DNA of 64,000 nucleotides, taken from assembly GCA_001310415.1 (NCBI GenBank), contig BAXE01000001.1, forward strand, positions 310,001 to 374,000, in the 5' to 3' direction. Under the pieces are notes generated by a model that saw only the letters and a program-made list of their open reading frames with translations, was not told the origin of the DNA and did no database searches. Shown here piece after piece: positions 1 to 64,000 of the stretch. A program made the translations under genes and the position numbers. Position 1 is the first letter of the stretch, and each line of letters begins with the position of its first letter. Source of the stretch: Enterovibrio sp. JCM 19048. GTDB taxonomy: Bacteria; Pseudomonadota; Gammaproteobacteria; Enterobacterales; Vibrionaceae.

Positions 1-200
1 ATGTCGTAAGCAATGCGGTAACTTTGCATCCGCAAAGAGCCCGCCGTGTTGATAGCCGCGGCATCATTCAAGCTGGATGCAAGGGTAAACAGGGCAAAGC
101 CGGTAATGATCACGGCGAGCGAAAGAATACCGATCAACGACCGCGCAACGATGGTGATAACGGAATGTCTGACGGTGATGTTATGGGTAGGCGCTGTCAT
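1..200 (-). CDS. narQ: NarQ/NarX-type nitrate sensor kinase, N-terminal end only
   Basis: Only the first 66 codons lie in the window; the gene runs off the left edge. The product starts MTAPTHNITV, has one hydrophobic segment (about residues 15-40), and continues into NTAGSLRMQSYR. That string is the P-box that binds nitrate/nitrite in NarX and NarQ. Family knowledge: these membrane histidine kinases sense periplasmic nitrate and phosphorylate NarL or NarP. It is transcribed divergently from napF, the expected arrangement for a sensor that controls the periplasmic nitrate reductase. NarQ rather than NarX is preferred because Vibrionaceae normally carry NarQ/NarP near nap, but the rest of the protein would be needed to decide. 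Confidence 0.85.
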   Translation of the reverse strand, partial: MTAPTHNITVRHSVITIVARSLIGILSLAVIITGFALFTLASSLNDAAAINTAGSLRMQSYRIAYD

Positions 201-331
201 GCTTAAGTGATTCCGTTTCCTTCTGCGTTGAGCGGGGAGCATTGATGCATATTTGGCCTTTTGCCGCAATGGCTTGGCGATCAAAGTCGAATGAGTATAA
301 ACCATAATGTGACCCAAAGCAGTGATGGAAA

Positions 332-373
332 TTGATCTGGCGCAATAACACCCCCAATTACCCCTTCGAGGTA
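332..373. promoter_or_regulatory. putative FNR-like and NarP-like sites upstream of napF
   Basis: In the 268-bp narQ-napF gap, TTGAT-CTGG-CGCAA at 332-345 matches 8 of 10 defined positions of the FNR box (TTGAT-N4-ATCAA). TACCCCT at 359-365 fits the NarL/NarP heptamer TACYYMT exactly, and CGAGGTA at 367-373 is an opposed near-match. The spacer is one base where NarP normally uses two; a lost base, as seen repeatedly in this sequence, could explain it. Control of nap by anaerobiosis and nitrate is established in enterics and vibrios; the site calls are inference. Confidence 0.45.
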
Positions 374-468
374 TATCTACCCCACCGCTTCTTCCTAATG
401 TGATCCTATGAACTTGTAAATGCCCACTGCGCTAACACCGCAAAAGGCAAAGAGATGTTGGGTTTGCA

Positions 469-950
469 ATGGTTGATACACGCCGCCGTTTTTTCTTCGA
501 AGCGCCGCCAAAGAAAGGGTGCAGCCTATGCCCTGGATTGCGGGCTGGCAGCAATTCACCTCGGGTTGTACCGCTGTGGTGACTGCGTCCGCGCGTGTGA
601 AGAAAAATTATCGCAGTCGGCGATGGTGGTTTCCCAACGGTTGATTTCACCAAAGGTGAATGCACGTTTTGCTATGCCTGTGCTGAAAGCTGCCAGAAGG
701 TTTGTTTCAGCCTGAAACCGCAACGCCCTGGCAGCAACACGTTGCTATTGGTGATGTGTGTTTGGCGAAAAAAGGCGTCGAATGCCGCAGCTGCAGCGAT
801 GCCTGCGAAATGGGAGCGATCAAGTTTCAACTGCAACTGGGCAAGGTCGCACAGCCTGTTATCACTGTTTCTGACTGCACCGGGTGTGGCGCATGTGTGT
901 CGCCATGTCCGGTCAATGCAATTGCCATAGAGAGAATTGGCCATGAATGA
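469..950 (+). CDS. napF: NapF, ferredoxin-type accessory protein of periplasmic nitrate reductase (4 frameshifts)
   Basis: Cytoplasmic iron-sulfur protein that assists NapA maturation. The start is set by the NapF-like MVDTRRRFFF at 469; the product should be about 161 residues. Cys clusters, spread over three frames, are CGDCVRAC, CTFCYAC, CRSCSDAC and CTGCGACVSPC, enough for the usual [4Fe-4S] centres. Four separate one-base losses break it: near 515, near 571 (ACCCGC read as ACCGC), near 606 (one A short) and near 698 (one G short). Each moves the frame the same way, so sequencing error is much more likely than decay. The 3' end overlaps napD by eight bases, showing translational coupling. 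Confidence 0.85.
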
Positions 951-1218
951 ATATCACGTCAGCAGCCTTGTCGTTCACACGGCGGCTGACCAAACCAATC
1001 TTGTCCGCGCGGCCATTGAACTGATGCCGGGCGCTGAAGTGCCAGCATCCAGCGAGGCAGGAAAGCTGGTGGTCGTTATTGAAGGCTCCAGCCGTGGCGG
1101 ACTGTTAGACATTTTCGAACAAATTAAAGCGTTGCCGGGGGTTTTGGCTGCAACGCTGGTATTTCATCAGGTCGAGAACGAAGAGCCTGAGCATCATATG
1201 GAAGGAGAGGGGCAATGA
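943..1218 (+). CDS. napD: NapD, chaperone for the NapA Tat signal
   Basis: Cytoplasmic protein of 91 residues, typical NapD length. It starts [13 protein letters not shown], and the ferredoxin-like fold core is recognisable (SSLVVH near the start, KLVVVIEG mid-protein, [13 protein letters not shown] near the end). NapD binds the twin-arginine signal peptide of NapA and holds back export until the molybdenum cofactor is inserted. ATG 943 is preferred over a TTG at 937 because of homology and the AGAGA at 931-935 upstream. It overlaps napF by eight bases and napA by four (ATGA), so napF, napD and napA are translated as a coupled unit. The gene is intact. Confidence 0.93.
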
Positions 1219-3699
1219 ACCTGACACGTCGTAAATTTCTCAAAGCGAATGCAGCTGCAGCCGCCGCGAGTGCCGCAGGCATTACTTTGCCAGCGTCAAT
1301 CGCCCACGCTGCAGGCTGTGATGAGAAAGTAAAATGGGATAAAGCACCATGCCGCTTCTGTGGTACGGGTTGTGGCATCCTTGTTGGTACGCAAAATGGC
1401 CGTGTGGTGGCATCTCAGGGTGACCCTGATGCGCCGGTAAACCGTGGCCTGAACTGTATCAAAGGCTATTTCCTGCCGAAAATCATGTACGGTAAAGATC
1501 GTCTGACTCAGCCTCTGCTGCGTAAAACCAACGGTGTTTACGACAAGAACGGTGAGTTCACCCCGGTAAGCTGGGATGAAGCGCTGGATCTGATGGCAGA
1601 GAAATTCACTACCGCTATTCAAACCAACGGCCCGACTACGGTGGGTATGTTTGGCTCTGGCCAGTGGACAGTGTGGGAAGGTTACGCGGCTGCCAAACTG
1701 ATGAAGGCAGGTCTGTTGACCAACAACATCGACCCGAACGCGCGCCACTGTATGGCCTCTGCGGTTGTGGGCTTTATGCGTACATTCGGTATGGATGAGC
1801 CAATGGGTTGTTACGATGACCTCGAGAAAGCCGACGCGTTCGTGCTGTGGGGCTCGAACATGGCTGAGATGCACCCAATCCTGTGGTCGCGCCTTGCTGA
1901 CCGTCGCTTGTCTGCACCGCATGTTAAAGTTGCCGTTCTATCAACCTTTGAACACCGCAGTTTCGAACTGGCTGACAACGGCATTATCTTCACGCCGCAA
2001 ACCGACCTGGCGATCCTGAACTTCATCGCCAACTACATCATCCAGAACAATAAAGTAAACAAAGACTTTATTGCCAAGCATGTGAACTTCCGCAAAGGGG
2101 TGACCGATATCGGTTACGGCCTGCGTCCTACGCATCCTCTGGAAAAAGCAGCGAAAAATGCCGGTAGCGGCAATTCCGATCCGATTGATTTCGACAGCTT
2201 TTCCACGTTCGTTGCGGATTATGATGTTGAGTCTGTGTCCAAGCTTTCCGGCGTACCGGAAGACCAGCTGATCGCACTGGCGGAACTGTATGCCGATCCG
2301 AACGTGAACGTGGTGTCTTACTGGACCATGGGCTTCAACCAACACACCCGTGGTGTGTGGGCGAACAACCTGGTTTACAACATTCACCTGCTGACCGGAA
2401 AAATCTCCAAGCCAGGTTGTGGCCCATTCTCCCTGACGGGTCAGCCTTCAGCCTGTGGTACTGCACGTGAAGTGGGTACGTTTGCGCACCGTCTGCCAGC
2501 AGACATGGTGGTAAACAACCCTAAACACCGCGCAATGGCAGAGAAAATCTGGAAACTCCCAGAAGGCACCATTCCGCCAAAACCGGGTTACCACGCCGTG
2601 CTGCAAGACCGCATGCTCAAAGACGGCAAACTGAACGTCTACTGGGTAATGTGTAACAACAACATGCAGGCTGGCCCGAACATCAATGAAGAGCGTCTGC
2701 CGGGTTACCGCGATCCACGCAACTTCGTTATCTGCTCTGACCCGTACCCAACTGTCACTGCGATGGCTGCTGACCTGATCCTGCCGACTGCAATGTGGGT
2801 GGAAAAAGAGGTGCATACGGAAACGCAGAGCGCCGTACCCAGTTCTGGTACCAGCAAGTGAAAGCGCCGGGCGAAGCGAAATCTGACCTTTGGCAGTTGG
2901 TTGAACTGTCCAAGCGCATCAAGGTCGCTGATGTATGGCCGGCCGAACTGGTTGCCAAGCAGCCGGAAGTGGCAGACAAGACCCTGTTCGACATTCTGTA
3001 TGCGAACGGTCAGGTTAACCAATACAGCTTGATGAAGTGCCGGAAGATCGCCTGAATGACGATGCACGCGCAGCAGGCTTCTACATCCAGAAAGGTCTGT
3101 TCGAAGAGTATGCCTCGTTTGGTCGTGGTAAAGCGCACGATCTGGCACCGTTCGAAATGTACCACCAGGCGCGTGGTCTTCGCTGGCCGGTTGTCGATGG
3201 TAAAGAAACCTTGTGGCGTTACGCAGAAGGTCATGACCCATATGTTAACGCGGGCGAAGGTTTTGCCTTCTACGGTAAACCGGACAAGAAAGCGGTGATT
3301 TTTGCTCTGCCTTACGAGCCAGCAGCAGAATCTCCCGATGAAGACTTTGACCTTTGGCTCTCCACCGGCCGCGTGCTTGAACACTGGCACACCGGCACCA
3401 TGACCCGCCGTGTCCCTGAGCTGTACAAAGCATTTCCTGATGCTGTGGTGTTTATGCACCCACTGGATGCGAAGAAGCGTGGCCTGCGCCGTGGTGATGC
3501 CGTGAAAGTGATGTCCCGCCGTGGCGAGGTGATCTCTCACGTTGAAACCCGTGGTCGCAACCGCGTACCACAAGGGTTGGTCTTCATGCCGTTCTTTGAC
3601 GCCGGCCAGCTGGTGAACAAGCTGACCCTGGATGCAACCGATCCGCTGTCAAAAGAGACCGACTACAAGAAGTGTGCGGTCAAGGTCATGAAGGCATAA
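1215..3699 (+). CDS. napA: NapA, periplasmic nitrate reductase catalytic subunit (2 frameshifts)
   Basis: Molybdopterin (bis-MGD) enzyme reducing nitrate to nitrite in the periplasm. The signal starts [10 protein letters not shown], a twin-arginine motif, followed by an Ala-rich stretch ending at [16 protein letters not shown] near residue 47 begins the [4Fe-4S] motif, and the catalytic Cys lies in [11 protein letters not shown]. With two bases restored the protein is 828 residues, exactly the E. coli NapA length. Break 1 is near 2812, where WVEKEGAYGN becomes WVEKEVHTE because one G is missing. Break 2 is near 3033, where [10 protein letters not shown] is lost, again by one G. Shine-Dalgarno GGAGAGG precedes the ATG. 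Both NapB and NapC follow in the same operon. Confidence 0.95.
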
Positions 3700-3717
3700 C
3701 GGGTAGGCAGTCAGCAA

Positions 3718-4506
3718 ATGACGAATAGCAGTAACAAGCAGACAAACTCGCCGGAGCGCAATGCGCCAACCAGCAACAGCCGACGCCGTTTCCTGCGGGA
3801 TGCGGCACGGACGGCGGCTGGCGCAGGGATCGCGGTGACCGTGCTGGGTTTGCAATCCAAACAGAGCCAGGCCAATTCGGGGGTGCCAATTCGTCCACCG
3901 GGCGCGTTGGATGAGCCTGAGTTTCTGAATGCTTGTATCCGCTGTGGTTTGTGTGTGCGCGACTGCCCTTATGACACATTGAAACTGGCCACCTTACTGT
4001 CTCCAGTTGCGGCAGGAACGCCTTACTTTGACGCGAGAGCCGTGCCTTGTGAGATGTGTGAGGACATTCCATGCGTAAAAGCGTGTCCATCCGGTGCGCT
4101 GGATCCGGCACTGACTGACATTACCCAGGCAAAAATGGGAACAGCAGTGCTTATCGACCATGAAAACTGCCTCAACTGGCAAGGGCTTCGATGTGACGTC
4201 TGTTACCGCGTCTGCCCCATGATTGATGAAGCCATCACACTGGAACCCATGCATAACCGACGCACCGGTGTGCATGCCAAGTTGATCCCTATGGTCAACG
4301 CGGATAAATGCACCGGCTGTGGGCTGTGTGAACATGCCTGTGTGCTGGATGAAACCGCCATTAAAGTGGTGCCAACTGAACTTGCCCGCGGGCAACTTGG
4401 CAAGCACTACCGTCTAGGTTGGGAAGAACAGGAAGCCAATAACGGTGAAGCCTTGGTTCCTCGCAATCTAACACTTCCTGCTCGTAAACCGGGGGAGGGA
4501 TTGTAA
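3718..4506 (+). CDS. napG: NapG, Tat-exported ferredoxin-type quinol dehydrogenase subunit
   Basis: Intact, 262 residues. A Tat signal with [15 protein letters not shown] is followed by four Cys clusters: [24 protein letters not shown], a [12 protein letters not shown]-type cluster, and [11 protein letters not shown]. NapG is a periplasmic four-cluster ferredoxin that, with membrane NapH, passes electrons from quinol (in E. coli mainly ubiquinol) towards NapC and the NapAB complex. Its presence distinguishes this locus from the shorter napFDABC set of V. cholerae. The stop overlaps the napH start (TAATG at 4503-4507). Confidence 0.93.
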
Positions 4507-5364
4507 TGGCGAAGCATCTGGCGAAAGACGCAGGCAAAGCTGCGGTTGCCCAACTGGGTTGGTGGAAAGCACACCGCTTTCTCATTCTGCGCCGGTTGAC
4601 TCAGCTTTCCGTATTGCTGGCGTTTTGGTCGGGCCCGTTTTGGGATGTATGGCTGTTTAAAGGCAACCTCTCCGGCAGTGTGCTGTTTGATGTGGTGCCT
4701 TTCACTGACCCACTGATTGCTGCGCAAACACTGGCGAGCGGTCACTGGCTTCAGCCTTCAGCCTGATTGGTCTGGCGGTGGTGGTTGGCTTATATGCACT
4801 GATTGCCCGCGCGCGTTTTGCAGCTGGGTCTGCCCGATGAACATGGTCACCGATCTGGCTGCCTGGCTTCGTCGCAAACTGGGCATGAAAGTGAGCTTTA
4901 ACTGGAACAATTCACTGCGGTACTGGTTACTTGCGGCAATTGTGGTTGGCAGTGCACTTTCCGGCACCTTGGTGTGGACATGGCTTGATCCGGTAAACAC
5001 CTTGCAGCGCGGCCTTATCTTCGGATTTGGCGCGGGTATCTGGCTGGTGGCCTGTGTGTTTGTGATGGATTTGGTGTTGGTTGAGCACGGCTGGTGTGGA
5101 CATCTATGCCCACTGGGCGCGGCTTACGGCCTGATTGGTTCAAAAAGCCTAATCCGCATTAAAGCGGTGAAGCGCGAAGCCTGCACCAAATGTATGGACT
5201 GTTTCAATGTGTGCCCCGAGCCACAAGTATTGCGTCAGCCGTTAAAGGCGGGTGACAGAAGGGTTTTGGACAAGGACTGCATCAGCTGTGGTCGTTGTAT
5301 CGATGTATGTGCCGAACAGGTTTTGGAATTCAGGACAAGAATTGGAGCCGAAAATGAAGAGTAG
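4506..5364 (+). CDS. napH: NapH, membrane quinol dehydrogenase subunit (2 frameshifts)
   Basis: Inner-membrane partner of NapG. After repair it has 286 residues, like E. coli NapH (287). It has four hydrophobic segments, two CxxxCP motifs (CSWVCPMN and CGHLCPLGA) thought to interact with quinol or NapG, and a C-terminal cytoplasmic ferredoxin pair (CTKCMDCFNVCPEP and CISCGRCIDVC). Two one-base losses interrupt it: near 4750, after ASGHWL, and in the T run at about 4817, just before CSWVCPMN. The last codons overlap the start of napB by 11 bases. Confidence 0.92.
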
Positions 5365-5818
5365 AAAAGCGGTTTCTCTATTGCTCGCGCTAATGCTGGG
5401 CAGCGCTGCCGCCATTGCAGCAACAGTGACAGAAGAAACAATTGTAGAAGTGGAATCACTGCGTGGTGGCACCGAAATTGGTGATACCAATGATGCACCA
5501 ACCATCAAAAATGTACCGAAGAATCAGGATAAATTCAGCCTGAACTATGTTAACCAGCCGCCGATGATCCCGCATTCGGTTGATGGTTATCAGGTAAACC
5601 AGTCAAACAATGCGTGTCTGCAATGTCATGACGTGGACGTTTACCGCAAAACCGGTGCGCCCCGCGTCAGCCCGACACACTTTATGGATCGCGATGGCAA
5701 AGTGCTGACAGAGGTTTCTCCGCGTCGTTATTTCTGCCTGCAATGCCATGTGCCGCAAGCACAGGCAGAAGTATTGATTGAAAATGACTTCACACCGGCC
5801 GGTAAGTTTGGTCAGTAG
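5354..5818 (+). CDS. napB: NapB, periplasmic diheme cytochrome c subunit
   Basis: Intact, 154 residues, with a Sec signal peptide (MKSRKAVSLLLALMLGSAAA-). The two haem-binding motifs are both CLQCH. NapB is the electron-transfer subunit that binds NapA and takes electrons from NapC. The open frame extends upstream to 5252, but that part lies inside napH; the ATG at 5354 gives the signal peptide directly and is the correct start. The His ligands expected near HSVDGYQ and SPTHFMDRDG are present. Confidence 0.94.
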   Translation: MKSRKAVSLLLALMLGSAAAIAATVTEETIVEVESLRGGTEIGDTNDAPTIKNVPKNQDKFSLNYVNQPPMIPHSVDGYQVNQSNNACLQCHDVDVYRKTGAPRVSPTHFMDRDGKVLTEVSPRRYFCLQCHVPQAQAEVLIENDFTPAGKFGQ

Positions 5819-5824
5819 GAGGCG

Positions 5825-6423
5825 ATGATGAAATTACCAGGATTCATCACCAAGTTCTGGACATGGTTCAAAACGCCAAGTGGTTTGGCAATAGGTGCGG
5901 TGCTGACCATCGGCTTTATCGCTGGGATCATTTTCTGGGGCGGTTTCAACACCGGCATGGAGATGACCAACCGCGAAGAGTTCTGTATCGGTTGCCATGA
6001 AATGCGTGAAAACGTGTATCAGGAATATGTAGGCACCATTCACTACACCAACCGCAGTGGCGTAAGGGCAACCTGTCCGGACTGTCACGTGCCGAAGGAG
6101 TGGGGGCCTAAGATGATCCGTAAAATTCAGGCGAGTAAAGAGCTTTACGCCAAAGCCTTTGGCAAAGTGGATACTGCGCAGAAGTTTGAAGATCACCGTC
6201 TGGAAATGGCAACCCGTGAATGGAACCGTATGAAGCCAACGATTCACAGGAATGCCGTAACTGCCACAACTTTGAATACATGGACTTTAGTGTGCAGAAA
6301 TCTGTGGCGGCCAATGTGCACGATAAGGCAGAAGAAGCCGGGCAGACTTGTATCGACTGTCATAAGGGGATTGCGCACCAGCTTCCGCGTGACTACGACG
6401 CATCAAAAGAATATCACTTCTAA
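5825..6423 (+). CDS. napC: NapC, membrane-anchored tetraheme quinol dehydrogenase (1 frameshift)
   Basis: NapC/NirT family cytochrome c. One N-terminal membrane anchor (about residues 20-42) is followed by a periplasmic domain with four haem motifs: CIGCH, CPDCH, CRNCH and CIDCH. The protein oxidises menaquinol and feeds NapB. It is 199 residues after restoring one A at about 6237, where [14 protein letters not shown] is expected and the given sequence reads RMKPTIHRN. It is the last gene of the operon and is followed by a strong terminator. Confidence 0.94.
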
Positions 6424-6429
6424 AAACAG

Positions 6430-6459
6430 AAAAGGCCAGCAAAATTGCCGGCCTTTTCT
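6430..6459 (+). terminator. rho-independent terminator after napC
   Basis: GGCCAGC / GCCGGCC stem with an AAAATT loop, flanked by AAAA and TTTT runs. Because it is symmetrical it may also end the converging minus-strand gene at 6476. Confidence 0.85.
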
Positions 6460-6475
6460 TCATTGAAACAATGGA

Positions 6476-6796
6476 TTAAGCTGCACGTTTCCAGAGGATG
6501 TGGCAGAACTTTTCGTCTGGAATGCGGCTGATCAGCATACGCGCCAGTACGTCTTCCAGCGCATCGCCCTGTGTCAGGCCAATCTGTACTTCCACAAAGC
6601 TGTCACGGTCTACATCAAAACCAACGTGACCTTCCCAGTCTTCCGCTGCATCAACAGCCACGGCTGCGCCTTCGTCATCAAAGCGTGCCTGGTAGGCTTG
6701 CAAATCATCATATTCCAAGTTGTCTTCCGCCATTTCGAAGAAGATATCGAATGCGGTTTCTAGGGTTTCGTCGATTGAAAGTAGTGCGTTTTCCAT
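6476..6796 (-). CDS. UPF0263/DUF440 dsDNA-mimic protein (YciU/HI1450 family)
   Basis: Intact acidic protein of 106 residues. The sequence follows E. coli YciU closely: an ETLETAFDIFFEMAEDNL helix, EDWEGHVGFDVD in the middle and FCHILWKR at the end. HI1450, the structurally studied member, has a surface charge pattern that mimics double-stranded DNA and binds an HU-type protein; the in vivo role is unclear. The very high Asp/Glu content here fits that model. It faces napC tail to tail and is a stand-alone gene. Confidence 0.88.
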   Translation of the reverse strand: MENALLSIDETLETAFDIFFEMAEDNLEYDDLQAYQARFDDEGAAVAVDAAEDWEGHVGFDVDRDSFVEVQIGLTQGDALEDVLARMLISRIPDEKFCHILWKRAA

Positions 6797-6913
6797 CAGT
6801 GTTTCACCGGAATGATAAGATTTTCAGTATTAGACCACGCCACGCCACTTTTCCCAATCCCAAGCGGCAACAATGGTGCATAAAACTGGTTGTCGCAGAG
6901 ATGTGCCTTTAAA

Positions 6914-7740
6914 ATGATGACATTGCACGACTTCCCTAAACATAAGGACTTTCTTTGTACCAGAACAAGCCCAGGGGCGGCCTGTTGCCAGAGTTGGACA
7001 ACGAACAACCTTTTCAACCCACATTTGTTGAACCTATCGCCACCGCATTGCGCCAGTTGAAGGGCGTAGTGGGCGATGTGCTGCACAGCGTCTATCTTTC
7101 CGGCGTGATTGCCCACCGGAAAGCAGGAGAAGTAGAAGACTTGCCTTTAACGCTGGTGACCACACGGGCACTCGCGGTGCAGGAGTTTTCAGCCTCAATA
7201 CGGTGAAATTCCGCATAGAGCAGTCCAGCGATGCGGTAAAAAGGGTACAGATTGATGTCGTACCGCTGAAAGATGCCACCAATCTTGCCAACATTTTCCG
7301 CTGGGGTTTTTCCTCAAACATTGCGCGGTCTGCCTTAGTGGCGATAACCTGGCACGCAGCTTCGGCCACTTCGAAGTGAGCTGGGAAGTGTCAAAAGCCA
7401 TGAATGATGATCTGGCACCTAGGATGCGCGAATTGCGCCAGAAAATCGCGCTGGCAACCAAGTGGGGAACCCAGTTGGATGCCGCGCAGGATGCAGCGGA
7501 AAAGCTAATAAATGCCAGCTTCGGTCTGGTCGCGTACAAAGAGCAGAAATGGGCGCATGATCTGGTGTCGGCTTCTGAGGCCTTCCTTGCCCACTATCCG
7601 GATAAGTCACTGGAAATAGAGCGACTTTTTTACCTCGTCGAGAGAAAGCGGGTGAAAAACGTGCGGTTGTTGACCTCATGGACAGCTTCGGTGCATGGAT
7701 ACTCTCCGAATATGCACGCATAGACCGAAAGATTGGATAA
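6914..7740 (+). CDS. nucleotidyltransferase-fold protein with degenerate active site (about 4 frameshifts)
   Basis: Pieces in several frames assemble into about 276 residues. PTFVEPIATALRQLKGVVGD leads into VYLSGVIAHRKAGEVEDLPL, which aligns with the GSxARG...DLDL motif of MNT/Pol-beta-like nucleotidyltransferases. The Gly-Ser has become Gly-Val and the second catalytic Asp is Pro. Downstream come WGFFLKHCAVC and a helical C-terminal half with a Lys/Glu-rich segment (HEPN-like helices possible). One-base losses lie near 6953, 7188, 7308 and 7625, all in T or mixed runs. The frameshifts look like sequencing errors; the motif changes do not, so this may be a catalytically dead relative. Function unknown. 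Confidence 0.55.
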
Positions 7741-7776
7741 TTATTCACTTGTGTGAATCGCAGAAGTCCGGTGAAT

Positions 7777-7802
7777 AACGCCCCATAAATGGGGCGTTTT
7801 TT
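7777..7802 (+). terminator. rho-independent terminator
   Basis: AACGCCCC-ATAAAT-GGGGCGTT stem-loop followed by six T residues, 37 bases after the preceding stop codon. Confidence 0.9.
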
Positions 7803-8038
7803 ATATTGTCGGCGTAATATAATTTACAATTATTTAACCGTTAATGAATTAAAAACGAACAGATATCGGTTGTAAAGCGGTCAATTAATCGAGTTTGACG
7901 AAATTATTCAAAATAAATGACTATTTATTGTTTACATCAAAATACGCTTGATTTAATCTTGCGCTCAATTAGTCACATATTGTGAATATATATTTCGTCT
8001 TTAACCCAGCGTTATCGCATTGCTCAGGAAGTCTTGCC
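7803..8038 (+). promoter_or_regulatory. AT-rich upstream region of the yjiH-like gene
   Basis: This 236-bp gap is clearly AT-richer than the genes on either side and holds no ORF I would support. TCACA-TAT-TGTGA at 7973-7985 is a perfect everted repeat of the CRP half-site, but with the wrong arm order for a CRP box. A ribosome binding site, AGGAAG, lies just before the ATG at 8039. Confidence 0.4.
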
Positions 8039-9408
8039 ATGCAGAAAACCGAACAACTTAACACTACGACATCATCAACACGGAATCTGTTGATGTTCTT
8101 GATCCCATCTTTGCTGGGTGTATTGCTGTTTATGACCCCTGTGGTGACCAACGGCGGTTTTACTATTCCTATCGCTGTGCTGGCGAAATCTCTACTGGGT
8201 GCGCTGGGAGACAGTGCCACTGTGGTGGTGACAAGCATCATTATGATCAGCGCGGTAGGTTCTGTGCTGGCACTGGCGACTAAGCCACGCTTTGTGACTG
8301 AATCAAAATTCCTGTCAGGTCTCTTTTTAGCTTCTCCAGTTTGGCTGACAGTGCGTTTGTTGGGTGCAACCTTTGTATTGATGGCATTCTTCGGTTTTGG
8401 TCCAGAGCACGTTACCGGCGGTGCAACAGGTGGTTTCGTACTGGCTGATCTGCTGCCAACACTGCTTTCTGTATTCGTATTTGCTGGCCTGTTTCTGCCA
8501 CTGCTGACTAACTTCGGCCTGCTGGAACTGATTGGTACCTTCATGACCCGCATCATGCGTCCACTGTTTGGTCTGCCAGGCCGTTCTGCGGTTGACTGCG
8601 CAAGCTCATGGCTGGGTGACGGTTCAGTGGCAATCCTGATGTCGAGCAAGCAATACGAGCAGGGCTACTACACCGAACGTGAAGCGGCTATCGTAGGTAC
8701 AACCTTCTCTGTGGTTTCTATCAGCTTCAGCCTGGTGGTGATTGCGCAAGTTGGCCTAGAGCACATGTTCGTGCCTTTCTACCTGACCGTATGTTTGGCC
8801 GGCTTTGTTGCAGCGGTTGTGGTTCCGCGTCTTCCGCCACTTTGCTGGAAGAAAAACACCCTGGTTAACGGTGAAGAGAAAGTACTGGAAAGCGAAGCGC
8901 TGCCAGAAGGCGAGACGCTGTTCTCTTACGGTGTGAAATCTGCCTGAACCGTGCTTCTCACATCCGTTCACTGAGCGATGTGCTGAAAGAAGGTCTGGAA
9001 AACGCAGCAGACATGGTATTCGGCGTACTGCCAGTGGTTATGGCTATCGGTACAACGGCGCTGATCGTTGCTGAATATACGCCAATCTTCACCATTCTGG
9101 GCATGCCATTCGTTCCACTGCTGGAACTGCTGCACGTCCCTGAAGCGGTAGCAGCATCTGAAACCATGCTGGTGGGTATTGCGGACATGTTCATCCCAGC
9201 GGTACTGGCGGCGAACATCGACAACGAGATGACCCGTTTTGTAGTAGCAACCCTGTCTGTTACCCAGCTGATTTACATGTCTGAAGTAGGTGCTCTGCTG
9301 CTGGGTTCTAAAATCCCAGTGAAACTGTGGGAACTGGCGCTGATCTTCCTGCTGCGTACTCTGGTCACTCTGCCAGTTATCGCGGGCGTTGCTCACCTGA
9401 TTTTCTAA
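8039..9408 (+). CDS. YjiH family membrane protein, nucleoside-recognition (GATE) domain (1 frameshift)
   Basis: Polytopic inner-membrane protein of about 456 residues after one base is restored. The start MQKTEQLN at 8039 has a good AGGAAG site; the open frame upstream lacks support. The N-terminal half carries FLIPSLLGVLLF and the conserved GRSAVDCASSWLGDGSVA; the C-terminal half, starting SLSDVLKEGLENAADMV, is the second Gate domain with FGVLPVVMAIGT. The break is near 8952, where GCCTGAAC lacks one C. Family members are presumed transporters or nucleoside-sensing membrane proteins; the substrate is not known. Confidence 0.8.
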
Positions 9409-9430
9409 TCAGGACGAAAGAACCAAACAG

Positions 9431-9458
9431 AAAGAGCGGCTTAAAGAGCCGCTCTTTT
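9431..9458 (+). terminator. rho-independent terminator (bidirectional)
   Basis: AAAGAGCGGC-TTAAAGA-GCCGCTCTTTT stem-loop between the converging genes ending at 9408 (+) and 9477 (-). Confidence 0.9.
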
Positions 9459-9476
9459 GTATTGTCCGAATGCGGG

Positions 9477-9824
9477 TTAGTTGCTTACGGCCTGTTTGAC
9501 CTCTTCTTCCATTTCAGCTTTGTCTTCAGCAAGCTGCTCTTGAGCATCCTTCGCCTGTTCTTCAGTCAGGTTGGTGACATCCGCTTGCTCACTCGCCATC
9601 GCTTCTTTGGCGTTTTTATTCATTTCTTCGAGGTTTTCTTCCGCGACAACAATCATCTCCTCTACGTCCGCTTTAACTTCGGCCGCCAGATCTTTGGCCT
9701 GTTCAACGGTTTGCGTGGTTACCTGCTCCGCTTGTTGGCTGACAGAGCCTTCAGTGGAGGCATAAGCTGAAAATGCGAGCATGGAGCAAAAAGAGGCAAC
9801 AGCAACTGAACGATAGTTTTTCAT
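9477..9824 (-). CDS. small secreted helical protein, unknown function
   Basis: Intact, 115 residues. The signal peptide reads MKNYRSVAVASFCSMLAFSAYA and is followed by a mature part that is almost entirely Ala/Glu/Gln/Lys/Val, with heptad-like spacing and no Cys, Trp or Pro; a long amphipathic or coiled-coil helix is predicted by eye. No family recognised. It is translationally coupled to the gene at 9821-10078 (ATGA overlap). Both share FCS(M/L)LAFSA in the signal peptide, suggesting an old tandem duplication. Confidence 0.7.
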   Translation of the reverse strand: MKNYRSVAVASFCSMLAFSAYASTEGSVSQQAEQVTTQTVEQAKDLAAEVKADVEEMIVVAEENLEEMNKNAKEAMASEQADVTNLTEEQAKDAQEQLAEDKAEMEEEVKQAVSN

Positions 9825-10078
9825 TGATTTTCTCCTGAATAATCAGCCTCGATGTAGGGGGCTTCTGTGGAAGCGTCATCATCGAGTGCATCTGCATTTT
9901 GTTGGGCAACATCTAAATTTTTCGCCGTCTCGTCCTGAATGTCGGAGAGCGTGTTTTGGATCTGCTCAGTGCGCGCATCAAGCGCCTGTTGCTCAGGTGA
10001 ATCTTCAACAGTCGCGGCGGCAGAGAAGGCCAGCAGGGAACAAAAATACGCAAAGACAAAAGGTGCTTTGAATTGCAT
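9821..10078 (-). CDS. small secreted acidic protein, paralogue of its neighbour
   Basis: Intact, 85 residues: signal peptide MQFKAPFVFAYFCSLLAFSAAA, then an acidic Gln/Asp/Ala-rich helical region and an acidic tail with an aromatic pair (EADY). The first gene of a two-gene operon with 9477-9824. The RBS is AGGAG in AAGGAGAAATG. Function unknown; periplasmic by prediction. Confidence 0.68.
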   Translation of the reverse strand: MQFKAPFVFAYFCSLLAFSAAATVEDSPEQQALDARTEQIQNTLSDIQDETAKNLDVAQQNADALDDDASTEAPYIEADYSGENQ

Positions 10079-10230
10079 TCATTTCTCCTTGGTATAGCGG
10101 CGACAGCAAATGCAATCGCCTCGATAAAAATACTTATCAAGAGCTTGTCTGCGGCGTCTCAATTTCAAAACTTGATGTTGGTTTATGATGGGCATGAAGC
10201 ATCAATAACAAGAGGAAGGCTGGGTTACGT

Positions 10231-10826
10231 ATGAAAATCATTCTATTGCACGGCTTGTACATGCACGGGATTGCGTTGATCCCACTCAGAAACCGACTGC
10301 AAGAGGCCGGGCATGACGTGCTGAATCTGTCATACAACACCGTCTTTCCGGATTTGGATACCCTGTTCGCGGAAATGGATGCCTTTATCGACGCACAGCC
10401 CACTGCAATAGTGGCGCACTCCATGGGCGGCGTGATCACCCGTGTGTATCTGGAAGCAGACAGCGAAATGTCGCGCTTTGTAGAGCCCGTCATTACCCTT
10501 GGTACGCCGCACCAAGCTCCGAAGTCGCCGCGTTTTTCCGCAAAATCGGGCTAGGGGAGTTAATGTTTCAGGACTCCTGCAAGTTCCTGCTCCCGGAAAA
10601 CGAGCCTAGCTGGCCGGAGAATGTCACGCTTTACAGCCTCGCCGGAGACATGGCCATCGGCCCAGCAAGGGTTCTGGTTAACAATGGCGAACCTTCCGAT
10701 GGTACCGTGTTGATTGATGAAACCAAGATCACCGGCATGGCCAGCCATGAAGTTTTCCCGCTAACCCATACCGGGATGATTTTGTCGCGCAGGATTGCAG
10801 ACAGGATTATTGAGATATTGGGCTGA
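10231..10826 (+). CDS. alpha/beta hydrolase, lipase-like (1 frameshift)
   Basis: About 198 residues after repair. It starts MKIILLHGLYMHG (oxyanion-side HG), has the nucleophile elbow AHSMGG (Ser about residue 60), then ITLGTPHQ as in PGAP1/lipase-class esterases, and a C-terminal His in the LTHTGM context. One base is missing near 10522, where TPHQGSEVAAFFRKIG is expected. No signal peptide, so probably cytoplasmic. Substrate unknown. It is transcribed alone, divergent from the secreted-protein pair. Confidence 0.8.
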
Positions 10827-10886
10827 TTGGAATGAAAAGTTGGGATGAAAAGGCGCTGAGGGTAGAGGCTTGCGAGGGCTTTTCGT

Positions 10887-10924
10887 CCTTCCCCCTTTTT
10901 AAGGGGGAAGTTAGATGGGGGTGC
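10887..10924 (-). repeat. palindromic dispersed repeat, copy A
   Basis: Perfect palindromic core CTTCCCCCTT / AAGGGGGAAG, followed by TTAGATGGGGGTG. Its reverse complement aligns with a second copy at 11601-11637. This looks like a REP-type element family; the two copies are in opposite orientation and bracket an AT-rich gene. Confidence 0.6.
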
Positions 10925-11009
10925 TCTTTAGGCTTTCGATTATATCTTTTGGCTGATGGTGCAGTCAGTAAGTGCTATTTCATAATTTGGGTAAGATTGT
11001 CTATGTCTG

Positions 11010-11399
11010 TTATGCTTTTTCTAATATTTTCAAAGATTTTTCTGACATATTAAATTGTACGTTTGGGTTTTGTGGGGTGATTTTATATTTAAAGCCAGAA
11101 TGGATTGCAGCAGCAATGAATACTCCATTTGTAATATATCCAATATCTTTTTCGGCTAGATGCTTTAATCCATAGCTACTTCGGTGTGGATTGAAACTTT
11201 TAATTTTTCCAACCTGTTTTAACCAAAATACCGCTTTTTCGAAAGACTCTGAGCTATCCAGCAATGAAGATTGATTCTTATCGAATTCAGCTTTTTTCTG
11301 TGCTTTGTCCAACCCGCGTCCATTATCATAAATACCTATTCCGAAATCAGTTAGCTCGGGTACAAGGTCGATTACAGCTTGAATTACATCTCTACTCAT
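11010..11399 (-). CDS. AT-rich orphan gene, unknown function
   Basis: Intact, 129 residues, no signal peptide and no family I can name with certainty. Visible parts are a regular helical N-terminus (VIQAVIDLVPEL), YDNGRGLDKAQKK, then SSYGLKHLAEKDIGYITNGVFIAAAIHSGFKY and a helical tail. Base composition is much more AT-rich than neighbouring genes and the flanks carry inverted copies of a palindromic repeat, both pointing to acquisition by transfer. Similar small proteins occur as accessory genes in other proteobacteria in my recollection, but without known role. Confidence 0.6.
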   Translation of the reverse strand: MSRDVIQAVIDLVPELTDFGIGIYDNGRGLDKAQKKAEFDKNQSSLLDSSESFEKAVFWLKQVGKIKSFNPHRSSYGLKHLAEKDIGYITNGVFIAAAIHSGFKYKITPQNPNVQFNMSEKSLKILEKA

Positions 11400-11600
11400 A
11401 CAATTTTCCTCACTTCATTTTGGGGCGTAACTGTAGCGGCCAACGTACTCGTTTATTCCGCGTAGTCGTTCAACCTTATACCATATACTGATTATTTTTC
11501 ATGTGGTTACGCTAGAAAGGTGTGACAGGATGAACAGAGTTTTGGCGCGCGGAATTTATGGAGGTAGGTTGAAATCACCCTTGGAATAAACCAAGAACTA

Positions 11601-11637
11601 ACCCCATCCTAACCTTTCCCTTGAAAATGGAAAGAGA
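11601..11637 (+). repeat. palindromic dispersed repeat, copy B
   Basis: ACCCCATCCTAACC followed by TTTCCCTTGAAAATGGAAAG; aligns, with several substitutions and one indel, to the reverse complement of copy A at 10887-10924. The palindrome is decayed compared with copy A. Confidence 0.5.
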
Positions 11638-11680
11638 TCAAAAGCGGCGCGATTCGGCGAGTAATCAATCAGCCACCAAG

Positions 11681-12219
11681 TCACCGCACCAACTCCAACA
11701 CATCTTTAAACTCTGGCTTACGACAATCTTTCACCAGTTCATACAAGCACATTTCCAGTCCTGTGACTGATATGCCCATTTGCATCATCTTGGCGATGGC
11801 GAGTTCTTTGTTAGTGGCGGTTCGAGAGGCGATGCAGTCGGAAACAAGATGAAGGTCGAAGCCGTTTTGATGAAGGTGTGCGGTCGTTTGGTAAACGCAG
11901 ATATGGGCTTCGATGCCGCAGACCAGCCAGGATTGTCGGCCAGTTTGGTTGATAGCTTCCATGAAGGCGGGTTCTTCGCCAGCATTGAAGGTAAATTTGG
12001 CGATAGGCTTGATGTCTTCTAGCAGTTCGGCGATTTCAGGCACGGTATCACCCAGCTTTTCGGGGTTTTGTTCAACCCAGACGATTGGCAAACCAAGGCT
12101 TTTGCGCCTTTAATGAGCTTTTGGCAATGAGAAATCGTCGCTTCACTGTCTGCTACCAGCTTTGCCAGTTTTCCTTGGATATCTACAACGATCAGTCCGG
12201 TGTTTTCAAGATTTAGCAT
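11681..12219 (-). CDS. isochorismatase-family cysteine hydrolase (1 frameshift)
   Basis: About 179 residues. The N-terminal GLIVVDIQGKL contains the family Asp, and CGIEAHICVYQT contains the nucleophilic Cys preceded by the usual cis-peptide region. This subgroup resembles YcaC-type hydrolases of unknown substrate. One G is missing near 12092 on the coding strand, where KALGLPIVWVEQNP should be read. Transcribed alone. Confidence 0.83.
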
Positions 12220-12260
12220 TTTCGCGCCTTGCCTCAGTGCCGTTATTGTTTGACGAAGAA

Positions 12261-12761
12261 TTAAATCCGTCCTGCTTTGATCGCCTGTCGAATACAGTAT
12301 TTGGCGACAATCTTGTGAAAAGGTTTAATCAGCGCCATGTAGATAACCCCTGTCCGGGTTTTCAAATTGACCAGTGTTGAAACGGAAAAAGTGTTGTCGG
12401 ATTGCCTAAAAACAGAGAGCCACATATCCATGTTCGCCTCATAGGCACCGCAAACTACTTCGTTTTGGGTTGCCAACTCAATAGTCAAAAATCCTGCTTG
12501 TTTTCCACTTTCAATTTCTTCCAGTGGCAACGACATTTCGACGTTGGCCGCGGAGAATCCAAACCACTTTACTATTGAATTTCTTAACTTTAAAGCCCAT
12601 CGAACCGGTGTGGGAATAAAGCCAAAAATGGCGTGATAGACGTACTTCGCATCTAAGTTGGGTTTGCTGACCACCACTTCGAAGGCGTCTTTGAAGTGGG
12701 GGTTTATTTCTTTGCCCTTGATGCTGGTAGCGGCCGGGAAGTCGATTTCCTGAACTGACAT
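12261..12761 (-). CDS. DUF2867 domain protein
   Basis: Intact. The start MSVQEIDFP at 12761 is chosen because AGAGG lies six bases upstream; in-frame ATGs also occur at 12776 and 12806, giving up to 181 residues. Recognisable DUF2867 features are HFKDAFEVVV near the N-terminus, RWALKLRNSIVKWFG in the middle, and VNLKTRTGVIYMALIKPFHKIV at the end. The family is of unknown function; some members are fused to NAD-binding oxidoreductases. No membrane segment is obvious. Confidence 0.72.
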   Translation of the reverse strand: MSVQEIDFPAATSIKGKEINPHFKDAFEVVVSKPNLDAKYVYHAIFGFIPTPVRWALKLRNSIVKWFGFSAANVEMSLPLEEIESGKQAGFLTIELATQNEVVCGAYEANMDMWLSVFRQSDNTFSVSTLVNLKTRTGVIYMALIKPFHKIVAKYCIRQAIKAGRI

Positions 12762-12914
12762 GTTTGCCTCTGACATTAATAAGGATGGGTAATTGTTGGT
12801 ATCCATTCTTTTTTACCGACCCCTGTCACCAGTTTCAATGTGAGCGGAGAACATGATCTGGATTAATGATGAACATGGGCTGCGTGCCACAGATTGATGA
12901 AAAGCGGGAAAGAA

Positions 12915-12970
12915 AAAGCAAGGTTCCAACAAGTCCGCGTAATGGGGTAACGGGTTTGTTGGAACCTTTA
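12915..12970 (-). terminator. long inverted repeat, terminator of the photolyase gene
   Basis: A 13-base perfect inverted repeat, AAGGTTCCAACAA / TTGTTGGAACCTT (12920-12932 and 12956-12968), lies right after the stop of the minus-strand gene; it is followed on that strand by GCTTTTTCTTT. Confidence 0.75.
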
Positions 12971-12973
12971 TAT

Positions 12974-14257
12974 TTAGTATCTCAGCAGACTTTCTGACGC
13001 GCTGGCATTCGCCCAGCGTTCAACGAAGGTGCCATCGGGATCGTACTCTTTCGCCTGTTTTTCCAGGTTGAAGTGACGCTGGCCGCGAGGGTCTACGCCG
13101 ACACCTGCCAGATACTGCCAGTTGCCGTAGTTGGCTGCGACATCGAAATCGATCAGTTGCTGTTCGAAGTAAGCTGCACCGAATCGCCAGTCGACACCCA
13201 ATTCGTTCACCAAGCAGCTCGCCACAATTTGTCTGCCGCGGTTAGACATATACCCGGTTTGGTTTAGCTGGCGCATACAGGCGTTAACGATGGGAAACTC
13301 GGTGGTGCCCTGTTCCCAGGCTTTGTAGTGCTCGCTGTAGTACGTGGTAAGGGGGCGTTTGTCTTTGATCCCGCTGAAGGCAAACATTTTGGCGCCGTGG
13401 CAATGCATCATCCACTGGAAGTATTCGCGCCACAGTAGTTCGGCAAACATGGCTTCCGTGGATTCGGAGCGTCCGTGACGGTATTCCACATTATCCAATT
13501 CTGCCGCCACGATGCGTGGTGAGAGCGAGCCATTCGCCAGCCACGCCGAGAGGCGGGACGAGAACTGCCAGCCGTCGAACCCGTTGCGAGTCTGTTTGTA
13601 GTTTTTCAGTCCATAGGTTTTCCAAAAGAACTGGTTCAGCTGGACGGAGCCGGCATCTTCCCCGCCATGGTAGGGGGAGAGGTCGTAAACAAATTCCTGG
13701 CCGCCCCATAGGTCCCGCCGTTCATCAATAAACGCGGGCAGGCTGTCCGGCGCGCTGATGGGAATGCATGGAAGGATATTTTTCCTCTCAATATGCTTTC
13801 TGAACTGGCTGAAGGTGGGGGGAAGGGTGGTTCTGTCAAAATTGAGTTGGCTTTGCAGATAGAGGGTAAAGCTTTCACTGACACTGACTTCACAGGGCAG
13901 GGTTCGCATCAGATAAGCCACCTGCTGGCGTTCATATACGCCGGGGTGATCGGTAACGGAGACTAAATCAATCTGGTGCTTTTTGCATAGCTCTGGGATC
14001 ACTACCAGTGGGTTACCCACTTTAACCACTAAACGTTGCTTACGCTTTTTCAGTTCCCGCTCTAAGGCGCGCAGGGATTGGTAAAGGAATTCTTCGCGGA
14101 AACGGCCGAGATGTTTGGAGTGGTGATTGGTAGGACGGAACCAGTCCGGGTCAATCACATATACCATCAGGGCTTTGTTGCAACGCCGGGAGAGGGCGAC
14201 GAGCGCAGGGTTGTCTGCAATACGTAAATCATGTCTAAACCAAAAAAGCCCTTTCAT
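12974..14257 (-). CDS. cryptochrome-DASH / DNA photolyase
   Basis: Intact, 427 residues. The N-terminal Rossmann-type antenna domain starts FWFRHDLRIADNPAL. The FAD-binding domain holds YKQTRNGFDGWQFSSRLSAWLANGSLSPR (split here: GFDGWQFSSRLSAWLA) and the signature NYGNWQYLAGVGVDPRG, then RHFNLEKQAKEYDPDG. The last two are the DASH-type pattern. CRY-DASH proteins repair pyrimidine dimers mainly in single-stranded DNA and some act as light sensors. At 427 residues it lacks the long tail of plant members. Stand-alone gene with a 448-bp upstream gap. Confidence 0.93.
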   Translation of the reverse strand: MKGLFWFRHDLRIADNPALVALSRRCNKALMVYVIDPDWFRPTNHHSKHLGRFREEFLYQSLRALERELKKRKQRLVVKVGNPLVVIPELCKKHQIDLVSVTDHPGVYERQQVAYLMRTLPCEVSVSESFTLYLQSQLNFDRTTLPPTFSQFRKHIERKNILPCIPISAPDSLPAFIDERRDLWGGQEFVYDLSPYHGGEDAGSVQLNQFFWKTYGLKNYKQTRNGFDGWQFSSRLSAWLANGSLSPRIVAAELDNVEYRHGRSESTEAMFAELLWREYFQWMMHCHGAKMFAFSGIKDKRPLTTYYSEHYKAWEQGTTEFPIVNACMRQLNQTGYMSNRGRQIVASCLVNELGVDWRFGAAYFEQQLIDFDVAANYGNWQYLAGVGVDPRGQRHFNLEKQAKEYDPDGTFVERWANASASESLLRY

Positions 14258-14705
14258 ACAGTCTCTCCTTTTGACTAGCTAGCGGTATATACGAAGCGAA
14301 GGGGGAAATGTCTTATTGGCTTAGCAACCTCCTTGGTAGGAATGACGGGTAGCGATATTTTTTGCGGTAACTTATTGAGAAATTTATCTCACTGTTAAAG
14401 CGTAGTGCAGAGTTAATGAACAGGGGCAAGCAAAAAAACGAAATGTGTGTGGGATCAACCTGAAGCTGTTGTCACTTAAATGATTTAAGTCTGTCTAACG
14501 TGAAATGTCACTTTGGGATGATAGTCATACTCGCGGGTGATACTTTTTCAAGCAAAATAGTCGATGAATGAGTCCTTTATCGACGGAAGATACATAAGTC
14601 TGTCATCCTTTTTTACGGTTTTAGACCGAATATCCCATACGCTTCTTAACAGACCCGAATCCGTCTCTATATTGGTGGAAAAGATAACATAGACGGTGAC
14701 ACAAA
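14258..14705. other. 448-bp intergenic region with a 17-bp palindrome
   Basis: No gene supported. ACTTAAAT-G-ATTTAAGT at 14474-14490 is a perfect palindrome, roughly midway between the divergent photolyase gene and the gene at 14706. A GCGTTAAA/AATGAA-rich stretch nearby is AT-rich. The binding protein, if any, is unknown. Confidence 0.4.
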
Positions 14706-15047
14706 ATGAAAGTGACAGGACTTGAATTGTCGGAGTCCGTGCGTAAGGCGCTAATGGGTGTCTCGGGGATTCGTGAAGAAGTTGATAACGAGCGAGTCTA
14801 TTTTTACCAACATGGCCGATTATTCAGCATTGTTGATGATTCAGGGCTCCATTTTGTTGTCGGCGAAGAGTGCCTTTCTGAAGCGTTACGCCGTCCGGGT
14901 GCCTTGCTTGAGCAGCCTGGCGGAAAGCGCTGTAAGGGAGTTGTCCTTGTTGAGCCGGGTAAATGCACAGAAACAGACCTCGATTTCTGGTTGTTGCTGG
15001 CGCTGCCGACCAATCAGGGAACCGTTGACCCTATCGTGTTTCACTAG
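14706..15047 (+). CDS. hypothetical protein, possibly TfoX N-terminal-like
   Basis: Intact, 113 residues, cytoplasmic by composition. It starts MKVTGLELSESVRKAL; the core RVYFYQHGRLFSIVDDSGLHF resembles the strand pattern of TfoX N-terminal domains (a Gly-rich turn followed by a 'sees self, diagnoses' beta hairpin), but I would not assign it firmly. It ends near DLDFWLLLALP. A terminator follows at 15091, so it is a single-gene unit. Confidence 0.55.
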   Translation: MKVTGLELSESVRKALMGVSGIREEVDNERVYFYQHGRLFSIVDDSGLHFVVGEECLSEALRRPGALLEQPGGKRCKGVVLVEPGKCTETDLDFWLLLALPTNQGTVDPIVFH

Positions 15048-15090
15048 TCCGGTACGGGTGATGTAGCGCATACACGTCAACGCAAAAAGG

Positions 15091-15115
15091 AAAAGGGCCA
15101 GTTGGCCCTTTTTTC
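15091..15115 (+). terminator. rho-independent terminator (bidirectional)
   Basis: AAAAGGGCCA / TGGCCCTTTT stem with a 2-base loop and a T run, between converging genes. Confidence 0.88.
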
Positions 15116-15133
15116 GTTATATCCGCAATAGCA

Positions 15134-15765
15134 TTACTGGCGGGAGGTGTAGATTGTCCATTTCTTCACAATCTCAGATTCAGAAATCGCCACACTGGCT
15201 GTCACGCGGCGACTGAGCATGTCTGATTTATCTTGTGAGTCTGCTGCTACTGGGTCACTGTCGCCATAGCCGACAATCTTGATGCGATCAGCCGATACGC
15301 CAGCGCGAATCAAGGCACGCTTGACGGAATCTGCGCGGCGTTTTGACAGGGCAAGGTTATAGGCGGAGTTCCCCACTTTGCTGGCGTAGCTTTTAACTCC
15401 ACATGAATTTGCGGAAACGAGGCCAGAAAGCGCGCCAGATCGGTCACTTCTTCATTGAAGCTTTGCGGGATTTCCGCGGAGTTGTTGGCGAACAGAATGT
15501 GAAGATCGTCCCGCGCGGAAATATCGATAATTTCAGAACAGCCTTCATTGTTGATAACAGCACCCTGTGGCGTGCCTTCACAGGCATCACGGGCATTGAT
15601 AACACCATCGTTGTCTGCGTCATAAAGATCTGATTGTTGCATTGCCACCGGAGGTGAAGAGACATTCACCGAACAGGCGCTGAGCAACAGTGCAGCTGCC
15701 ATTGCGGTTGTGCCTTTGAGAAGCCATTTGAACCTGGCAGAGGGCTGCCATACAGCGTTCATCAT
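15134..15765 (-). CDS. OmpA-family lipoprotein of the adhesin secretion locus (1 frameshift)
   Basis: About 210 residues. The lipoprotein signal has the lipobox LLSAC (Cys about residue 31). A DADNDGVINARDAC segment is a thrombospondin type-3-like calcium motif. The OmpA C-terminal domain carries NLALSKRRADSVKRALI and IVGYGDSDPVA, the peptidoglycan-binding core. One A is missing near 15390, where VELKSYASKVGNSAYN is expected. The start overlaps the stop of the TolC gene (ATGA), and the pair lies divergent to the giant adhesin; equivalent genes accompany LapA/FrhA-type loci. Probable role: anchoring the secretion pore to peptidoglycan. Confidence 0.85.
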
Positions 15766-17158
15766 TGTGTTTCTCCTTCATTGCTTTGGTTGTTATAGAT
15801 AGACGCCTGCCATTCTTGTGGCGTGTCTACCCTTAACTCTGAAAGTAGCAGACCGGTAGCATTCAGGACGCGGTATTTGGCGAAGATACCCGAGTAGTGG
15901 GAATCAATGTACGAACGGCGGGCATCAAACAGCTCGTTTTCTGTATTCAGTAAATCCAGCAATGAGCGGCGGCCAATCAGGTATTGCTTCTCATAGGCTT
16001 GCAGTGTTTTGGCTGAAGCATCGACATGTTGCTGCAGGAAGACAGTTTGACGTTCCGCCAGCTCTTTGGCTGTCCATGCCAGACGGGTACTTTCATCCAG
16101 CAGCAGATGTGCATTCTGGCGAATGTTTTTGGCTTTGTTGACCTGAAAGGCAGCGCTGCGCGCCTCTGCGGCGTCGGTGCCACCGTTGAACAGGTTATAG
16201 CGCATGCGCACCATGGCCTGGAATTCATCGGTGTCACCCGGCGTACCATCCAGTTCTTCACCCATTGTTGTGAGGCTTCAACAGTAAAGGTCGGGTAGAA
16301 ATCACCTTTGGTCTGCTCGTACTGGTAGCGCGCGGCATCCACATCGTTGTTTGCCACTTTGATCACCGGATTGTTTTCTTTGGCGGTGGTGATGGCATCA
16401 ATCAGTGACGCGGGGATAAAGAGGGCATCCACTTCTGGCAGGACAAGATCCCGAGGCGTGTCACCGACGACGCGCTCAAACTGGATCATGGCATCTTGCA
16501 GGTTACTCTGCGCAGACAGCAGGTTGGAGTGCGCCTGCGCGAGACGGCCGTCAGCCTGCGACAAATCAGCGGTAGAGCTTAACCCGGAGTCAGTACGCTT
16601 TTTGATATCTGCGTAAATACGTTCGTGGGTAACGAGGTTCTTCTGCGACAAATCGAGGATCGCTTCGGCGCGCAGTACATCGATATAGACTTCTGCCACA
16701 CTCAGCGCGGTATCCTGTGCGTCTGCCAGCAATTGGTAGCGCTGTGCTTCTGCTTCGGATTTTGTGCGTTTGATGTCGTTGTAGGTAATGGCACCATCCC
16801 AAATCAACTGGCGCAGGCTGATACCGACTTCACGCGGGTGAAACGTCCCTTTGGTGGCATCGCTGTTGTAATCTGAGTAGCCAATACCGGCATCCACATC
16901 CAATGCGGGCAGATACCCACCCTGCGAAGCGTCAATATCCTCTTCACGGCTTTTAAACTCGTTGTAGGCTTCGCGGATGGTTGGATTTTGTGTCAGCGTA
17001 GTTGCGACGGCTTGCTCGAGAGATTGGGCCTGTACCGCTGCCGAACTGCCGAGAGCGGCAAAAACCAAGGTCAGTGCACTCAATGCGGGCTTCAACGTAT
17101 GTTGAAACGCTGTATGCGTCCTTTGACCTGTTCCGTCAGTGATCTTATTTTTCTTCAT
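15762..17158 (-). CDS. TolC-family outer-membrane channel for type I secretion (1 frameshift)
   Basis: About 465 residues. An extended N-terminus and signal peptide ending near AVQAQSLEQAV lead into two OEP repeats: the first around TLTQNPTIREAYNEFKSREED, with YLPALDVDAG, the second around MVRMRYNLFNGG and YEKQYLIGRRSLLDLLN, which is the LapE/AggA-type signature. One G is missing near 16263 on the coding strand, QQWGEELDG. It should form the outer-membrane tunnel through which the divergent RTX adhesin is exported. The inner-membrane ABC exporter and membrane fusion protein are not in this window. Confidence 0.88.
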
Positions 17159-17600
17159 GAATACTCCCTCAAACCGAATTGAGACACGTTTTTAAATTTA
17201 AATTGGGAAAACTGGAGGCTACGTCCTGACGAGTGCTGTGATCTCCGAACGATTTCGCTTTCCCTGAACACAAGTAATGCATGTGTATCTAGTCATGTGT
17301 GTATAAACCCACATGCTTCCAGTCACATATTGCGTTCGCCCCGTAAACTTAGGGCATGTTGGGGCAATTTTGACCCCCTAAACGGCGGTTTATCGCGTTC
17401 CTATCGTAAATGAGACAATTCAGACAGCCACTTACAGGTTTTTCGACTAATCGGGAGGGCAGAAGGGGCAAAATGATTGTTTTTTGTCTCAAACTCTCGT
17501 CAATCCATTTACTTGGCCTTTGCTAAGGTTCAACTCTCCGCTTTTGGAAATCTTCTTCCAGGCAGTATTCAGTCAAATTGGGATTGGCGTTGGAGATAGA
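17159..17600. promoter_or_regulatory. divergent promoter region between tolC-like gene and adhesin
   Basis: 442 bp without a supported gene. The frame open from 17484 is not the adhesin start, because ATG 17601 has GGAG five bases upstream and gives a protein that begins at the retention module. Repeats of the type CATGTGTGTATA and CACATGC near 17280-17330 are visible. A divergent control region, probably c-di-GMP- or biofilm-regulated by analogy with related loci, is inference. Confidence 0.5.
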
Positions 17601-20600
17601 ATGGCGAGCTACAGAATTGAAACCGCTTCAGATGGTTCAGAAGCGATAAACTCCCCCTTAATAGCAAGTAACCCTGAAGGCGTTGTGTACATTGTTCGCA
17701 ACGATGTTGCTACGCCTCTCAGTGATGAAACCGCTTTGCAGCAGGATGATTTAATCGTCGCAGCGCCCGGTGCCAAATATGTCGTGATGAAAATGGCGTG
17801 CCGGTTGTGGTCAATGAGCTGTGCGACCTGTGTGCGTCTGAACGATGCGGGCATAGAAGTTATCGGGCTGGAGGAAAACGTCTCGCTGATTGAGAGCACC
17901 GACCCTCTGGCGCTCTTGGAAGGGGATATCGCCGCCTTGCAACAGGCGATTTTGGCCGGTGAAGACCCAACGGTTGATTTTGAAGCCCCCGCAGCAGGCG
18001 GCAACGGGCTGAGTTCTTCTATCGGCGGTTATGCCATCATCCAGTATGACAATACGAGCGTGCTTGCCCGCGCAGGATTCGAAACCGCCTATGAACCGTT
18101 AGCACCCGAAGTAGCGGTTGAAGATGACTCCGTGATTGTCCCACCCGGTGGCGGTGAAGCAATTTCGCTTTCCATTACGGAGGGGGATTTGAACCCCCTG
18201 AATGGCGAAAGCCTTATCCGCAAACCGTTACCGCGGAAATTGATGTTGCGGCAGGAACCTTGCCGCTAGAGGCTGATTCCTTTGTGATTGAGCCCGCTGT
18301 AGCTGCGACATTAATTGAAGAGCTGACGACAGATACCCGCAGTGGTGGTGAACCTTTAACCTATGTGCTCTCTGACGACGGCAAAGCCATCATCGGTAGC
18401 CAGAATGGGGCAGAGGTTGTCTCCATCTCGCTTGAAGCTACCCAAAGTGGGCGTGATGTCAGCCTGACTGTGACAGCGTCACTGAACGCGCCACTCGACC
18501 AGATAAGCGGCGACAGCGCCGGATTGGTCACCGTCTCGCCGGCCGGTATTGCGATTGCCATCGCGGTGCAGGGGCAGGATAGCGGCGGCAATGAACTGGA
18601 TTCGCCCGTCGAAATCAAGGTCACACTGCTCGACGGTGCCAACCCGTCGGTGAACCCCAACAACACCAACCATAACGAAGATACTCTGGAGTATGTGTCC
18701 GACCCGATCCCGCTGAATGTGGATGTGAACAGTGACGCGCTCGAAGTGGTCAGGATTGTCTCTACACCCGCGCTGGTTGACGTGCTTAGCAGCATCACCA
18801 GTAATGGACACGCAACAAATTACACTGTCACGGATGACGAGATTCAGGTCACGTTGGCTTCCGACCCGGATTTTACGGTGCTTTCTATTTCGTTGGTTGA
18901 GTTGCCTTCGACCAAACTGGCGGGAAATGACACCGGTGGTTATGGCTATGTGGTTACCCAGTACGCCTCAATTGATGAAAAGAGCGCGTCGGATGTAGAA
19001 GCCATCCCTGTCACTGTTGAAGCGGTGGATCGTGACGGTGACAGCGAAACAGGCTCTTTTACCGTCACGCTGGAAGATGGCAGGAATGCATCCGGGGATG
19101 CAGCGGAAATCTCCGGTGACTATACCCTGACGGAAGCCCAACTCGGTTCACCCGCCCAGACGGCGGAAGGCACTGTCACGCTGGATGCCGGTGCTGACCG
19201 TTTGTTGCCGGATACCCTTTATATCTCCAATCTGGAAGCGCAAAACGGTGAATCCGGTTTGTTGGATGAACTGAACGCACTGACGTCTTCAGGTGCGGCG
19301 TTAACATTTGCCGTGGAAGCGGGCACCGATCCGAATGTGGTTGTGCTGGTGGGCAGCAAGAGCGATGGCAGTGAAGTGATGCGTTTCACCCTGACAGCCA
19401 CGCAGGAAGCGGGAACCGGTGCAACAGGCGTGAGCGTGGCGTCTGATTTTGTGCTGTCCCAGCCGTTGGATGAAAACGACCCAGATGAGTATGCCAACAA
19501 CCGTTGGGTCAAATTCATAAAAGGGACAGGTGAAGGGGAAGACAGCTACAGATAGATCTTCAACTGCAGATCCGCGATTCAGATAATGACCTTCTCGATG
19601 CCCCCATTAATGTCGTGTACACCGTAAAAGACGGAGGAGGCACCACCACAGATGCCACCAGTGTTGAACTGACCGATCCTGGCTTCAATGCTGCACCGTC
19701 TGAAGCAGTAGGTTCATTGGGCTTACAGGTCGGCAGTGATGAAATTGACTCTGTAACCTGGGCGTTAAGTGCACCGTTTTCCGATTCACTGCGCGGATTA
19801 ACCAGTGACGGCCATCCGCTGGATCTCGCGCCGGGCAGTGTTGATGTGAATGGTACAACCACACCTATTGACCTCGGGTATTTTGATGCCAACAGCAATT
19901 GGGTGCGGGTGCTCTATATCACGCTTGACCCGACAGACGGCTCCTATGATGTGACGTTGTCACGCGCTATAGACCAGCCTGACAGCGAGAAGGTGGTTTT
20001 CCCGCTGTCGGTCAGGGTTGAAGACAAAGACGGCGATATCACGTTGGCCGATTTCAATGTCACGGTACTAGATGGCTCTCCGCCGAGTGTTGACCCAACT
20101 AACGCTGAATTGGTTGACCCAGCCTTAACACGATTAGTCAGTCCCAAAGTGTCAGTCTGGGGCTGACGCAGGGTTCTGATGCCGTCAAATCCATCTCGCT
20201 ATTTGCTGTGCCGGGGCTGGAAGATGCACTGAATGCACTCACCAGTAACGGGTACCAAACGTCCATTCAACCACAGCCGTTTTCTTCGCTTACCGACGAA
20301 ATTGTCGTGGTGTTTGATGATCCTTCGTTGTCATCAACTTCCACACCCGCCAATGGCACTAAAGTGCTGACTATTTCCCTTGATTTGGACGGCGATGGCA
20401 ATCCGTCAGGCTCATACACAGTCACCCAGTTTTATGCCATCGATCAGGCGATGCTGCGATTACTTTGCCGATAGGCGTGAAAGTGGTGGATACCGACGGC
20501 GATGAAACAACCGGCGAGTTTATGGTCACCCTGAATGACGACAATAGCGCCATTGCTCCAGCAGACGTGACCGGCATTGTCGAGCTGACTGAGCCGGATT

Positions 20601-23600
20601 TAACGCCTGATGGCGGTGAAAAGGGGTATCCGGAATCTGCATTCACCACTGGCGAGGCAAAAGCCTCGGCAGACCGCCTGCTTCCGTCTGAAATCGGGAT
20701 TGATTCACTGCAATTGCAGGAACTGATCACCGGATTGGGCGCCGTACTGACCAGTGGTGGTGAGGCGCTTTCATTTACCTACGATGCTTCTACCGCAACG
20801 CTGACAGGCACAGTGAATGGCGAAACTGCCATGACACTGAGTTTCAGTGCGCAACAGGCAAGTGATGGTTTTAATCTGGATATCACGCCGACACTGACGC
20901 TGTTCAAGCCCATCGACCACCTGCCAGACAGTCAATCCACTGAGTTTGTCTCGTTCAAGGGGATAGACTTGTCTTCACCGTGCGGCTGCAGACAGAAGAC
21001 AGTGACGGTGACACTGTTAATTCCGTCGCCCTGTTCAGTATTGAAATCGTCGACGGGCAGCCACCGGTTGTTACCGCAGCGCCCGAATTGAATGTTGAAG
21101 AGAGTGACATCAACGCCAATGGCAGCGGCGCGAATGCCAACCGCCCCGGTACCACGCCGGGCGGAGTGGGTACAGATCAGGACAGCGCCAGCGGACAGCT
21201 TCAGATTGATTCCGGCAGCGACGAGATTGAAAGTATCACCATTGACGTTTCCGGCTTTGCGGCGCAAAACAGTGACAACAGCCAGAACAAAAGCGGCAAC
21301 GATATCCCACTCAGCTCCCGCGGCGAGCCTGTCTCTCTGGAACTGACCAGTGATACGGCAACCAGCAAGGTTTACACAGGGTTCGCCGAAAGCCGCGAGG
21401 TGTTTACCCTGACGGTTTACCCGGATGGGCGCTACGCTTTCGTCTTGTTAGGCGCGCTCGACCATCCCCGTGGCGATGAAAAAAACAGCCTGGCGATAAA
21501 TTTCCCTGTGCAGGTGACAGACAGCGACGGCGATGTAGCGGAAGCGACGATCGTTGTGAACGTGCTCGATGATGTGCCGTTCTCGCTGGAAACAGACAAT
21601 GTTGGTGTCGGCGGTGGCAGTGTGACGGCAGAAGAGGGAGAAAACTCCGGCTGGCTGACCGTCTTGCCTGCACGTAACCGTGGCGCGGATGATGCGGTAA
21701 TCAAATCGGTCACCATTAATGGTGAGCAGCATGAACTGGCACAGGGTCTGAACAACAGCTTTACCGTCACGCAGGGAGTTGGCGGACAGATTCTCGGCAC
21801 CCTGACTGTCCAATCCAGCGGGAATATCAGGTTCACCGCAGACCCGAGCATTGACCACGGCAGCGCAACAAACAACCGGTTCGTTGAAACATTCAGCTAT
21901 GAAATTCTTGATGGGGATGGCGATATTGTTGTCGGCACTACCCAAATTATTGTGGTGGATGATGAGCCACAACTTATCGTCAACAACGCGGGAGGCATTG
22001 AAGACCAAGGGCGTCTTGATGATCCGGATGACGATGAAGTCGCCAACCCGCTGAATGGTATTGCCATCAAGATGACAGTGGATATCGGCGATTATGATCA
22101 GGGCGAGCACGTAGACCGTGTCACCATCACCTTACCTGCCAATGCGCACGGTACGTTTTATGCCAACGGCAGCGAGCTGCCCATTTCCAACGGGGTAGTG
22201 ACACTGCCGGGAAGTCTGTTTACGCCAGATGCTGACAATGTGTTGTGGACGCTGCAGGGCGTGACCTTTGTGCCGGATCAGGATTACTCCGCCAGCAATG
22301 GTATTCCAACGTTTACCGTGAATGCCTACGTCGACAACAGCAATGGTTCGGAGCGCGCTTTAGCCCAACAAAGCTTCACCATCACCGTGGAAGGCATTGC
22401 AGACGTACCACAGTGGGACGATGACAACACGGTCACCTACTACTCCGTTGATGAAGACAGTGACGGCGCAACCCTCAGCATACGTGCAGACTTGCAGGAT
22501 AACGATGGCTCTGAAGCGTTGAATTATCTGCTCTCCATAGACAGTGGCAGTGCCAGCCTGATTCTGGATGGCTCCACACTCTCGCCCGATGCAAGCGGGG
22601 TATATCTGATTGCCGCGGCTGATATCAATCAGGTGGTGGTCAAACCGGATGCCAATTTCTCCGGCGACGTGGTGCTGACAGCAACAGCACAGGGCAAGGA
22701 AACCGCCAACTATGTGAACGGACAGCAAACGGCCGATTCGGTAACCCGGACATTGACGGTGGCAGTCGATCCAATTGCAGATTCGACGACATTGCGGGTG
22801 ACCCGGACCAATGGATTGGAAGATGAGCTTATTCCGCTCTCTTCGCATATCAGCCTGACGGACACGGCGGACTTGGATGATTCTGAAGCGCTGTATGTCT
22901 GGATCACCAATTTGCCGACGGGCGCAAAGCTCTTGCTGGCGAATGGTACGGAAGTGCCGCAGGAAAATGGCGTTTATGAAATCGCCTACACAGATATCGG
23001 CGGGCTTTCACTGTTGCCGCCACCACAGAGCAATGTTGATTTTGCCCTGACAGTGAAGGGTGTGGTGAAAGATACCGCGACCATTACCAATGCTTCCGGT
23101 GTACCTGAAACTGCCACCCATGTTTATGAAACGTCATCGAAAATACTGAATGTTGCCTTGAAAGGGGTAGCCGATGTGCCGGTGATCAGCGCTGACCTCG
23201 GAAATGTATGGCAGCCTATTATAGAAAACGGCGTCGATACCGGTATTGAAACCACCATTGATGAAGACAGTTCAGTGTCGCTTTCATTCAATATCTCGTC
23301 CGGTGAAGCAGGGACAGCCCTGTCTGGTGACAAATCAGAAACGCTTTCTACCTTGGTGACAAACATCCCGCCCGGCGTCACTCTATTGGATACCAATGAG
23401 AACGCATCAACCTGATTTATGCAGGTATCGGGCCCAATGGCGAGCCGCAATACCAGGCAAAGGCGGACGGCCTTTCAGATATCAAAGTCGTGCCACCGGA
23501 AGGCAGCACGGACGATATTCACCTCACCGTCACTATTGTTGTCACAGAAGATGACGGCAATTCGCTGACGGTCAACAAAGACGTGATTATCCACATCGAA

Positions 23601-26600
23601 CCCAAAATTGACGCGACGGATTACAGCCTTAGCAGTCGGGGCGTTGAAGACCAGAATGTGGTGGTGAATTGGCGACCGGATGCCGACCAGGGTTACACGG
23701 ATAACAACGAAGAGATCACGGCCATCACCTTCAGCATGGCGCAAAGCGCGATTGATGCTGGTTACACCCTTACCGTTTCCGGTGAATCAACGCCTTTGGC
23801 TTCAGTGGTGGAGAAGCCGTATTGAGTGCAGCTCAGGTGCAGGCTTTGCTGGGTGGCGCTCAGCTACTGTTGCGCGCGCCGGAAAATGTCGATCAGGATG
23901 AAAATATTGATCTCAGTGTCAAACTGACAGTCGAGCAACCCGACACAGATTCAACCGCCATCGACACAGCCGAAATTACTGGCACCCTGAATGTGCGTAT
24001 CGTGGCGGCAGTGGAAGATGACGGTAGCATTGAACTGGTGAACAGCAGTGATGACCCGCTTTCAACGACCGTGAGTGATAACGGCACAGGTACGATTTCG
24101 CTGGCTGCAGCCGATCAGCATCTGGCATTTATCACGCCGGAAGGCGTTAACACAGACGGCAACAGCGCAGAAATTATTACGCAGGTAGTCGTAACCTTCC
24201 TGAAAGACGCGCAAGGTACGCCGCTGACTCTGGCTGATCAGGCGTTCTTTGACCAGTTTACCGTTGCCGGCGGTATCAATAACGGCGACGGCAGTTGGAC
24301 GGTTCCCGAAAGTGCCCTCAGTTCGCTCGCCATATCAACGACGGTTCCGATTTCCACACCTGTTTATATCAAAGTGACTGCGCGGGTTCAGGATCAGGGC
24401 GATGCGGGCGAGGGGGATGTCAGTGCCCAAGTCGAGCAGACACCACTTATCCTCACCCTGGATTTTCAGGGCAGCGTTGATAACAACCAGCAGGCTGGGG
24501 ATATCACCGTCACGCCACAGGACATTACTGGGGTTGAAGACAAAGCGATCAACCTTGGTGATCAACTGGACGGACAGATCAGCGTTGAAGCGCTTCATGT
24601 CAGTGATGATGAGCTGACACTGGTGATTTCAAGCGGTGACCTAGCGGCTATCGGCGGCACGGTCTCCGGCATGGACTTTAACTTTGCCACCGGCGAATAC
24701 GTAGTCAAAGTGCCGGTCGGGTCTGATGGCAGCGTCGATCTTTCCAGTGTGTCACTTCACCTGCCGGAACACTTTGCCGGTGATGTATCGTTGCCAATCA
24801 AACTGGTAACAACCGACTTGCTCAGCGGTCATGTAAAAGAGGTGTCGACCACCTTGTCTGTATTGGTTACCCCTGTGGTGGATGGTGTGACTACCTCCGT
24901 TTCCGTGGTTGAAACCAACGGTTTGGACAGCGAAGAACAGCCGACAGACAACCAGACTGACTGGGTGCCAGTGGCCGGAAAAGCGCTGGAAGATGGCATT
25001 ATTGAGCTGGACTTCAGTGCAAAACTGATTGACCCCGATACATCGCCTACGTCCGGCGTTGAGTCGGTCACCTCGGTGGTTTTGAGTGTTGACACTTCGA
25101 TGGGTTTCTTTGTCGATGCCAACGGGGAAAACCCGCAGAGCAGCATTTCGGTCTCCGTCAGCGAGCTTTCTTCGATTCACTTTAAACCAGCGAAAGATTT
25201 CAGCGGAAATGTCTCGGTATCCATGGCTACCACGGTTGAAGACAAAGCGGTGAATGACGACACTGGCGAGCCGGATTCAATCGTTACTGACACCGTCAAC
25301 TCAAGCGTGTCGTTCGAGGTGCAGCCAGTAAACGATCCGGTGACTTTCAGTGGTAATACCACGCCAATCTCGGGTAACGAGGACAGCGCTATTCCGCTCA
25401 CAGGCGTGATGGCGCAGCTTAACGATACCGACGGTTCAGAGAAGATATACTCTATCCGGCTGGTGGGAGTGCCCGATGACTTCCAGGTGATATCAACAGG
25501 CAGCCAACTGGTGCAAAACAGCGGAAGCGGGATCTGGACGGTAAGCGTGCCAGCGGGAGCGCAAAGCCTCAATCTGGATAGCATCGCGTTTGTACCACCG
25601 GAAAACTTCAGCGGAAAAATGACCGTCGAGCTGGTTGTCTTCGCAGGAGAAACGGCACTTGACGCACCGGAAGCCTACAAAACAAGTATTGATGTGGTCG
25701 TTAATCCGGTTGGCGACGGCGTAGACGCTGAGATTACGCCTTCGGTGGCGGGCTCTGAGGATGACAACATTGTCCTGCCACTGGATATCAGCGTGGTGGA
25801 TAACAAGCCCACCTATGATGGCACCGGCCTGTCTGTCACGGAAAATGAACCTGAAACCATCAAGGTTGTACTGACCAACGTGCCTGACAGCGCATCTATT
25901 TCTCTGCCAACCGGTGTTGCACCGGGCAGTTCAGCGGAAAAACAGAGCGATGGCAGTTGGGTGATCATTGCCAACCAAAGCACGCTCTCTAGCCTGATTT
26001 TTACGCCGGGTGATGCCAATACACTCAATTGGATGGCAAGCTGGAGATCTCTGTCCGCGCCGTGGACAACGGTGTGGAGGCAGAGAGTTCACTTTGGGTA
26101 AACCAGACCATTGATGTCACTGTCTCTCCGGTTAATGATGCGCCGGAACTGACAGCACCGGCCACGGTGAATGCCGAGGAAGACACGCCACTGTTGATAG
26201 AGTCCATTCAGGTCAAGGATGTTGACGCTAGCGAACAGGCAGGCAATGCAGTGACGGTGCGCCTGAGCGCTATTGATGGTGTTATCGGTCTACCTTCGAC
26301 TACGCCGCTTCCACCGGGTGTTACGGTCACGGGTCAGGATTCGGGCACCATGATCCTCAATGGCACACTGGATGATATCAACGCTGTTTTGTCTGGTGGG
26401 GTTACCTATCTTGGGGATACCAACTTCTCCGGTCAGGACACTGTGACGGTTGTCGTCAATGACAATGGTAGTACGGGGTCAGGCGGTGCATTACGTGATA
26501 CTGCATCCATCACAGTGAATGTTGCCCCTAAACCGGATATCCCAACCCTGACGTTGAATGCGGCACAAACAGCAGCGGCTGCAGGCAGCATTTCGGCGCT

Positions 26601-27886
26601 CATCCCCTTGCTGGGGCTGGCGGCGGCATTGACGGATCCTTCTGAAACCCTGTCGGTAGAAATTCGCAATATTCCCGCTGGGTTAACCTTTACCGACGCA
26701 GACGGTGCTGCAATGGGAACAGGCCCGGTAAACGGCGTGCTGACCTTAACCGCAGACGAGTTGAGCCAACTGCATGTCACTGGTTCTGCTGTGTTGTCGC
26801 AGCAAGTGGAAGTGGTGGCAATCTCCGAAACCAGCACTGGGGAAACGGCAGAATCAGTACCTGTTTCCTTGCAGATAGATGTGGTTGACCCTGCAACAGG
26901 GGCGGTTGAAGCCTCTGATTTGGCGGTGGCCAATGTGGTTGCGTCAGGAGCAGAAAGTGCAGCGCTAAATGGCGGTGCCGGTGATGATCTGCTAATCGGC
27001 GGACTGGGGGGATATCCTTACCGGCGGCGCTGGAGATGACATGCTCTGGGGTGGCGATGAGGGTGTTGGGAATAGCAGCGGCGACCGCTTTGTCTGGTCT
27101 TCGGGCGATCTGGGCTCCGTGGGGGCTGCTTATACCGATACCATCGGGGACTTTAATCCCGCCAGCGATGTGGTGGATTTGAGCGCAGCAGTCAATGTAA
27201 CCCACCTGACTGCTTTCAGCGACCTGACCAGCATCCTCTCGCTGTCGGAATCTGGCGGCACCACTACACTCAGCATTCTGGATAGCGGTGACGCGGTGCA
27301 GCACATTGTGTTTAACGATGTGTCGCTCGATGCGTTAATCAACGGCGCTTCGTCTGGTTTATCCCAAGCTGAACTCCTGTCGGCGCTGGTGAATGGTGGA
27401 CAGCTCTATCTTGGCGACACCATGGGCTCAGCGGCAGAAGACAACCTTGTCGCCGATTCGGCCGGGGAAAGCCTGTTCGGTATGGACGGTAACGACACCT
27501 TACTGGCCGGGGCGGGGAATGACATACTGACAGGCGGTGAGGGCGACGATCTCTTTATATGGGAATCCGCTTCGCTGAGCGATCCGGCAAACACTGATAC
27601 GGTAACGGATCTTGTCTTGGGTCAGGATAAGCTGGATATCAGCAATTTGTTGCCGGACTTTACTACCACGCCGGATGTGGGCGACATTCTGCCGTACTTC
27701 GATGATGCGACTGTGGCAGGTAATGGCACAGTGACACTGGCAATGCATTCTGAAGCAGGGAAATCTCAAACCATCATTCTGGAAAATATGGATATTTCTC
27801 CTTCTGGACTGGATTTGGCGATGGGTGCGAGCACTGCAGAGATTGTGACGGCGTTGCAACAGCACGATGCTTTCAAGTTTGATTAA
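17601..27886 (+). CDS. giant LapA/FrhA-type RTX adhesin with retention module and LapG-type cleavage site (about 13 missing bases)
   Basis: Surface adhesin of about 3,430 residues in one reading after repair; the given sequence splits it into ten frames. Layout: residues 1-110 retention module (NPEGVVYIVRNDVATPL, DPLALLEGDIAALQQAILAGEDPT), then FEAPAAGGNG, a fit to the (T/A/P)AAG site cut by LapG proteases. About 1,900 residues of VCBS/T1SS-143-like and cadherin-like repeats follow (DGDETTGEF, DSDGDVAEATI-type Asp-rich motifs). The C-terminus has nonapeptide calcium repeats (GGAGDDMLWGG, GMDGNDTLLAGAGNDILTGG) and a VCA0849-type secretion signal ending QQHDAFKFD. Exported by a type I system; the N-terminal plug keeps it in the TolC pore until cleaved. 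A G8-to-G6 loss near 27008 is the clearest break. Confidence 0.9.
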
Positions 27887-27967
27887 GCGGTGCGAAACGG
27901 CACCCAGTCTACTGATGGCGGGGAATAAATTTACCAAATGACGCATCTGTCTGCAGATTAAGACTAT

Positions 27968-28004
27968 GCTGATAGAGGACATATTTCCTTTTGCCTCTAT
28001 CAGC
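27968..28004 (+). promoter_or_regulatory. stem-loop in the cheV leader
   Basis: Perfect 11-base inverted repeat, GCTGATAGAGG / CCTCTATCAGC, with a 15-base loop, ending 13 bases before the cheV ATG. There is no T run, so it is not a standard terminator for the adhesin; it may affect cheV translation or mRNA stability. Confidence 0.6.
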
Positions 28005-28017
28005 CTAGAGATTTGGT

Positions 28018-28997
28018 ATGAGTACAGAACCAAAAACAACCATTCTGACCGAAAGCGGAACCAATGAACTTGAGATAATTGAATTTCGTCTGGAAAAATG
28101 TTACCGGACGGCACCAAGAAAGTCTGTTACTACGGCATCAACGTCGCCAAAGTACGTGAAGTTATCCGGGTACCGGAGACCACGGATTACCCCAACGCAC
28201 AGCCCAATGTGCTGGGCGTTTTTTCGTTACGCGGAAAGCTGATCCCGCTGGTGGATTTGGCTGGTTGGCTCGGTGTTCCCACCAAAGACAGCATTGACAG
28301 CAAAGTGGTTATCGTCACCGACTTTAACCGCATGTCGAATGGGTTCCTGGTCGACAGCGTCAGCCGTATCCACCGTATCTCCTGGGAAGAAGTGGAATCT
28401 CCCAGCCAGTTTCTTGAGGCTTCTGATCAGGACTGTGTTGTGGCGGTGGTGCGTCAGGAATCCAACCTCATCATGATCCTCGACTTCGAAAAAATCATCG
28501 CTGATATCAACCCTGAACTCAGCATGGAAAAATACGATGTCACCAAAGACAAGCGTGTGGTTATCGACGATGCCATGGTGGCAAAGCGTGAAGCCAAGAC
28601 TGTGCTGGTGGTTGATGACTCCGCCTTTATCCGACGCTTGATTGAGAACACCTTGCGCTCTGCGGGCTATAACGTGATCACCGCGAAAGACGGGCAGGAA
28701 GGCCTGGACAATATGATGGAATTCGTCAAATTGTGTAACGAAGAGAACTTACCGATTTCCGAGTTCGTCGACGGTGTTGTCAGTGACGTGGAAATGCCAA
28801 AAATGGATGGCATGCACCTGGTGAAACGGCTAAGGGAAATTGAAGAGTTCAAGACCATTCCGATCGTGATGTTCTCGTCACTGATGAGTGATGACAACCG
28901 TCGCAAAGCCATGGATTTGGGTGCGAATGACACCATTACCAAACCGGAGATCGGCCGTATGGTCGGCTTGATGGACAGCTTTATCCTGAAAGACTGA
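28018..28997 (+). CDS. cheV: CheV, chemotaxis coupling protein with receiver domain (1 frameshift)
   Basis: About 326 residues. The CheW-like domain (residues 15-165) contains YYGINVAKVREVIRVPE and NVLGVFSLRGKLIPLVDLAGWL. The receiver domain contains TVLVVDDSAFIRRLIENTL, the phospho-accepting Asp in GVVSDVEMPKMDG, and a C-terminal Lys in TKPE. CheV links chemoreceptors to CheA and damps signalling when phosphorylated. The only break is one A missing near 28098 (EFRLEKMLPDGTKK). It is a single gene with a hairpin leader and a following terminator. Confidence 0.95.
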
Positions 28998-29031
28998 GCC
29001 TTGCGATAAAAATAACAACTACGTGAACCAT

Positions 29032-29055
29032 AAAGCGCGCCGGAAGGCGCGCTTT
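29032..29055 (+). terminator. rho-independent terminator (bidirectional)
   Basis: AAAGCGCGCC-GGAA-GGCGCGCTTT stem-loop between cheV (+) and the TRAP permease (-). Confidence 0.85.
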
Positions 29056-29076
29056 GAGTTTGTGCTGTTGTGTCAG

Positions 29077-31204
29077 TTAAGCAGGGCTGGGCTGCGCACC
29101 ATTTCGCGAGCTATAAACGACCAGAAGACCAAAAGCAACCGCAGCAGCTATCCTGATAAATAGGTCGAGTCCCGGCCACATCATCAGTACACCCAACCCG
29201 AACGCCACTGCCCGCAGAAGGATATTGATAGGGCCTTCGAGATAACCTTCCAAGCCAGCGATAAGCGCCCACACGCCAATAATAGCGAACACGGTAATCA
29301 CCACCACTTGCTCAAAATCACCGGCAACCAAAGGCGTATAAGCCATCAACAGTGGCACCAGATACAATCCTTTGGCGATTTTCCATGCGGTGAACCCCGT
29401 CGCCATGGGCGGCGTGCGTGCAATGGTTGCGGCGGCAAAGGCAGTTAAACAAACCGGCGGTGTGACGTTACTGTCCTGCGACAGCCAGAAGATGATGAGG
29501 TGCGCAGAAAGCAGTGCCAGGCCGACAGTGGCAGGCCCCAATGATTGTTCCAGCAGCGTGGCTTTGAAATCTTCCGGTACTTTGCCGAGCAGCTCAATGG
29601 CTGATTCAAACGACATGGGGGCGCCGAGGGCCGCAAGTTGGTCCGGCGCAACCAGCATAAAGATGGTTTTGGCTTCCTCCGGCAGCTGGCCGCTTGCAAG
29701 CAGATCCAGCAATTGTTGTTCCGCGATCAGGCCGTATATCGCCGGGCAGAAAGTACCCAGCACGATGTAAGATGCAGTAACTGGCAACCCCATTCCCAAA
29801 ATCAAGGAAGCAACCGCAACCAGAAGCAACATGACAAACAGGCTGCCTCCTGCCCAGTCATTCACCATCAGGGAGAAGGTATTCCCGATACCTGTGGTAC
29901 TGATAACGTTCACGACAAGGCCAATACCGGTGAGGAGCACCGCCGTGGTTGCCATATTGCGCGCCCCCTGTGCCAGCGCATCGAGAATGTCGGCAAAACC
30001 ATGCGATTGGGGGAGAGCCAGGAGGCAAGGATGACCGAAATGATCGAAATACCCGCCGCGTAAGTCGGGGTGAAATCCATGATCAACAGGCAACCAGAAC
30101 TGCCAGCGGGATCAGGAAATGCCAACCCGAAATAAACACGGAAAACACCGATGGCGTGTCAGTTTCAACCTGATGGACGCCAGAGCGTTTGGCTTCAATA
30201 CGCACAAAAAATGCAACGGAGAGGAAGTAAATCAACGCTGGGGCAAAGGAGACAGCAATGATTTCCACATACGGGATCTGGGTGTAAGACGCCATGATAA
30301 AGGCTCCGGCTCCCATCACCGGCGGCATCAATTGCCCCCCGGTTGACGCGGCGGCCTCGACGCCAGCGGCAAAACGGGCAGGAAAGCCCGCCTTTTTCAT
30401 CATAGGAATGGTGATAACGCCGGTAGAAACTGTGTTTGCCACGCTAGAGCCGGAAACCGAGCCCATCAAGCCAGAGCCTAAAACAGCGACAAAACCGGGA
30501 CCACCGATAACGCGGCCAGCAGCAGCACGGGAAAGGTCGATAATGTAGTCGCCGGCGCCGGATTTCACCAAAAATGCCCCAAACAGAATGAACATGAAGA
30601 CATAGCTCCATGAGATCCGCGAAATGGGGCCAAACATGCCGTCCGAACTATAAAAAGCGCGGTAAAGCACGGTTTCTGCAGAGAGGCCGGGGAAGGCGAA
30701 AATGCCGTCAATCCAACTTCCCCACCAAATGACATAGGTCAGCGCGACGACGATCAGGCAGGGAATAAACCAACCCATGGTGCGTCGGATAAGTTCCAGC
30801 GCGATCAGAATCGCGATAATCGAGAACACCCAATCAGAGGTGACAAACTTTACGCCCCGCTCGTAAAGCGCATCTTCCCCCAGAATGAGGTAAACCAGGC
30901 AGGCAACCGCAGCAACAGCGATACCGATATCAATCGCTAGGGCGAAGCGACTGGTACGCCATTTGGCGGCTGCAGGATAGGTAAGGGCGCACATCACCGA
31001 AAATCCGGCGAAGTGGGCGGCAGAAACCCATAGCTCGGGCAGGGTTGCCAACGTATTGAACCAGATATGCACCAGAGACAGCAAAATGCCGATCACCGTA
31101 ACAACGCGGGTCAGCAGGGGGAAATCCGTTCGCTGTGTCAGTTCAAACTGGGAGAGGTCGGAATCCTTTTCCTGTGTCGATGGTTGGGAAGAAGTATTTG
31201 TCAT
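29077..31204 (-). CDS. TAXI-type TRAP transporter, fused 4TM-12TM permease (2 frameshifts)
   Basis: About 709 residues, the normal length for fused DctQM permeases of TAXI systems. It begins with a soluble stretch (TQRTDFPLLTRVV) and then about 16 hydrophobic segments. Landmarks are SSDGMFGPISRISW, GAGDYIIDLSRAAAGRVIGGPGFVAVLGSGLMGSVSGSSVANT (only its core GSVSGSSVANTV is needed), LGMGLPVTASYIVLG, and SNVTPPVCLTAFAAA. Breaks near 30080 and 30010 each lack one base (VACLLIMDFTP and LSPQSHGFADI). Imports organic acids or amino acids using an ion gradient with the binding protein at 31303-32304. Substrate unknown. Confidence 0.9.
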
Positions 31205-31263
31205 GTTCCCTCTAGCGTGCGAAAGGCACGACGTCCTTTTGGGTGGTGTGGCTAAACAGCAAT

Positions 31264-31283
31264 GCGCCGACCGGAGCCGGCGC
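31264..31283 (-). promoter_or_regulatory. intercistronic hairpin between TRAP binding protein and permease
   Basis: GCGCCG / CGGCGC arms with an eight-base loop in the 98-base gap. Without a T run it probably limits read-through or protects the upstream message, as often seen after binding-protein genes. Confidence 0.5.
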
Positions 31284-31302
31284 TGTCTGGTTTACTCGGC
31301 GA

Positions 31303-32304
31303 TCAGATGAGCGGGATCGTCAGGCCTTGTTCTTTGTAGTATCGCGCCGCACCCGGATGCAGTGGCACTGGCAGGCCGTCGATGGCTTTTTGCAGTGACA
31401 TCGCGGTTGTGGCTTTGTGGATACCATTCAGGAAAGCGAGGTTTTCGTAGATGGTTTTTGTCAGCAGGTAAACATCTTCATCGGTCACATCGCTGCGAAC
31501 TGCAAGGAAGTTAGGCTGTGCAACCGTTTCTACCGCTTCTGTCTGACCTGGGTACGTGTTAGGTGCGATGACAAAGCGGGTCCAGAGGTTGTAGTTGCCG
31601 TTGGCTTCTTTCATTTCCTCGTCGGTAAAACCAAGGATGGTGATTTTGTCACCCATAGCGGCATAGGCGCGGGTTACGGCACTGACCGGTACACCGGCCG
31701 GGGTGTTCATGCCGTCGACGGTACCGTTTTGCATGGCGTCAGCACTCGCACCGTATCCGAGGTAGGCAAAATCCAGCTTGTCTGCATCAATGCCAAGGCC
31801 ACCCAGGATCTGGAGGCCAGAACCTTCGGTACCTGAGTTTTTCTTGCCGATAGAGAACTTCTTGCCGTCCAGGTTTTTCATATCCGACATGGTGCCGGTT
31901 TTAGCAAGGTCACTCAGCACAACAAAGTGCTCCACGTTTTGCCAAAGCATGGAGACAGAACGCAGTTCCTTCTGAGGGCCGGATTGCTTCAGCTTGCCTT
32001 CACCGCTCCATGCCCAGGCACCATACAAACCCTGAAGGATGGCGAATTGCGCTTCGTTTTCACGCAGCAGTTTGATGTTTTCACCGGAACCGGCAGAGCT
32101 GATAGCAGAGAGTGCGAACTTATATTGAGGCTCCAGCTTTACTTTACTCAGGGTTGCCAGTGCGACTCCCACAGGATAGTAAGTTCCGCCTGTGGATGCG
32201 GTAGCGAGGATGTAGTCGCGATCCTGCGCCGCGGCGCTTTGCATACCGGCAAATGAAATCACGGTGGCGATGGATAGTGATTTGAGCAACGCTTTGATTT
32301 TCAT
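31303..32304 (-). CDS. TAXI-family TRAP substrate-binding protein
   Basis: Intact, 333 residues. Sec signal MKIKALLKSLSIATVISFAGMQSAAAQ-, then YILATASTGGTYYPVGVALA, the TAXI start motif (ATGGTGGTYYP-type), GSGENIKLLRENEAQFAI and QNGTVDGMNTPAGVPVSA. It is the periplasmic receptor of the fused permease encoded just downstream. TAXI proteins bind glutamate or C4/C5 acids where tested; the ligand here is not evident. First gene of a two-gene operon. Confidence 0.92.
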   Translation of the reverse strand: MKIKALLKSLSIATVISFAGMQSAAAQDRDYILATASTGGTYYPVGVALATLSKVKLEPQYKFALSAISSAGSGENIKLLRENEAQFAILQGLYGAWAWSGEGKLKQSGPQKELRSVSMLWQNVEHFVVLSDLAKTGTMSDMKNLDGKKFSIGKKNSGTEGSGLQILGGLGIDADKLDFAYLGYGASADAMQNGTVDGMNTPAGVPVSAVTRAYAAMGDKITILGFTDEEMKEANGNYNLWTRFVIAPNTYPGQTEAVETVAQPNFLAVRSDVTDEDVYLLTKTIYENLAFLNGIHKATTAMSLQKAIDGLPVPLHPGAARYYKEQGLTIPLI

Positions 32305-32512
32305 ATAACACTCCGTTGTGGAAGAGTTCCTTCGTTGGCTGAGAAGCGAAGCCGTGGGTGGGGTACAGGCTCGCGCAGTAAACGGAGAAAGGATAGCTAA
32401 AAATGTAAACGGACTGTTAATTTGAGAGTGATAAACCTAAGCGCTATCTCAGTTTTTCGTTCCGGTTTCGACTTTAGTAGAATGAGCGTCTTGCAATTAT
32501 CCGGGGGATCAA

Positions 32513-32764
32513 ATGGCTAAACCAAATAAAAAGATGCCGGAGCGTTCCGTTGATATCATTTGCGCCAAGTGTAAAACCCTGTTGTTCAAATATAAAAAGG
32601 GCGGAAAAGGGGCGCTGACGAAGTGTTGGAAAGAGAGAATTGTGGCGGATTACACCACCACACCTTGCCAATGTCCGGGATGTGGCAGTGTGTTTGCCAG
32701 AGATACTTTGGTACGGGGAACACCCGCCTTTAAAGTGGTTGGTGGCAAAGTGGCCATGAAGTAA
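32513..32764 (+). CDS. small zinc-ribbon protein
   Basis: Intact, 83 residues, strongly basic (many Lys). Two Cys pairs, CAKC near residue 18 and CPGC near residue 55 with an additional CQ, form a likely zinc ribbon. The N-terminus AKPNKKMPERSVDI suggests a nucleic-acid-binding or ribosome-associated role, but this is inference. The gene ends at a terminator shared with the converging gene. Confidence 0.7.
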   Translation: MAKPNKKMPERSVDIICAKCKTLLFKYKKGGKGALTKCWKERIVADYTTTPCQCPGCGSVFARDTLVRGTPAFKVVGGKVAMK

Positions 32765-32783
32765 CGCGGCAGACGCAAAAACA

Positions 32784-32810
32784 AAACGGACACCCTTGGG
32801 CGTCCGTTTT
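32784..32810 (+). terminator. rho-independent terminator (bidirectional)
   Basis: AAAACGGAC-ACCCTTGGGC-GTCCGTTTT stem-loop with A and T runs. Confidence 0.88.
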
Positions 32811-32838
32811 AAATTCGTGTTGCACGGAAGGTGAGGGA

Positions 32839-33326
32839 TTAGATACCGCGCGTTTCAGCAGACCAGCCATCAGCTTAGAGCTTGATTTCACGCCGGAAGA
32901 CTTAGATTTGAATTCACCAGCCAGACGTGTATCACCGATTTCACGGGCGATGTGTTGCATGGTGAGGTACATATCTTTCGCGCTTTTCATGCGGTTTTGG
33001 TCGTTCAATGGCGTCAGAAGCTTAAGCATGTCTGAGCCTTTCATTTCTTTTTCTACCGCATACGACTCGATAGAAGTCAGTAGTCGGTCCAGATCCGCTG
33101 TCGCTTCTGAACTCTCGATACCTTCTTTCTTCATCGCTTTCAGATTACGGCGACGAATCTGCTTGATAAGGAAAGTTGGGCGATTCATACGCTTGAAGCC
33201 CCAGTAGCCTGCTGCGATGACAAGGGCGATACCACCCACCACGTATGGCCAGATTGCGCCAGAAGATTCAGCAGCAGTTTGCGCAGTTGCTGCAACTTCG
33301 ATTGCAGCTGAAGGTACGTCAGACAT
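32839..33326 (-). CDS. membrane-anchored hypothetical protein (1 frameshift near the stop)
   Basis: About 162 residues. One membrane segment (IWPYVVGGIALVIAAGYWGF, residues 24-43) follows a short acidic N-terminus; the cytoplasmic part is basic and helical (RRRNLKAMKKEG). As given, the frame runs on to 32730, straight through the terminator into the converging gene. Restoring one base in the GCGCG near 32850 ends it at LLKRAGI with TAA at 32839-32841, which is more sensible. Function unknown. Confidence 0.65.
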
Positions 33327-33579
33327 CTCGTTTTACCTTGTTGTTCTCATTTCAATGTCGCGTAGTTTCGCACTGTTAAACGAAAATACGCTGTCGGGCT
33401 TCACATTAAAGGAAAGTGGGCGCGTTTGGGAAGACCGTTTGCGGAATTTTTATGCGGGTTGCTAGTTTTAGCAGCAGCGTGAGCCGGAGGTGGGTTAATT
33501 TTTGGTGAATACCATGCGGTAAATTATGCATTTAGCGTTGTGGCTGCGTTAAACCCAAGAGGTTGTTTTTACGTTGGAA

Positions 33580-33960
33580 TTAATTCACGCCGTTTTTCTG
33601 CAGCCAATGCTGCCATTCGCGCATCTTGGCGGTGAGGTTTGCTGACAACACAGAAAAGTCACTGCCCATTTTCATGCGCTGATTGGCGGTCTCTTTATCG
33701 CCGTTTAACGCGATTTCCAAAATAGTGCCCGCTTCACGGTGGAAGGCGGCGTGCAGGGTGACAATTTCGTCGTAGTGGGGTGTTTCTTTGTATTGTTCGT
33801 CCATGCGGTAATGAAGCCATTTACCAAACGAACAATTGTTATCGAGTTTCACGCGGGCAGGGGTGGATTCACATTCTCCTGTATCAATGGCAATTCGTAG
33901 TTTGTGTTTCCATTTACCATGGGCACTTACGGCTGCGTCAATTTCATCCATAATCGCCAT
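33580..33960 (-). CDS. stand-alone CZB (chemoreceptor zinc-binding) domain protein
   Basis: Intact, 126 residues, entirely one CZB domain. The zinc ligands are visible: His in AHGKWKHKL, Cys in NNCSFGKWLHY, and the two His in HYDEIVTLHAAFHREAG. CZB domains normally sit at the end of chemoreceptors or diguanylate cyclases and sense zinc or hypochlorite. Here there is no fused partner, so it may act in trans. RBS GGAGG is present. Unlinked to cheV (5 kb away). Confidence 0.88.
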   Translation of the reverse strand: MAIMDEIDAAVSAHGKWKHKLRIAIDTGECESTPARVKLDNNCSFGKWLHYRMDEQYKETPHYDEIVTLHAAFHREAGTILEIALNGDKETANQRMKMGSDFSVLSANLTAKMREWQHWLQKNGVN

Positions 33961-34056
33961 TTATATCCTCCGATCTTATGCAGCAATACCAAGTATTTTG
34001 TTGATTAATAGAAGCATAGTTAGGATTGGCTGAATTAGGCAATGTGCAACACAGCG

Positions 34057-34083
34057 AATAAAAAAGCAGAGCCGTAGCTCTGC
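34057..34083 (-). terminator. rho-independent terminator after gabD
   Basis: GCAGAGC-TACG-GCTCTGC on the minus strand, followed by TTTTTTA; 28 bases past the gabD stop. Confidence 0.88.
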
Positions 34084-34110
34084 CTGTTTTGTAAGGATGA
34101 TGAACAGTGA

Positions 34111-35538
34111 TTACATACCGCCCAGGCAGATGTATTTGGTGTTCAGGTACTCATCCAGACCCTCACGGGCGCCTTCACGCCCAATGCCGGACTGTTTTAC
34201 CCCGCCAAAGGGGGCCACTTCGGTGGAAATAATGCCTTCGTTCACGCCAACCATGCCATATTCCAGTGCCTCTGCCACGCGGAACACGCGGTTGATGTCC
34301 TTACTGTAGAAGTAGCTGGCAAGGCCATAAATGGTGTCATTCGCCATTTCAACCAGCTCGTTCTCGTCAGAAAAGCGGATAACCGGTGCGATAGGGCCAA
34401 AAATCTCGTCCTGAACGATAGCCATATCATGACTGACGTCAGTCAGCACCGTGGGCTCAAAGAACTGACCACCCAAATCACGTCCACCACAGGCCAATTT
34501 CGCGCCCTGGGTGACGGCGTTGTCGAGCAGAGACTGGATTTTGGCTTTAGCTGGCTCATCAATTAACGGGCCAATAGCCACGCCGTCTTCCAGGCCATTG
34601 CCGACCTTCAGTGCTTCAACCGCAGTAACGAATTTCGCCACAAACACATCGTAAACGGCGTCATGAACATAGAAACGGTTGGCACAAACGCAGGTTTGAC
34701 CGGCATTGCGGAATTTAGACGCGATAGCCCCTTTTACCGCCGAATCAATGTCTGCATCGTCAAAGACGATAAACGGCGCATTGCCACCCAGCTCCATAGA
34801 AGCACGCTTCACGGTCTCTGCACTCTGTTTCATCAGGATACGGCCGACATTGGTAGAGCCGGTAAAGGAGATTTTCTGGATATGCGGACTGCTGCAAAAC
34901 AGTTCACCCACCATCGCTGCTTCTGTAGTCGTAACGATAGGCAGCAAAGCACGGGGTAATCCCGCTTGGTAAGCCAATTCTGCTACGGCATAGGCGCTAA
35001 GTGGCGTCTGCGCAGCCGGTTTGGCAATAAAGGCGCAACCTGCTGCGAGAGCAGGGGCAGCTTTGCGGGTGATCATTGCAATCGGGAAGTTCCACGGCGT
35101 GATAGCGGCAGCAACGCCCACTGGCTGGCGGATAGTCATAATGCGTCGGTCACCCAGTGGTGCCGGTATGGTTTCGCCGTAGGTACGTTTGCCTTCTTCA
35201 GCAAACCACTGAACAAACGAAGCACCGTAGGCGACTTCACCACGGGATTCTGCCAGTGGTTTACCTTGTTCCAGCGTCATGATCCGCGCCAGATCTTCCT
35301 GATTATCCATTAGTAACTGATACCAATGGTTTAGGATTTCGGCGCGCTGTTTTGCGGTTGTTTTCGCCCATTCTTTTTGTGCGGACTCGGCGGCAAGGAT
35401 GGTTCTTTCTATGGTCTCGCGGCTGTGTGACGGGACATAGCCCAATACATTTCCATCTGCCGGGTTGGTTACAGCGATAGCACTGTTCACGTTTTCGCAC
35501 ATTGCAGAAAGCAACGATAGGTTTTTAATCTGATCCAT
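34111..35538 (-). CDS. gabD: NAD(P)-dependent succinate-semialdehyde dehydrogenase
   Basis: Intact, 475 residues from ATG 35538; an upstream in-frame extension has no support. Aldehyde dehydrogenase fold: ITPWNFPIAMITRKAAPALAAGC, general base Glu in ASMELGGNAPFIVFDDADID, nucleophile in RNAGQTCVCANRFYV, and DEIFGPIAPVIRF. The SMELGGNAPFIV and TPLSAYA patterns are GabD-like. Oxidises succinate semialdehyde to succinate at the end of GABA or 4-hydroxybutyrate breakdown. No gabT or gabP is adjacent; a related semialdehyde such as glutarate semialdehyde is possible. Confidence 0.88.
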   Translation of the reverse strand: MDQIKNLSLLSAMCENVNSAIAVTNPADGNVLGYVPSHSRETIERTILAAESAQKEWAKTTAKQRAEILNHWYQLLMDNQEDLARIMTLEQGKPLAESRGEVAYGASFVQWFAEEGKRTYGETIPAPLGDRRIMTIRQPVGVAAAITPWNFPIAMITRKAAPALAAGCAFIAKPAAQTPLSAYAVAELAYQAGLPRALLPIVTTTEAAMVGELFCSSPHIQKISFTGSTNVGRILMKQSAETVKRASMELGGNAPFIVFDDADIDSAVKGAIASKFRNAGQTCVCANRFYVHDAVYDVFVAKFVTAVEALKVGNGLEDGVAIGPLIDEPAKAKIQSLLDNAVTQGAKLACGGRDLGGQFFEPTVLTDVSHDMAIVQDEIFGPIAPVIRFSDENELVEMANDTIYGLASYFYSKDINRVFRVAEALEYGMVGVNEGIISTEVAPFGGVKQSGIGREGAREGLDEYLNTKYICLGGM

Positions 35539-35820
35539 TATCCGTGTCCATGTATGGGTGAATACGCTAAATGTCAGACTAACGGCGGAATCATCACAGT
35601 GCAAGCCGTGGGAGGCATACCGTTGGAAAACAGTGATTCCATTAACCGTTTTGTGATTTTCGTGTGCAATATAATGAACAGTGGCTTACTGGGTCTGACC
35701 CAAACAGTCCCGGTAATTGCCCTCTCTGGCACGTGTTTTTATCACGTTTTGAGGTAACTCATTGCCTATTCAATGAATTATCAATACCGGATTTCGTGGT
35801 GTAAGAATTACAAGAATTAA

Positions 35821-35836
35821 CGTGATTAATGTCACA
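35821..35836. promoter_or_regulatory. CRP-like site in the gabD-lipoprotein gap
   Basis: CGTGA-TTAATG-TCACA differs from the CRP consensus TGTGA-N6-TCACA by one base. The surrounding 449-bp gap (35539-35987) between divergent genes contains no supported gene; the site is 151 bp before the lipoprotein start. Confidence 0.6.
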
Positions 35837-35987
35837 TAAAAATGCGAATGGGGCGTGAGCCTCAGGGCTAAATTTAACCTGTGTCATTCAAATACTCCGC
35901 CCGCCAAGCAGTGAAAATTATTCATATAAAACAACAAATAATAAGAAGTACGCGGTGCGGTTTCTGTCATTAAATGGGGATTAGCCG

Positions 35988-37246
35988 ATGAAACTCGTCA
36001 AAGCGACTGTGTGCGCCGTTGCGTTAGCCACTTTGCTCAGTGCCTGTCAGTCAACCACAGAACCACGTCAGATTGCATCCGAAACCAACAAAGCATCGCA
36101 GGAAAGCCAGAACACCTTGAAGGTTTATGAGGCTTCAAAATCCAGCTATGAATCCTGGTTGGTGAAAATGGAAGAGAGCAAATCTCTCCGTCTTTACGAC
36201 AAGGATCTTGTGGAAGACCTTTTTGATGCATGGTCTGAAGCCGTCGATGTTTATGAAGACTTTGCCTCCAATCCTGGCAAAGCGACAGAAAGCTACTCCG
36301 TATTTTCATCCGGCACTTATGCGGAGGTATTTGATAAACGTCTTTTGGCGGTGTCCTCGCTCTACGACAAGTTGCAGTCACTCAAATCAGAAGCGGATTC
36401 ATTGTTAGCCCCCGCAATTGCGGAGATGGCGTACCTGGACAGTATCGAAGCTGAACAGCATTTTGCTTCGCGCTACAAGCGACTGGCCTCTGACTACCGG
36501 GCGTTGTTTGAAGACGTGGCGGATAACGATATCGACGATGCGCAGGTTGGTCAGGCTGAGTTTCTTGCCGATGCGAAGAAGCTTGAGGTGGCCGTTGCGG
36601 TCAAACTGAATATCGAACCCTTGAAAAGCGATATTGCATTGCTGAGAAAGGAAGGGTTTAAAACCGCGGCTCCTATAAGCTTTACCAAAGCCAATGCGGC
36701 GCTGGAGCAGGCAGTTGTAACCGTCACTGCCAACCTCGGGATAACGCCGTCATTGCTTCTGCTGTTGGTGATGTCACCTTTGAAATTGAGCACCTTAAAC
36801 ATATCGGTCAGGAGGTGAAGCGTTTCCGAAACGTTGACGACGGTAAGTTTGAACCGCTGATTTTGGAGCTTGAAAACCAGCTACATGCGATTGCGCAGGC
36901 AATGCAGCATGATGATCTCCGAGACCAGCCTATGCAGCAACAGGCATTGGCAATGGAAGAGAAAGCGCAGTCGCTGACCGGTTCAACCGATGTGGATCCG
37001 CAACTCGCTGCGTTGATGGCAAAGCTGGATGCCGTTCAGGCTGACCTGACGGTATCGCAACAGGAAAAAGAAACCCTGTCTGCCCAGGTTTCAACATTGG
37101 AGGCGAAAAACAGCCAGAACGAAGGCTTGATCGATGATTTGAAAATGGTGATTGATACCATCAAACCGCAGACCATGGAAAAGGCTCAACCGGCAGCGAA
37201 TATGATGGAGAGTAGCGGGATGAAAAAGGTAGAGCCTGAAGCTTAA
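35988..37246 (+). CDS. outer-membrane-type lipoprotein with coiled-coil C-terminus (1 frameshift)
   Basis: About 419 residues. The signal peptide has lipobox LLSAC at residues 16-20; Gln after the Cys predicts outer-membrane sorting. The rest is highly helical: DLVEDLFDAWSEAVDVYEDF, a central acidic domain, and a Gln/Glu-rich coiled coil (LDAVQADLTVSQQEKETLSAQVSTLE; only the QADLTVSQQEKET core is cited as evidence). One base is missing near 36742 (after VTVTANLG), giving SAVGDVTFEIEHLKHIGQEV. No family recognised. A CRP-like site lies upstream. Confidence 0.7.
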
Positions 37247-37267
37247 GGGGTGTTTGAGCAGAGAAAA

Positions 37268-37293
37268 GAAGAGCGCCGGTGGGCGCTCTCTTT
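37268..37293 (+). terminator. rho-independent terminator
   Basis: AGAGCGCC-GGT-GGGCGCTCT stem with a following TTT, between converging genes. Confidence 0.8.
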
Positions 37294-37295
37294 GA

Positions 37296-38311
37296 TCATG
37301 AAACCAGATAGTAGTGCTTGTTCGCCTTCTGGCCGATGGTGCCGGCTTCCATCATTTGTTCAAACAGTTGGTCGACGTCGTCGTTGTTCATCAGGAAGTG
37401 TTTTGCCACCGCTTTTTTCGAGCAGGTGATCACACCATCTCCGACTGCCTTGCGGATTTTTCTTCCATGGTCAGCGGTACTTCTGGCTCTGCGGATGCAA
37501 TGTTATCTGCATTCAGATCCGGTTTGTGCTCAAGGTAGCCAATCGGCTGAGGCACATCCTTGGTCGTAACATCAAAGTCGGCATGGCTTTGGTAGAAGCG
37601 GCGGAAACGCAACTCTTCACCAATCACACCCACAAAAAACGCCGCAAACAGATCCAGCAGGATAGAAAGGAACACCACCAAACCAAATTGCGCAGCTTGC
37701 TGGGAAACGTCAAACGCTTTCGCCAGGCTATCAATGAGGCCGATTGCCGAACCTTGTGATACCGGCGGCAGGGAATCGCGTTCAGTCGCCAGACGGATCT
37801 GTTCCTCTCGCAGACGGTTGTTTTGTTCCTGAATGCGGGTCACGCCCGTCGCAATGCGTTCCATTTCAATGTATTTCTGGGCCGCAAGGTTGTTAAGCTC
37901 AATTTGCTTATCAAGCGCGGCGATTTGACGGTCATACGCGGCGACTTTGGCTTCTTGAATCGAAATGACGCCCTGCGCTTTATTGGTCGCACTGTTAATG
38001 CCGCCAATACTGCCGCCAATAGAAATGGCTGCCAGTACCAGATAGAAAACCAGAGCCGTCAGCGCACCGGTGTAATTACGGTGTGCGCGGCGCTCGCCAT
38101 ATTCATACCAGGCGTAGAATTTACCCGCCTCAAAAATAATCGCCAGTGTGCCGAAAAGGGCCTTCATTAACGGGTTATCGTCAATGGAAAGAAACAACAG
38201 TAGTGAGAAAACCGTCGAGGTGACCACCGCTGCGCCGGTGAAGGTGTAAACGCTGACCATGGCGAATGGTCCCTTGGGATACCGGTATCCCAGCATGTTC
38301 TGATAAAGCAT
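37296..38311 (-). CDS. multi-pass membrane protein with central coiled coil (1 frameshift)
   Basis: About 338 residues. Start MLYQNMLGYRYPKG at 38311 is preferred over the longer frame, which reads a Cys-rich unlikely leader. Three membrane segments near residues 20-40, 45-65 and 80-105, a Gln/Glu/Arg coiled coil (QEAKVAAYDRQIAALDKQ), a fourth segment (FGLVVFLSILLDLFAAFFVG), and a cytoplasmic tail. A missing A near 37455 hides the true end, which reads GDGVITCSKKAVAKHF...HYYLVS and looks like a small winged-helix domain. The topology resembles plasmid- or phage-borne membrane proteins of unknown role. Function unknown. Confidence 0.65.
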
Positions 38312-38442
38312 AAATGTGTCATTGATCACGGTTCGAAGGTCGGTGGAGCATACCGCAATGATGACGGAGGTTCTGCAACTGTGGCACGTTGGAACGTTCA
38401 ACTGCTTGTTTCAGCACCAGATTGTTCCTGTTTTAACCAGCT

Positions 38443-39372
38443 TTAGTATCCCTGATCGGATTGCATCGCCCATAAATGGGCGGCAACCAGTGCGCGATAA
38501 GGGGAAAACGGCGCCAACCATTGCTGTGTTTCCTTCTCTGAAGGCTTATCTTCAAGTGCCAAAAGCCGCTGTAAATTGCGTCTGACAGCCACATCACCAT
38601 GCAGCGAACCATCGAGATAACCAAAGCCGCGAAGCAGGGTGTAGCTCACTGTCCAAGGGCCGACACCTTTAACCGCCAGCAGGTTTTTGGCAATTGCAGC
38701 TGGGTCATCATTCAGAGAAAGGGAGAGTTCTTTGCTCACGATAAGCTGCGCAACGCGCTGGATGGTCGTGGCTTTGGAGTTGGAATAGCCACATTCGCGA
38801 TAGGTACTGATATCCGTAGCGGCAAGCAAGCCAGCATCCGGTTGGCAAAGCATTCCGCAACTGTGTGGCACACCGGTTTTCTCTATTAGCCTGCGACGGA
38901 TAGACACCGCAGCTTCAACGCTGATGAGCTGTCCGGTAATTGCCCAGGTAATGGCTTCAAACGGTGTGACAGTTTGCGGGATGCGCAGCCCATGACTGTG
39001 TTTGAGAAGCCGGCAGATATTCGCATCGTTTTTGTACGCTTCCTCAAACGCCGAAATATCCTGCGTTAACCCGAGCATATGGCGCAGCAAAGTTTCCAGT
39101 GCTTGCGGGGTGAGGGGAGCGGTATCACCGTCAACGGCCAGCGCGATTTCAGCACTGTTTTGCGACAGCGTCAGAATAAGGCAGCATGGCACGCCGTTAA
39201 TCAGCATCGCCTTTTCAACGCTGTTGTCAGAAACCCTCTCACAAAGCTCGGTTTTGTCGCGTCGATGGAAGGCAAGGAAATCCTGAAGGCGGAAATCAAC
39301 AGGCAGGGTAACGCGTGCCGTCAATTCTTGATGCGGGTGGTTTGAGATTGGCGTCTTGGTGTTCCGATTCAT
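38443..39372 (-). CDS. DNA-3-methyladenine glycosylase II (AlkA-like)
   Basis: Intact, 309 residues. HhH-GPD superfamily: PQTVTPFEAITWAITGQLISVEAA opens the catalytic domain, and the helix-hairpin-helix LLAVKGVGPWTVSYTLLRGFG is followed by the catalytic Asp in LHGDVAVRRN. Removes alkylated bases from DNA. It lacks the Ada-type regulatory domain found fused in some relatives. Transcribed alone. Confidence 0.88.
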   Translation of the reverse strand: MNRNTKTPISNHPHQELTARVTLPVDFRLQDFLAFHRRDKTELCERVSDNSVEKAMLINGVPCCLILTLSQNSAEIALAVDGDTAPLTPQALETLLRHMLGLTQDISAFEEAYKNDANICRLLKHSHGLRIPQTVTPFEAITWAITGQLISVEAAVSIRRRLIEKTGVPHSCGMLCQPDAGLLAATDISTYRECGYSNSKATTIQRVAQLIVSKELSLSLNDDPAAIAKNLLAVKGVGPWTVSYTLLRGFGYLDGSLHGDVAVRRNLQRLLALEDKPSEKETQQWLAPFSPYRALVAAHLWAMQSDQGY

Positions 39373-39600
39373 CGTGTATATCTAGATTTGGCGGGATATT
39401 CCTCAGAGCCTAGCGGGTTGGGGATCAGAAATCGAGGAGAGTGCATCTAGCGCACTATAACTAAATGTGTTGTTTATCATTTGTACGACCAGGATCACAG
39501 GCAGCGCCAATGCCAATGGGCTTGGCAAGAAGCTGAACTGCCTGACTTGTCATGAATGCCTGGTTTAAAAAGAAGGCTGCGTGGTAGTTTTCAGCCGCAT

Positions 39601-40309
39601 TCAGGTCGCTTGAATGTAGCGCCTTTCCGGGCGACCAACACTGCCGTAATTTACCTGCGCTTCGAGTTCCTGGGTGCTGACCATGTATTCGAGATACCTT
39701 CTTGCCGTGGTGCGGCTTGCTCCAATTAATGCACCGACTTCTTCTGCATTGAACGATTCGGTAGAGCCGGAGAACACCGAGCGGATTTTATCCAGCGTGA
39801 TGCCGTCGATACCTTTTGGCAGGCGGGTGATGTTGGGCTGGGGTGTGTCTGGTGCAGGCGTGTTGCCCGTTACGCGCTGGGGGAGCAGCGTATCGACATC
39901 AGTTTGAGCAAGGTTTTCCATCGCGTGGAGCTTTTCCAAATGGGCGGTATATTGCCCAATCACTTCCTGCAGACGCTCAAACACCAGCGGTTTTAGAATG
40001 TAATAGAACACGCCGCCACGCAGCGCGTCGCGCAGGGTATCCACTTCTTTTGCCGCTGTGATGAGGATAACGTCGGTGGCGCTGTTATTGGCGCGCAACT
40101 TACGCAGCAGATCGAGCCTGTGCCGTTGGGGAAATGATTGTCCAGAAGCAAGAGTTCAGGTTTGAACACGTCAACGAGATCTTCGGCATCTTCCAATGTG
40201 TGGCGATGCCAACCAGTTCGACGCCGTCGATACGTTCCAGAAAGCGTTTCTGTATTTCTGCAATTTGCACATCATCTTCAGCGATGACCACGCGGATCTT
40301 TTCAGTCAT
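39601..40309 (-). CDS. CitB/DpiA/DcuR-family response regulator (2 frameshifts)
   Basis: About 236 residues. The receiver domain starts KIRVVIAEDDVQIAEIQKRFLE, with phospho-acceptor Asp in PELLLLDNHFPNGTG and the Lys in ILKPLVFERLQ; the C-terminal helix-turn-helix is VGALIGASRTTARRYLEYMV, the CitB/DcuR type. Missing bases near 40198 (GIAHTLEDAED) and 40115 (TGLDLLRKLRAN). It is the cytoplasmic partner of the kinase immediately upstream on the same strand and divergent from tctCBA, so it most likely activates tricarboxylate uptake genes. Confidence 0.9.
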
Positions 40310-40357
40310 AGATACAGCTGACTCCTTGCTTCTCTCTTAATTCTATATTGCTCTAAG

Positions 40358-41969
40358 CTAGCTTGCTGAAATGTCAGCCTTCGGGATGTAGACGGTAAAC
40401 CGGCTGCCGAGTTGGTCACCCGGCTCCAGCGTGACTGTTCCGCCCATTTTCTGCAGCAGTTTGATGACCAGATGCAGTCCGTAACCGTGTCCTTCGCCGC
40501 TTTTACTGGTGACGCCTTTTTGGAAAATACGGGCCTGATCCTGCTCCGACACTCCTTCGCCTTCGTCTTCAATTTCAAAGATCAGGTCGTTACCGAGGTC
40601 GGTCATCGAGAGCCGTACTTCTTTGTGTTTGTTGTTAAGTGTTGCTTCCAATGCATTGTCGATCAGATTGCCGAGGATACTCACTAGCTCTTCCCGCGCG
40701 ATGTGATCGGGGATTTCTTTCATGCTGCTTTCTGGGTCAATTTCGAGATTCAGCCAAGCTCTTTGGCACGGTTATATTTACCGAGCAGGCAACCGGCAAG
40801 GATAGGATCGGGCACGGCTTCCACCATCAATTGAATGAGTGCTTGGTGGCTTTGTGTTTCCCGCCCAATCAAAGCGAGTGCTTCATCGGTTGCACCAATC
40901 TGGATAAGTCCGGCGATGGTATGCAGCTTGTTGGAATACTCGTGGGACTGGCTGCGCAGGGTATCGGCATATTGTTGGATTTGAGATAGCCGCTTACTCA
41001 CCGCATCCAGTTCATCCTTGCGGCGAAAACTGGAAACCACGCCGGTGATCTTGTTGTCCTGTACCAAGGGAAGGCGGTTTACTATTAGGTTTCTGTCCTG
41101 CAGCCAGACGTCTTTATCGAACTGTGGTTTTCCGGAACGCAGCACTTCCATCAAGCGGCTGTCTGGCAGCACCTCTTCTATAGGGCGATCTGTCAGGCGG
41201 CTGTTGGCATCCAACCCCAGCGTGTCTACCGCAGCTTTGTTAAAGGTGGTGATACGGCCTTCGCTGTTTACCGCAATGATCCCTTCGCGAACGGATTCCA
41301 GCGTTGCATTCCGCTCCTGAAACAGTCGGCCGATTTGCTCAGGCTCAAGACCGAAAATGGCTTTTTGAAATGGCTGGCGAACCATAGCCCTGTCAGCACA
41401 CTCAGCACAAAACTGATGACGATAACGACGTAAAGCGTATCCCGGTATCGATCAATGGTTTCTTCAACAGACGTCAGCATAAAACCAACTGACACTATGC
41501 CCATCACCTCTTCGCTACTGCGGTCGAAGATAGGGGCTTTGCCCCGAACCGATGCCCCAAGGCTTCCCACTGCTTTCTGGATATAGGGCTTGCCATAGAG
41601 CAGCGCAGGCTCGTTGCGGTCGCCATCGTCGTCGTACATTGGCTTTCCAATGCGTTGCCAGGAAGGGTGGGCAAGCCGGATGCCATTGCGGTCACCAATC
41701 ACGACAAAACGGGCATCGTTGACCGAAGCAAGATCGAGGGTGAGGGGCTGTAGCAATTCGCTGTCGCGCTGTTCAACCGCTTCAATCACTTCAGGAATCG
41801 AGGCAATGGTTTTGGCGACGTGCAATGCACGCAGGCCTATTTGTTCATCCAGTGATTGTGTCAGGTAGGTAAGGGCAAAATAGCCGATAAATCCGGTTTG
41901 TAGCAGCGCCATCATGCCCAGAATGAGCATCATACGGGTTTTCAGCTTGAGTGCGCGAAGGGAAAGCAT
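40358..41969 (-). CDS. CitA/DpiB/DcuS-family sensor histidine kinase (2 frameshifts)
   Basis: About 537 residues. Two membrane segments (residues 10-35 and about 175-195) enclose a periplasmic PAS-like (CitAP) domain with ASVNDARFVVIGDRNGIRLAHP. A cytoplasmic PAS follows (SVREGIIAVNSEGRITTFNKAA), then the phospho-acceptor His in LRSQSHEYSNKLHTIAGL, and an ATPase domain with GNLIDNALEA and GHGYGLHLV. Breaks: near 41362 (HFKKAIFGLEPEQ) and near 40752 (AKELGLNLEID). CitA senses citrate directly in the periplasm; whether this one binds citrate or another tricarboxylate is inference. Confidence 0.9.
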
Positions 41970-42119
41970 GGGTAGTCAGCACCTTTTAGTTACAACCATC
42001 GAACAGGCGCAGTGGCCGCGTTTATGTCCAGGCAGTTTCAGGTTACCTGAGTCTATCAATCTATCTTATTGAAATGGTGATTCTTTGTAGTGTGTCACGC
42101 AAGTGAACAATATGCACAA

Positions 42120-42146
42120 AATGTTTTTTAAAGTTTAAAAAACATT
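42120..42146. promoter_or_regulatory. 27-bp palindrome, candidate operator of the tct genes
   Basis: AATGTTTTTTAAA - G - TTTAAAAAACATT is perfect over 27 bases and lies 158 bp upstream of tctC, in the 334-bp gap facing the kinase gene. AT-rich targets are known for CitB-type regulators, so this is a good candidate binding site for the adjacent response regulator. No gene is seen in this gap. Confidence 0.6.
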
Positions 42147-42303
42147 AAACACACAAGCTTTCCAGATATTCATCCTGCCAATAGGTTTGAAAGCGTAGGG
42201 CAAAGAAACCGAATAGGTGCATTGCACTGAAACGCCAGGTTGAGCGTGTAGTTCGGAATAAAACTATCTCGTCCAATGGACGGCACGACATGAGGAAAAA
42301 CCT

Positions 42304-43287
42304 ATGATTTCAACACTGTTCGCCAAAAAACGTTCGCTCGTTGCAGCATTGGCGCTCACTTCAGCACTGAGTGCAGGCATGGCCAATGCGGCCGTTGAGG
42401 AAATTCACTTCCTGGTACCTGGTGGTGCTGGTGGTGGTTGGGATGGCACCGCGCGTGGTACCGGTGAAGCACTGTCAAAAGCAGGTCTTGTCGAGACGGT
42501 TTCTTACGAAAACATGTCTGGCGGTGGTGGCGGTAAAGCCATTGCGCACCTGATTGAAGTGGCGGATCAGGCAGATAACACATTGATGGTGAACTCAACC
42601 CCTATTGTTATTCGCTCTTTGTCGAAAGTTTTCCCTCAATCGTTCCGCGACCTGACGCCGATTGCGGCCACCATCGGTGATTACGCTGCCTTTGTGGTGC
42701 CGACAGATTCCAAATACCAAAACTTTACGCAGTTGATGGATGACTACAAAGCCAATCCTCGTTCTGTGTCTGTGGCTGGCGGTTCATCCCGTGGCGGCAT
42801 GGACCACCTTGTTGCAGCAATGGCTTTTAAAGCAGCAGGCGGTGATCCAAAGCGCGTGAAATATGTCGCTTACGATGCAGGTGGTAAAGCAATGGCAGGC
42901 ATGTTGTCGGGTGAAACCCAGGTGTTGTCTACCGGTTTCTCTGAAGCGCTGGCGCTGAAAAACGCCGGTGAGGTACGCATCCTTGCGATGACTGGCCCTG
43001 AGCGTTCACCTGCGGCGGCGGATGTCCCAACCCTGAAAGAGCTGGGCTATAACGCAGAGTTCACCAACTGGCGCGGCTTCTTTGGTGCACCTGGGTTGTC
43101 GGATGAACAAGCGAACGAGTATGCGGCTGTATTGGAAGAAATGTACACCACGGATGCATGGAAAGAAGTGCGTGACCGCAATGGCTGGACTGAAATCTAC
43201 AAGCCACGTGCAGAGTTCGTGACTTTCCTTGAAGGTCAGGAGCAGGAAGTAGGCGAGCTGATGAAAGAGCTGGGCTTCCTCAAATAA
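42304..43287 (+). CDS. tctC: TctC, tricarboxylate-binding periplasmic protein (Bug family)
   Basis: Intact, 327 residues. Signal peptide ends near AGMANA; VEEIHFLVPGGAGGGWDGTARG contains the Bug-family Gly-rich loop, and SVSVAGGSSRGGMDHLVAAM and VKYVAYDAGGKAMAGMLSGE follow. RBS GAGGAAA seven bases before the ATG. Periplasmic receptor of a tripartite tricarboxylate transporter; TctC of Salmonella binds citrate and tricarballylate. The gene is followed by three hairpins, consistent with higher expression than tctB and tctA. Confidence 0.93.
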   Translation: MISTLFAKKRSLVAALALTSALSAGMANAAVEEIHFLVPGGAGGGWDGTARGTGEALSKAGLVETVSYENMSGGGGGKAIAHLIEVADQADNTLMVNSTPIVIRSLSKVFPQSFRDLTPIAATIGDYAAFVVPTDSKYQNFTQLMDDYKANPRSVSVAGGSSRGGMDHLVAAMAFKAAGGDPKRVKYVAYDAGGKAMAGMLSGETQVLSTGFSEALALKNAGEVRILAMTGPERSPAAADVPTLKELGYNAEFTNWRGFFGAPGLSDEQANEYAAVLEEMYTTDAWKEVRDRNGWTEIYKPRAEFVTFLEGQEQEVGELMKELGFLK

Positions 43288-43298
43288 ATAAACAGACC

Positions 43299-43374
43299 GA
43301 GGGCTCATTTGAGCCCTCAATTGAAGCCAATGGAAAGGCTTCAACCGCGTAAACAAGACGGAATGTTCCGTCTT
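43299..43374 (+). promoter_or_regulatory. three consecutive hairpins between tctC and tctB
   Basis: Perfect arms: GAGGGCTC/GAGCCCTC (43299-43318), TTGAAGCC/GGCTTCAA (43321-43344) and AAGACGGAA/TTCCGTCTT (43355-43374, followed by CTTCT). They fill the 111-base gap and probably attenuate read-through or protect the 3' end of tctC mRNA. Confidence 0.7.
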
Positions 43375-43398
43375 CTTCTGTAGTTCAAGGAGTGTCAG

Positions 43399-43872
43399 AT
43401 GGTTGTCACTAAAGACCATATCGGTGGTCTCATATTTCTCTGTCTTTCAGTGGCATACGGGTACTACGCCCGTGTAATTCCCATGCTTCCCGGCGATGAG
43501 TACGAACCTTTTAATGCCCAGACTTTACCTATTGCGCTTTCATACATGGGCGGCGTACTCGGCATATTGATGCTGGTGACAGGACGGCGCGGTGCTGAAA
43601 GCAAACTCAACCTTGCGGGGTTGGACTTTGTTCTGGTTACCAAGCTGTTGGTGCTGATTGTTGCTTTTGCTTTTGCGTTGGAGTGGGTTGGCTTTCTGCT
43701 CTCCACCATTTTCTTTTTGGTTGGCGGTTACTGGATCCTCGGTGAGAGAAAACCAAAAACTTTGTTTATTGCCTCAGTGCCATTTGCGGTAGGCATCTGG
43801 TTCACGTTGGCAAAACTGCTGGATATCTATCTGGCACCGGGTCGTTTGTTTACCCAAGTGTTTGGAGGCTAA
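43399..43872 (+). CDS. tctB: TctB, small membrane subunit of tricarboxylate transporter
   Basis: Intact, 157 residues with four membrane segments: VTKDHIGGLIFLCLSVAYGYY, LPIALSYMGGVLGILMLV, LDFVLVTKLLVLIVAFAFALE with GFLLSTIFFLVGGY, and a last one before PGRLF. This is the standard TctB layout. RBS AAGGAG precedes the ATG. It ends five bases before the tctA start and is needed for the TctA channel. Confidence 0.92.
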   Translation: MVVTKDHIGGLIFLCLSVAYGYYARVIPMLPGDEYEPFNAQTLPIALSYMGGVLGILMLVTGRRGAESKLNLAGLDFVLVTKLLVLIVAFAFALEWVGFLLSTIFFLVGGYWILGERKPKTLFIASVPFAVGIWFTLAKLLDIYLAPGRLFTQVFGG

Positions 43873-43876
43873 GGCT

Positions 43877-45432
43877 ATGTGGGAAGGAATCGCAACAGGC
43901 TTAAGCACAGCGACAATGCCTTTTAACATCCTGATGGTTGTGGTTGGCTGTTTTGCCGGTACATTTATCGGCATGTTACCGGGTTTGGGGCCGATTTCAG
44001 CGGTCGCATTGATGATCCCGATTACTTACGGATTGGATCCTGCGTCAGGCATTATCCTGATGGCGGGTGTGTACTACGGAGCCGTTTTTGGTGGCTCAAC
44101 CTCTTCTATTCTGATCAACGCACCTGGGTGTTCAAGTACGGTCGTGACCGCGTTTGATGGCTATCCTATGGCGCAAAACCGTCAGGCAGGTAAAGCACTG
44201 GCGTTGGCGGCGTACTCCTCGTTTACTGGCGGTACGGTTGGCGCGATCATTCTGTTGTTTGCTGCACCAGCATTGGCGAAAGTCTCCCTGAGTTTCCAGT
44301 CGGCAGACTATTTCGCCTGATGATCCTTGGCTTGACGGCGGTATCGGCATTTGCCGGTAAAGGGCAAGTGCTGAAAGCGATGGCGATGACAGTTTTTGGC
44401 CTGATGATAGCGACCGTAGGGACGGATGTGATCACCGGCGCACCACGCTTTACGTTCAACAATATCGATTTGGTCGACGGTATCAGCTTCCTGCTGCTGG
44501 CAATGGCGACGTTTGCGCTGGCAGAAGTTGTCATGACAGTGCTCAAAGGCCAGCACAAGGAAGAAGAGCCTGACATGGACATGGCGGCGCTCGGCAGCAT
44601 GAAGCTTTCGAAAGAGGAAGTGAAAGAAGTGGCACCCACCATTGCCCGTTCTTCAGTGTTCGGATTCTTGGTTGGTGTTTTGCCTGGTGCCGGTGCGACC
44701 ATTGCCTCTTTCCTTGCATATGGTCTAGAGCGAAACCTCGCGCCAAAACGGCTGAAAGAGAAATTCGGTAAAGGGGCATTGCGTGGTCTGGCAGCGCCTG
44801 AGTCAGCAAACAATGCGGCATCTACCGGTTCATTTGTTCCGCTGCTGACGCTGGGTATTCCGGGCTCAGGCACCACGGCAATTATGCTTGGCGCGCTGAT
44901 CGCCTATGGCATCCAACCTGGCCCGCGCCTGTTTGTCGATAATCCGGATGTGTTCTGGTCGGTCATTATCTCCATGTACTTCGGTAACCTGGTGTTGCTG
45001 ATCCTGAACTTGCCGCTGATCCCTTACATCTCACGGTTGCTGGTGATCCCGCGTCCAATCCTTATCCCGCTGATTTTGTTCTTCTCCATCACGGGTGTGT
45101 ATCTGGTGAGCTTCAACACCTTTGATATCAATATGATGGTGATTATCACGATTGTGGCGATATTCCTGCGCTTGCTGGATTTCCCTATGGCGCCAATGCT
45201 ACTGGGCTTTATCCTTGGCGGGATCATGGAAAACAACCTTAGCCGCTCGATGACCATTTCAGACGGTAGCTTGAGCTTCCTGTGGGAGCGCCCGCTGACA
45301 CTGACCATTATGTCTATCTCCGTCTTTGTGCTTATTTTGCCGCTGCTTCGTGTGTTAGCAGAAAAAATGGGACTGGGTCGTAAAGCCAAACCGATGGAAA
45401 CCGGTGCAAGTGCTGACAGCGGCGAAGGTTAG
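43877..45432 (+). CDS. tctA: TctA, large permease subunit of tricarboxylate transporter (1 frameshift)
   Basis: About 518 residues, 11-12 membrane segments. It starts MWEGIATGLSTATMPFN and has GTFIGMLPGLGPISAVALMIPITY (the Gly-rich TctA motif GMLPGLGP), GGSTSSILINAPG, SADYFALMILGL at the repaired break, GVLPGAGATIASFLAYGLE and ESANNAASTGSFVPLLTLGIPGSG. One base is missing near 44317. RBS GGAGG at 43864. The fragments in two frames would each be non-functional, but the repaired product is normal. Confidence 0.93.
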
Positions 45433-45442
45433 GAGTGGGCGA

Positions 45443-46645
45443 ATGAGTAGGATGTTGTCTAATTTTCGCGTACTTGATTTAACCAATGTATTGGCAGGCC
45501 CGTTTGCCTGCCACCAACTTGCGCACATGGGGGCTGACGTCATTAAGGTGGAAGTTCCCGGTAGTGGGGATTTGGCTCGTCAGTTAGGCGCAGATCCAGA
45601 ACTGAATGCCCGGAAAATGGGTGTTTCTTTCCTGGCACAAAATACCGGGAAACGCTCTATAACTTTGAACCTGAAAGATCCGGAAGGCAAAGCCGCGCTT
45701 AAAGCACTGGTAAAAACCGCGGATGTGCTGGTGGAGAATTTTAGGCCGGGAGTAATGAAGCGGCTAGGGCTGGATTATGACGTACTGAAAGCGGAAAACC
45801 CGGCGCTGATTTACTGCGCGATTTCGGGCTATGGCGCGGAAGGGCCAATGAAAAACCTGCCTGCGTACGACCAGATCATCCAGGGCATGTCGGGCGTGAT
45901 GTCGATTACCGGCAGCGAACAAAGTGCGCCGCTGAGGGTAGGATATCCCATCGCCGATACGCTGGGCGGCATGACGGCAGCGTTTGCGATTTCCACGGCG
46001 TTGGCAGGTCGTTCACAAAGCGGTGAAGGCTGTTTTATCGATGTCTCTATGCTTGAGTCGACGCTCGCCACCATGGGTTGGGTAGTTTCCAATTATCTGA
46101 TTGCCGGGAAAACACCGGTACCGATGGGGAATGACAACTTTACGGCCAGCCCATCCGGCGCATTCAAAACTGGCGAAGGCCTTATTAACATTGCAGCGAA
46201 CAAGCAGGAGCAGTTTGAATCGGTTTGCGAGGTGATAGGAAAGCCTGAGCTTAAAACCGACGTTCGTTTTTCTGAAAGACAGGCTCGGCTGCAAAACCGT
46301 AAAGCGATGACGGAGATTCTTGAAGCGGCTTTTGCCTCTCATCCTGCTGAACATTGGGAAACTGTGCTGAATCAACACGGAGTGCCTGCCGGTCGCGTGA
46401 TGTCGGTACCTGAAGCGCTGGATCTTCCGCAGGTTAAGCAGAGGGAGTTTGAAGCAGTATTTGATGATGTAGACGGCGTTGAGCAACCGGTACATGTTGC
46501 CCGTCCGGGATTTCTGGTCGACGGAAAACGCCCGGAAGTGGGCTGTCCTCCGCCTGCACTGGGTGTAGATTCCAAAGCTATTCTTCATGACCTTGGTTAC
46601 AGCCATGCTGATATTGAACAACTGGCAGAGCGAGGTGTGATATGA
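45443..46645 (+). CDS. class III (CaiB/BaiF) CoA-transferase, candidate citrate CoA-transferase
   Basis: Intact, 400 residues from ATG 45443 (AGGAG seven bases upstream; the longer frame starts inside tctA). Family marks: RVLDLTNVLAGPFACHQLAHMGADVIKVE at the N-terminus (only DLTNVLAGPF cited as decisive), ENFRPGVMKRLGLDY, and the catalytic Asp in NLPAYDQIIQGMSG. Class III enzymes move CoA between carboxylic acids through Asp-CoA thioester and anhydride intermediates. Placed between tctA and a citryl-CoA-lyase-like gene (ATGA overlap with the latter), so its acceptor is probably the imported tricarboxylate. Substrate is inference. Confidence 0.85.
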   Translation: MSRMLSNFRVLDLTNVLAGPFACHQLAHMGADVIKVEVPGSGDLARQLGADPELNARKMGVSFLAQNTGKRSITLNLKDPEGKAALKALVKTADVLVENFRPGVMKRLGLDYDVLKAENPALIYCAISGYGAEGPMKNLPAYDQIIQGMSGVMSITGSEQSAPLRVGYPIADTLGGMTAAFAISTALAGRSQSGEGCFIDVSMLESTLATMGWVVSNYLIAGKTPVPMGNDNFTASPSGAFKTGEGLINIAANKQEQFESVCEVIGKPELKTDVRFSERQARLQNRKAMTEILEAAFASHPAEHWETVLNQHGVPAGRVMSVPEALDLPQVKQREFEAVFDDVDGVEQPVHVARPGFLVDGKRPEVGCPPPALGVDSKAILHDLGYSHADIEQLAERGVI

Positions 46646-47476
46646 GTATTCGTCGCCCGGATTCAGGGCCAGAAAAAGCGGTCGCTGATTGGTGGCGCAC
46701 TGAAATCATAGATATGCAGCCCGGAGAGATCAGCTATTTTGGCTACCCGATTGAATCCTTGATTGGCAATGTCAGTTTCACCCAAATGATTTGGCTGATG
46801 GTGCAGGGCGAGTTGCCTTCACCTGATAAGGCAAAGTTATTGGATGCGGCCTTGATGTCTGCCGTCGACCATGGCCCCCAGGCGCCAAGTATCGCCATCG
46901 CGCGTATGGCATCGACCTGTGGCGTCGGCTTAACAATGCGATGGCCTCAGCGGTAAACGTATTGGGCGATGTACATGGTGGAGCCGGTGAACAAGCCGTT
47001 TCGCTTTACCGGATGATTTATAACATCATGCAGGATGAGCAGCTTGACGTTGCCGCGGCAACCCAAAAGGGATTGGCATACCAACGGGAGCATTTCGGCA
47101 AATTTATCCCGGGTTTTGGTCACCGCTTCCATCCGGTTGATCCGCGTGCGCCGCGCTTGATGGAATTGGTTGAAAATGCAGTTGGCGAAGGCATTGTCGA
47201 AGGGCGTTATCTGGCGATTGGGCAGCAGGTTGAAAAGCAGCTTCTTGAGGATAAGGGAAAATCTATTCCCATGAACATTGATGGCGCGACCGCCGTTATC
47301 TATGCAGAGCTTGGTGTTCCTGCTGAACTGTCACGGGGATTGTTTTGCCTTTCACGCTCAGTCGGTATCCTCGCCCACGCCTGGGAGCAGACACAACAGG
47401 GAGGCCGCAACAAAGGCCCATTCCACGTGATTTACTGTGGACCTATGACGGCCCCCAGAAAAGAGAGCCTAACTAG
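46642..47476 (+). CDS. citryl-CoA lyase-like protein, short citrate-synthase family (2 frameshifts)
   Basis: About 278 residues, far shorter than citrate synthase (about 430) but right for stand-alone citryl-CoA lyases. Citrate-synthase-type catalytic residues remain: His in GDVHGGAGEQAV, His in PGFGHRFHPVDPRAP, Asp in MNIDGATAVIYAELG, and SVGILAHAWEQ near the end. Breaks: near 46937 (GVGLNNAMASAVN) and near 47430 (KGPFPRDLLWTYDGPQKREPN, stop at 47474-47476). As given the frame runs to 47543 through a terminator. Likely cleaves a citryl-CoA-type thioester to acetyl-CoA and oxaloacetate; coupling with the upstream CoA-transferase is by inference. Confidence 0.8.
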
Positions 47477-47502
47477 TCCACCAATTGGTGGGCTTATTTT
47501 TG
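47476..47502 (+). terminator. rho-independent terminator of the tct operon
   Basis: GTCCACCAATTGGTGGGC, a self-complementary stem, followed by TTATTTTTG. Confidence 0.75.
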
Positions 47503-47667
47503 GGTCTGCTATTGAACGCTGTTTTTTATTTTTGGTAGAGTGACCTTTACCGAAGGTTTTTTGTCTCTATGGCAAAGCGCGGAAGCAGTTTGATACATTT
47601 TGCTAACGTGTTTTGGATATAGAATTGTTAGACTGAAACGCACACAGCGTTGTTTAAAAGGAATGAG

Positions 47668-48084
47668 ATGATGAAGCTGATCATGCCCATATTGGTTTCA
47701 CTAATGCTTACCACGCCAGCATTGGCAACCGAAGAAGATAACAGCTGGGACAAAGCAAAAGAGTCAGCTGGCGAAGCTTGGGAGTCTGCCAAGGAAGCCG
47801 GTAAAAACGCCTGGGACGCGACAAAAGAAAAAAGCGAAAAGCTGATGAAAGATGCGGAAAAGGAAGGGGGCGATCTTTGGGACAGCGCCAAAGAGAAAAG
47901 CGCTGAACTTTGGGAGAAAGGCAAAGAGAAAGGCGGTGAGCTGGTGGATGAAGCCGAAAAGAAAGCCGAGGAGTACATGAAGCCTAAAGAAAAAGCGCCG
48001 GAATCTGATTTGCCAGTCGAGCCTGAAGCCACGCCGCAACCTGACAACAATCAAGGTGTCGGAAATTTTAATCAGTCTGCATGA
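47668..48084 (+). CDS. secreted LEA-like repeat protein
   Basis: Intact, 138 residues from ATG 47668 (AAGGA upstream). Signal peptide MMKLIMPILVSLMLTTPALA, then at least six imperfect 11-residue units of the type W(D/E)xAKExxxxA/K: SWDKAKESAGE, AWESAKEAGKN, AWDATKEKSEK, LWDSAKEKSAE, LWEKGKEKGGE. The tail is Pro/Asn-rich. The 11-mer pattern resembles group 3 LEA and apolipoprotein-like helices, which protect membranes or proteins during stress. Periplasmic by prediction; function inferred from repeat type only. Confidence 0.7.
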   Translation: MMKLIMPILVSLMLTTPALATEEDNSWDKAKESAGEAWESAKEAGKNAWDATKEKSEKLMKDAEKEGGDLWDSAKEKSAELWEKGKEKGGELVDEAEKKAEEYMKPKEKAPESDLPVEPEATPQPDNNQGVGNFNQSA

Positions 48085-48130
48085 CTATTTGGCGGGGAAT
48101 TGAATGAAAGTTTTCTTCGATATCGTTCAT

Positions 48131-48313
48131 TTAACGGGAACCTTCCAGTTCATCTAATCTGGCCTCATGGCCTAGAATTGCATCCGCCTGTTCTGCAGGC
48201 GTTTTTAGTTTTTTCAACGCACCATCCAGCATTAAATCCAACGTATCGACAGTCTTTGCGCGACGAAAGAATATCAGCCACTCAGTGCGGTTCTTCGGTA
48301 AGGGTTGAGACAT
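48131..48313 (-). CDS. small Hha/YmoA-like protein
   Basis: 60 residues from ATG 48313; the longer frame upstream is AT-rich leader and not protein-like. TEWLIFFRRAKTVDTLDLML aligns with the Hha/YmoA pattern T-YL--RLRRC-TIDTLERV, and ARLDEL with the family's HRLAEL. These small proteins partner with H-NS to silence transferred genes. The Cys and part of the C-terminus are missing compared with Hha, so the assignment is tentative. Confidence 0.55.
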   Translation of the reverse strand: MSQPLPKNRTEWLIFFRRAKTVDTLDLMLDGALKKLKTPAEQADAILGHEARLDELEGSR

Positions 48314-48518
48314 GAAACTCCATGAATATAAATAGTGGTGAATTGAAAGTATTTTAGCAAAATATTGCAAAGCTGGCAGAGTTAACAACATTAAAGCAGT
48401 CGTCATGTGTGTGCTGTAATCGAGACATTGAATGATATTTAAAGTAAACAGTGTTAAGTAATGAAAACACGCACTGGTTTTCATCAGCTAAAAATGTTTA
48501 ACAAGGAAGTAGAACAGA

Positions 48519-48914
48519 ATGATCAAACAAGTTGGCGAAACAGAGATTAAAGAAAAGCACAAACTCACCTGTCATTGTGGTGGTGTGGAAATGGAATTGT
48601 CTTTACCCAATGGGATAGAAAAGCCACGTCGTTGCGACTGCTCAATCTGCCGACGTAAAGGGGCGATTGTGGCGTCGGTCAAACTTGATGGCATCCACAT
48701 TGTGAAAGGGCAAGAACTGTTAAAGCTGTACCAATTCAACACCAAAACCGCGAAGCACTTTTTCTGTTCGGAATGCGGCATCTATACCCATCACCAGCGT
48801 CGTTCTGACCCCTCAGAGTATGGATTTAACGTCGGTTGTCTTGAGGGCGTAAACCCGTTCGATTTAGGTGAGGTGGTCACCAATGATGGGGTTAACCATC
48901 CTGCCGATAAGTAA
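48519..48914 (+). CDS. GFA-family (formaldehyde-activating-like) zinc protein
   Basis: Intact, 131 residues. The Mss4-like zinc fold is marked by CHCGGVEMEL, RCDCSICRRKGAIV and FFCSECGIYTHHQRRSDP. Members bind two zinc ions; most are not true glutathione-formaldehyde enzymes, so the catalytic role is open. RBS AAGGAAG. Single gene. Confidence 0.88.
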   Translation: MIKQVGETEIKEKHKLTCHCGGVEMELSLPNGIEKPRRCDCSICRRKGAIVASVKLDGIHIVKGQELLKLYQFNTKTAKHFFCSECGIYTHHQRRSDPSEYGFNVGCLEGVNPFDLGEVVTNDGVNHPADK

Positions 48915-49143
48915 TTCTGGTTAGTGTAACAGGTTACCAAACTGCAATTTTTGGTGATTTGTACCTAAATGTCAGGGTGTTGAGCTATCCATCAGTGCTG
49001 TTTTTGCTGCCGGCTTTTGAGGGCGTGATATGTTGTTGAGTAAGTCTTATGGATGGGCTTCAGACTACTCAAGTTTCGTCATTTAGACGTTTATTAGACG
49101 GGTTGTTTGAATTCTGCTGGAACGGAATTTCAATGGAGTGCTT

Positions 49144-49430
49144 ATGACAAACAAATATCAATTTTCACGATGCCGGATTCAAACCGCAAACAATTTACAT
49201 TTCTAGATATGGCATCTGAAACCTTCCTCGCTGAAAAAGAAAGCTTGTTGGAGCAGGGTTTTGAGGTCGAGGATGATTCTATTTACGCGGAAAATGCAGA
49301 AGAAGCCGTTGAAAAGTACAAATCCAACTATGTTTATGCGCTGGAAGAGTACAACACCTCAACCAACCCGTTCTATAGCCTGGTGTTAATTCAAAAATGG
49401 TTGATGGGATTGTTCGGTAAAGCCAAATAA
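49144..49430 (+). CDS. hypothetical protein (1 frameshift)
   Basis: About 95 residues. ATG 49144 with GGAG five bases upstream reads MTNKYQ, then one base is missing near 49172 and the rest is TMPDSNRKQFTFLDM...NAEEAVEKYKSNYVYALEEYNTSTNPF, ending in a hydrophobic helix (FYSLVLIQKWLMGLFG). Small proteins of this shape are frequent in vibrios, but I know no function. It ends before a terminator. Confidence 0.6.
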
Positions 49431-49448
49431 ACCAAAAAACAACAGAGA

Positions 49449-49471
49449 GGGAGGCAAGCGCCTCCCTTTTT
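49449..49471 (+). terminator. rho-independent terminator
   Basis: GGGAGGC-AAGC-GCCTCCC stem followed by TTTTTG. Confidence 0.9.
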
Positions 49472-49500
49472 GTTTAAATCAATGAATAGGTAAGGATTCT

Positions 49501-49883
49501 ATGAAACGATCTATTGTCCCTAATGCATTCAAGCACTATTACGAAGACTGGCACTTTTCCCCGGTGATTGAAAAAAACGGAACCTATTACTTCTCGGGCG
49601 TGACAGCTGCTCGGAAGGATAAGCCAATAAGTTCTGATCCCGAAGAACAGTTCCACGATGCCTTTTCTAAGCTGGGCGTTTACCTTGAATCAGCTGGCCT
49701 AGGCTTTGAGCATATAGTTGAAATGACGACATATCATGTCGATATCAAAAAGCTTATGCCCCTTTTTGCAAGCGTGAAAGATAAGTACATAAAAGAACCA
49801 TATCCAACATGGACTGCGATTGGTGTTGTTGAGTTCATACCAGACAATGCCTGGTGGAGATGCGGATAGTTGCTGTCAAGTAG
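49501..49883 (+). CDS. RidA-family enamine/imine deaminase-like protein (1 frameshift)
   Basis: About 127 residues. YYFSGVTAARKD, LGFEHIVEMTTYHVDIKKL and PYPTWTAIGVVEFIPDNAWVEMRIVAVK give the complete RidA/YjgF fold once a missing G near 49853 is restored; as given, the last strand with the key Arg is lost. RidA proteins destroy reactive enamines such as 2-aminoacrylate; YjgH/RutC-type subgroups exist and this one is not resolved. Confidence 0.87.
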
Positions 49884-49892
49884 CCAATAGAA

Positions 49893-49918
49893 AAAGCGCC
49901 ACATTTGAGGCGCTTTGA
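49893..49918 (+). terminator. rho-independent terminator (bidirectional)
   Basis: AAAGCGCC-ACATTTGA-GGCGCTTT stem-loop between converging genes. Confidence 0.85.
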
Positions 49919-49920
49919 GC

Positions 49921-51624
49921 TTATGCATCTTTCTGTTGGGCTGGCGGCAATTGCCCCGATGCCATATGCAGGTGGACATCCTGTTGTGGGAACGGAATAG
50001 AGATGCCTTCTTTGTCAAAGCGGATTTTCACTTCTTTGGTGACATCCCAGTAAACATCCCAGTAATCATCGGTTTTAACCCAAGGACGCACAATAAAGTC
50101 GACCGAAGAACTGTTCAGTACGTGAACTTTAATGATCGGCTCTGGCGAGCGAAGTACTGAAGGGTGATTGGTGACGATGTCCGTCAGAATTTTTTCGACA
50201 AACAGTACATCGTCGCTGTAACTCACACCAAAAACCATATCAACGCGGCGCACACGCTCGTGAGTCACGTTCTTAATCACGTCGCCCCAGATTTTGCTGT
50301 TTGGCACAATAATAATCTGGTTGTCGAAGGTTTTGATGGTGGTGTTCACCAGACTCATATGGCTGACCTTGCCTTCTACGCCGCCGGCTGCAACGTAATC
50401 GCCAACGTCAAAGGGGCGGTAGATCAGAAGCATCATACCCGCTGCGAAGTTGGAGAGTGTGTCTTGCAACGCGAAACCGACAATCACACCAGCGATACCG
50501 AAACCTGTCAGGATTGGCGTCAGGTTCAGGCCAATTTGCGAAAGCGCGATAAGGATACCGATAAACCAGACAGCCTTACCGGACATGGAGATAAAGAAGT
50601 CCTGCATGAGCTGCGAGAACTTTAGGTTCTTGGCTGCAACGGCTCTTTTCACGACTTTTCTGGTCAAGTGGGCGATCTGGCGCGCAATCAGCAGGATAAC
50701 CAGGAATACCAGCAATTGGAAAATATGCTGGGGGGCGTTTTCAACCAGCCAGTTCCAAAATTTGGACGACCAGGTTTTAACAATGGAAAGCAGTACGTCG
50801 CCGCTGAGCAAATCCTGAGTAACGCTGCCCGTAACCTCGAAATAAAGGCGTTTGTACTCTGCAGTTTCAATGCCGACACCGTCAGCCAGTTCGATCATCA
50901 CTGACAGGCTTTCAGTCGTGATTGCCATTCTGCGTTGGGTGATCAATTGCCTTAACTGAATAGAGGCTTTTTCAGATTCTGGTGCAACTTTCAGTTGTGC
51001 GGCATCGGCGCTGAGTTGCTGGCGAAGGTATTCAACATTGGCACCCAGTTGTTCAATGCGGCGATCGACGTCTTTCTTAAAGGCTTCCTCGGCTTTCGGT
51101 GGGAGGGCATCAAGCGCTTTTAGCCAAACGATGTTTTGCGACTGTTCCTGATACATGCTATCGAGGTATTTTCTCGACTCTTCGTAATCACCGAGGATAG
51201 CGAACTTATCTTCGCTGTTGGCGTTACTTAGCTCTTCTGAAAGCTGTGTTGAACGCTCGGACAGGTACTTCATTCCCTGGTTGTCATACTGTTGTTGCTG
51301 TTTGACCAGCTCTATCAAATAGGCGCGGTCATAGTCGCTATTTTTCACGCCAGCCGCTAACAAACTCCGAAGTTCCGCATTTTTCTGGAACATTTGCAGT
51401 TGTAATGCCAGCTTATCTTCACCGCTGGCGCTGTTTTGTAAGGCAGCTAGATCTTCCAGTTCCTTGTGAAGGGCGTTTACCTGGGCTTTCCATTGCTCGA
51501 AAGCACTTGAAGCAGCAGGCGCAGCCGATGGGGCGGTTTCCGTGGATGCGAACAATGGGGGCGCAACGAATAATGTGAACAGTAAAAAGGGCAAAACGAA
51601 AAGGTTGGCAAAGCGGGACTTCAT
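49921..51624 (-). CDS. MscS-family mechanosensitive channel with large periplasmic domain
   Basis: Intact, 567 residues from ATG 51624 (an upstream in-frame extension is unlikely). Signal peptide, then a long periplasmic helical domain rich in Gln and Glu (residues 35-270), then two membrane helices and the pore helix with FGIAGVIVGFALQDTLSNFAAGMMLLIYRPFDVGDYV (core IVGFALQDTLSNFAAG). The beta domain contains NTTIKTFDNQIIIVPNSKIWGDVIKN. Releases solutes during osmotic down-shock. The architecture resembles YbiO/YnaI-type long homologues rather than MscS itself. Confidence 0.9.
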   Translation of the reverse strand: MKSRFANLFVLPFLLFTLFVAPPLFASTETAPSAAPAASSAFEQWKAQVNALHKELEDLAALQNSASGEDKLALQLQMFQKNAELRSLLAAGVKNSDYDRAYLIELVKQQQQYDNQGMKYLSERSTQLSEELSNANSEDKFAILGDYEESRKYLDSMYQEQSQNIVWLKALDALPPKAEEAFKKDVDRRIEQLGANVEYLRQQLSADAAQLKVAPESEKASIQLRQLITQRRMAITTESLSVMIELADGVGIETAEYKRLYFEVTGSVTQDLLSGDVLLSIVKTWSSKFWNWLVENAPQHIFQLLVFLVILLIARQIAHLTRKVVKRAVAAKNLKFSQLMQDFFISMSGKAVWFIGILIALSQIGLNLTPILTGFGIAGVIVGFALQDTLSNFAAGMMLLIYRPFDVGDYVAAGGVEGKVSHMSLVNTTIKTFDNQIIIVPNSKIWGDVIKNVTHERVRRVDMVFGVSYSDDVLFVEKILTDIVTNHPSVLRSPEPIIKVHVLNSSSVDFIVRPWVKTDDYWDVYWDVTKEVKIRFDKEGISIPFPQQDVHLHMASGQLPPAQQKDA

Positions 51625-51847
51625 GAAAGCGTCTCCATCATCTTTCAGGTTAAGACTGCAAGTATGGCAAATCAGACCGCGTCCGGTATCGGTTGTGTCT
51701 CTCACATTTGCACATAGGCGTCTGTCGTCATTGTAATTAGGTTTGAATGGACGAGTTTTACGCTACTTTACATTAGGTTGGTTGTTTGCAAATCAAAGTG
51801 GGCGCACAATTGTTGAGCATCTTAAATTGAAATGGAGAGTTCAATAA

Positions 51848-52381
51848 ATGAGTACGCCCTCGGCTTTATCCAAGCCTACCATTGCGTTCCACTGGATTGT
51901 CGCTATCGCAATCATTGGTATGCTTGCTTTCGGCCTTTATTTGGAAGATTTGCCGAGAAGTCCTGAGAAGGGAGAATTGATGGGACTTCATAAATCGTTT
52001 GGTGTGTTGGTACTGATGCTGGCGTCGCTGAGAATTGTATGGCGAGTTAAAGAGGGCCCAATTCCAGCTATCGGCGATGCTTCAGGTTGGCAGGAGAAAA
52101 TGGCGAAAGGCATTCATCACCTGTTACTGTTGGCGACCATTTTAATGCCAGTCTCCGGCATTATGATGTCGGTTGGTGGCGGTCGTGGTCTGGATGTGTT
52201 TGGTGTTAACCTGATTGCTGCCGGTGAAAAAATCGAATGGCTGGGCCAATTAGGCGGCGCGACCCACGGCGTGCTGGCGAAGATCATGATTGCGGCTATC
52301 TTGCTTCATGTGTTGGGCGCCATTAAACACCACGTGTTGATGAAAGATAATACATTGACCCGTATGCTTGGAAAATCTTAA
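51848..52381 (+). CDS. cytochrome b561 family protein
   Basis: Intact, 177 residues, four membrane helices. Haem-ligand His are in IAFHWIVAIAIIG, GLHKSFGVLVLML, IHHLLLLATILMPVSG and LLHVLGAIKHH. Bacterial b561 oxidises quinol and can pass electrons to superoxide or a periplasmic partner. No partner such as YceI lies next to it. RBS GGAGAG. It ends with a terminator. Confidence 0.9.
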   Translation: MSTPSALSKPTIAFHWIVAIAIIGMLAFGLYLEDLPRSPEKGELMGLHKSFGVLVLMLASLRIVWRVKEGPIPAIGDASGWQEKMAKGIHHLLLLATILMPVSGIMMSVGGGRGLDVFGVNLIAAGEKIEWLGQLGGATHGVLAKIMIAAILLHVLGAIKHHVLMKDNTLTRMLGKS

Positions 52382-52398
52382 TCCATACATTGCTTTGA

Positions 52399-52424
52399 AA
52401 CGCCTGCTTTGCGGGCGTTTTTTG
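52399..52424 (+). terminator. rho-independent terminator
   Basis: AACGCC-TGCTTTGC-GGGCGTT stem-loop and a T6 run, 18 bases after the cytochrome gene. Confidence 0.85.
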
Positions 52425-52554
52425 TTTCTGGCGGAGGTAATCGGGATCCATCTTCATGTATTGGTCTTTTCAGACTGTTACCATCGCCTATTAGTTTGCA
52501 CAGTTTGTAGTCGTGCTTTTTCAAATCCTTTTTCTAGACAATGGAAGGCGGAAA

Positions 52555-53355
52555 ATGCGACGCATAATTTTCAATCAGAAGGGTGGAGTCGGTAAATCCA
52601 GTATTACGGTTAATCTGGCTGCGTTAAGTGCTGCGAGCGGAAAGAAGACGCTGCTGATTGATTTGGATATACAGGGCAACAGCAGTCACTACCTCGGTGT
52701 AGATATCAACGCTAAAAATGACCGTACCGTGGCAGACCTGCTCGACCAGACGGTATCCTGGTTTTCGACTTCTACACCTATCAAGCAGTTTCCCCAAGCC
52801 ACAGCTTACAAGAATCTCGACATCATTCCCTCAAGCCCGCGTCTGGCTGCGTTAGAACCTGAGTTGGAGCGTCGTTATAAAATCTATAAGCTGCGTGATG
52901 CGTTGGATGAACTTGAATCTGAATATGAGCGGATCTATATCGACACGCCCCCCAATCTCAATTTCTACAGTAAAGCGGGGCTGATAGCAGCGCATAAACT
53001 GTTGATCCCGTTCGACTGTGATAGCTTTTCCCACCAAGCCCTGCTGACATTGATGGATAACCTTGCTGAGCTGCGTGACGATCACAACCGCAACCTGAAA
53101 CTTGAAGGGGTGGTGGTGAACATGTTCAACGCGCAGGCCAAATTCCCGGCACAGATCATCGAGAACGTCAGGGATTTGGGTTTACCTCTGTTGGAGCCTT
53201 TTATTCCCCAATCTGTGAAGATGAAGGAATCCCATTATCACCAGAAACCTCTGGTGCACTTTGCCCCTAAACACAAGCTCTCAGAAAGTTTTCAGGTGCT
53301 TTATGACAGCCTGGAAGTAGAAGCGAAAGAGCCTGCAAGTGATGAAATGGCGTAA
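52555..53355 (+). CDS. ParA-family ATPase
   Basis: Intact, 266 residues from ATG 52555. Deviant Walker A IIFNQKGGVGKSSITVNLAAL with the signature Lys, LLIDLDIQGNSSHYLG (Walker A'), YIDTPPNLNFY (Walker B), and a C-terminal regulatory part. Type Ia/Ib-like but without an N-terminal DNA-binding domain. No ParB-like gene is next to it; instead three palindromes begin 11 bases after its stop, and a GTAAC half-site overlaps the stop codon. It may position something other than DNA, for example a membrane or chemotaxis complex. Confidence 0.85.
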   Translation: MRRIIFNQKGGVGKSSITVNLAALSAASGKKTLLIDLDIQGNSSHYLGVDINAKNDRTVADLLDQTVSWFSTSTPIKQFPQATAYKNLDIIPSSPRLAALEPELERRYKIYKLRDALDELESEYERIYIDTPPNLNFYSKAGLIAAHKLLIPFDCDSFSHQALLTLMDNLAELRDDHNRNLKLEGVVVNMFNAQAKFPAQIIENVRDLGLPLLEPFIPQSVKMKESHYHQKPLVHFAPKHKLSESFQVLYDSLEVEAKEPASDEMA

Positions 53356-53440
53356 CATTCATCCTGGTTACGTTATTGGGTAACTTTTGACAAGGTTACG
53401 TTATTGCGTAACAATTTAGCTTGTTACATGTATGCGTAAC
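53352..53440. promoter_or_regulatory. three tandem GTTAC-N8-GTAAC palindromes at 28-bp spacing
   Basis: Perfect 18-bp inverted repeats at 53367-53384, 53395-53412 and 53423-53440, each start exactly 28 bp after the last. A lone GTAAC at 53352-53356 is also in register, with a decayed left arm. They sit between the parA-like stop and the GTG start at 53451. They could be an operator array or a centromere-like site. Confidence 0.85.
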
Positions 53441-53450
53441 TGAGGTGTGT

Positions 53451-54080
53451 GTGAAAAAGAACTATGCAGGGGTAATAACCGGCGATTTGGTGGGCTCTAC
53501 CGAGGTCACTGAGTCGGCCCGGCGGGAAGGACTTGAAGCGGTTCAACAATGTTTTGCGGCCTTTACCGGTGATAGCAGCGGGGAAATCTACCGCGGCGAT
53601 GCTTTCCAGTTGTACACCACGTCACCGGACAAGCTGCTCTTTATGGCATTGAAGCTGAGACTGTCATTGATTGAACGGGGTTTGGATGCCCGCCTGTCGA
53701 TGGCTGTAGCAGAAGCAGAAGATCGCGAGTTGCCGGTGCGTATCGCCAACAATTCTGAGGCATTTACGCTCTCCGGACGCTTGCTCGACGGCATGAAAAG
53801 TCAACGCTTTGCCTTTGCGGCAGACGAAGAAAGTTTCAGCGGTGATGTTGGCATGATGGTCGGTTTTCTGGATGACCAGATCAGCCAGGTGACGGCCAAA
53901 ATGGCGCAGGCGCTGGTGCTCTGGATGGACAATCCGAGCTTGCAACATGCTGCGTTGGCAGAAAAGCTAGGGATCAGCCGAAGTGCGTTCACTCGGGTCA
54001 TCAACCGCGCAAACTACGGGCGCGTTGATGATGCGCTTAAATGGTACGTCTACCGAATCAAGCGATATCAGGAGTCATAG
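53451..54080 (+). CDS. SatD-like protein with C-terminal helix-turn-helix
   Basis: Intact, 209 residues from GTG 53451; an upstream in-frame extension runs through the palindromes and is rejected. The N-terminal domain reads YAGVITGDLVGSTEV, YRGDAFQLYT, LDARLSMAVAEAE and EAFTLSGRLLDGMK, the pattern of SatD proteins and of the related nucleotide-cyclase-type fold. The C-terminal HAALAEKLGISRSAFTRVINRA is a clear helix-turn-helix. The protein probably binds the adjacent palindromes and controls itself and the DUF3307 gene, which starts two bases after its stop. SatD is known only as part of streptococcal acid-tolerance (SRP) loci; the mechanism is unknown. Confidence 0.7.
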   Translation: MKKNYAGVITGDLVGSTEVTESARREGLEAVQQCFAAFTGDSSGEIYRGDAFQLYTTSPDKLLFMALKLRLSLIERGLDARLSMAVAEAEDRELPVRIANNSEAFTLSGRLLDGMKSQRFAFAADEESFSGDVGMMVGFLDDQISQVTAKMAQALVLWMDNPSLQHAALAEKLGISRSAFTRVINRANYGRVDDALKWYVYRIKRYQES

Positions 54081-54082
54081 TT

Positions 54083-54810
54083 TTGGTGGTAACCCTTTTA
54101 CTGGTGCTCGTGGTCGTTCATGTCGTCACTGAGTTTTATTTAGCACCTCAATTTGCGGATAAGAAATCACCGCTTGTGCTGGCATTGGCTTTCCAGCTGG
54201 TGGTGACATTCGCGGCATTGGCGATATCCGGCATTCCTCTTCTGATCACTTCATTGGCGACAGGTGCGCTGATGCTGCAATACGGGATACTGACCGGCTT
54301 GCTGGCCCCGTTGGCAGCGTCTCTGAAAGGGTTATTGTTTAAGCAGTTGATACATCTTGCCTGTATTACTGTTTTGGTGTTGCTGGTGGTAGGGCAAGAT
54401 GCTCGGGAGCATGCCTGGCTTGTGCTTGATAACCTGAATGGACAACTGTTGCTGTGTTGGGGGCTGGCTTATTTGCTTGCATTGAAGCCTTCATCAACCG
54501 CGATTTCCCTGTTGCTGAAAAACTGGACTGATGAGCTTTCTGAAACAGAAGACACAGGCCGCAACCGGCCGCTGAAAGAAGCGGGAACCTATATTGGCTA
54601 TTTCGAACGAACCTGATGGTGACCTTTGTGTTGTGGGGACAATTGCCGGGCGTAGCGCTGGTGTTGGCGGCAAAATCGGTATTCCGCTTTGGTGACCTGA
54701 AAGATCACGGCAGCAGGATGTTTACCGAATATGTCATGTTGGGGACATTTGCCAGCACATTGGCGGGGATCAGTTGCGGTTTACTCGGCGTGTATCTCGG
54801 CAATCTCTAA
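54083..54810 (+). CDS. DUF3307 membrane protein (1 frameshift)
   Basis: About 242 residues. Start TTG 54083 (or GTG 54086) eight bases after AGGAG. Six or seven hydrophobic segments; VHVVTEFYLAPQFADKK at the N-terminus and YIGYFERNLMVTFVLWGQ, AAKSVFRFGDLKD and EYVMLGTFASTLAG at the C-terminus are DUF3307 marks. One base is missing near 54611. DUF3307 genes are commonly found next to satD-like genes; the function is unknown. The four-base reading around the break is the only defect. Confidence 0.8.
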
Positions 54811-54850
54811 CGCGGCAGGCAAGATATTCAGAAAAGAGAAAAGAGAAAAG

Positions 54851-54880
54851 AGAAAAGGCACGCAAGGTGCCTTTTCTTTT
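54851..54880 (+). terminator. rho-independent terminator
   Basis: AGAAAAGGCAC / GTGCCTTTTCT stem-loop with a T run, between converging genes. Preceded by a GAGAAAA repeat. Confidence 0.88.
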
Positions 54881-54885
54881 GTTCG

Positions 54886-55845
54886 TTACAGAGGCGCTTT
54901 TTCAAGCTGGCGCTGCTTCCATACTGAAGCGGCGATACCAATAGCCAGTGAGCTGACAATCACACCTAAAGAAACCGGCGTCGCAATGGCGAACGGGGTA
55001 TCAATGAGCAGCATCTTCACACCGATAAAGCAAAGCATGAACGCCAGTGTGTGGTGTAGGTAAGCAAACTTGTTCAGCATACCGCCCAGCACGAAGTACA
55101 GAGAACGCAGACCCAGCAGGGCAAACACGTTAGCAGCCAGTACCAGGTATGGTTCCTGTGTTACCGCGAAAATAGCCGGGATTGAGTCCAGCGCGAACAT
55201 CACGTCTGTCATCGCGATCACCATCACCACAACCAGCATTGGTGTTGCCATCAGGCCGATCGAATCACGGGTGAACAGTTTGTTGCCATGATAATCCGAG
55301 CTCACGCGCAGGAAGCGCTTGATCAAACGCACTGCAAAGCTGTCTGAGAATGATTCATTATCTTCACCGTGTTGGCGCCACATTTGAACGCCTGTCCAGA
55401 TCAGGAAGAAACCGAACACGTACAGGATGATGTGGAACTTGGCAATCAGCGGCGCACCCAGCGAGATCATAATACCGCGCAGCACCAGCGCGCCAACAAT
55501 ACCCAACATCAGGATACGTGGAACGTTATTTTCCGGCACTTTGAACTGCGTAAAGATCAGGGCGAACACAAACAGGTTGTCTACGCTCAGTGATTTCTCA
55601 AGCAAATAACCGGTAATAAATGATGTTGCTGCTTCGCCATTTGTCAGGCCGCTGTGCGGTGACATTTGAGGCCAAAAGTAGTAAATCGCACCGGCGAAAA
55701 CAAAGGCCAGTGAAAACCAGAATACACTCCAAATTGCCGCACTACGGAAACTGATTTTTCCGCGCGTCAACAACAGGTCGATACCCAGCATCAAAAGGGT
55801 AAGAACTAAAAGGCCGTTATAGCCAGCAAATAGTTCGAAGGACAT
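54886..55845 (-). CDS. alx: TerC/Alx-family membrane protein, probable manganese exporter
   Basis: Intact, 319 residues from ATG 55845, eight or nine membrane segments. TerC motifs: YLLEKSLSVDNLFVFALIF (metal-binding Glu and Asp), IMISLGAPLIAKFH, and VVVMVIAMTDVMFALDSIPAIFAVTQEPYLV. In E. coli Alx is controlled by a manganese- and pH-responsive riboswitch and moves Mn2+; the leader here matches that class. The ATG is preceded by GGAGGT, which can be paired with an upstream ACCTCC. Confidence 0.9.
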   Translation of the reverse strand: MSFELFAGYNGLLVLTLLMLGIDLLLTRGKISFRSAAIWSVFWFSLAFVFAGAIYYFWPQMSPHSGLTNGEAATSFITGYLLEKSLSVDNLFVFALIFTQFKVPENNVPRILMLGIVGALVLRGIMISLGAPLIAKFHIILYVFGFFLIWTGVQMWRQHGEDNESFSDSFAVRLIKRFLRVSSDYHGNKLFTRDSIGLMATPMLVVVMVIAMTDVMFALDSIPAIFAVTQEPYLVLAANVFALLGLRSLYFVLGGMLNKFAYLHHTLAFMLCFIGVKMLLIDTPFAIATPVSLGVIVSSLAIGIAASVWKQRQLEKAPL

Positions 55846-55848
55846 GAT

Positions 55849-56020
55849 ACCTCCAGCGTGCGGAGGTGACAGGACGAGGATAATCACCTGACCAGCCGCA
55901 CAGCTTAAAACAATAGTTAAGTAAGTGCGTTGGTCTTGTCAGAACACAATGATTTGTGTTCTCGCGTGCCGGAAGCGAAAGCTACGGGATGACGACAGCG
56001 CGACGAAATGACTACTCCCC
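55849..56020 (-). ncRNA. yybP-ykoY-type manganese riboswitch leader of alx
   Basis: On the minus strand the leader starts with GGGGAGTAG (56012-56020), the hallmark opening of yybP-ykoY aptamers, runs through a GAACACA/TGTGTTC hairpin, and ends in ACCTCC/GGAGGT arms (55849-55867) that hide the ribosome binding site of the gene. The class binds Mn2+. I recognised it from the opening and the gene downstream; the full secondary structure was not computed. Confidence 0.7.
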
Positions 56021-56094
56021 AAAACGGGAGAATAATAGTGCTTTCCACCTAATTTTGGAACAAGAATTTTGTGATTTTGGCGACTTGATAAGAA

Positions 56095-56120
56095 ATGACC
56101 GGACTAAGCCGGCCTTTTCC
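56095..56120 (-). terminator. probable terminator after glpC
   Basis: GGCCGG-CTTAGT-CCGGTC hairpin on the minus strand, 15 bases beyond the glpC stop, flanked by AAAA and TTTCTT. Confidence 0.55.
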
Positions 56121-56134
56121 AATACTTTAGCTGT

Positions 56135-57349
56135 TTAATCTGCCAGCGCTTTTGCTAACAGGGTGATGGGGTGAAGGGTCTCAAGCTGGGTATTTTCATC
56201 CAATTGCCACTTACAGGTCTCGCAGTCAGACACAATAAAATCAGCCTGTTGCGAACGGATTTGCTCAAACAGAGACTGTCCAATCTTCATCGACGTGTCG
56301 TAGTTTTCTGATTTGAATCCGTAAGTGCCTGCGCTGCCACAGCATTGGCTATCCAACACAATCAATTCCAGATCAGGGATAAGTTTTAGCAGTTCTAAAG
56401 TGAAAATTACGTTGCCGCTTCGTTCAAGATGGCACGGCGTGTGGTAAAGCACCCGCAATGGCGTCGATTTCAGCTTGAGCGTTTTCCCTTCCATGACCCG
56501 TTTGAGCAGGAATCGACTGACGTAGTAGATCTGGTCGGCTACCGCGCTGTTGTCGACATCGAGTACATGCGGGTATTCCTGTTTTAATGTAAATGCACAT
56601 GTCGAAGACGTTGAAAGTACGGGCATAGCTTGAGGTAATTGGCTCATCTCCCGACATTAATTTCTGCGTTTTTCTTGGCTTTTTTGAAGAAGCCATTGGC
56701 AATTAATGGCACGCCACAGCATCGCTCTTTATCCAGCAATTGAACGCCTATATCCATGGCGTTGAGTACCTTAACCAGATCTTTGCCTTGCTGCGGGTTG
56801 TTGTAGTTCACATAACAACCGTGGAAGAAGCACGCTTGTTCGGCGTATTGTTTTTGGCTTTCTTCCTGTGAAGCAAACCATTTACGGAATGAAGTACGGC
56901 TGTATTTCGGCAGTGATTTGTGCTCATCAATGCCTACTGTGTGGTGCATCAGCTTTTTGACCGGCTTTATCGCAGTGAGTGTGTTGACCACAGGGCGAGC
57001 GGGGCAGACAAAGAGCCGAAAAGATCGGTATGGCTGAGCACATAGTCACGCAGGCGTTTGGGGCTGACAGGTGCCTTTTCATGATTTTTTCGCGCAACAG
57101 CAATGATATCGCCAATATTTACCCCTGAAGGGCACGCCGTTTCACAGCGCTTACAGTTGGTGCACATTTTCAGTGCGTCATCGTAATAGGTGGCGTCTTT
57201 TAGGCGGAGCCTTTCACCATCTGGCCCGCATTGTTTTGGGCAGGGTAGAGTGGATTTGCTTTGGCAACAGGGCAATACACAGTACAAACGGTGCATTTCA
57301 GGCATTGTTCGAACCGGGTTTCATGCAATGTGTGTTGGGCTGTGTTCAT
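56135..57349 (-). CDS. glpC: GlpC, iron-sulfur subunit of anaerobic glycerol-3-phosphate dehydrogenase (3 frameshifts)
   Basis: About 405 residues. Start MNTAQHTLHETRFEQ at 57349 is preserved in a frame other than the bulk. Two ferredoxin clusters, CLKCTVCTVYCP and CTNCKRCETACPSG, are followed by two CCG domains (ACFFHGCYVNYNNP, KERCCGVPL; YHTPCHLER, SQCCGSAGTYG). Breaks: near 57245 (LYPGPKQCG), 57000 (PLARPVVNTL) and 56648 (NVGRMSQLP). GlpC anchors the GlpAB dimer and passes electrons to menaquinone during anaerobic growth on glycerol. Confidence 0.92.
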
Positions 57350-58648
57350 ACTGTTGCCTCTTGCGTTGTCTCTGTTGTTTCTTGTTGTTTTGTTGCGGCC
57401 GCAAATCCGGTTGCGATGGAAACGCCGCCACCTGAACCTTCTTTTACCGGGTCAAATCCACCCAGCACACCCCCAATACAGCGAAGGTTGGAGACAGTTG
57501 CTCCTTGAATGAAAGGCTGGAGGTTGTCGTTGGTCACTACACCACTGCTGATGTAGATGGGCATCCAAAAACTTTGCGCTGTACCAGTTGTCGCGATGGT
57601 TTGGTGCCGTAACATCCAGCCCAAACACAGGCTCGAAAATACGATCTGATGTGGAAATCAAACCGCGGCTGAAGAAGCTGCCACTGGCAAGCACAAACTC
57701 TGATGCTTTCTGCGGGAAGTCACCCATTTTCTGGGTGTGAATACCCGCGACACGCCAAACGCTGTCGTGTTTTTCCATGTTTGCGCTAATCACGCTGTCG
57801 CCTTTCAGCAAGGTGCCACCTGCCTGGGTAAACGCGCGGTGCAAGGCATCTGAAATACGGATGCCGAGCAGGGAAGGCGGCATGGTCGGTACTTCATGGA
57901 AATTCAGTTGGGTTTCTTTTTGCAGACGGGCCATATAATCCTGTCCGTCGCCATTGCCAAAGACGCATGGCAAGATCACTAGATCGCGGGGCGTTGCATA
58001 GCGGAGCAACTGGTCACGCAACGCGTTATACAAAAGGGGATCGCGTAGCGCCCTGGCATAATCTATTGCGCGTTTGGCGCGCATACCGTCGCTTTGGTTG
58101 TCTGGCAATACGATGGAAACAGGTTTTACAGGAATACCTTTAAACTGTTCGAGTTGGGCGATGTTTTCGGCTGCTACGTCAGCCTGGAAATCACGGAAAC
58201 CGTCGATGCCTGCAACGATGACGCGCTCGAATCCGTGGGGCGTTGTGTCATCAAGCAATACGCTGAAAACCTGTGACATCCAGGTGGCTTTGAGCGTACC
58301 GAACGGGGTGATACGCCAATGATTCTGAAACGCATCCAACTGGTGGAAATGGATCCCCTGCGCATGCACTAATTGACGGAACCAATCCAATGCGTCGCGG
58401 GTACTTTCAACGCCGACTTTACGGTAAGGGTGCGCTTTCGCAAGCTGGGCAATAGCCTCAAATGGGTAGCGGACAGGCGCTTGTGTTTTTGGGTCATTTG
58501 CCAAAACATCGATGGAGCCGGAAGCAAAATGTAAACTTCCTTCGCCCTGGCTGATCAATGCGGTTTTGCGGCCACTCTGGGCACTTTTGATTGCAGCGCA
58601 GTAGCCCGCCAAGCCTCCGCCAATCACAATGGTGTCAAACGTCAGCAT
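57346..58648 (-). CDS. glpB: GlpB, anaerobic glycerol-3-phosphate dehydrogenase subunit B (one 2-base loss)
   Basis: About 434 residues. FDTIVIGGGLAGYCAAIKSAQ is the FAD-binding start, FASGSIDVLA and TMPPSLLGIRI follow, and the end is LRCIGGVLGGFDPVKEGSGGGVSIATGFAAA. Two bases are missing near 57546: reading HLHQQFGVVTNDNLQPF there joins the halves and matches GlpB, whose E. coli counterpart has PWQQFGVTTD at the same place. The start overlaps the glpA stop by 14 bases, and the stop overlaps the glpC start, so the operon is tightly coupled. Confidence 0.9.
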
Positions 58649-60284
58649 GGGTATTCTCCTGAATTTCGGTGTCTATGGTTGTTTTCTTTCCCGGCAGCTC
58701 GTCACCACCCATCAATGCTTCATAAATCCAATAGCTGTATTCGGATTCGCGCAGCGCATCACCCCACAAAATAGGTTTTGCGCCTTTCCAGCGTTCTTCG
58801 AGGAAATCGACCAGCAGATGAGCGGCATTGGCGTCGGAATATTTCTGGAACAGGCTGGCTGCGCGGTAGGCACACAGTTCACCCTGACAAGGACCCATAC
58901 CAAGGCGGGTACGGCGACGTAAATCGACAAGGTTATGGACATCCAACGTCTGAATGGCGTAATTAATTTCGCCCGCCGTCACCATTTCACATTCACAAAT
59001 GACGGTGTCACTGCCTTTCCCGTTATCAAGGAACGCAGCGGCTCGCTCACCATGGCGGTAAACCGCACTTTCATAAACCGGTTTGGCAAGGCTGGCGGTT
59101 TTCTTGGCTGCTTTTGGCGGCGTAGCGGCACCCGGCAACAAGCGGGTATGGGTGGAGCAAGGCGTGTTGTTTCCAAGCTTTTTGGCGACCAGATCGGTTG
59201 TCCATTCTGCCATCAATCGGCTGGTCATCAGCTTGCCGCCAGTGATGGTAACAAAGCCTTCAAGGCCATCGCGTTCTTGGTGATCCAATAAGACAATGCC
59301 GCGGCTGATATCGCGGCCACTGCCGTCGTCATCAACAGCCACCAGAGGTCGCACACCCGCGTAGGCACGCAATATACGGCTGTTTGCCATAATCGGGGCG
59401 AGCTTCGCACCTTCTTCCAGCAGAATATCGACTTCATCGCTGGTGACATGTAAGTCATTAATTTCGCTGTAATCAATATGTTTGGAAGTGGTGCCAATCA
59501 GGGAAATGGTATCACCCGGCACCAGGATATCGGCGTCAGATGGTGGTCGACAGCGGTTTAGCACAACGTTGTTAATGCGGTAATCGAGGATCAGCAGTGA
59601 GCCTTTGGCGGGGAACATTTTGATCTTCAAATCGGCGTATTCAGCGATGCCCTGACCCCAGATGCCTGCGGCGTTTACCACCTGATGAGCGTAAATTTCA
59701 AATGCCTGACGCTGACGGGTGTTATAGCAATGCACACCAATTACCCGGTTTTGCTCGTGGATCAATCCAGTCACTCTGGTGTGGGTAAATACTTTCCCGC
59801 CCAGCTCCTTGGCATCCAGAATGTTCGCAGAGCAGAGGCGGAATGGGTCGAGCGTGCCATCCGGTACACGCACTGCGCCGAGTAGGGAAGGGTTGGCGTT
59901 TGGTTCAATACGAAGCGCCTCTTCCCGTGTCAGACGCTGAGCATCGATGCCAGCTTTTTTGCAAGCATCAATAAATGTTGGCTGAAAGCTGATGTCATCT
60001 TCCGGCAGGGTCAGGTAAAGGCCGTCGGTTTCTTCAACGCAGTGTCGAGCAATACGTTTAAGGATTTTGTTTTCCTTGATGCACTCTTTAGCGGAATGGC
60101 TATCGGTGACGGCATACCGGGCACCGGAATGAAGCAAACCGTGGTTCCGTCCGGTAGTGCCGGAAGCGAGGTCATCCTGTTCCAGCAAAATCGCGTTGAT
60201 TCCACGAAGCGCACAATCGCGCAGGATAGAAGTGCCTGTTGCACCCCCACCAATAATAACGACATCCGTCTCAAAGCGTGGCAT
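58635..60284 (-). CDS. glpA: GlpA, catalytic subunit of anaerobic glycerol-3-phosphate dehydrogenase
   Basis: Intact, 549 residues. DVVIIGGGATGTSILRDCALRG binds FAD; LASGTTGRNHGLLHSGARYAV carries the family active-site region; CECEMVTAGEINYA and GMGPCQGELCAYRAA form the C-terminal BFD-like [2Fe-2S] domain of GlpA. Oxidises sn-glycerol 3-phosphate to dihydroxyacetone phosphate anaerobically. First gene of glpABC, divergent from glpFK across a 454-bp regulatory gap with GlpR- and CRP-like sites. Confidence 0.95.
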   Translation of the reverse strand: MPRFETDVVIIGGGATGTSILRDCALRGINAILLEQDDLASGTTGRNHGLLHSGARYAVTDSHSAKECIKENKILKRIARHCVEETDGLYLTLPEDDISFQPTFIDACKKAGIDAQRLTREEALRIEPNANPSLLGAVRVPDGTLDPFRLCSANILDAKELGGKVFTHTRVTGLIHEQNRVIGVHCYNTRQRQAFEIYAHQVVNAAGIWGQGIAEYADLKIKMFPAKGSLLILDYRINNVVLNRCRPPSDADILVPGDTISLIGTTSKHIDYSEINDLHVTSDEVDILLEEGAKLAPIMANSRILRAYAGVRPLVAVDDDGSGRDISRGIVLLDHQERDGLEGFVTITGGKLMTSRLMAEWTTDLVAKKLGNNTPCSTHTRLLPGAATPPKAAKKTASLAKPVYESAVYRHGERAAAFLDNGKGSDTVICECEMVTAGEINYAIQTLDVHNLVDLRRRTRLGMGPCQGELCAYRAASLFQKYSDANAAHLLVDFLEERWKGAKPILWGDALRESEYSYWIYEALMGGDELPGKKTTIDTEIQENTHADV

Positions 60285-60340
60285 GTCTAAATCCTCATAT
60301 AACTGATGGTTTTATTGTGGCACCTCTGTTTTCGCTTTGA

Positions 60341-60376
60341 TATGAATCCACTCACACAAATGCGCGAACGAACATT
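60341..60376. promoter_or_regulatory. CRP-like and GlpR-like sites upstream of glpA
   Basis: TATGA-ATCCAC-TCACA at 60341-60356 matches CRP at 9 of 10 positions. AATGCGCG-AACGAACATT at 60359-60376 matches the GlpR operator pattern (WATGTTCG...CGAACATW). A weaker related sequence, ATGTGCTCGTTCGCTC, is at 60574-60590 on the glpF side. The rest of the 60285-60738 gap holds no gene. Confidence 0.6.
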
Positions 60377-60738
60377 AAAAGTTTGATGGGAACGAATAAG
60401 GAATTTTTCTTATCGAGGCGATGTAAATGCTGATTGAGTGCTATTTGTCCAGTTTTAACGGCTGGTTAACGCCGTTATGACTCCCTTAAATTCTTAATCT
60501 TCATGAAAATCACCTGTCTAATTTGGCATCAAAATTGAGCCAGATAACAAATTTTCGTTCATCTGTTTCAAAATATGTGCTCGTTCGCTCAGTTGTGATT
60601 TTGTCCCGTAGTGGTTTGTCCAGTTCTGCGTATATTGAGTCTCACTGGTGAGAGAGGGGTGACCTTTGCCGCTTGAGGTGAGACTTGCAGGCCGCAAAGG
60701 TGAATGCGCTTTTTAACCACACATAGTAGGAGGCCATC

Positions 60739-61586
60739 ATGGCTAATAACCGGCAACATACGCTGCTGGGTCAGTGCATCGCAGAGTTTATCGGCACAGG
60801 ACTGCTCATCTTTTTCGGGGTGGGATGCGTCGCTGCATTAGTGCTAACCGGTGCAGAGTTTACCCAATGGGAAGTGAGTATTGTTTGGGGCTTGGGGGTG
60901 GCGATTGCTATCTACTGCACCGCTGGCGTATCGGGGGCTCACCTGAACCCGGCAGTGACTATCGCCCTGACCGCATTCCACGGTTTCGATAAGTCTAAAG
61001 TCGCGCCTTACATTTTGTCCCAAGTTTTGGGTGCTTTCTCTGCGGCGGCTTTGGTGTATTTCCTCTATGGCCCTCTGTTTACCGACTACGAAGTCGCAAA
61101 CGGTATTACACGTGGAAGTGTAGAAGGATTGGCAACAGCGGGGATTTTCTCTACGTATCCTCACGCATCTTTGTCGTTCTTTGGCGCAACAATGGTGGAA
61201 TTCGCCATTACTGCCGTGCTGATGTTCGGCATTCTGGCGCTGGGCGATGAGAACAACGGTGCTCACCGCGGTGCAATGAACCCATTGCTGATTGGTATTT
61301 TGATTGCAGTGATCGGTGGCTCCCTTGGCCCACTGACCGGTTTTGCAATGAACCCTGCACGTGACTTTGGCCCTAAATTCTTCGCCTTTATCGCGGGCTG
61401 GACCATGCACTGACTGGCGCGAAAGACATCCCATATTTCATCGTGCCTATTCTTGGCCCAATCGCCGGTGCGTGTTTTGGTGCCTGGGTTTACCCGAAAG
61501 CCGTTGGTTTCTTTCTGCCAACCGTTGGTACAGGTTGCACTATTCCGAACCAATGTGATGATTCAACTGAAGCTGCTCAAATCTAA
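60739..61586 (+). CDS. glpF: GlpF, glycerol facilitator (1 frameshift)
   Basis: About 282 residues, aquaglyceroporin. Both half-helix motifs are present: GAHLNPAVTIALTAF and FAMNPARDFGPKFFAF, i.e. the NPA and NPA/R filter pair, with the Arg typical of glycerol channels. Six hydrophobic segments. One G is missing near 61407, where GWTMALTGAKDIPYF restores the last two segments and the stop at 61584-61586. RBS AGGAGG. First gene of glpFK. Confidence 0.93.
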
Positions 61587-61616
61587 ATAACGAATAAAAA
61601 CAAAAGGTATAGAACA

Positions 61617-63124
61617 ATGACAAATCAAAAATATATCGTCGCTCTGGACCAAGGCACTACCAGCTCCCGTGCAGTCGTTCTGGATCACAATGCCAATATC
61701 GTCAGCAGCTCACAGCGTGAGTTTACCCAGATTTATCCTGAAGCAGGTTGGGTAGAGCATGACCCAATGGAAATCTACGCAACCCAGAGTTCAACTCTGG
61801 TGGAAGCCCTGACGAAAGCGGGCATCCGCAGTGATGAAGTAGCCGCAATTGGTATCACTAACCAGCGTGAAACCACCATCGTCTGGAACAAAGAAACCGG
61901 CAAACCTGTATACAACGCGATTGTATGGCAGTGCCGCCGTACAGCGGAAATCTGTGAAGAGCTGAAAGCCCGTGGTCTGGAAGAGTATGTGCGTGAAAAC
62001 ACCGGCCTTCTGCTTGACCCTTACTTCTCTGGCACCAAAGTAAAATGGATTTTGGATAATGTGGAAGGCGCACGTGAAGATGCGCAGGCAGGCAAACTAC
62101 TGTTCGGTACCGTGGATACCTGGCTGGTATGGAAAATGACCCAAGGCCGCGTACACGTCACCGACTACACCAACGCATCACGCACCATGCTGTTTAATAT
62201 CAACGATATGAAATGGGATGCTAAGATCCTTGATGAGATGGGTATTCCAGCCAGCATGATGCCGGAAGTGAAATGCTCATCCGAAGTGTACGGCCAAACC
62301 AACATTGGCGGTAAAGGCGGTACCCGTATTCCAATCGCCGGTATTGCTGGTGATCAGCAAGCAGCGTTGTTCGGTCAAATGTGTGTGGAAGCAGGTCAGG
62401 CGAAAAATACCTACGGTACGGGTTGCTTCCTGCTGATGAACACCGGCAAAGAAAAGGTGACTTCACGTAACGGCCTGTTGACGACACTGGCATGTGGCCC
62501 GAAAGGCGAACCGGCTTATGCACTAGAGGGTCGGTGTTTATGGGCGGTGCGTCAATTCAGTGGCTACGCGATGAAATGAAGTTGATTCAAGATGCACGTG
62601 ACTCTGAATACTTCGCGACGAAAGTGGATACCTCGAACGGTGTGTATGTGGTTCCGGCATTCACTGGCTTGGGCGCACCTTACTGGGATGCGTATGCACG
62701 TGGCACTATCGTTGGTTTAACCCGCGGCGCGAATGCGAACCATATTGTACGTGCAACACTGGAAAGTATTGCTTACCAAACCCGCGATGTACTGGATGCG
62801 ATGCAGGCTGATTCTGGCATCGAACTGTGCGCGCTGCGTGTAGATGGCGGGGCAGTGCACAATAATTTCCTGATGCAGTTCCAGGCAGATTTGCTCAACA
62901 CTGAAGTTCACCGCCCACAAGTGACAGAGGTGACAGCGCTGGGTGCAGCGTACTTGGCAGGCCTTGCGGTTGGTTTCTGGAATGGCATTGATGAGTTGCA
63001 GGGCAAAGCAGTCGTTGATCGTTCATTCACACCAGACGGCAACGAAGAGAAACGCAGCCAACGTTACAAAGGCTGGAAACGAGCAGTCAAATGCGCCCAG
63101 ATTTGGGCGGAAATCGAAGAATAA
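61617..63124 (+). CDS. glpK: GlpK, glycerol kinase (1 frameshift)
   Basis: 502 residues after repair, the same length as E. coli Glp[24 protein letters not shown] is the ATP-binding start, [17 protein letters not shown] and [12 protein letters not shown] follow, then [14 protein letters not shown], and the ATPase part contains [14 protein letters not shown] and [16 protein letters not shown]. One base is missing near 62525 ([16 protein letters not shown]). Phosphorylates glycerol to glycerol 3-phosphate, the substrate of the divergently encoded GlpABC. It lies 30 bases after glpF. Confidence 0.95.
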
Positions 63125-63149
63125 TCCAATAAAACACCCTACGTAAGCA

Positions 63150-63181
63150 AAAAGCCCCGCTTGAAAGAGCGGGGCTTTTTT
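63150..63181 (+). terminator. rho-independent terminator after glpK
   Basis: AAAAGCCCCGC-TTGAAAGA-GCGGGGCTTTTTT stem-loop with a T run. Confidence 0.92.
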
Positions 63182-63614
63182 AATAAAAACAGCGTAGTGA
63201 AACGTTCAACAATGTCATTTCAGAACGCCCGCTGAATACCAGGCTGCACTGATCATCAAGATAGTATGCTCGACTAAGCCGAATGATAGGGGATTCCTGA
63301 TTTCCTACCGAAAGGTACGCATTTCTGTGTGAATTGCTGGCTTCGTAATCGTAACTATAGTCAATCACTTGAATACCCAGCTCATCATCGTCTAAATCGG
63401 AATAAGTTACTCGTGAGGTCAGTTGGTCGCCTTCAAGTTCAATATACGTTTCCCACTTGAACCCAATAGCTTCTACTTTACCAAATGCTTGAATGGAGAA
63501 AAGCGTAGGCACGTAAAACAAAAAAACATTGAGTAAAACAATAGAAACAACGATTTTTATTCTGGTTGCTTTAACACTGAAGTAAGAGCTGATCTTTCGA
63601 ATATAGGCAGTCAT
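63180..63614 (-). CDS. ToxS-like partner of the adjacent transmembrane regulator
   Basis: Intact, 144 residues. A short cytoplasmic basic N-terminus (MTAYIRKISSYFSVKATR), one membrane segment (IKIVVSIVLLNVFLFYVPTLF), and a periplasmic domain rich in beta-type residues with two Cys near the end (DDQCSLVF and SLRCFY). Not recognisably homologous in sequence to ToxS, but size, topology and the 44-base overlap with the regulator match a ToxR/ToxS or TcpP/TcpH pair. Function by inference only. Confidence 0.6.
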   Translation of the reverse strand: MTAYIRKISSYFSVKATRIKIVVSIVLLNVFLFYVPTLFSIQAFGKVEAIGFKWETYIELEGDQLTSRVTYSDLDDDELGIQVIDYSYDYEASNSHRNAYLSVGNQESPIIRLSRAYYLDDQCSLVFSGRSEMTLLNVSLRCFY

Positions 63615-64000
63615 GGTTGTCTATCTTTAGTTTAATGTCACCGTTTTCAGACTGTTCCATGTCAGGGTAGGGTTGGAGATGGTGCAGTTCAATGAAATCC
63701 GCACGGTTGTATAGAGACTCTCCCGCAACCCAGAGATTGTAAATGGTAGCGCAGGAAAGCAGCACCATCACGAGTAGCCAGGCAATATTGCTCCGCTGAT
63801 GTTCGGGCTCCGCCTTCGCTTCCACCTCCGTACAGGACTCAAGCTCGTCACGTACCAACGTCTCTTGCACTGGTTTGGGCTTGAAGACGAGCGAGTAACC
63901 GACACCAGGCTCGTTAACCAGAATCGTCTTGTCTACATCACCAATTGCTTGCCGTGTTCTTATAATTAGTTGAGGCAAACTTTCCGGAGAAGTGTGTTTT
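63571..64000 (-). CDS. ToxR/CadC-like transmembrane transcription regulator, partial
   Basis: The gene enters from the right edge; only its last 142 codons are present. The visible part starts with the end of an OmpR-type winged helix (SLPQLIIRTRQAIGDVDKT, then VNEPGVGYSLVF, the wing), a charged linker, one membrane segment (NIAWLLVMVLLSCATIYNLWV), and a periplasmic tail ending IDNHDCLYSKDQLLLQC with two Cys eleven residues apart. This is the ToxR/TcpP/CadC layout, where periplasmic conditions control a cytoplasmic DNA-binding domain without phosphorylation. Target genes unknown. Confidence 0.75.
   Translation of the reverse strand, partial: KHTSPESLPQLIIRTRQAIGDVDKTILVNEPGVGYSLVFKPKPVQETLVRDELESCTEVEAKAEPEHQRSNIAWLLVMVLLSCATIYNLWVAGESLYNRADFIELHHLQPYPDMEQSENGDIKLKIDNHDCLYSKDQLLLQC

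Follow-up and report, generated by a model that had tools for sequence, protein, structure and literature searches.

Classical bacterial citrate lyase comprises CitD, CitE and CitF, employs an acyl-carrier prosthetic group and is under CitA/CitB control. The Salmonella transporter TctCBA is controlled by TctD-TctE, and citryl-CoA synthetase, where that enzyme is involved, uses ATP. For the Salmonella transporter, the accessible part of one source describes TctC as the citrate-binding protein (PMC2864759), and for Hydrogenobacter the accessible part of another, citing work of 2004, has citryl-CoA coming from a synthetase in the reductive TCA cycle (PMC9768450).

The locus considered here, from Enterovibrio sp. 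JCM 19048, lies in a stretch of DNA of 64,000 nucleotides, the whole of which is termed the window. Its transporter is of the same three families as Salmonella TctCBA, but Salmonella has an OmpR-type pair, whereas here the pair is of the CitA/CitB type and genes for a class III CoA-transferase (CoAT) and a relative of citryl-CoA lyase (CCL) are downstream. The kind of sensor pair is that of classical citrate lyase, and the proposed net chemistry would also be the same if acetyl-CoA were the donor; the protein families, however, are others, and the CoA would be free. CitF is found in none of the 18 genomes of the genus, that of the strain itself (87.5% complete) included, with the control search finding it in E. 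coli, and the claim in a first-pass annotation of the sequence that classical citrate lyase is lacking stands for its CitF part. The Hydrogenobacter citryl-CoA lyase (6HXP) belongs to the same family as the last gene here, with a near full-length match, the same His/His/Asp and the best fold match, the difference being that a class III CoAT in an uptake operon is present here instead of a synthetase. With the citryl-CoA lyase module of ATP-citrate lyase the likeness is a homologous lyase fold, but no fused or neighbouring ATP-dependent part is seen. We consider it probable that the operon senses and takes up citrate and carries, as an optional addition, a cassette for CoA-based cleavage of citrate.

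Layout of the locus and its frame breaks

A scan with Pfam and NCBIfam models recognises TctC, TctB, TctA, a class III CoA-transferase and a citrate-synthase-fold protein, together with an sCache_3_2 piece and an HATPase piece of the kinase and a DpiA-like regulator. This bears out the families and order read earlier, with a CitA/CitB-type pair on the minus strand facing tctC-tctB-tctA-CoAT-CCL on the plus strand. TctC, TctB and TctA, the last split in the window and open in relatives, are all present and make up a transporter of the tripartite tricarboxylate type.

39601-40098, minus strand: C-terminal part of a CitB/DpiA-type response regulator (end of the receiver, and HTH_64), 165-aa ORF
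40358-40723, minus strand: CitA-type kinase, ATPase domain fragment (HATPase_c, 8.3e-23)
40750-41385, minus strand: CitA-type kinase, middle (cytoplasmic) fragment, assigned by orthology (541-aa ortholog over three frames)
41268-41969, minus strand: CitA-type kinase, fragment comprising the membrane part and the periplasmic sensor (sCache_3_2), which carries a CitA-like ligand motif
42304-43287, plus strand: tctC, periplasmic binding protein of 327 aa, open frame
43399-43872, plus strand: tctB, small membrane subunit, open frame
43862-45432, plus strand: tctA, large membrane subunit, split near 44320 (a 517-aa ortholog maps to frames 1 and 2)
45404-46645, plus strand: class III (CaiB/Frc) CoA-transferase, open frame, start near 45443 by orthology
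46642-46956, plus strand: citryl-CoA lyase, N-terminal fragment of 104 aa
46935-47476, plus strand: citryl-CoA lyase, C-terminal fragment (200-aa ORF) with both His and the Asp
47475-47494, plus strand: terminator-like hairpin with a trailing T run, directly after the lyase

The N-terminal part of CitB is upstream in other frames, a 235-aa ortholog being spread over three frames from 39607. The lyase ATG and the CoA-transferase stop overlap by four bases, and the C-terminal lyase fragment has a further frame change near 47425, with its stop at 47474-47476. Terminator-like sites in the region number 12, against a shuffle mean of 10.0 (sd 3.3), and the hairpin is weak by itself; promoter-like sites number two, fewer than in shuffles (mean 7.0). 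Since these counts are near or below shuffle expectation, predicted sites of either kind carry little weight.

Frame breaks interrupt four of the seven genes in the window: CitA falls into three ORFs, TctA into two and the lyase into ones of 104 and 200 aa, while CitB is represented just by its 165-aa C-terminal ORF, and the lyase span 46642-47476, at 835 nt, is no multiple of three. A module earlier called complete is, with four genes frameshifted, not intact as sequenced. One explanation is a decaying locus, in which these four are pseudogenes and the module no longer works in the strain. In its favour, CitB, CitA, TctA and the lyase each occupy two or three frames, and the pair is absent from several congeners, but decay is very improbable given what is seen elsewhere. 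For 28 window genes there is an ortholog in one congener (G008). Of these genes, 15 occupy two frames or more, and breaks affect those outside the locus (11 of 21) as often as those inside it (4 of 7), on which ground decay specific to the locus was rejected; prpC and oadB, at a distance in the same genome, are likewise split. The commonness of breaks outside the locus, and these two split genes, therefore suggest sequence or assembly error. Among the seven congeners with the same gene order, six have the genes open and the seventh (G001) has citA and tctC split.

Assignment of the lyase and the CoA-transferase

The Grimontia marina ortholog of the last gene scores 455 bits against the NCBIfam equivalog for citryl-CoA lyase (NF004864 / PRK06224; cut-off 261) and so belongs to that family, the two window pieces, at 158.9 and 245.9 bits, each falling short of the cut-off owing to the split in the gene. 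When a profile of 18 relatives is compared with the PDB, 6HXP scores 239 bits, the best citrate synthase 113.5 and the best 2-methylcitrate synthase 86.9. An AF2 model of a 281-residue ortholog (pLDDT 88.8) also has 6HXP as its top Foldseek match, and among the best 50 matches listed rows 1-39 are all citryl-CoA lyase or ATP-citrate lyase entries; the TM-score with 6HXP is 0.74 by query and 0.81 by target, with the domains superposed poorly, as the rmsd of 10.4 A over 262 columns indicates. The modelled chain thus has the length of roughly 270 residues and the fold of a citryl-CoA lyase, in comparison with ~375 residues for a 2-methylcitrate synthase chain, and against the PrpC model PRK12351 it scores 61.6 bits of the 550 required, a true PrpC reaching 648. 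On the strength of its profile scores, its model matches and its length, the gene was rejected as a methylcitrate or citrate synthase. Placement of the lyase with 2-methylcitrate enzymes had been named in the first-pass annotation as what would tell against its proposal; profiles and model instead group the gene with citryl-CoA lyases, apart from the citrate and 2-methylcitrate synthases, with citryl-CoA cleavage as its predicted activity. Two His and one Asp, presumably catalytic by analogy with citrate synthase, are in the C-terminal fragment and are invariant in 44 of 44 aligned relatives; the description of a 278-residue protein retaining these residues is accordingly right as to the residues and wrong as to a single open frame.

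The CoA-transferase is full length, its CoA_transf_3 domain scoring 401.9 bits over profile positions 1-365 of 366, and is a member of class III. As had been noticed earlier, it has the class III Asp: the Asp of the AYDQIIQG motif (window codon at 45869), which we take to be the catalytic Asp of the class, is common to all 80 sequences of an alignment comprising the window, 78 of the 80 loci described below and L026. Among its nearest NCBIfam models are those for succinate-glutarate and succinyl-CoA:mesaconate transferases, but it is far below their cut-offs (298 bits of 750 and 246 of 700, respectively), and for CoA:oxalate it reaches 293 of 522. No cut-off of a characterised CoA-transferase equivalog in NCBIfam is attained, the best being the 298 of 750 bits, and with scores so far below, the acceptor gets no family-based assignment.

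A separable cassette and its spread

Within the genus the pair is an optional, separable cassette behind tctA. All seven genes recur, in unchanged order, in seven congeners; the pair is behind tctA in eight of 14 TctC-bearing genomes and absent there in six, and these six, like two further genomes of the class, have the sensor-transporter part without the pair. The earlier view of sensing, uptake, CoA activation and cleavage as one module holds for the order, kept in seven congeners, but not for inseparability. As TctC orthologs occur without CCL in 13 of 25 genomes in the sample, and given the six congeners, TctC was rejected as a strict marker of the cassette. In the lyase tree a TAXI-linked copy (G016) is outside the clade (100/99) of six tct-linked Grimontia/Enterovibrio lyases, so that separate acquisition is likely and a single origin of both cassette types of the genus was rejected; the tree gave no firm placement for the Photobacterium pair.

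In 76 of 80 loci CoAT immediately precedes CCL on the same strand. Of the 80, six are from Vibrionaceae and the rest from other bacteria, nearly all Pseudomonadota; outside that phylum there are one Desulfuromonas and three actinobacterial records. In 398 Pseudomonadota genomes, CCL is present in 25 and a CoAT ortholog in 21. Both are in 19, adjacent in 15 (coordinates compared by hand), where about 1.3 shared genomes would be expected on independence, a figure that ignores genome relatedness. At the thresholds used, two of the 21 CoAT genomes are without CCL and six of the 25 CCL genomes without CoAT. The neighbourhood of CoAT and CCL exceeds chance. Within Vibrionaceae, the family cut-off search had the strain's own genus alone scoring above, with none of 19 genomes of other genera doing so, and the locus set adds two Photobacterium species. 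Invention of the pair in Vibrionaceae was rejected, 74 of the 80 loci being from other bacteria. The genome of Cupriavidus metallidurans CH34 carries a homologue at 72.6% identity, and the accessible part of the paper on that genome states that the combined action of citryl-CoA synthetase and lyase is not encoded (PMC2864759). In the open-access literature searched, which dealt mainly with the reductive TCA cycle, with genomes and with plants or lactic acid bacteria, no description of the CoAT-CCL pairing as citrate catabolism and no activity of the pair was found, in keeping with the first-pass annotation, which had framed the route for vibrios; a limitation to vibrios does not hold, the pair occurring across Pseudomonadota.

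Within 6 kb of the pair, 60 of the 80 loci have a gene from one of the transporter families searched for, some matches being at low identity and some loci cut by contig ends. This bears on the possibility that the pair balances CoA esters, or runs synthetically from oxaloacetate and acetyl-CoA to citryl-CoA, rather than being a route for an imported acid. CoA transfer and citryl-CoA cleavage are both reversible in principle and the tct operon lacks the pair in six congeners, both consistent with such a role, but the pair ends an uptake operon with overlapping frames, and with the transporter count this makes it quite improbable. Assignments of neighbouring TAXI, TRAP, IclR, prp and dihydrolipoyl dehydrogenase genes were confirmed by family tests. 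The Pectobacterium pair has a citMHS citrate:proton symporter and a DASS symporter on its flanks, together with genes for E1, E2 and E3 components that form a second 2-oxoglutarate dehydrogenase, an enzyme that makes succinyl-CoA; the latter arrangement is seen in one of the 80 loci.

Sensor, substrate and proposed route

The sensor has an sCache periplasmic domain with the CitA citrate-contact residues at its predicted ligand site and is of the CitA/DpiB type, as read earlier; it keeps positions matching K. pneumoniae CitA R66 and R107. Since both Arg are also in DcuS, CitA-like and DcuS-like sensors are separated just by a Lys two positions beyond the second Arg, presumably a CitA ligand contact, which is present in the window and DpiB and is Phe in DcuS (the G705 sensor has Arg there). 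For the K. pneumoniae protein, the accessible part of the source gives no binding with R66A and 1.8 mM with R107A (PMC3229521). The window sensor carries a CitA-like ligand motif, with citrate as its putative ligand. The same motif is in the sensor of G645, of genus g12 in the same family, whose tctCBA and CitAB-like set adjoins prpB-prpC-acnD, and the motif alone therefore does not separate citrate from 2-methylcitrate. Similar chemistry on the latter, with CoAT activating it and the lyase releasing oxaloacetate and propionyl-CoA, would fit that arrangement, and the lyase fold is common to 2-methylcitrate synthase. It is nevertheless unlikely: the profile scores favour citryl-CoA lyase over methylcitrate synthases (239 bits versus 87), citMHS and DASS symporters flank the Pectobacterium pair, and the strain has separate prpB, prpC and acnD genes ~120 kb from the locus, so that the pair is not needed for methylcitrate. 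A citrate-synthase family search of its genome finds just a full-length citrate synthase, the split prpC and the locus lyase.

A search of solved structures with TctC yields distant relatives only, terephthalate-binding proteins included, and the family is therefore not confined to citrate. This, and the variety of transporters and regulators and the lactonase-like gene that accompany the pair, would suit another tricarboxylate or hydroxy acid (tricarballylate, aconitate, hydroxycitrate or homocitrate), citrate being just an analogue. That is distinctly unlikely given the CitA-like sensor motif and the chemistry, as citrate-synthase-type cleavage requires a 3-hydroxy-3-carboxy acid and tricarballylate and aconitate are without the group needed.

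In the favoured reading of a citrate operon with an optional cleavage cassette, the kinase would sense citrate and, via CitB, turn on tctCBA and the cassette. TctCBA would import citrate, CoAT would move CoA to it from succinyl-CoA, or from acetyl-CoA later regenerated, and the lyase would split citryl-CoA into oxaloacetate and acetyl-CoA. Were acetyl-CoA the donor, the net conversion would be citrate to oxaloacetate and acetate, equal to that by CitF and CitE, on free CoA instead of a CitD-bound prosthetic group and without ATP or aconitase. That six of the 14 TctC-bearing genomes of the genus lack the pair suggests that the imported acid may be usable without CoA activation, as citrate is.

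Several observations sit less easily with citrate. Among the 80 loci, four cassettes of the TAXI- or DctP-TRAP type, and G016 besides, carry an SMP-30/gluconolactonase gene, which is unneeded for citrate. The G645 sensor, the presence of both Arg in DcuS, the Arg of G705 in place of the Lys, the CoAT scores below equivalog cut-offs, the 13 of 25 TctC genomes without CCL, the CoAT and CCL genomes that have one gene without the other, the poor superposition on 6HXP, the four broken window genes and the confinement of the second 2-oxoglutarate dehydrogenase to a single locus also weigh against the reading.

Close to evenly balanced, and put forward tentatively, is the broader proposal of a widespread ATP-independent citrate lyase composed of two soluble enzymes, a class III citrate CoA-transferase and citryl-CoA lyase, acting on free CoA. 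It would replace CitDEF and bypass aconitase, as a two-gene cassette plugging into TTT, TAXI-TRAP, DctP-TRAP and citMHS/DASS uptake, in one case with its own succinyl-CoA supply. If so, citrate use in many Proteobacteria would have a route hidden from annotation, which labels the two genes citryl-CoA lyase and CoA-transferase, and the literature searched does not link their pairing to citrate catabolism. Related Grimontia/Enterovibrio species, some with the cassette at this place and others lacking it there, provide a natural test of its contribution.

Gene content and reading frames of the locus

In the window a sensor pair faces a row of transporter, transferase and lyase genes, and the families and gene order that the first-pass annotation gave for them are borne out by open reading frames (ORFs), by family scans and by the order seen in congeners. 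The genome concerned is of 5.27 Mb in 70 contigs and 87.5% complete, with the window being positions 310001-374000 of contig C1.

Features of the locus, all from ORFs and family scans (window coordinates)
39601-40098, minus strand: DpiA/CitB-type regulator
40358-41969, minus strand: CitA-type kinase, in pieces
42304-43287, plus strand: tctC
43399-43872, plus strand: tctB
43862-45432, plus strand: tctA, split
45404-46645, plus strand: class III CoA-transferase
46642-47476, plus strand: citrate-synthase-fold protein, the citryl-CoA lyase relative, split

The transferase stop and the lyase ATG share a 4-base overlap, both here and in the related loci L062-L065. In the GTDB species collection, from which the 80 best of 553 confirmed places were compared, the nearest named lyases are those of Grimontia marina, Grimontia celer and Enterovibrio, so that the window belongs to a Grimontia/Enterovibrio-type member of the Vibrionaceae. 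The module had been described as complete and its last gene as a single one of 278 residues; as sequenced, neither description holds. Four genes of the locus are split over frames, and the lyase consists of a 104-aa and a 200-aa ORF that do not share a frame, with another shift near 47425, the stretch assigned to it (835 nt) being no multiple of three. With the frames read as sequenced and set against orthologs of congener G008 (five 20-kb pieces; ORFs of at least 150 aa, at least 70% covered, at least 60% identity), 15 of the 28 matched genes lie in more than one frame, 4 inside the locus and 11 elsewhere (window 1215-54898). Likewise split, elsewhere in the same genome, are prpC and oadB. 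These frame breaks probably stem from sequence or assembly error, the assembly seemingly being rich in indel errors. Seven congeners have CitB-CitA facing TctC-TctB-TctA-transferase-lyase in identical order, with open frames in six; the remaining one, G001, has a split citA and tctC.

Identity and linkage of the transferase and lyase

The chemistry proposed for the locus, in which imported citrate would receive CoA by way of the transferase and the citryl-CoA be cut to oxaloacetate and acetyl-CoA, is the best-supported reading, though an inferred one, and it passes its structural test. That test was the possible grouping of the lyase with 2-methylcitrate enzymes, and both profile scores and model matches favour citryl-CoA lyases instead. 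Against the NCBIfam equivalog for citryl-CoA lyase, NF004864 (cut-off 261), the ortholog from Grimontia marina reaches 455 bits. With a profile of 18 relatives, the citryl-CoA lyase of Hydrogenobacter (6HXP) gave 239 bits and was matched over almost its full length, citrate synthases reaching at most 113.5 bits and 2-methylcitrate synthases at most 86.9. For an AlphaFold2 model from 44 sequences (pLDDT 88.8, pTM 0.85) the top structural match is again 6HXP (rmsd 10.4 A, TM 0.74 by query), the large rmsd meaning that the domains of the two are poorly superposed. Among the 50 matches listed, citryl-CoA lyases and ATP-citrate lyases fill rows 1-39, and a 2-methylcitrate synthase is at row 42. The two His and the Asp considered catalytic are invariant in 44 of 44 aligned relatives.

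In the transferase, a CoA_transf_3 domain spans the full length, and the class III Asp first pointed out in the window is present in all 80 aligned sequences (the window, L026 and 78 of the best 80 loci, L096 and L120 being omitted as a transferase of at least 50% identity is absent there). Its closest NCBIfam models are the succinate-glutarate, oxalate and succinyl-CoA:mesaconate transferases; every score is far under cut-off, and assignment of the acceptor therefore rests on context.

In 76 of the best 80 of 553 places, a transferase of at least 50% identity is immediately upstream of the lyase on the same strand, and in two of the four exceptions, L134 and L136, it is nearby in another arrangement. 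Among 398 sampled Pseudomonadota genomes, the lyase (E <= 1e-40) occurs in 25, with 21 above the family cut-off, and the transferase ortholog (E <= 1e-110) in 21. Both are present in 19, where independence, with kinship ignored, would give about 1.3; from coordinates compared by hand, they are adjacent in 15, including the window's own, and apart in G612, G628, G720 and G740. At these thresholds G682 and G732 have the transferase without the lyase, and G427, G495, G502, G508, G640 and G676 the reverse. In a class-level sample the lyase exceeded cut-off in 2 of 369 genomes. The pair is far from unique to vibrios. As a separate observation, in L159 and L160 (from G612 and G720) tctC faces not CitAB but a regulator of the OmpR type together with a 2CSK_N kinase (domain scans covering G612), which we take to be TctD/TctE-like; in G612 the transferase is behind tctA and the lyase some 212 kb away.

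In the open-licence PMC literature, citryl-CoA lyase features mainly in work on the reductive TCA cycle, and among the matches listed no paper was found that describes citrate use through citryl-CoA lyase paired with a class III CoA-transferase. In Cupriavidus metallidurans CH34 a citryl-CoA lyase homologue of 72.6% identity is present at NC_007974.2 718647-719441, although that organism's genome paper reports citryl-CoA synthetase and lyase action as not encoded (PMC2864759).

Clues to the substrate and the CoA donor

The periplasmic part of the window kinase aligns best with CitA-type structures. Counterparts of two arginines of Klebsiella pneumoniae CitA, R66 and R107, are conserved in the window kinase and in six relatives, yet also in E. 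coli DcuS (the mapping being read from the alignment). What sets the window sensor apart from DcuS is a Lys two residues past the second Arg, where DcuS has Phe; this Lys presumably has a role in citrate binding. In K. pneumoniae CitA, replacing R66 or R107 with Ala abolishes or greatly reduces the response to citrate (PMC3229521).

Neighbouring genes in the best 80 of 553 places are varied. Within 6 kb of the pair a TctC-like gene is found in 55 loci, many at only 23-35% identity, IclR in 46, TctA-like in 27, CitA/CitB in 7, TAXI in 5 and DctM in 3; none of the transporter families tried is within that distance in 20, some loci ending at contig ends. The pair of Pectobacterium aroidearum (L079) is flanked by a citMHS citrate:proton symporter (527 bits) and a DASS symporter, and behind the pair and the DASS gene are genes for 2-oxoglutarate dehydrogenase E1, E2 and E3 (9917-16919), each above cut-off. 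Of its two E1 genes (1565 and 1145 bits) the lower scorer adjoins the pair. Possibly this second dehydrogenase, seen in one of the 80 loci, is a dedicated source of succinyl-CoA, which would fit succinyl-CoA as donor. The window's genome has a split gene for the oxaloacetate decarboxylase beta subunit, an enzyme that could process the predicted oxaloacetate further.

Other observations complicate a simple citrate story. TctC orthologs (at least 57% identity) occur in 25 of the 398 Pseudomonadota genomes, 13 of them without the lyase, including 8 of 9 sampled genomes of a genus of the same family, g12, taken to be Vibrio. In one of that genus, G645, tctCBA and a CitAB-like pair adjoin prpB, prpC and acnD (L155 497-12047), and the sensor has the same R-H-R-K motif as that of the window; uptake of 2-methylcitrate is possible there. 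Similar CitAB-TctCBA sets stand alone in G549 and G705, the sensor of the latter having Arg in place of the window's Lys. An SMP-30/gluconolactonase-like gene is beside TRAP-type versions of the pair (L026 9412-10380, L098, L105, L108 and L114), these being TAXI versions and one DctP-TRAP version, which suggests that some act on a lactone-derived citrate analogue. Given these cases, the transporter may have a range beyond citrate, and analogues may be the substrates of other versions of the pair.

Presence and absence of the cassette within the genus

Of 18 genus genomes, 14 have TctC, and 8 of these 14 carry the pair behind tctA, as an optional cassette. In G003, G006, G010, G013, G016 and G017 the sensor-transporter genes and mostly shared neighbours occur with no pair behind tctA (just 239 nt past tctA being in view for G017), and genome searches of all of these except G016 yielded no lyase over cut-off. 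G016 has its pair flanked by a TAXI-TRAP transporter on one side and an SMP-30-like gene on the other, together with an IclR regulator. In G010 about 60 nt occupy the place of what in Grimontia marina lies between the tctA stop and a point about 110 nt beyond the lyase stop. The sensor-transporter module and the pair are separable. In a tct tree with some weak forks, pair-bearing and pair-less species are intermixed; in a lyase tree, built without the G009 lyase and the split one of the window, the six tct-linked genus lyases form one clade (support 100/99) with the TAXI-linked G016 copy outside. The simplest account is a single gain and then about four losses, with multiple gains from close relatives as a possible alternative. 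Species without the cassette presumably process the imported acid through the ordinary TCA route, as would suit citrate. As to classical citrate lyase, earlier reported as not seen, CitF was found neither in the window's own genome nor in any other of the 18 genus genomes by a search that was positive in E. coli.

Downstream of the locus, window 47650-48084 encodes a small protein that seems to have a signal peptide and contains repeats of Lys/Glu/Ala/Trp, and, also as judged by eye, similar ORFs directly follow the locus in congeners, whether the cassette is present or absent.
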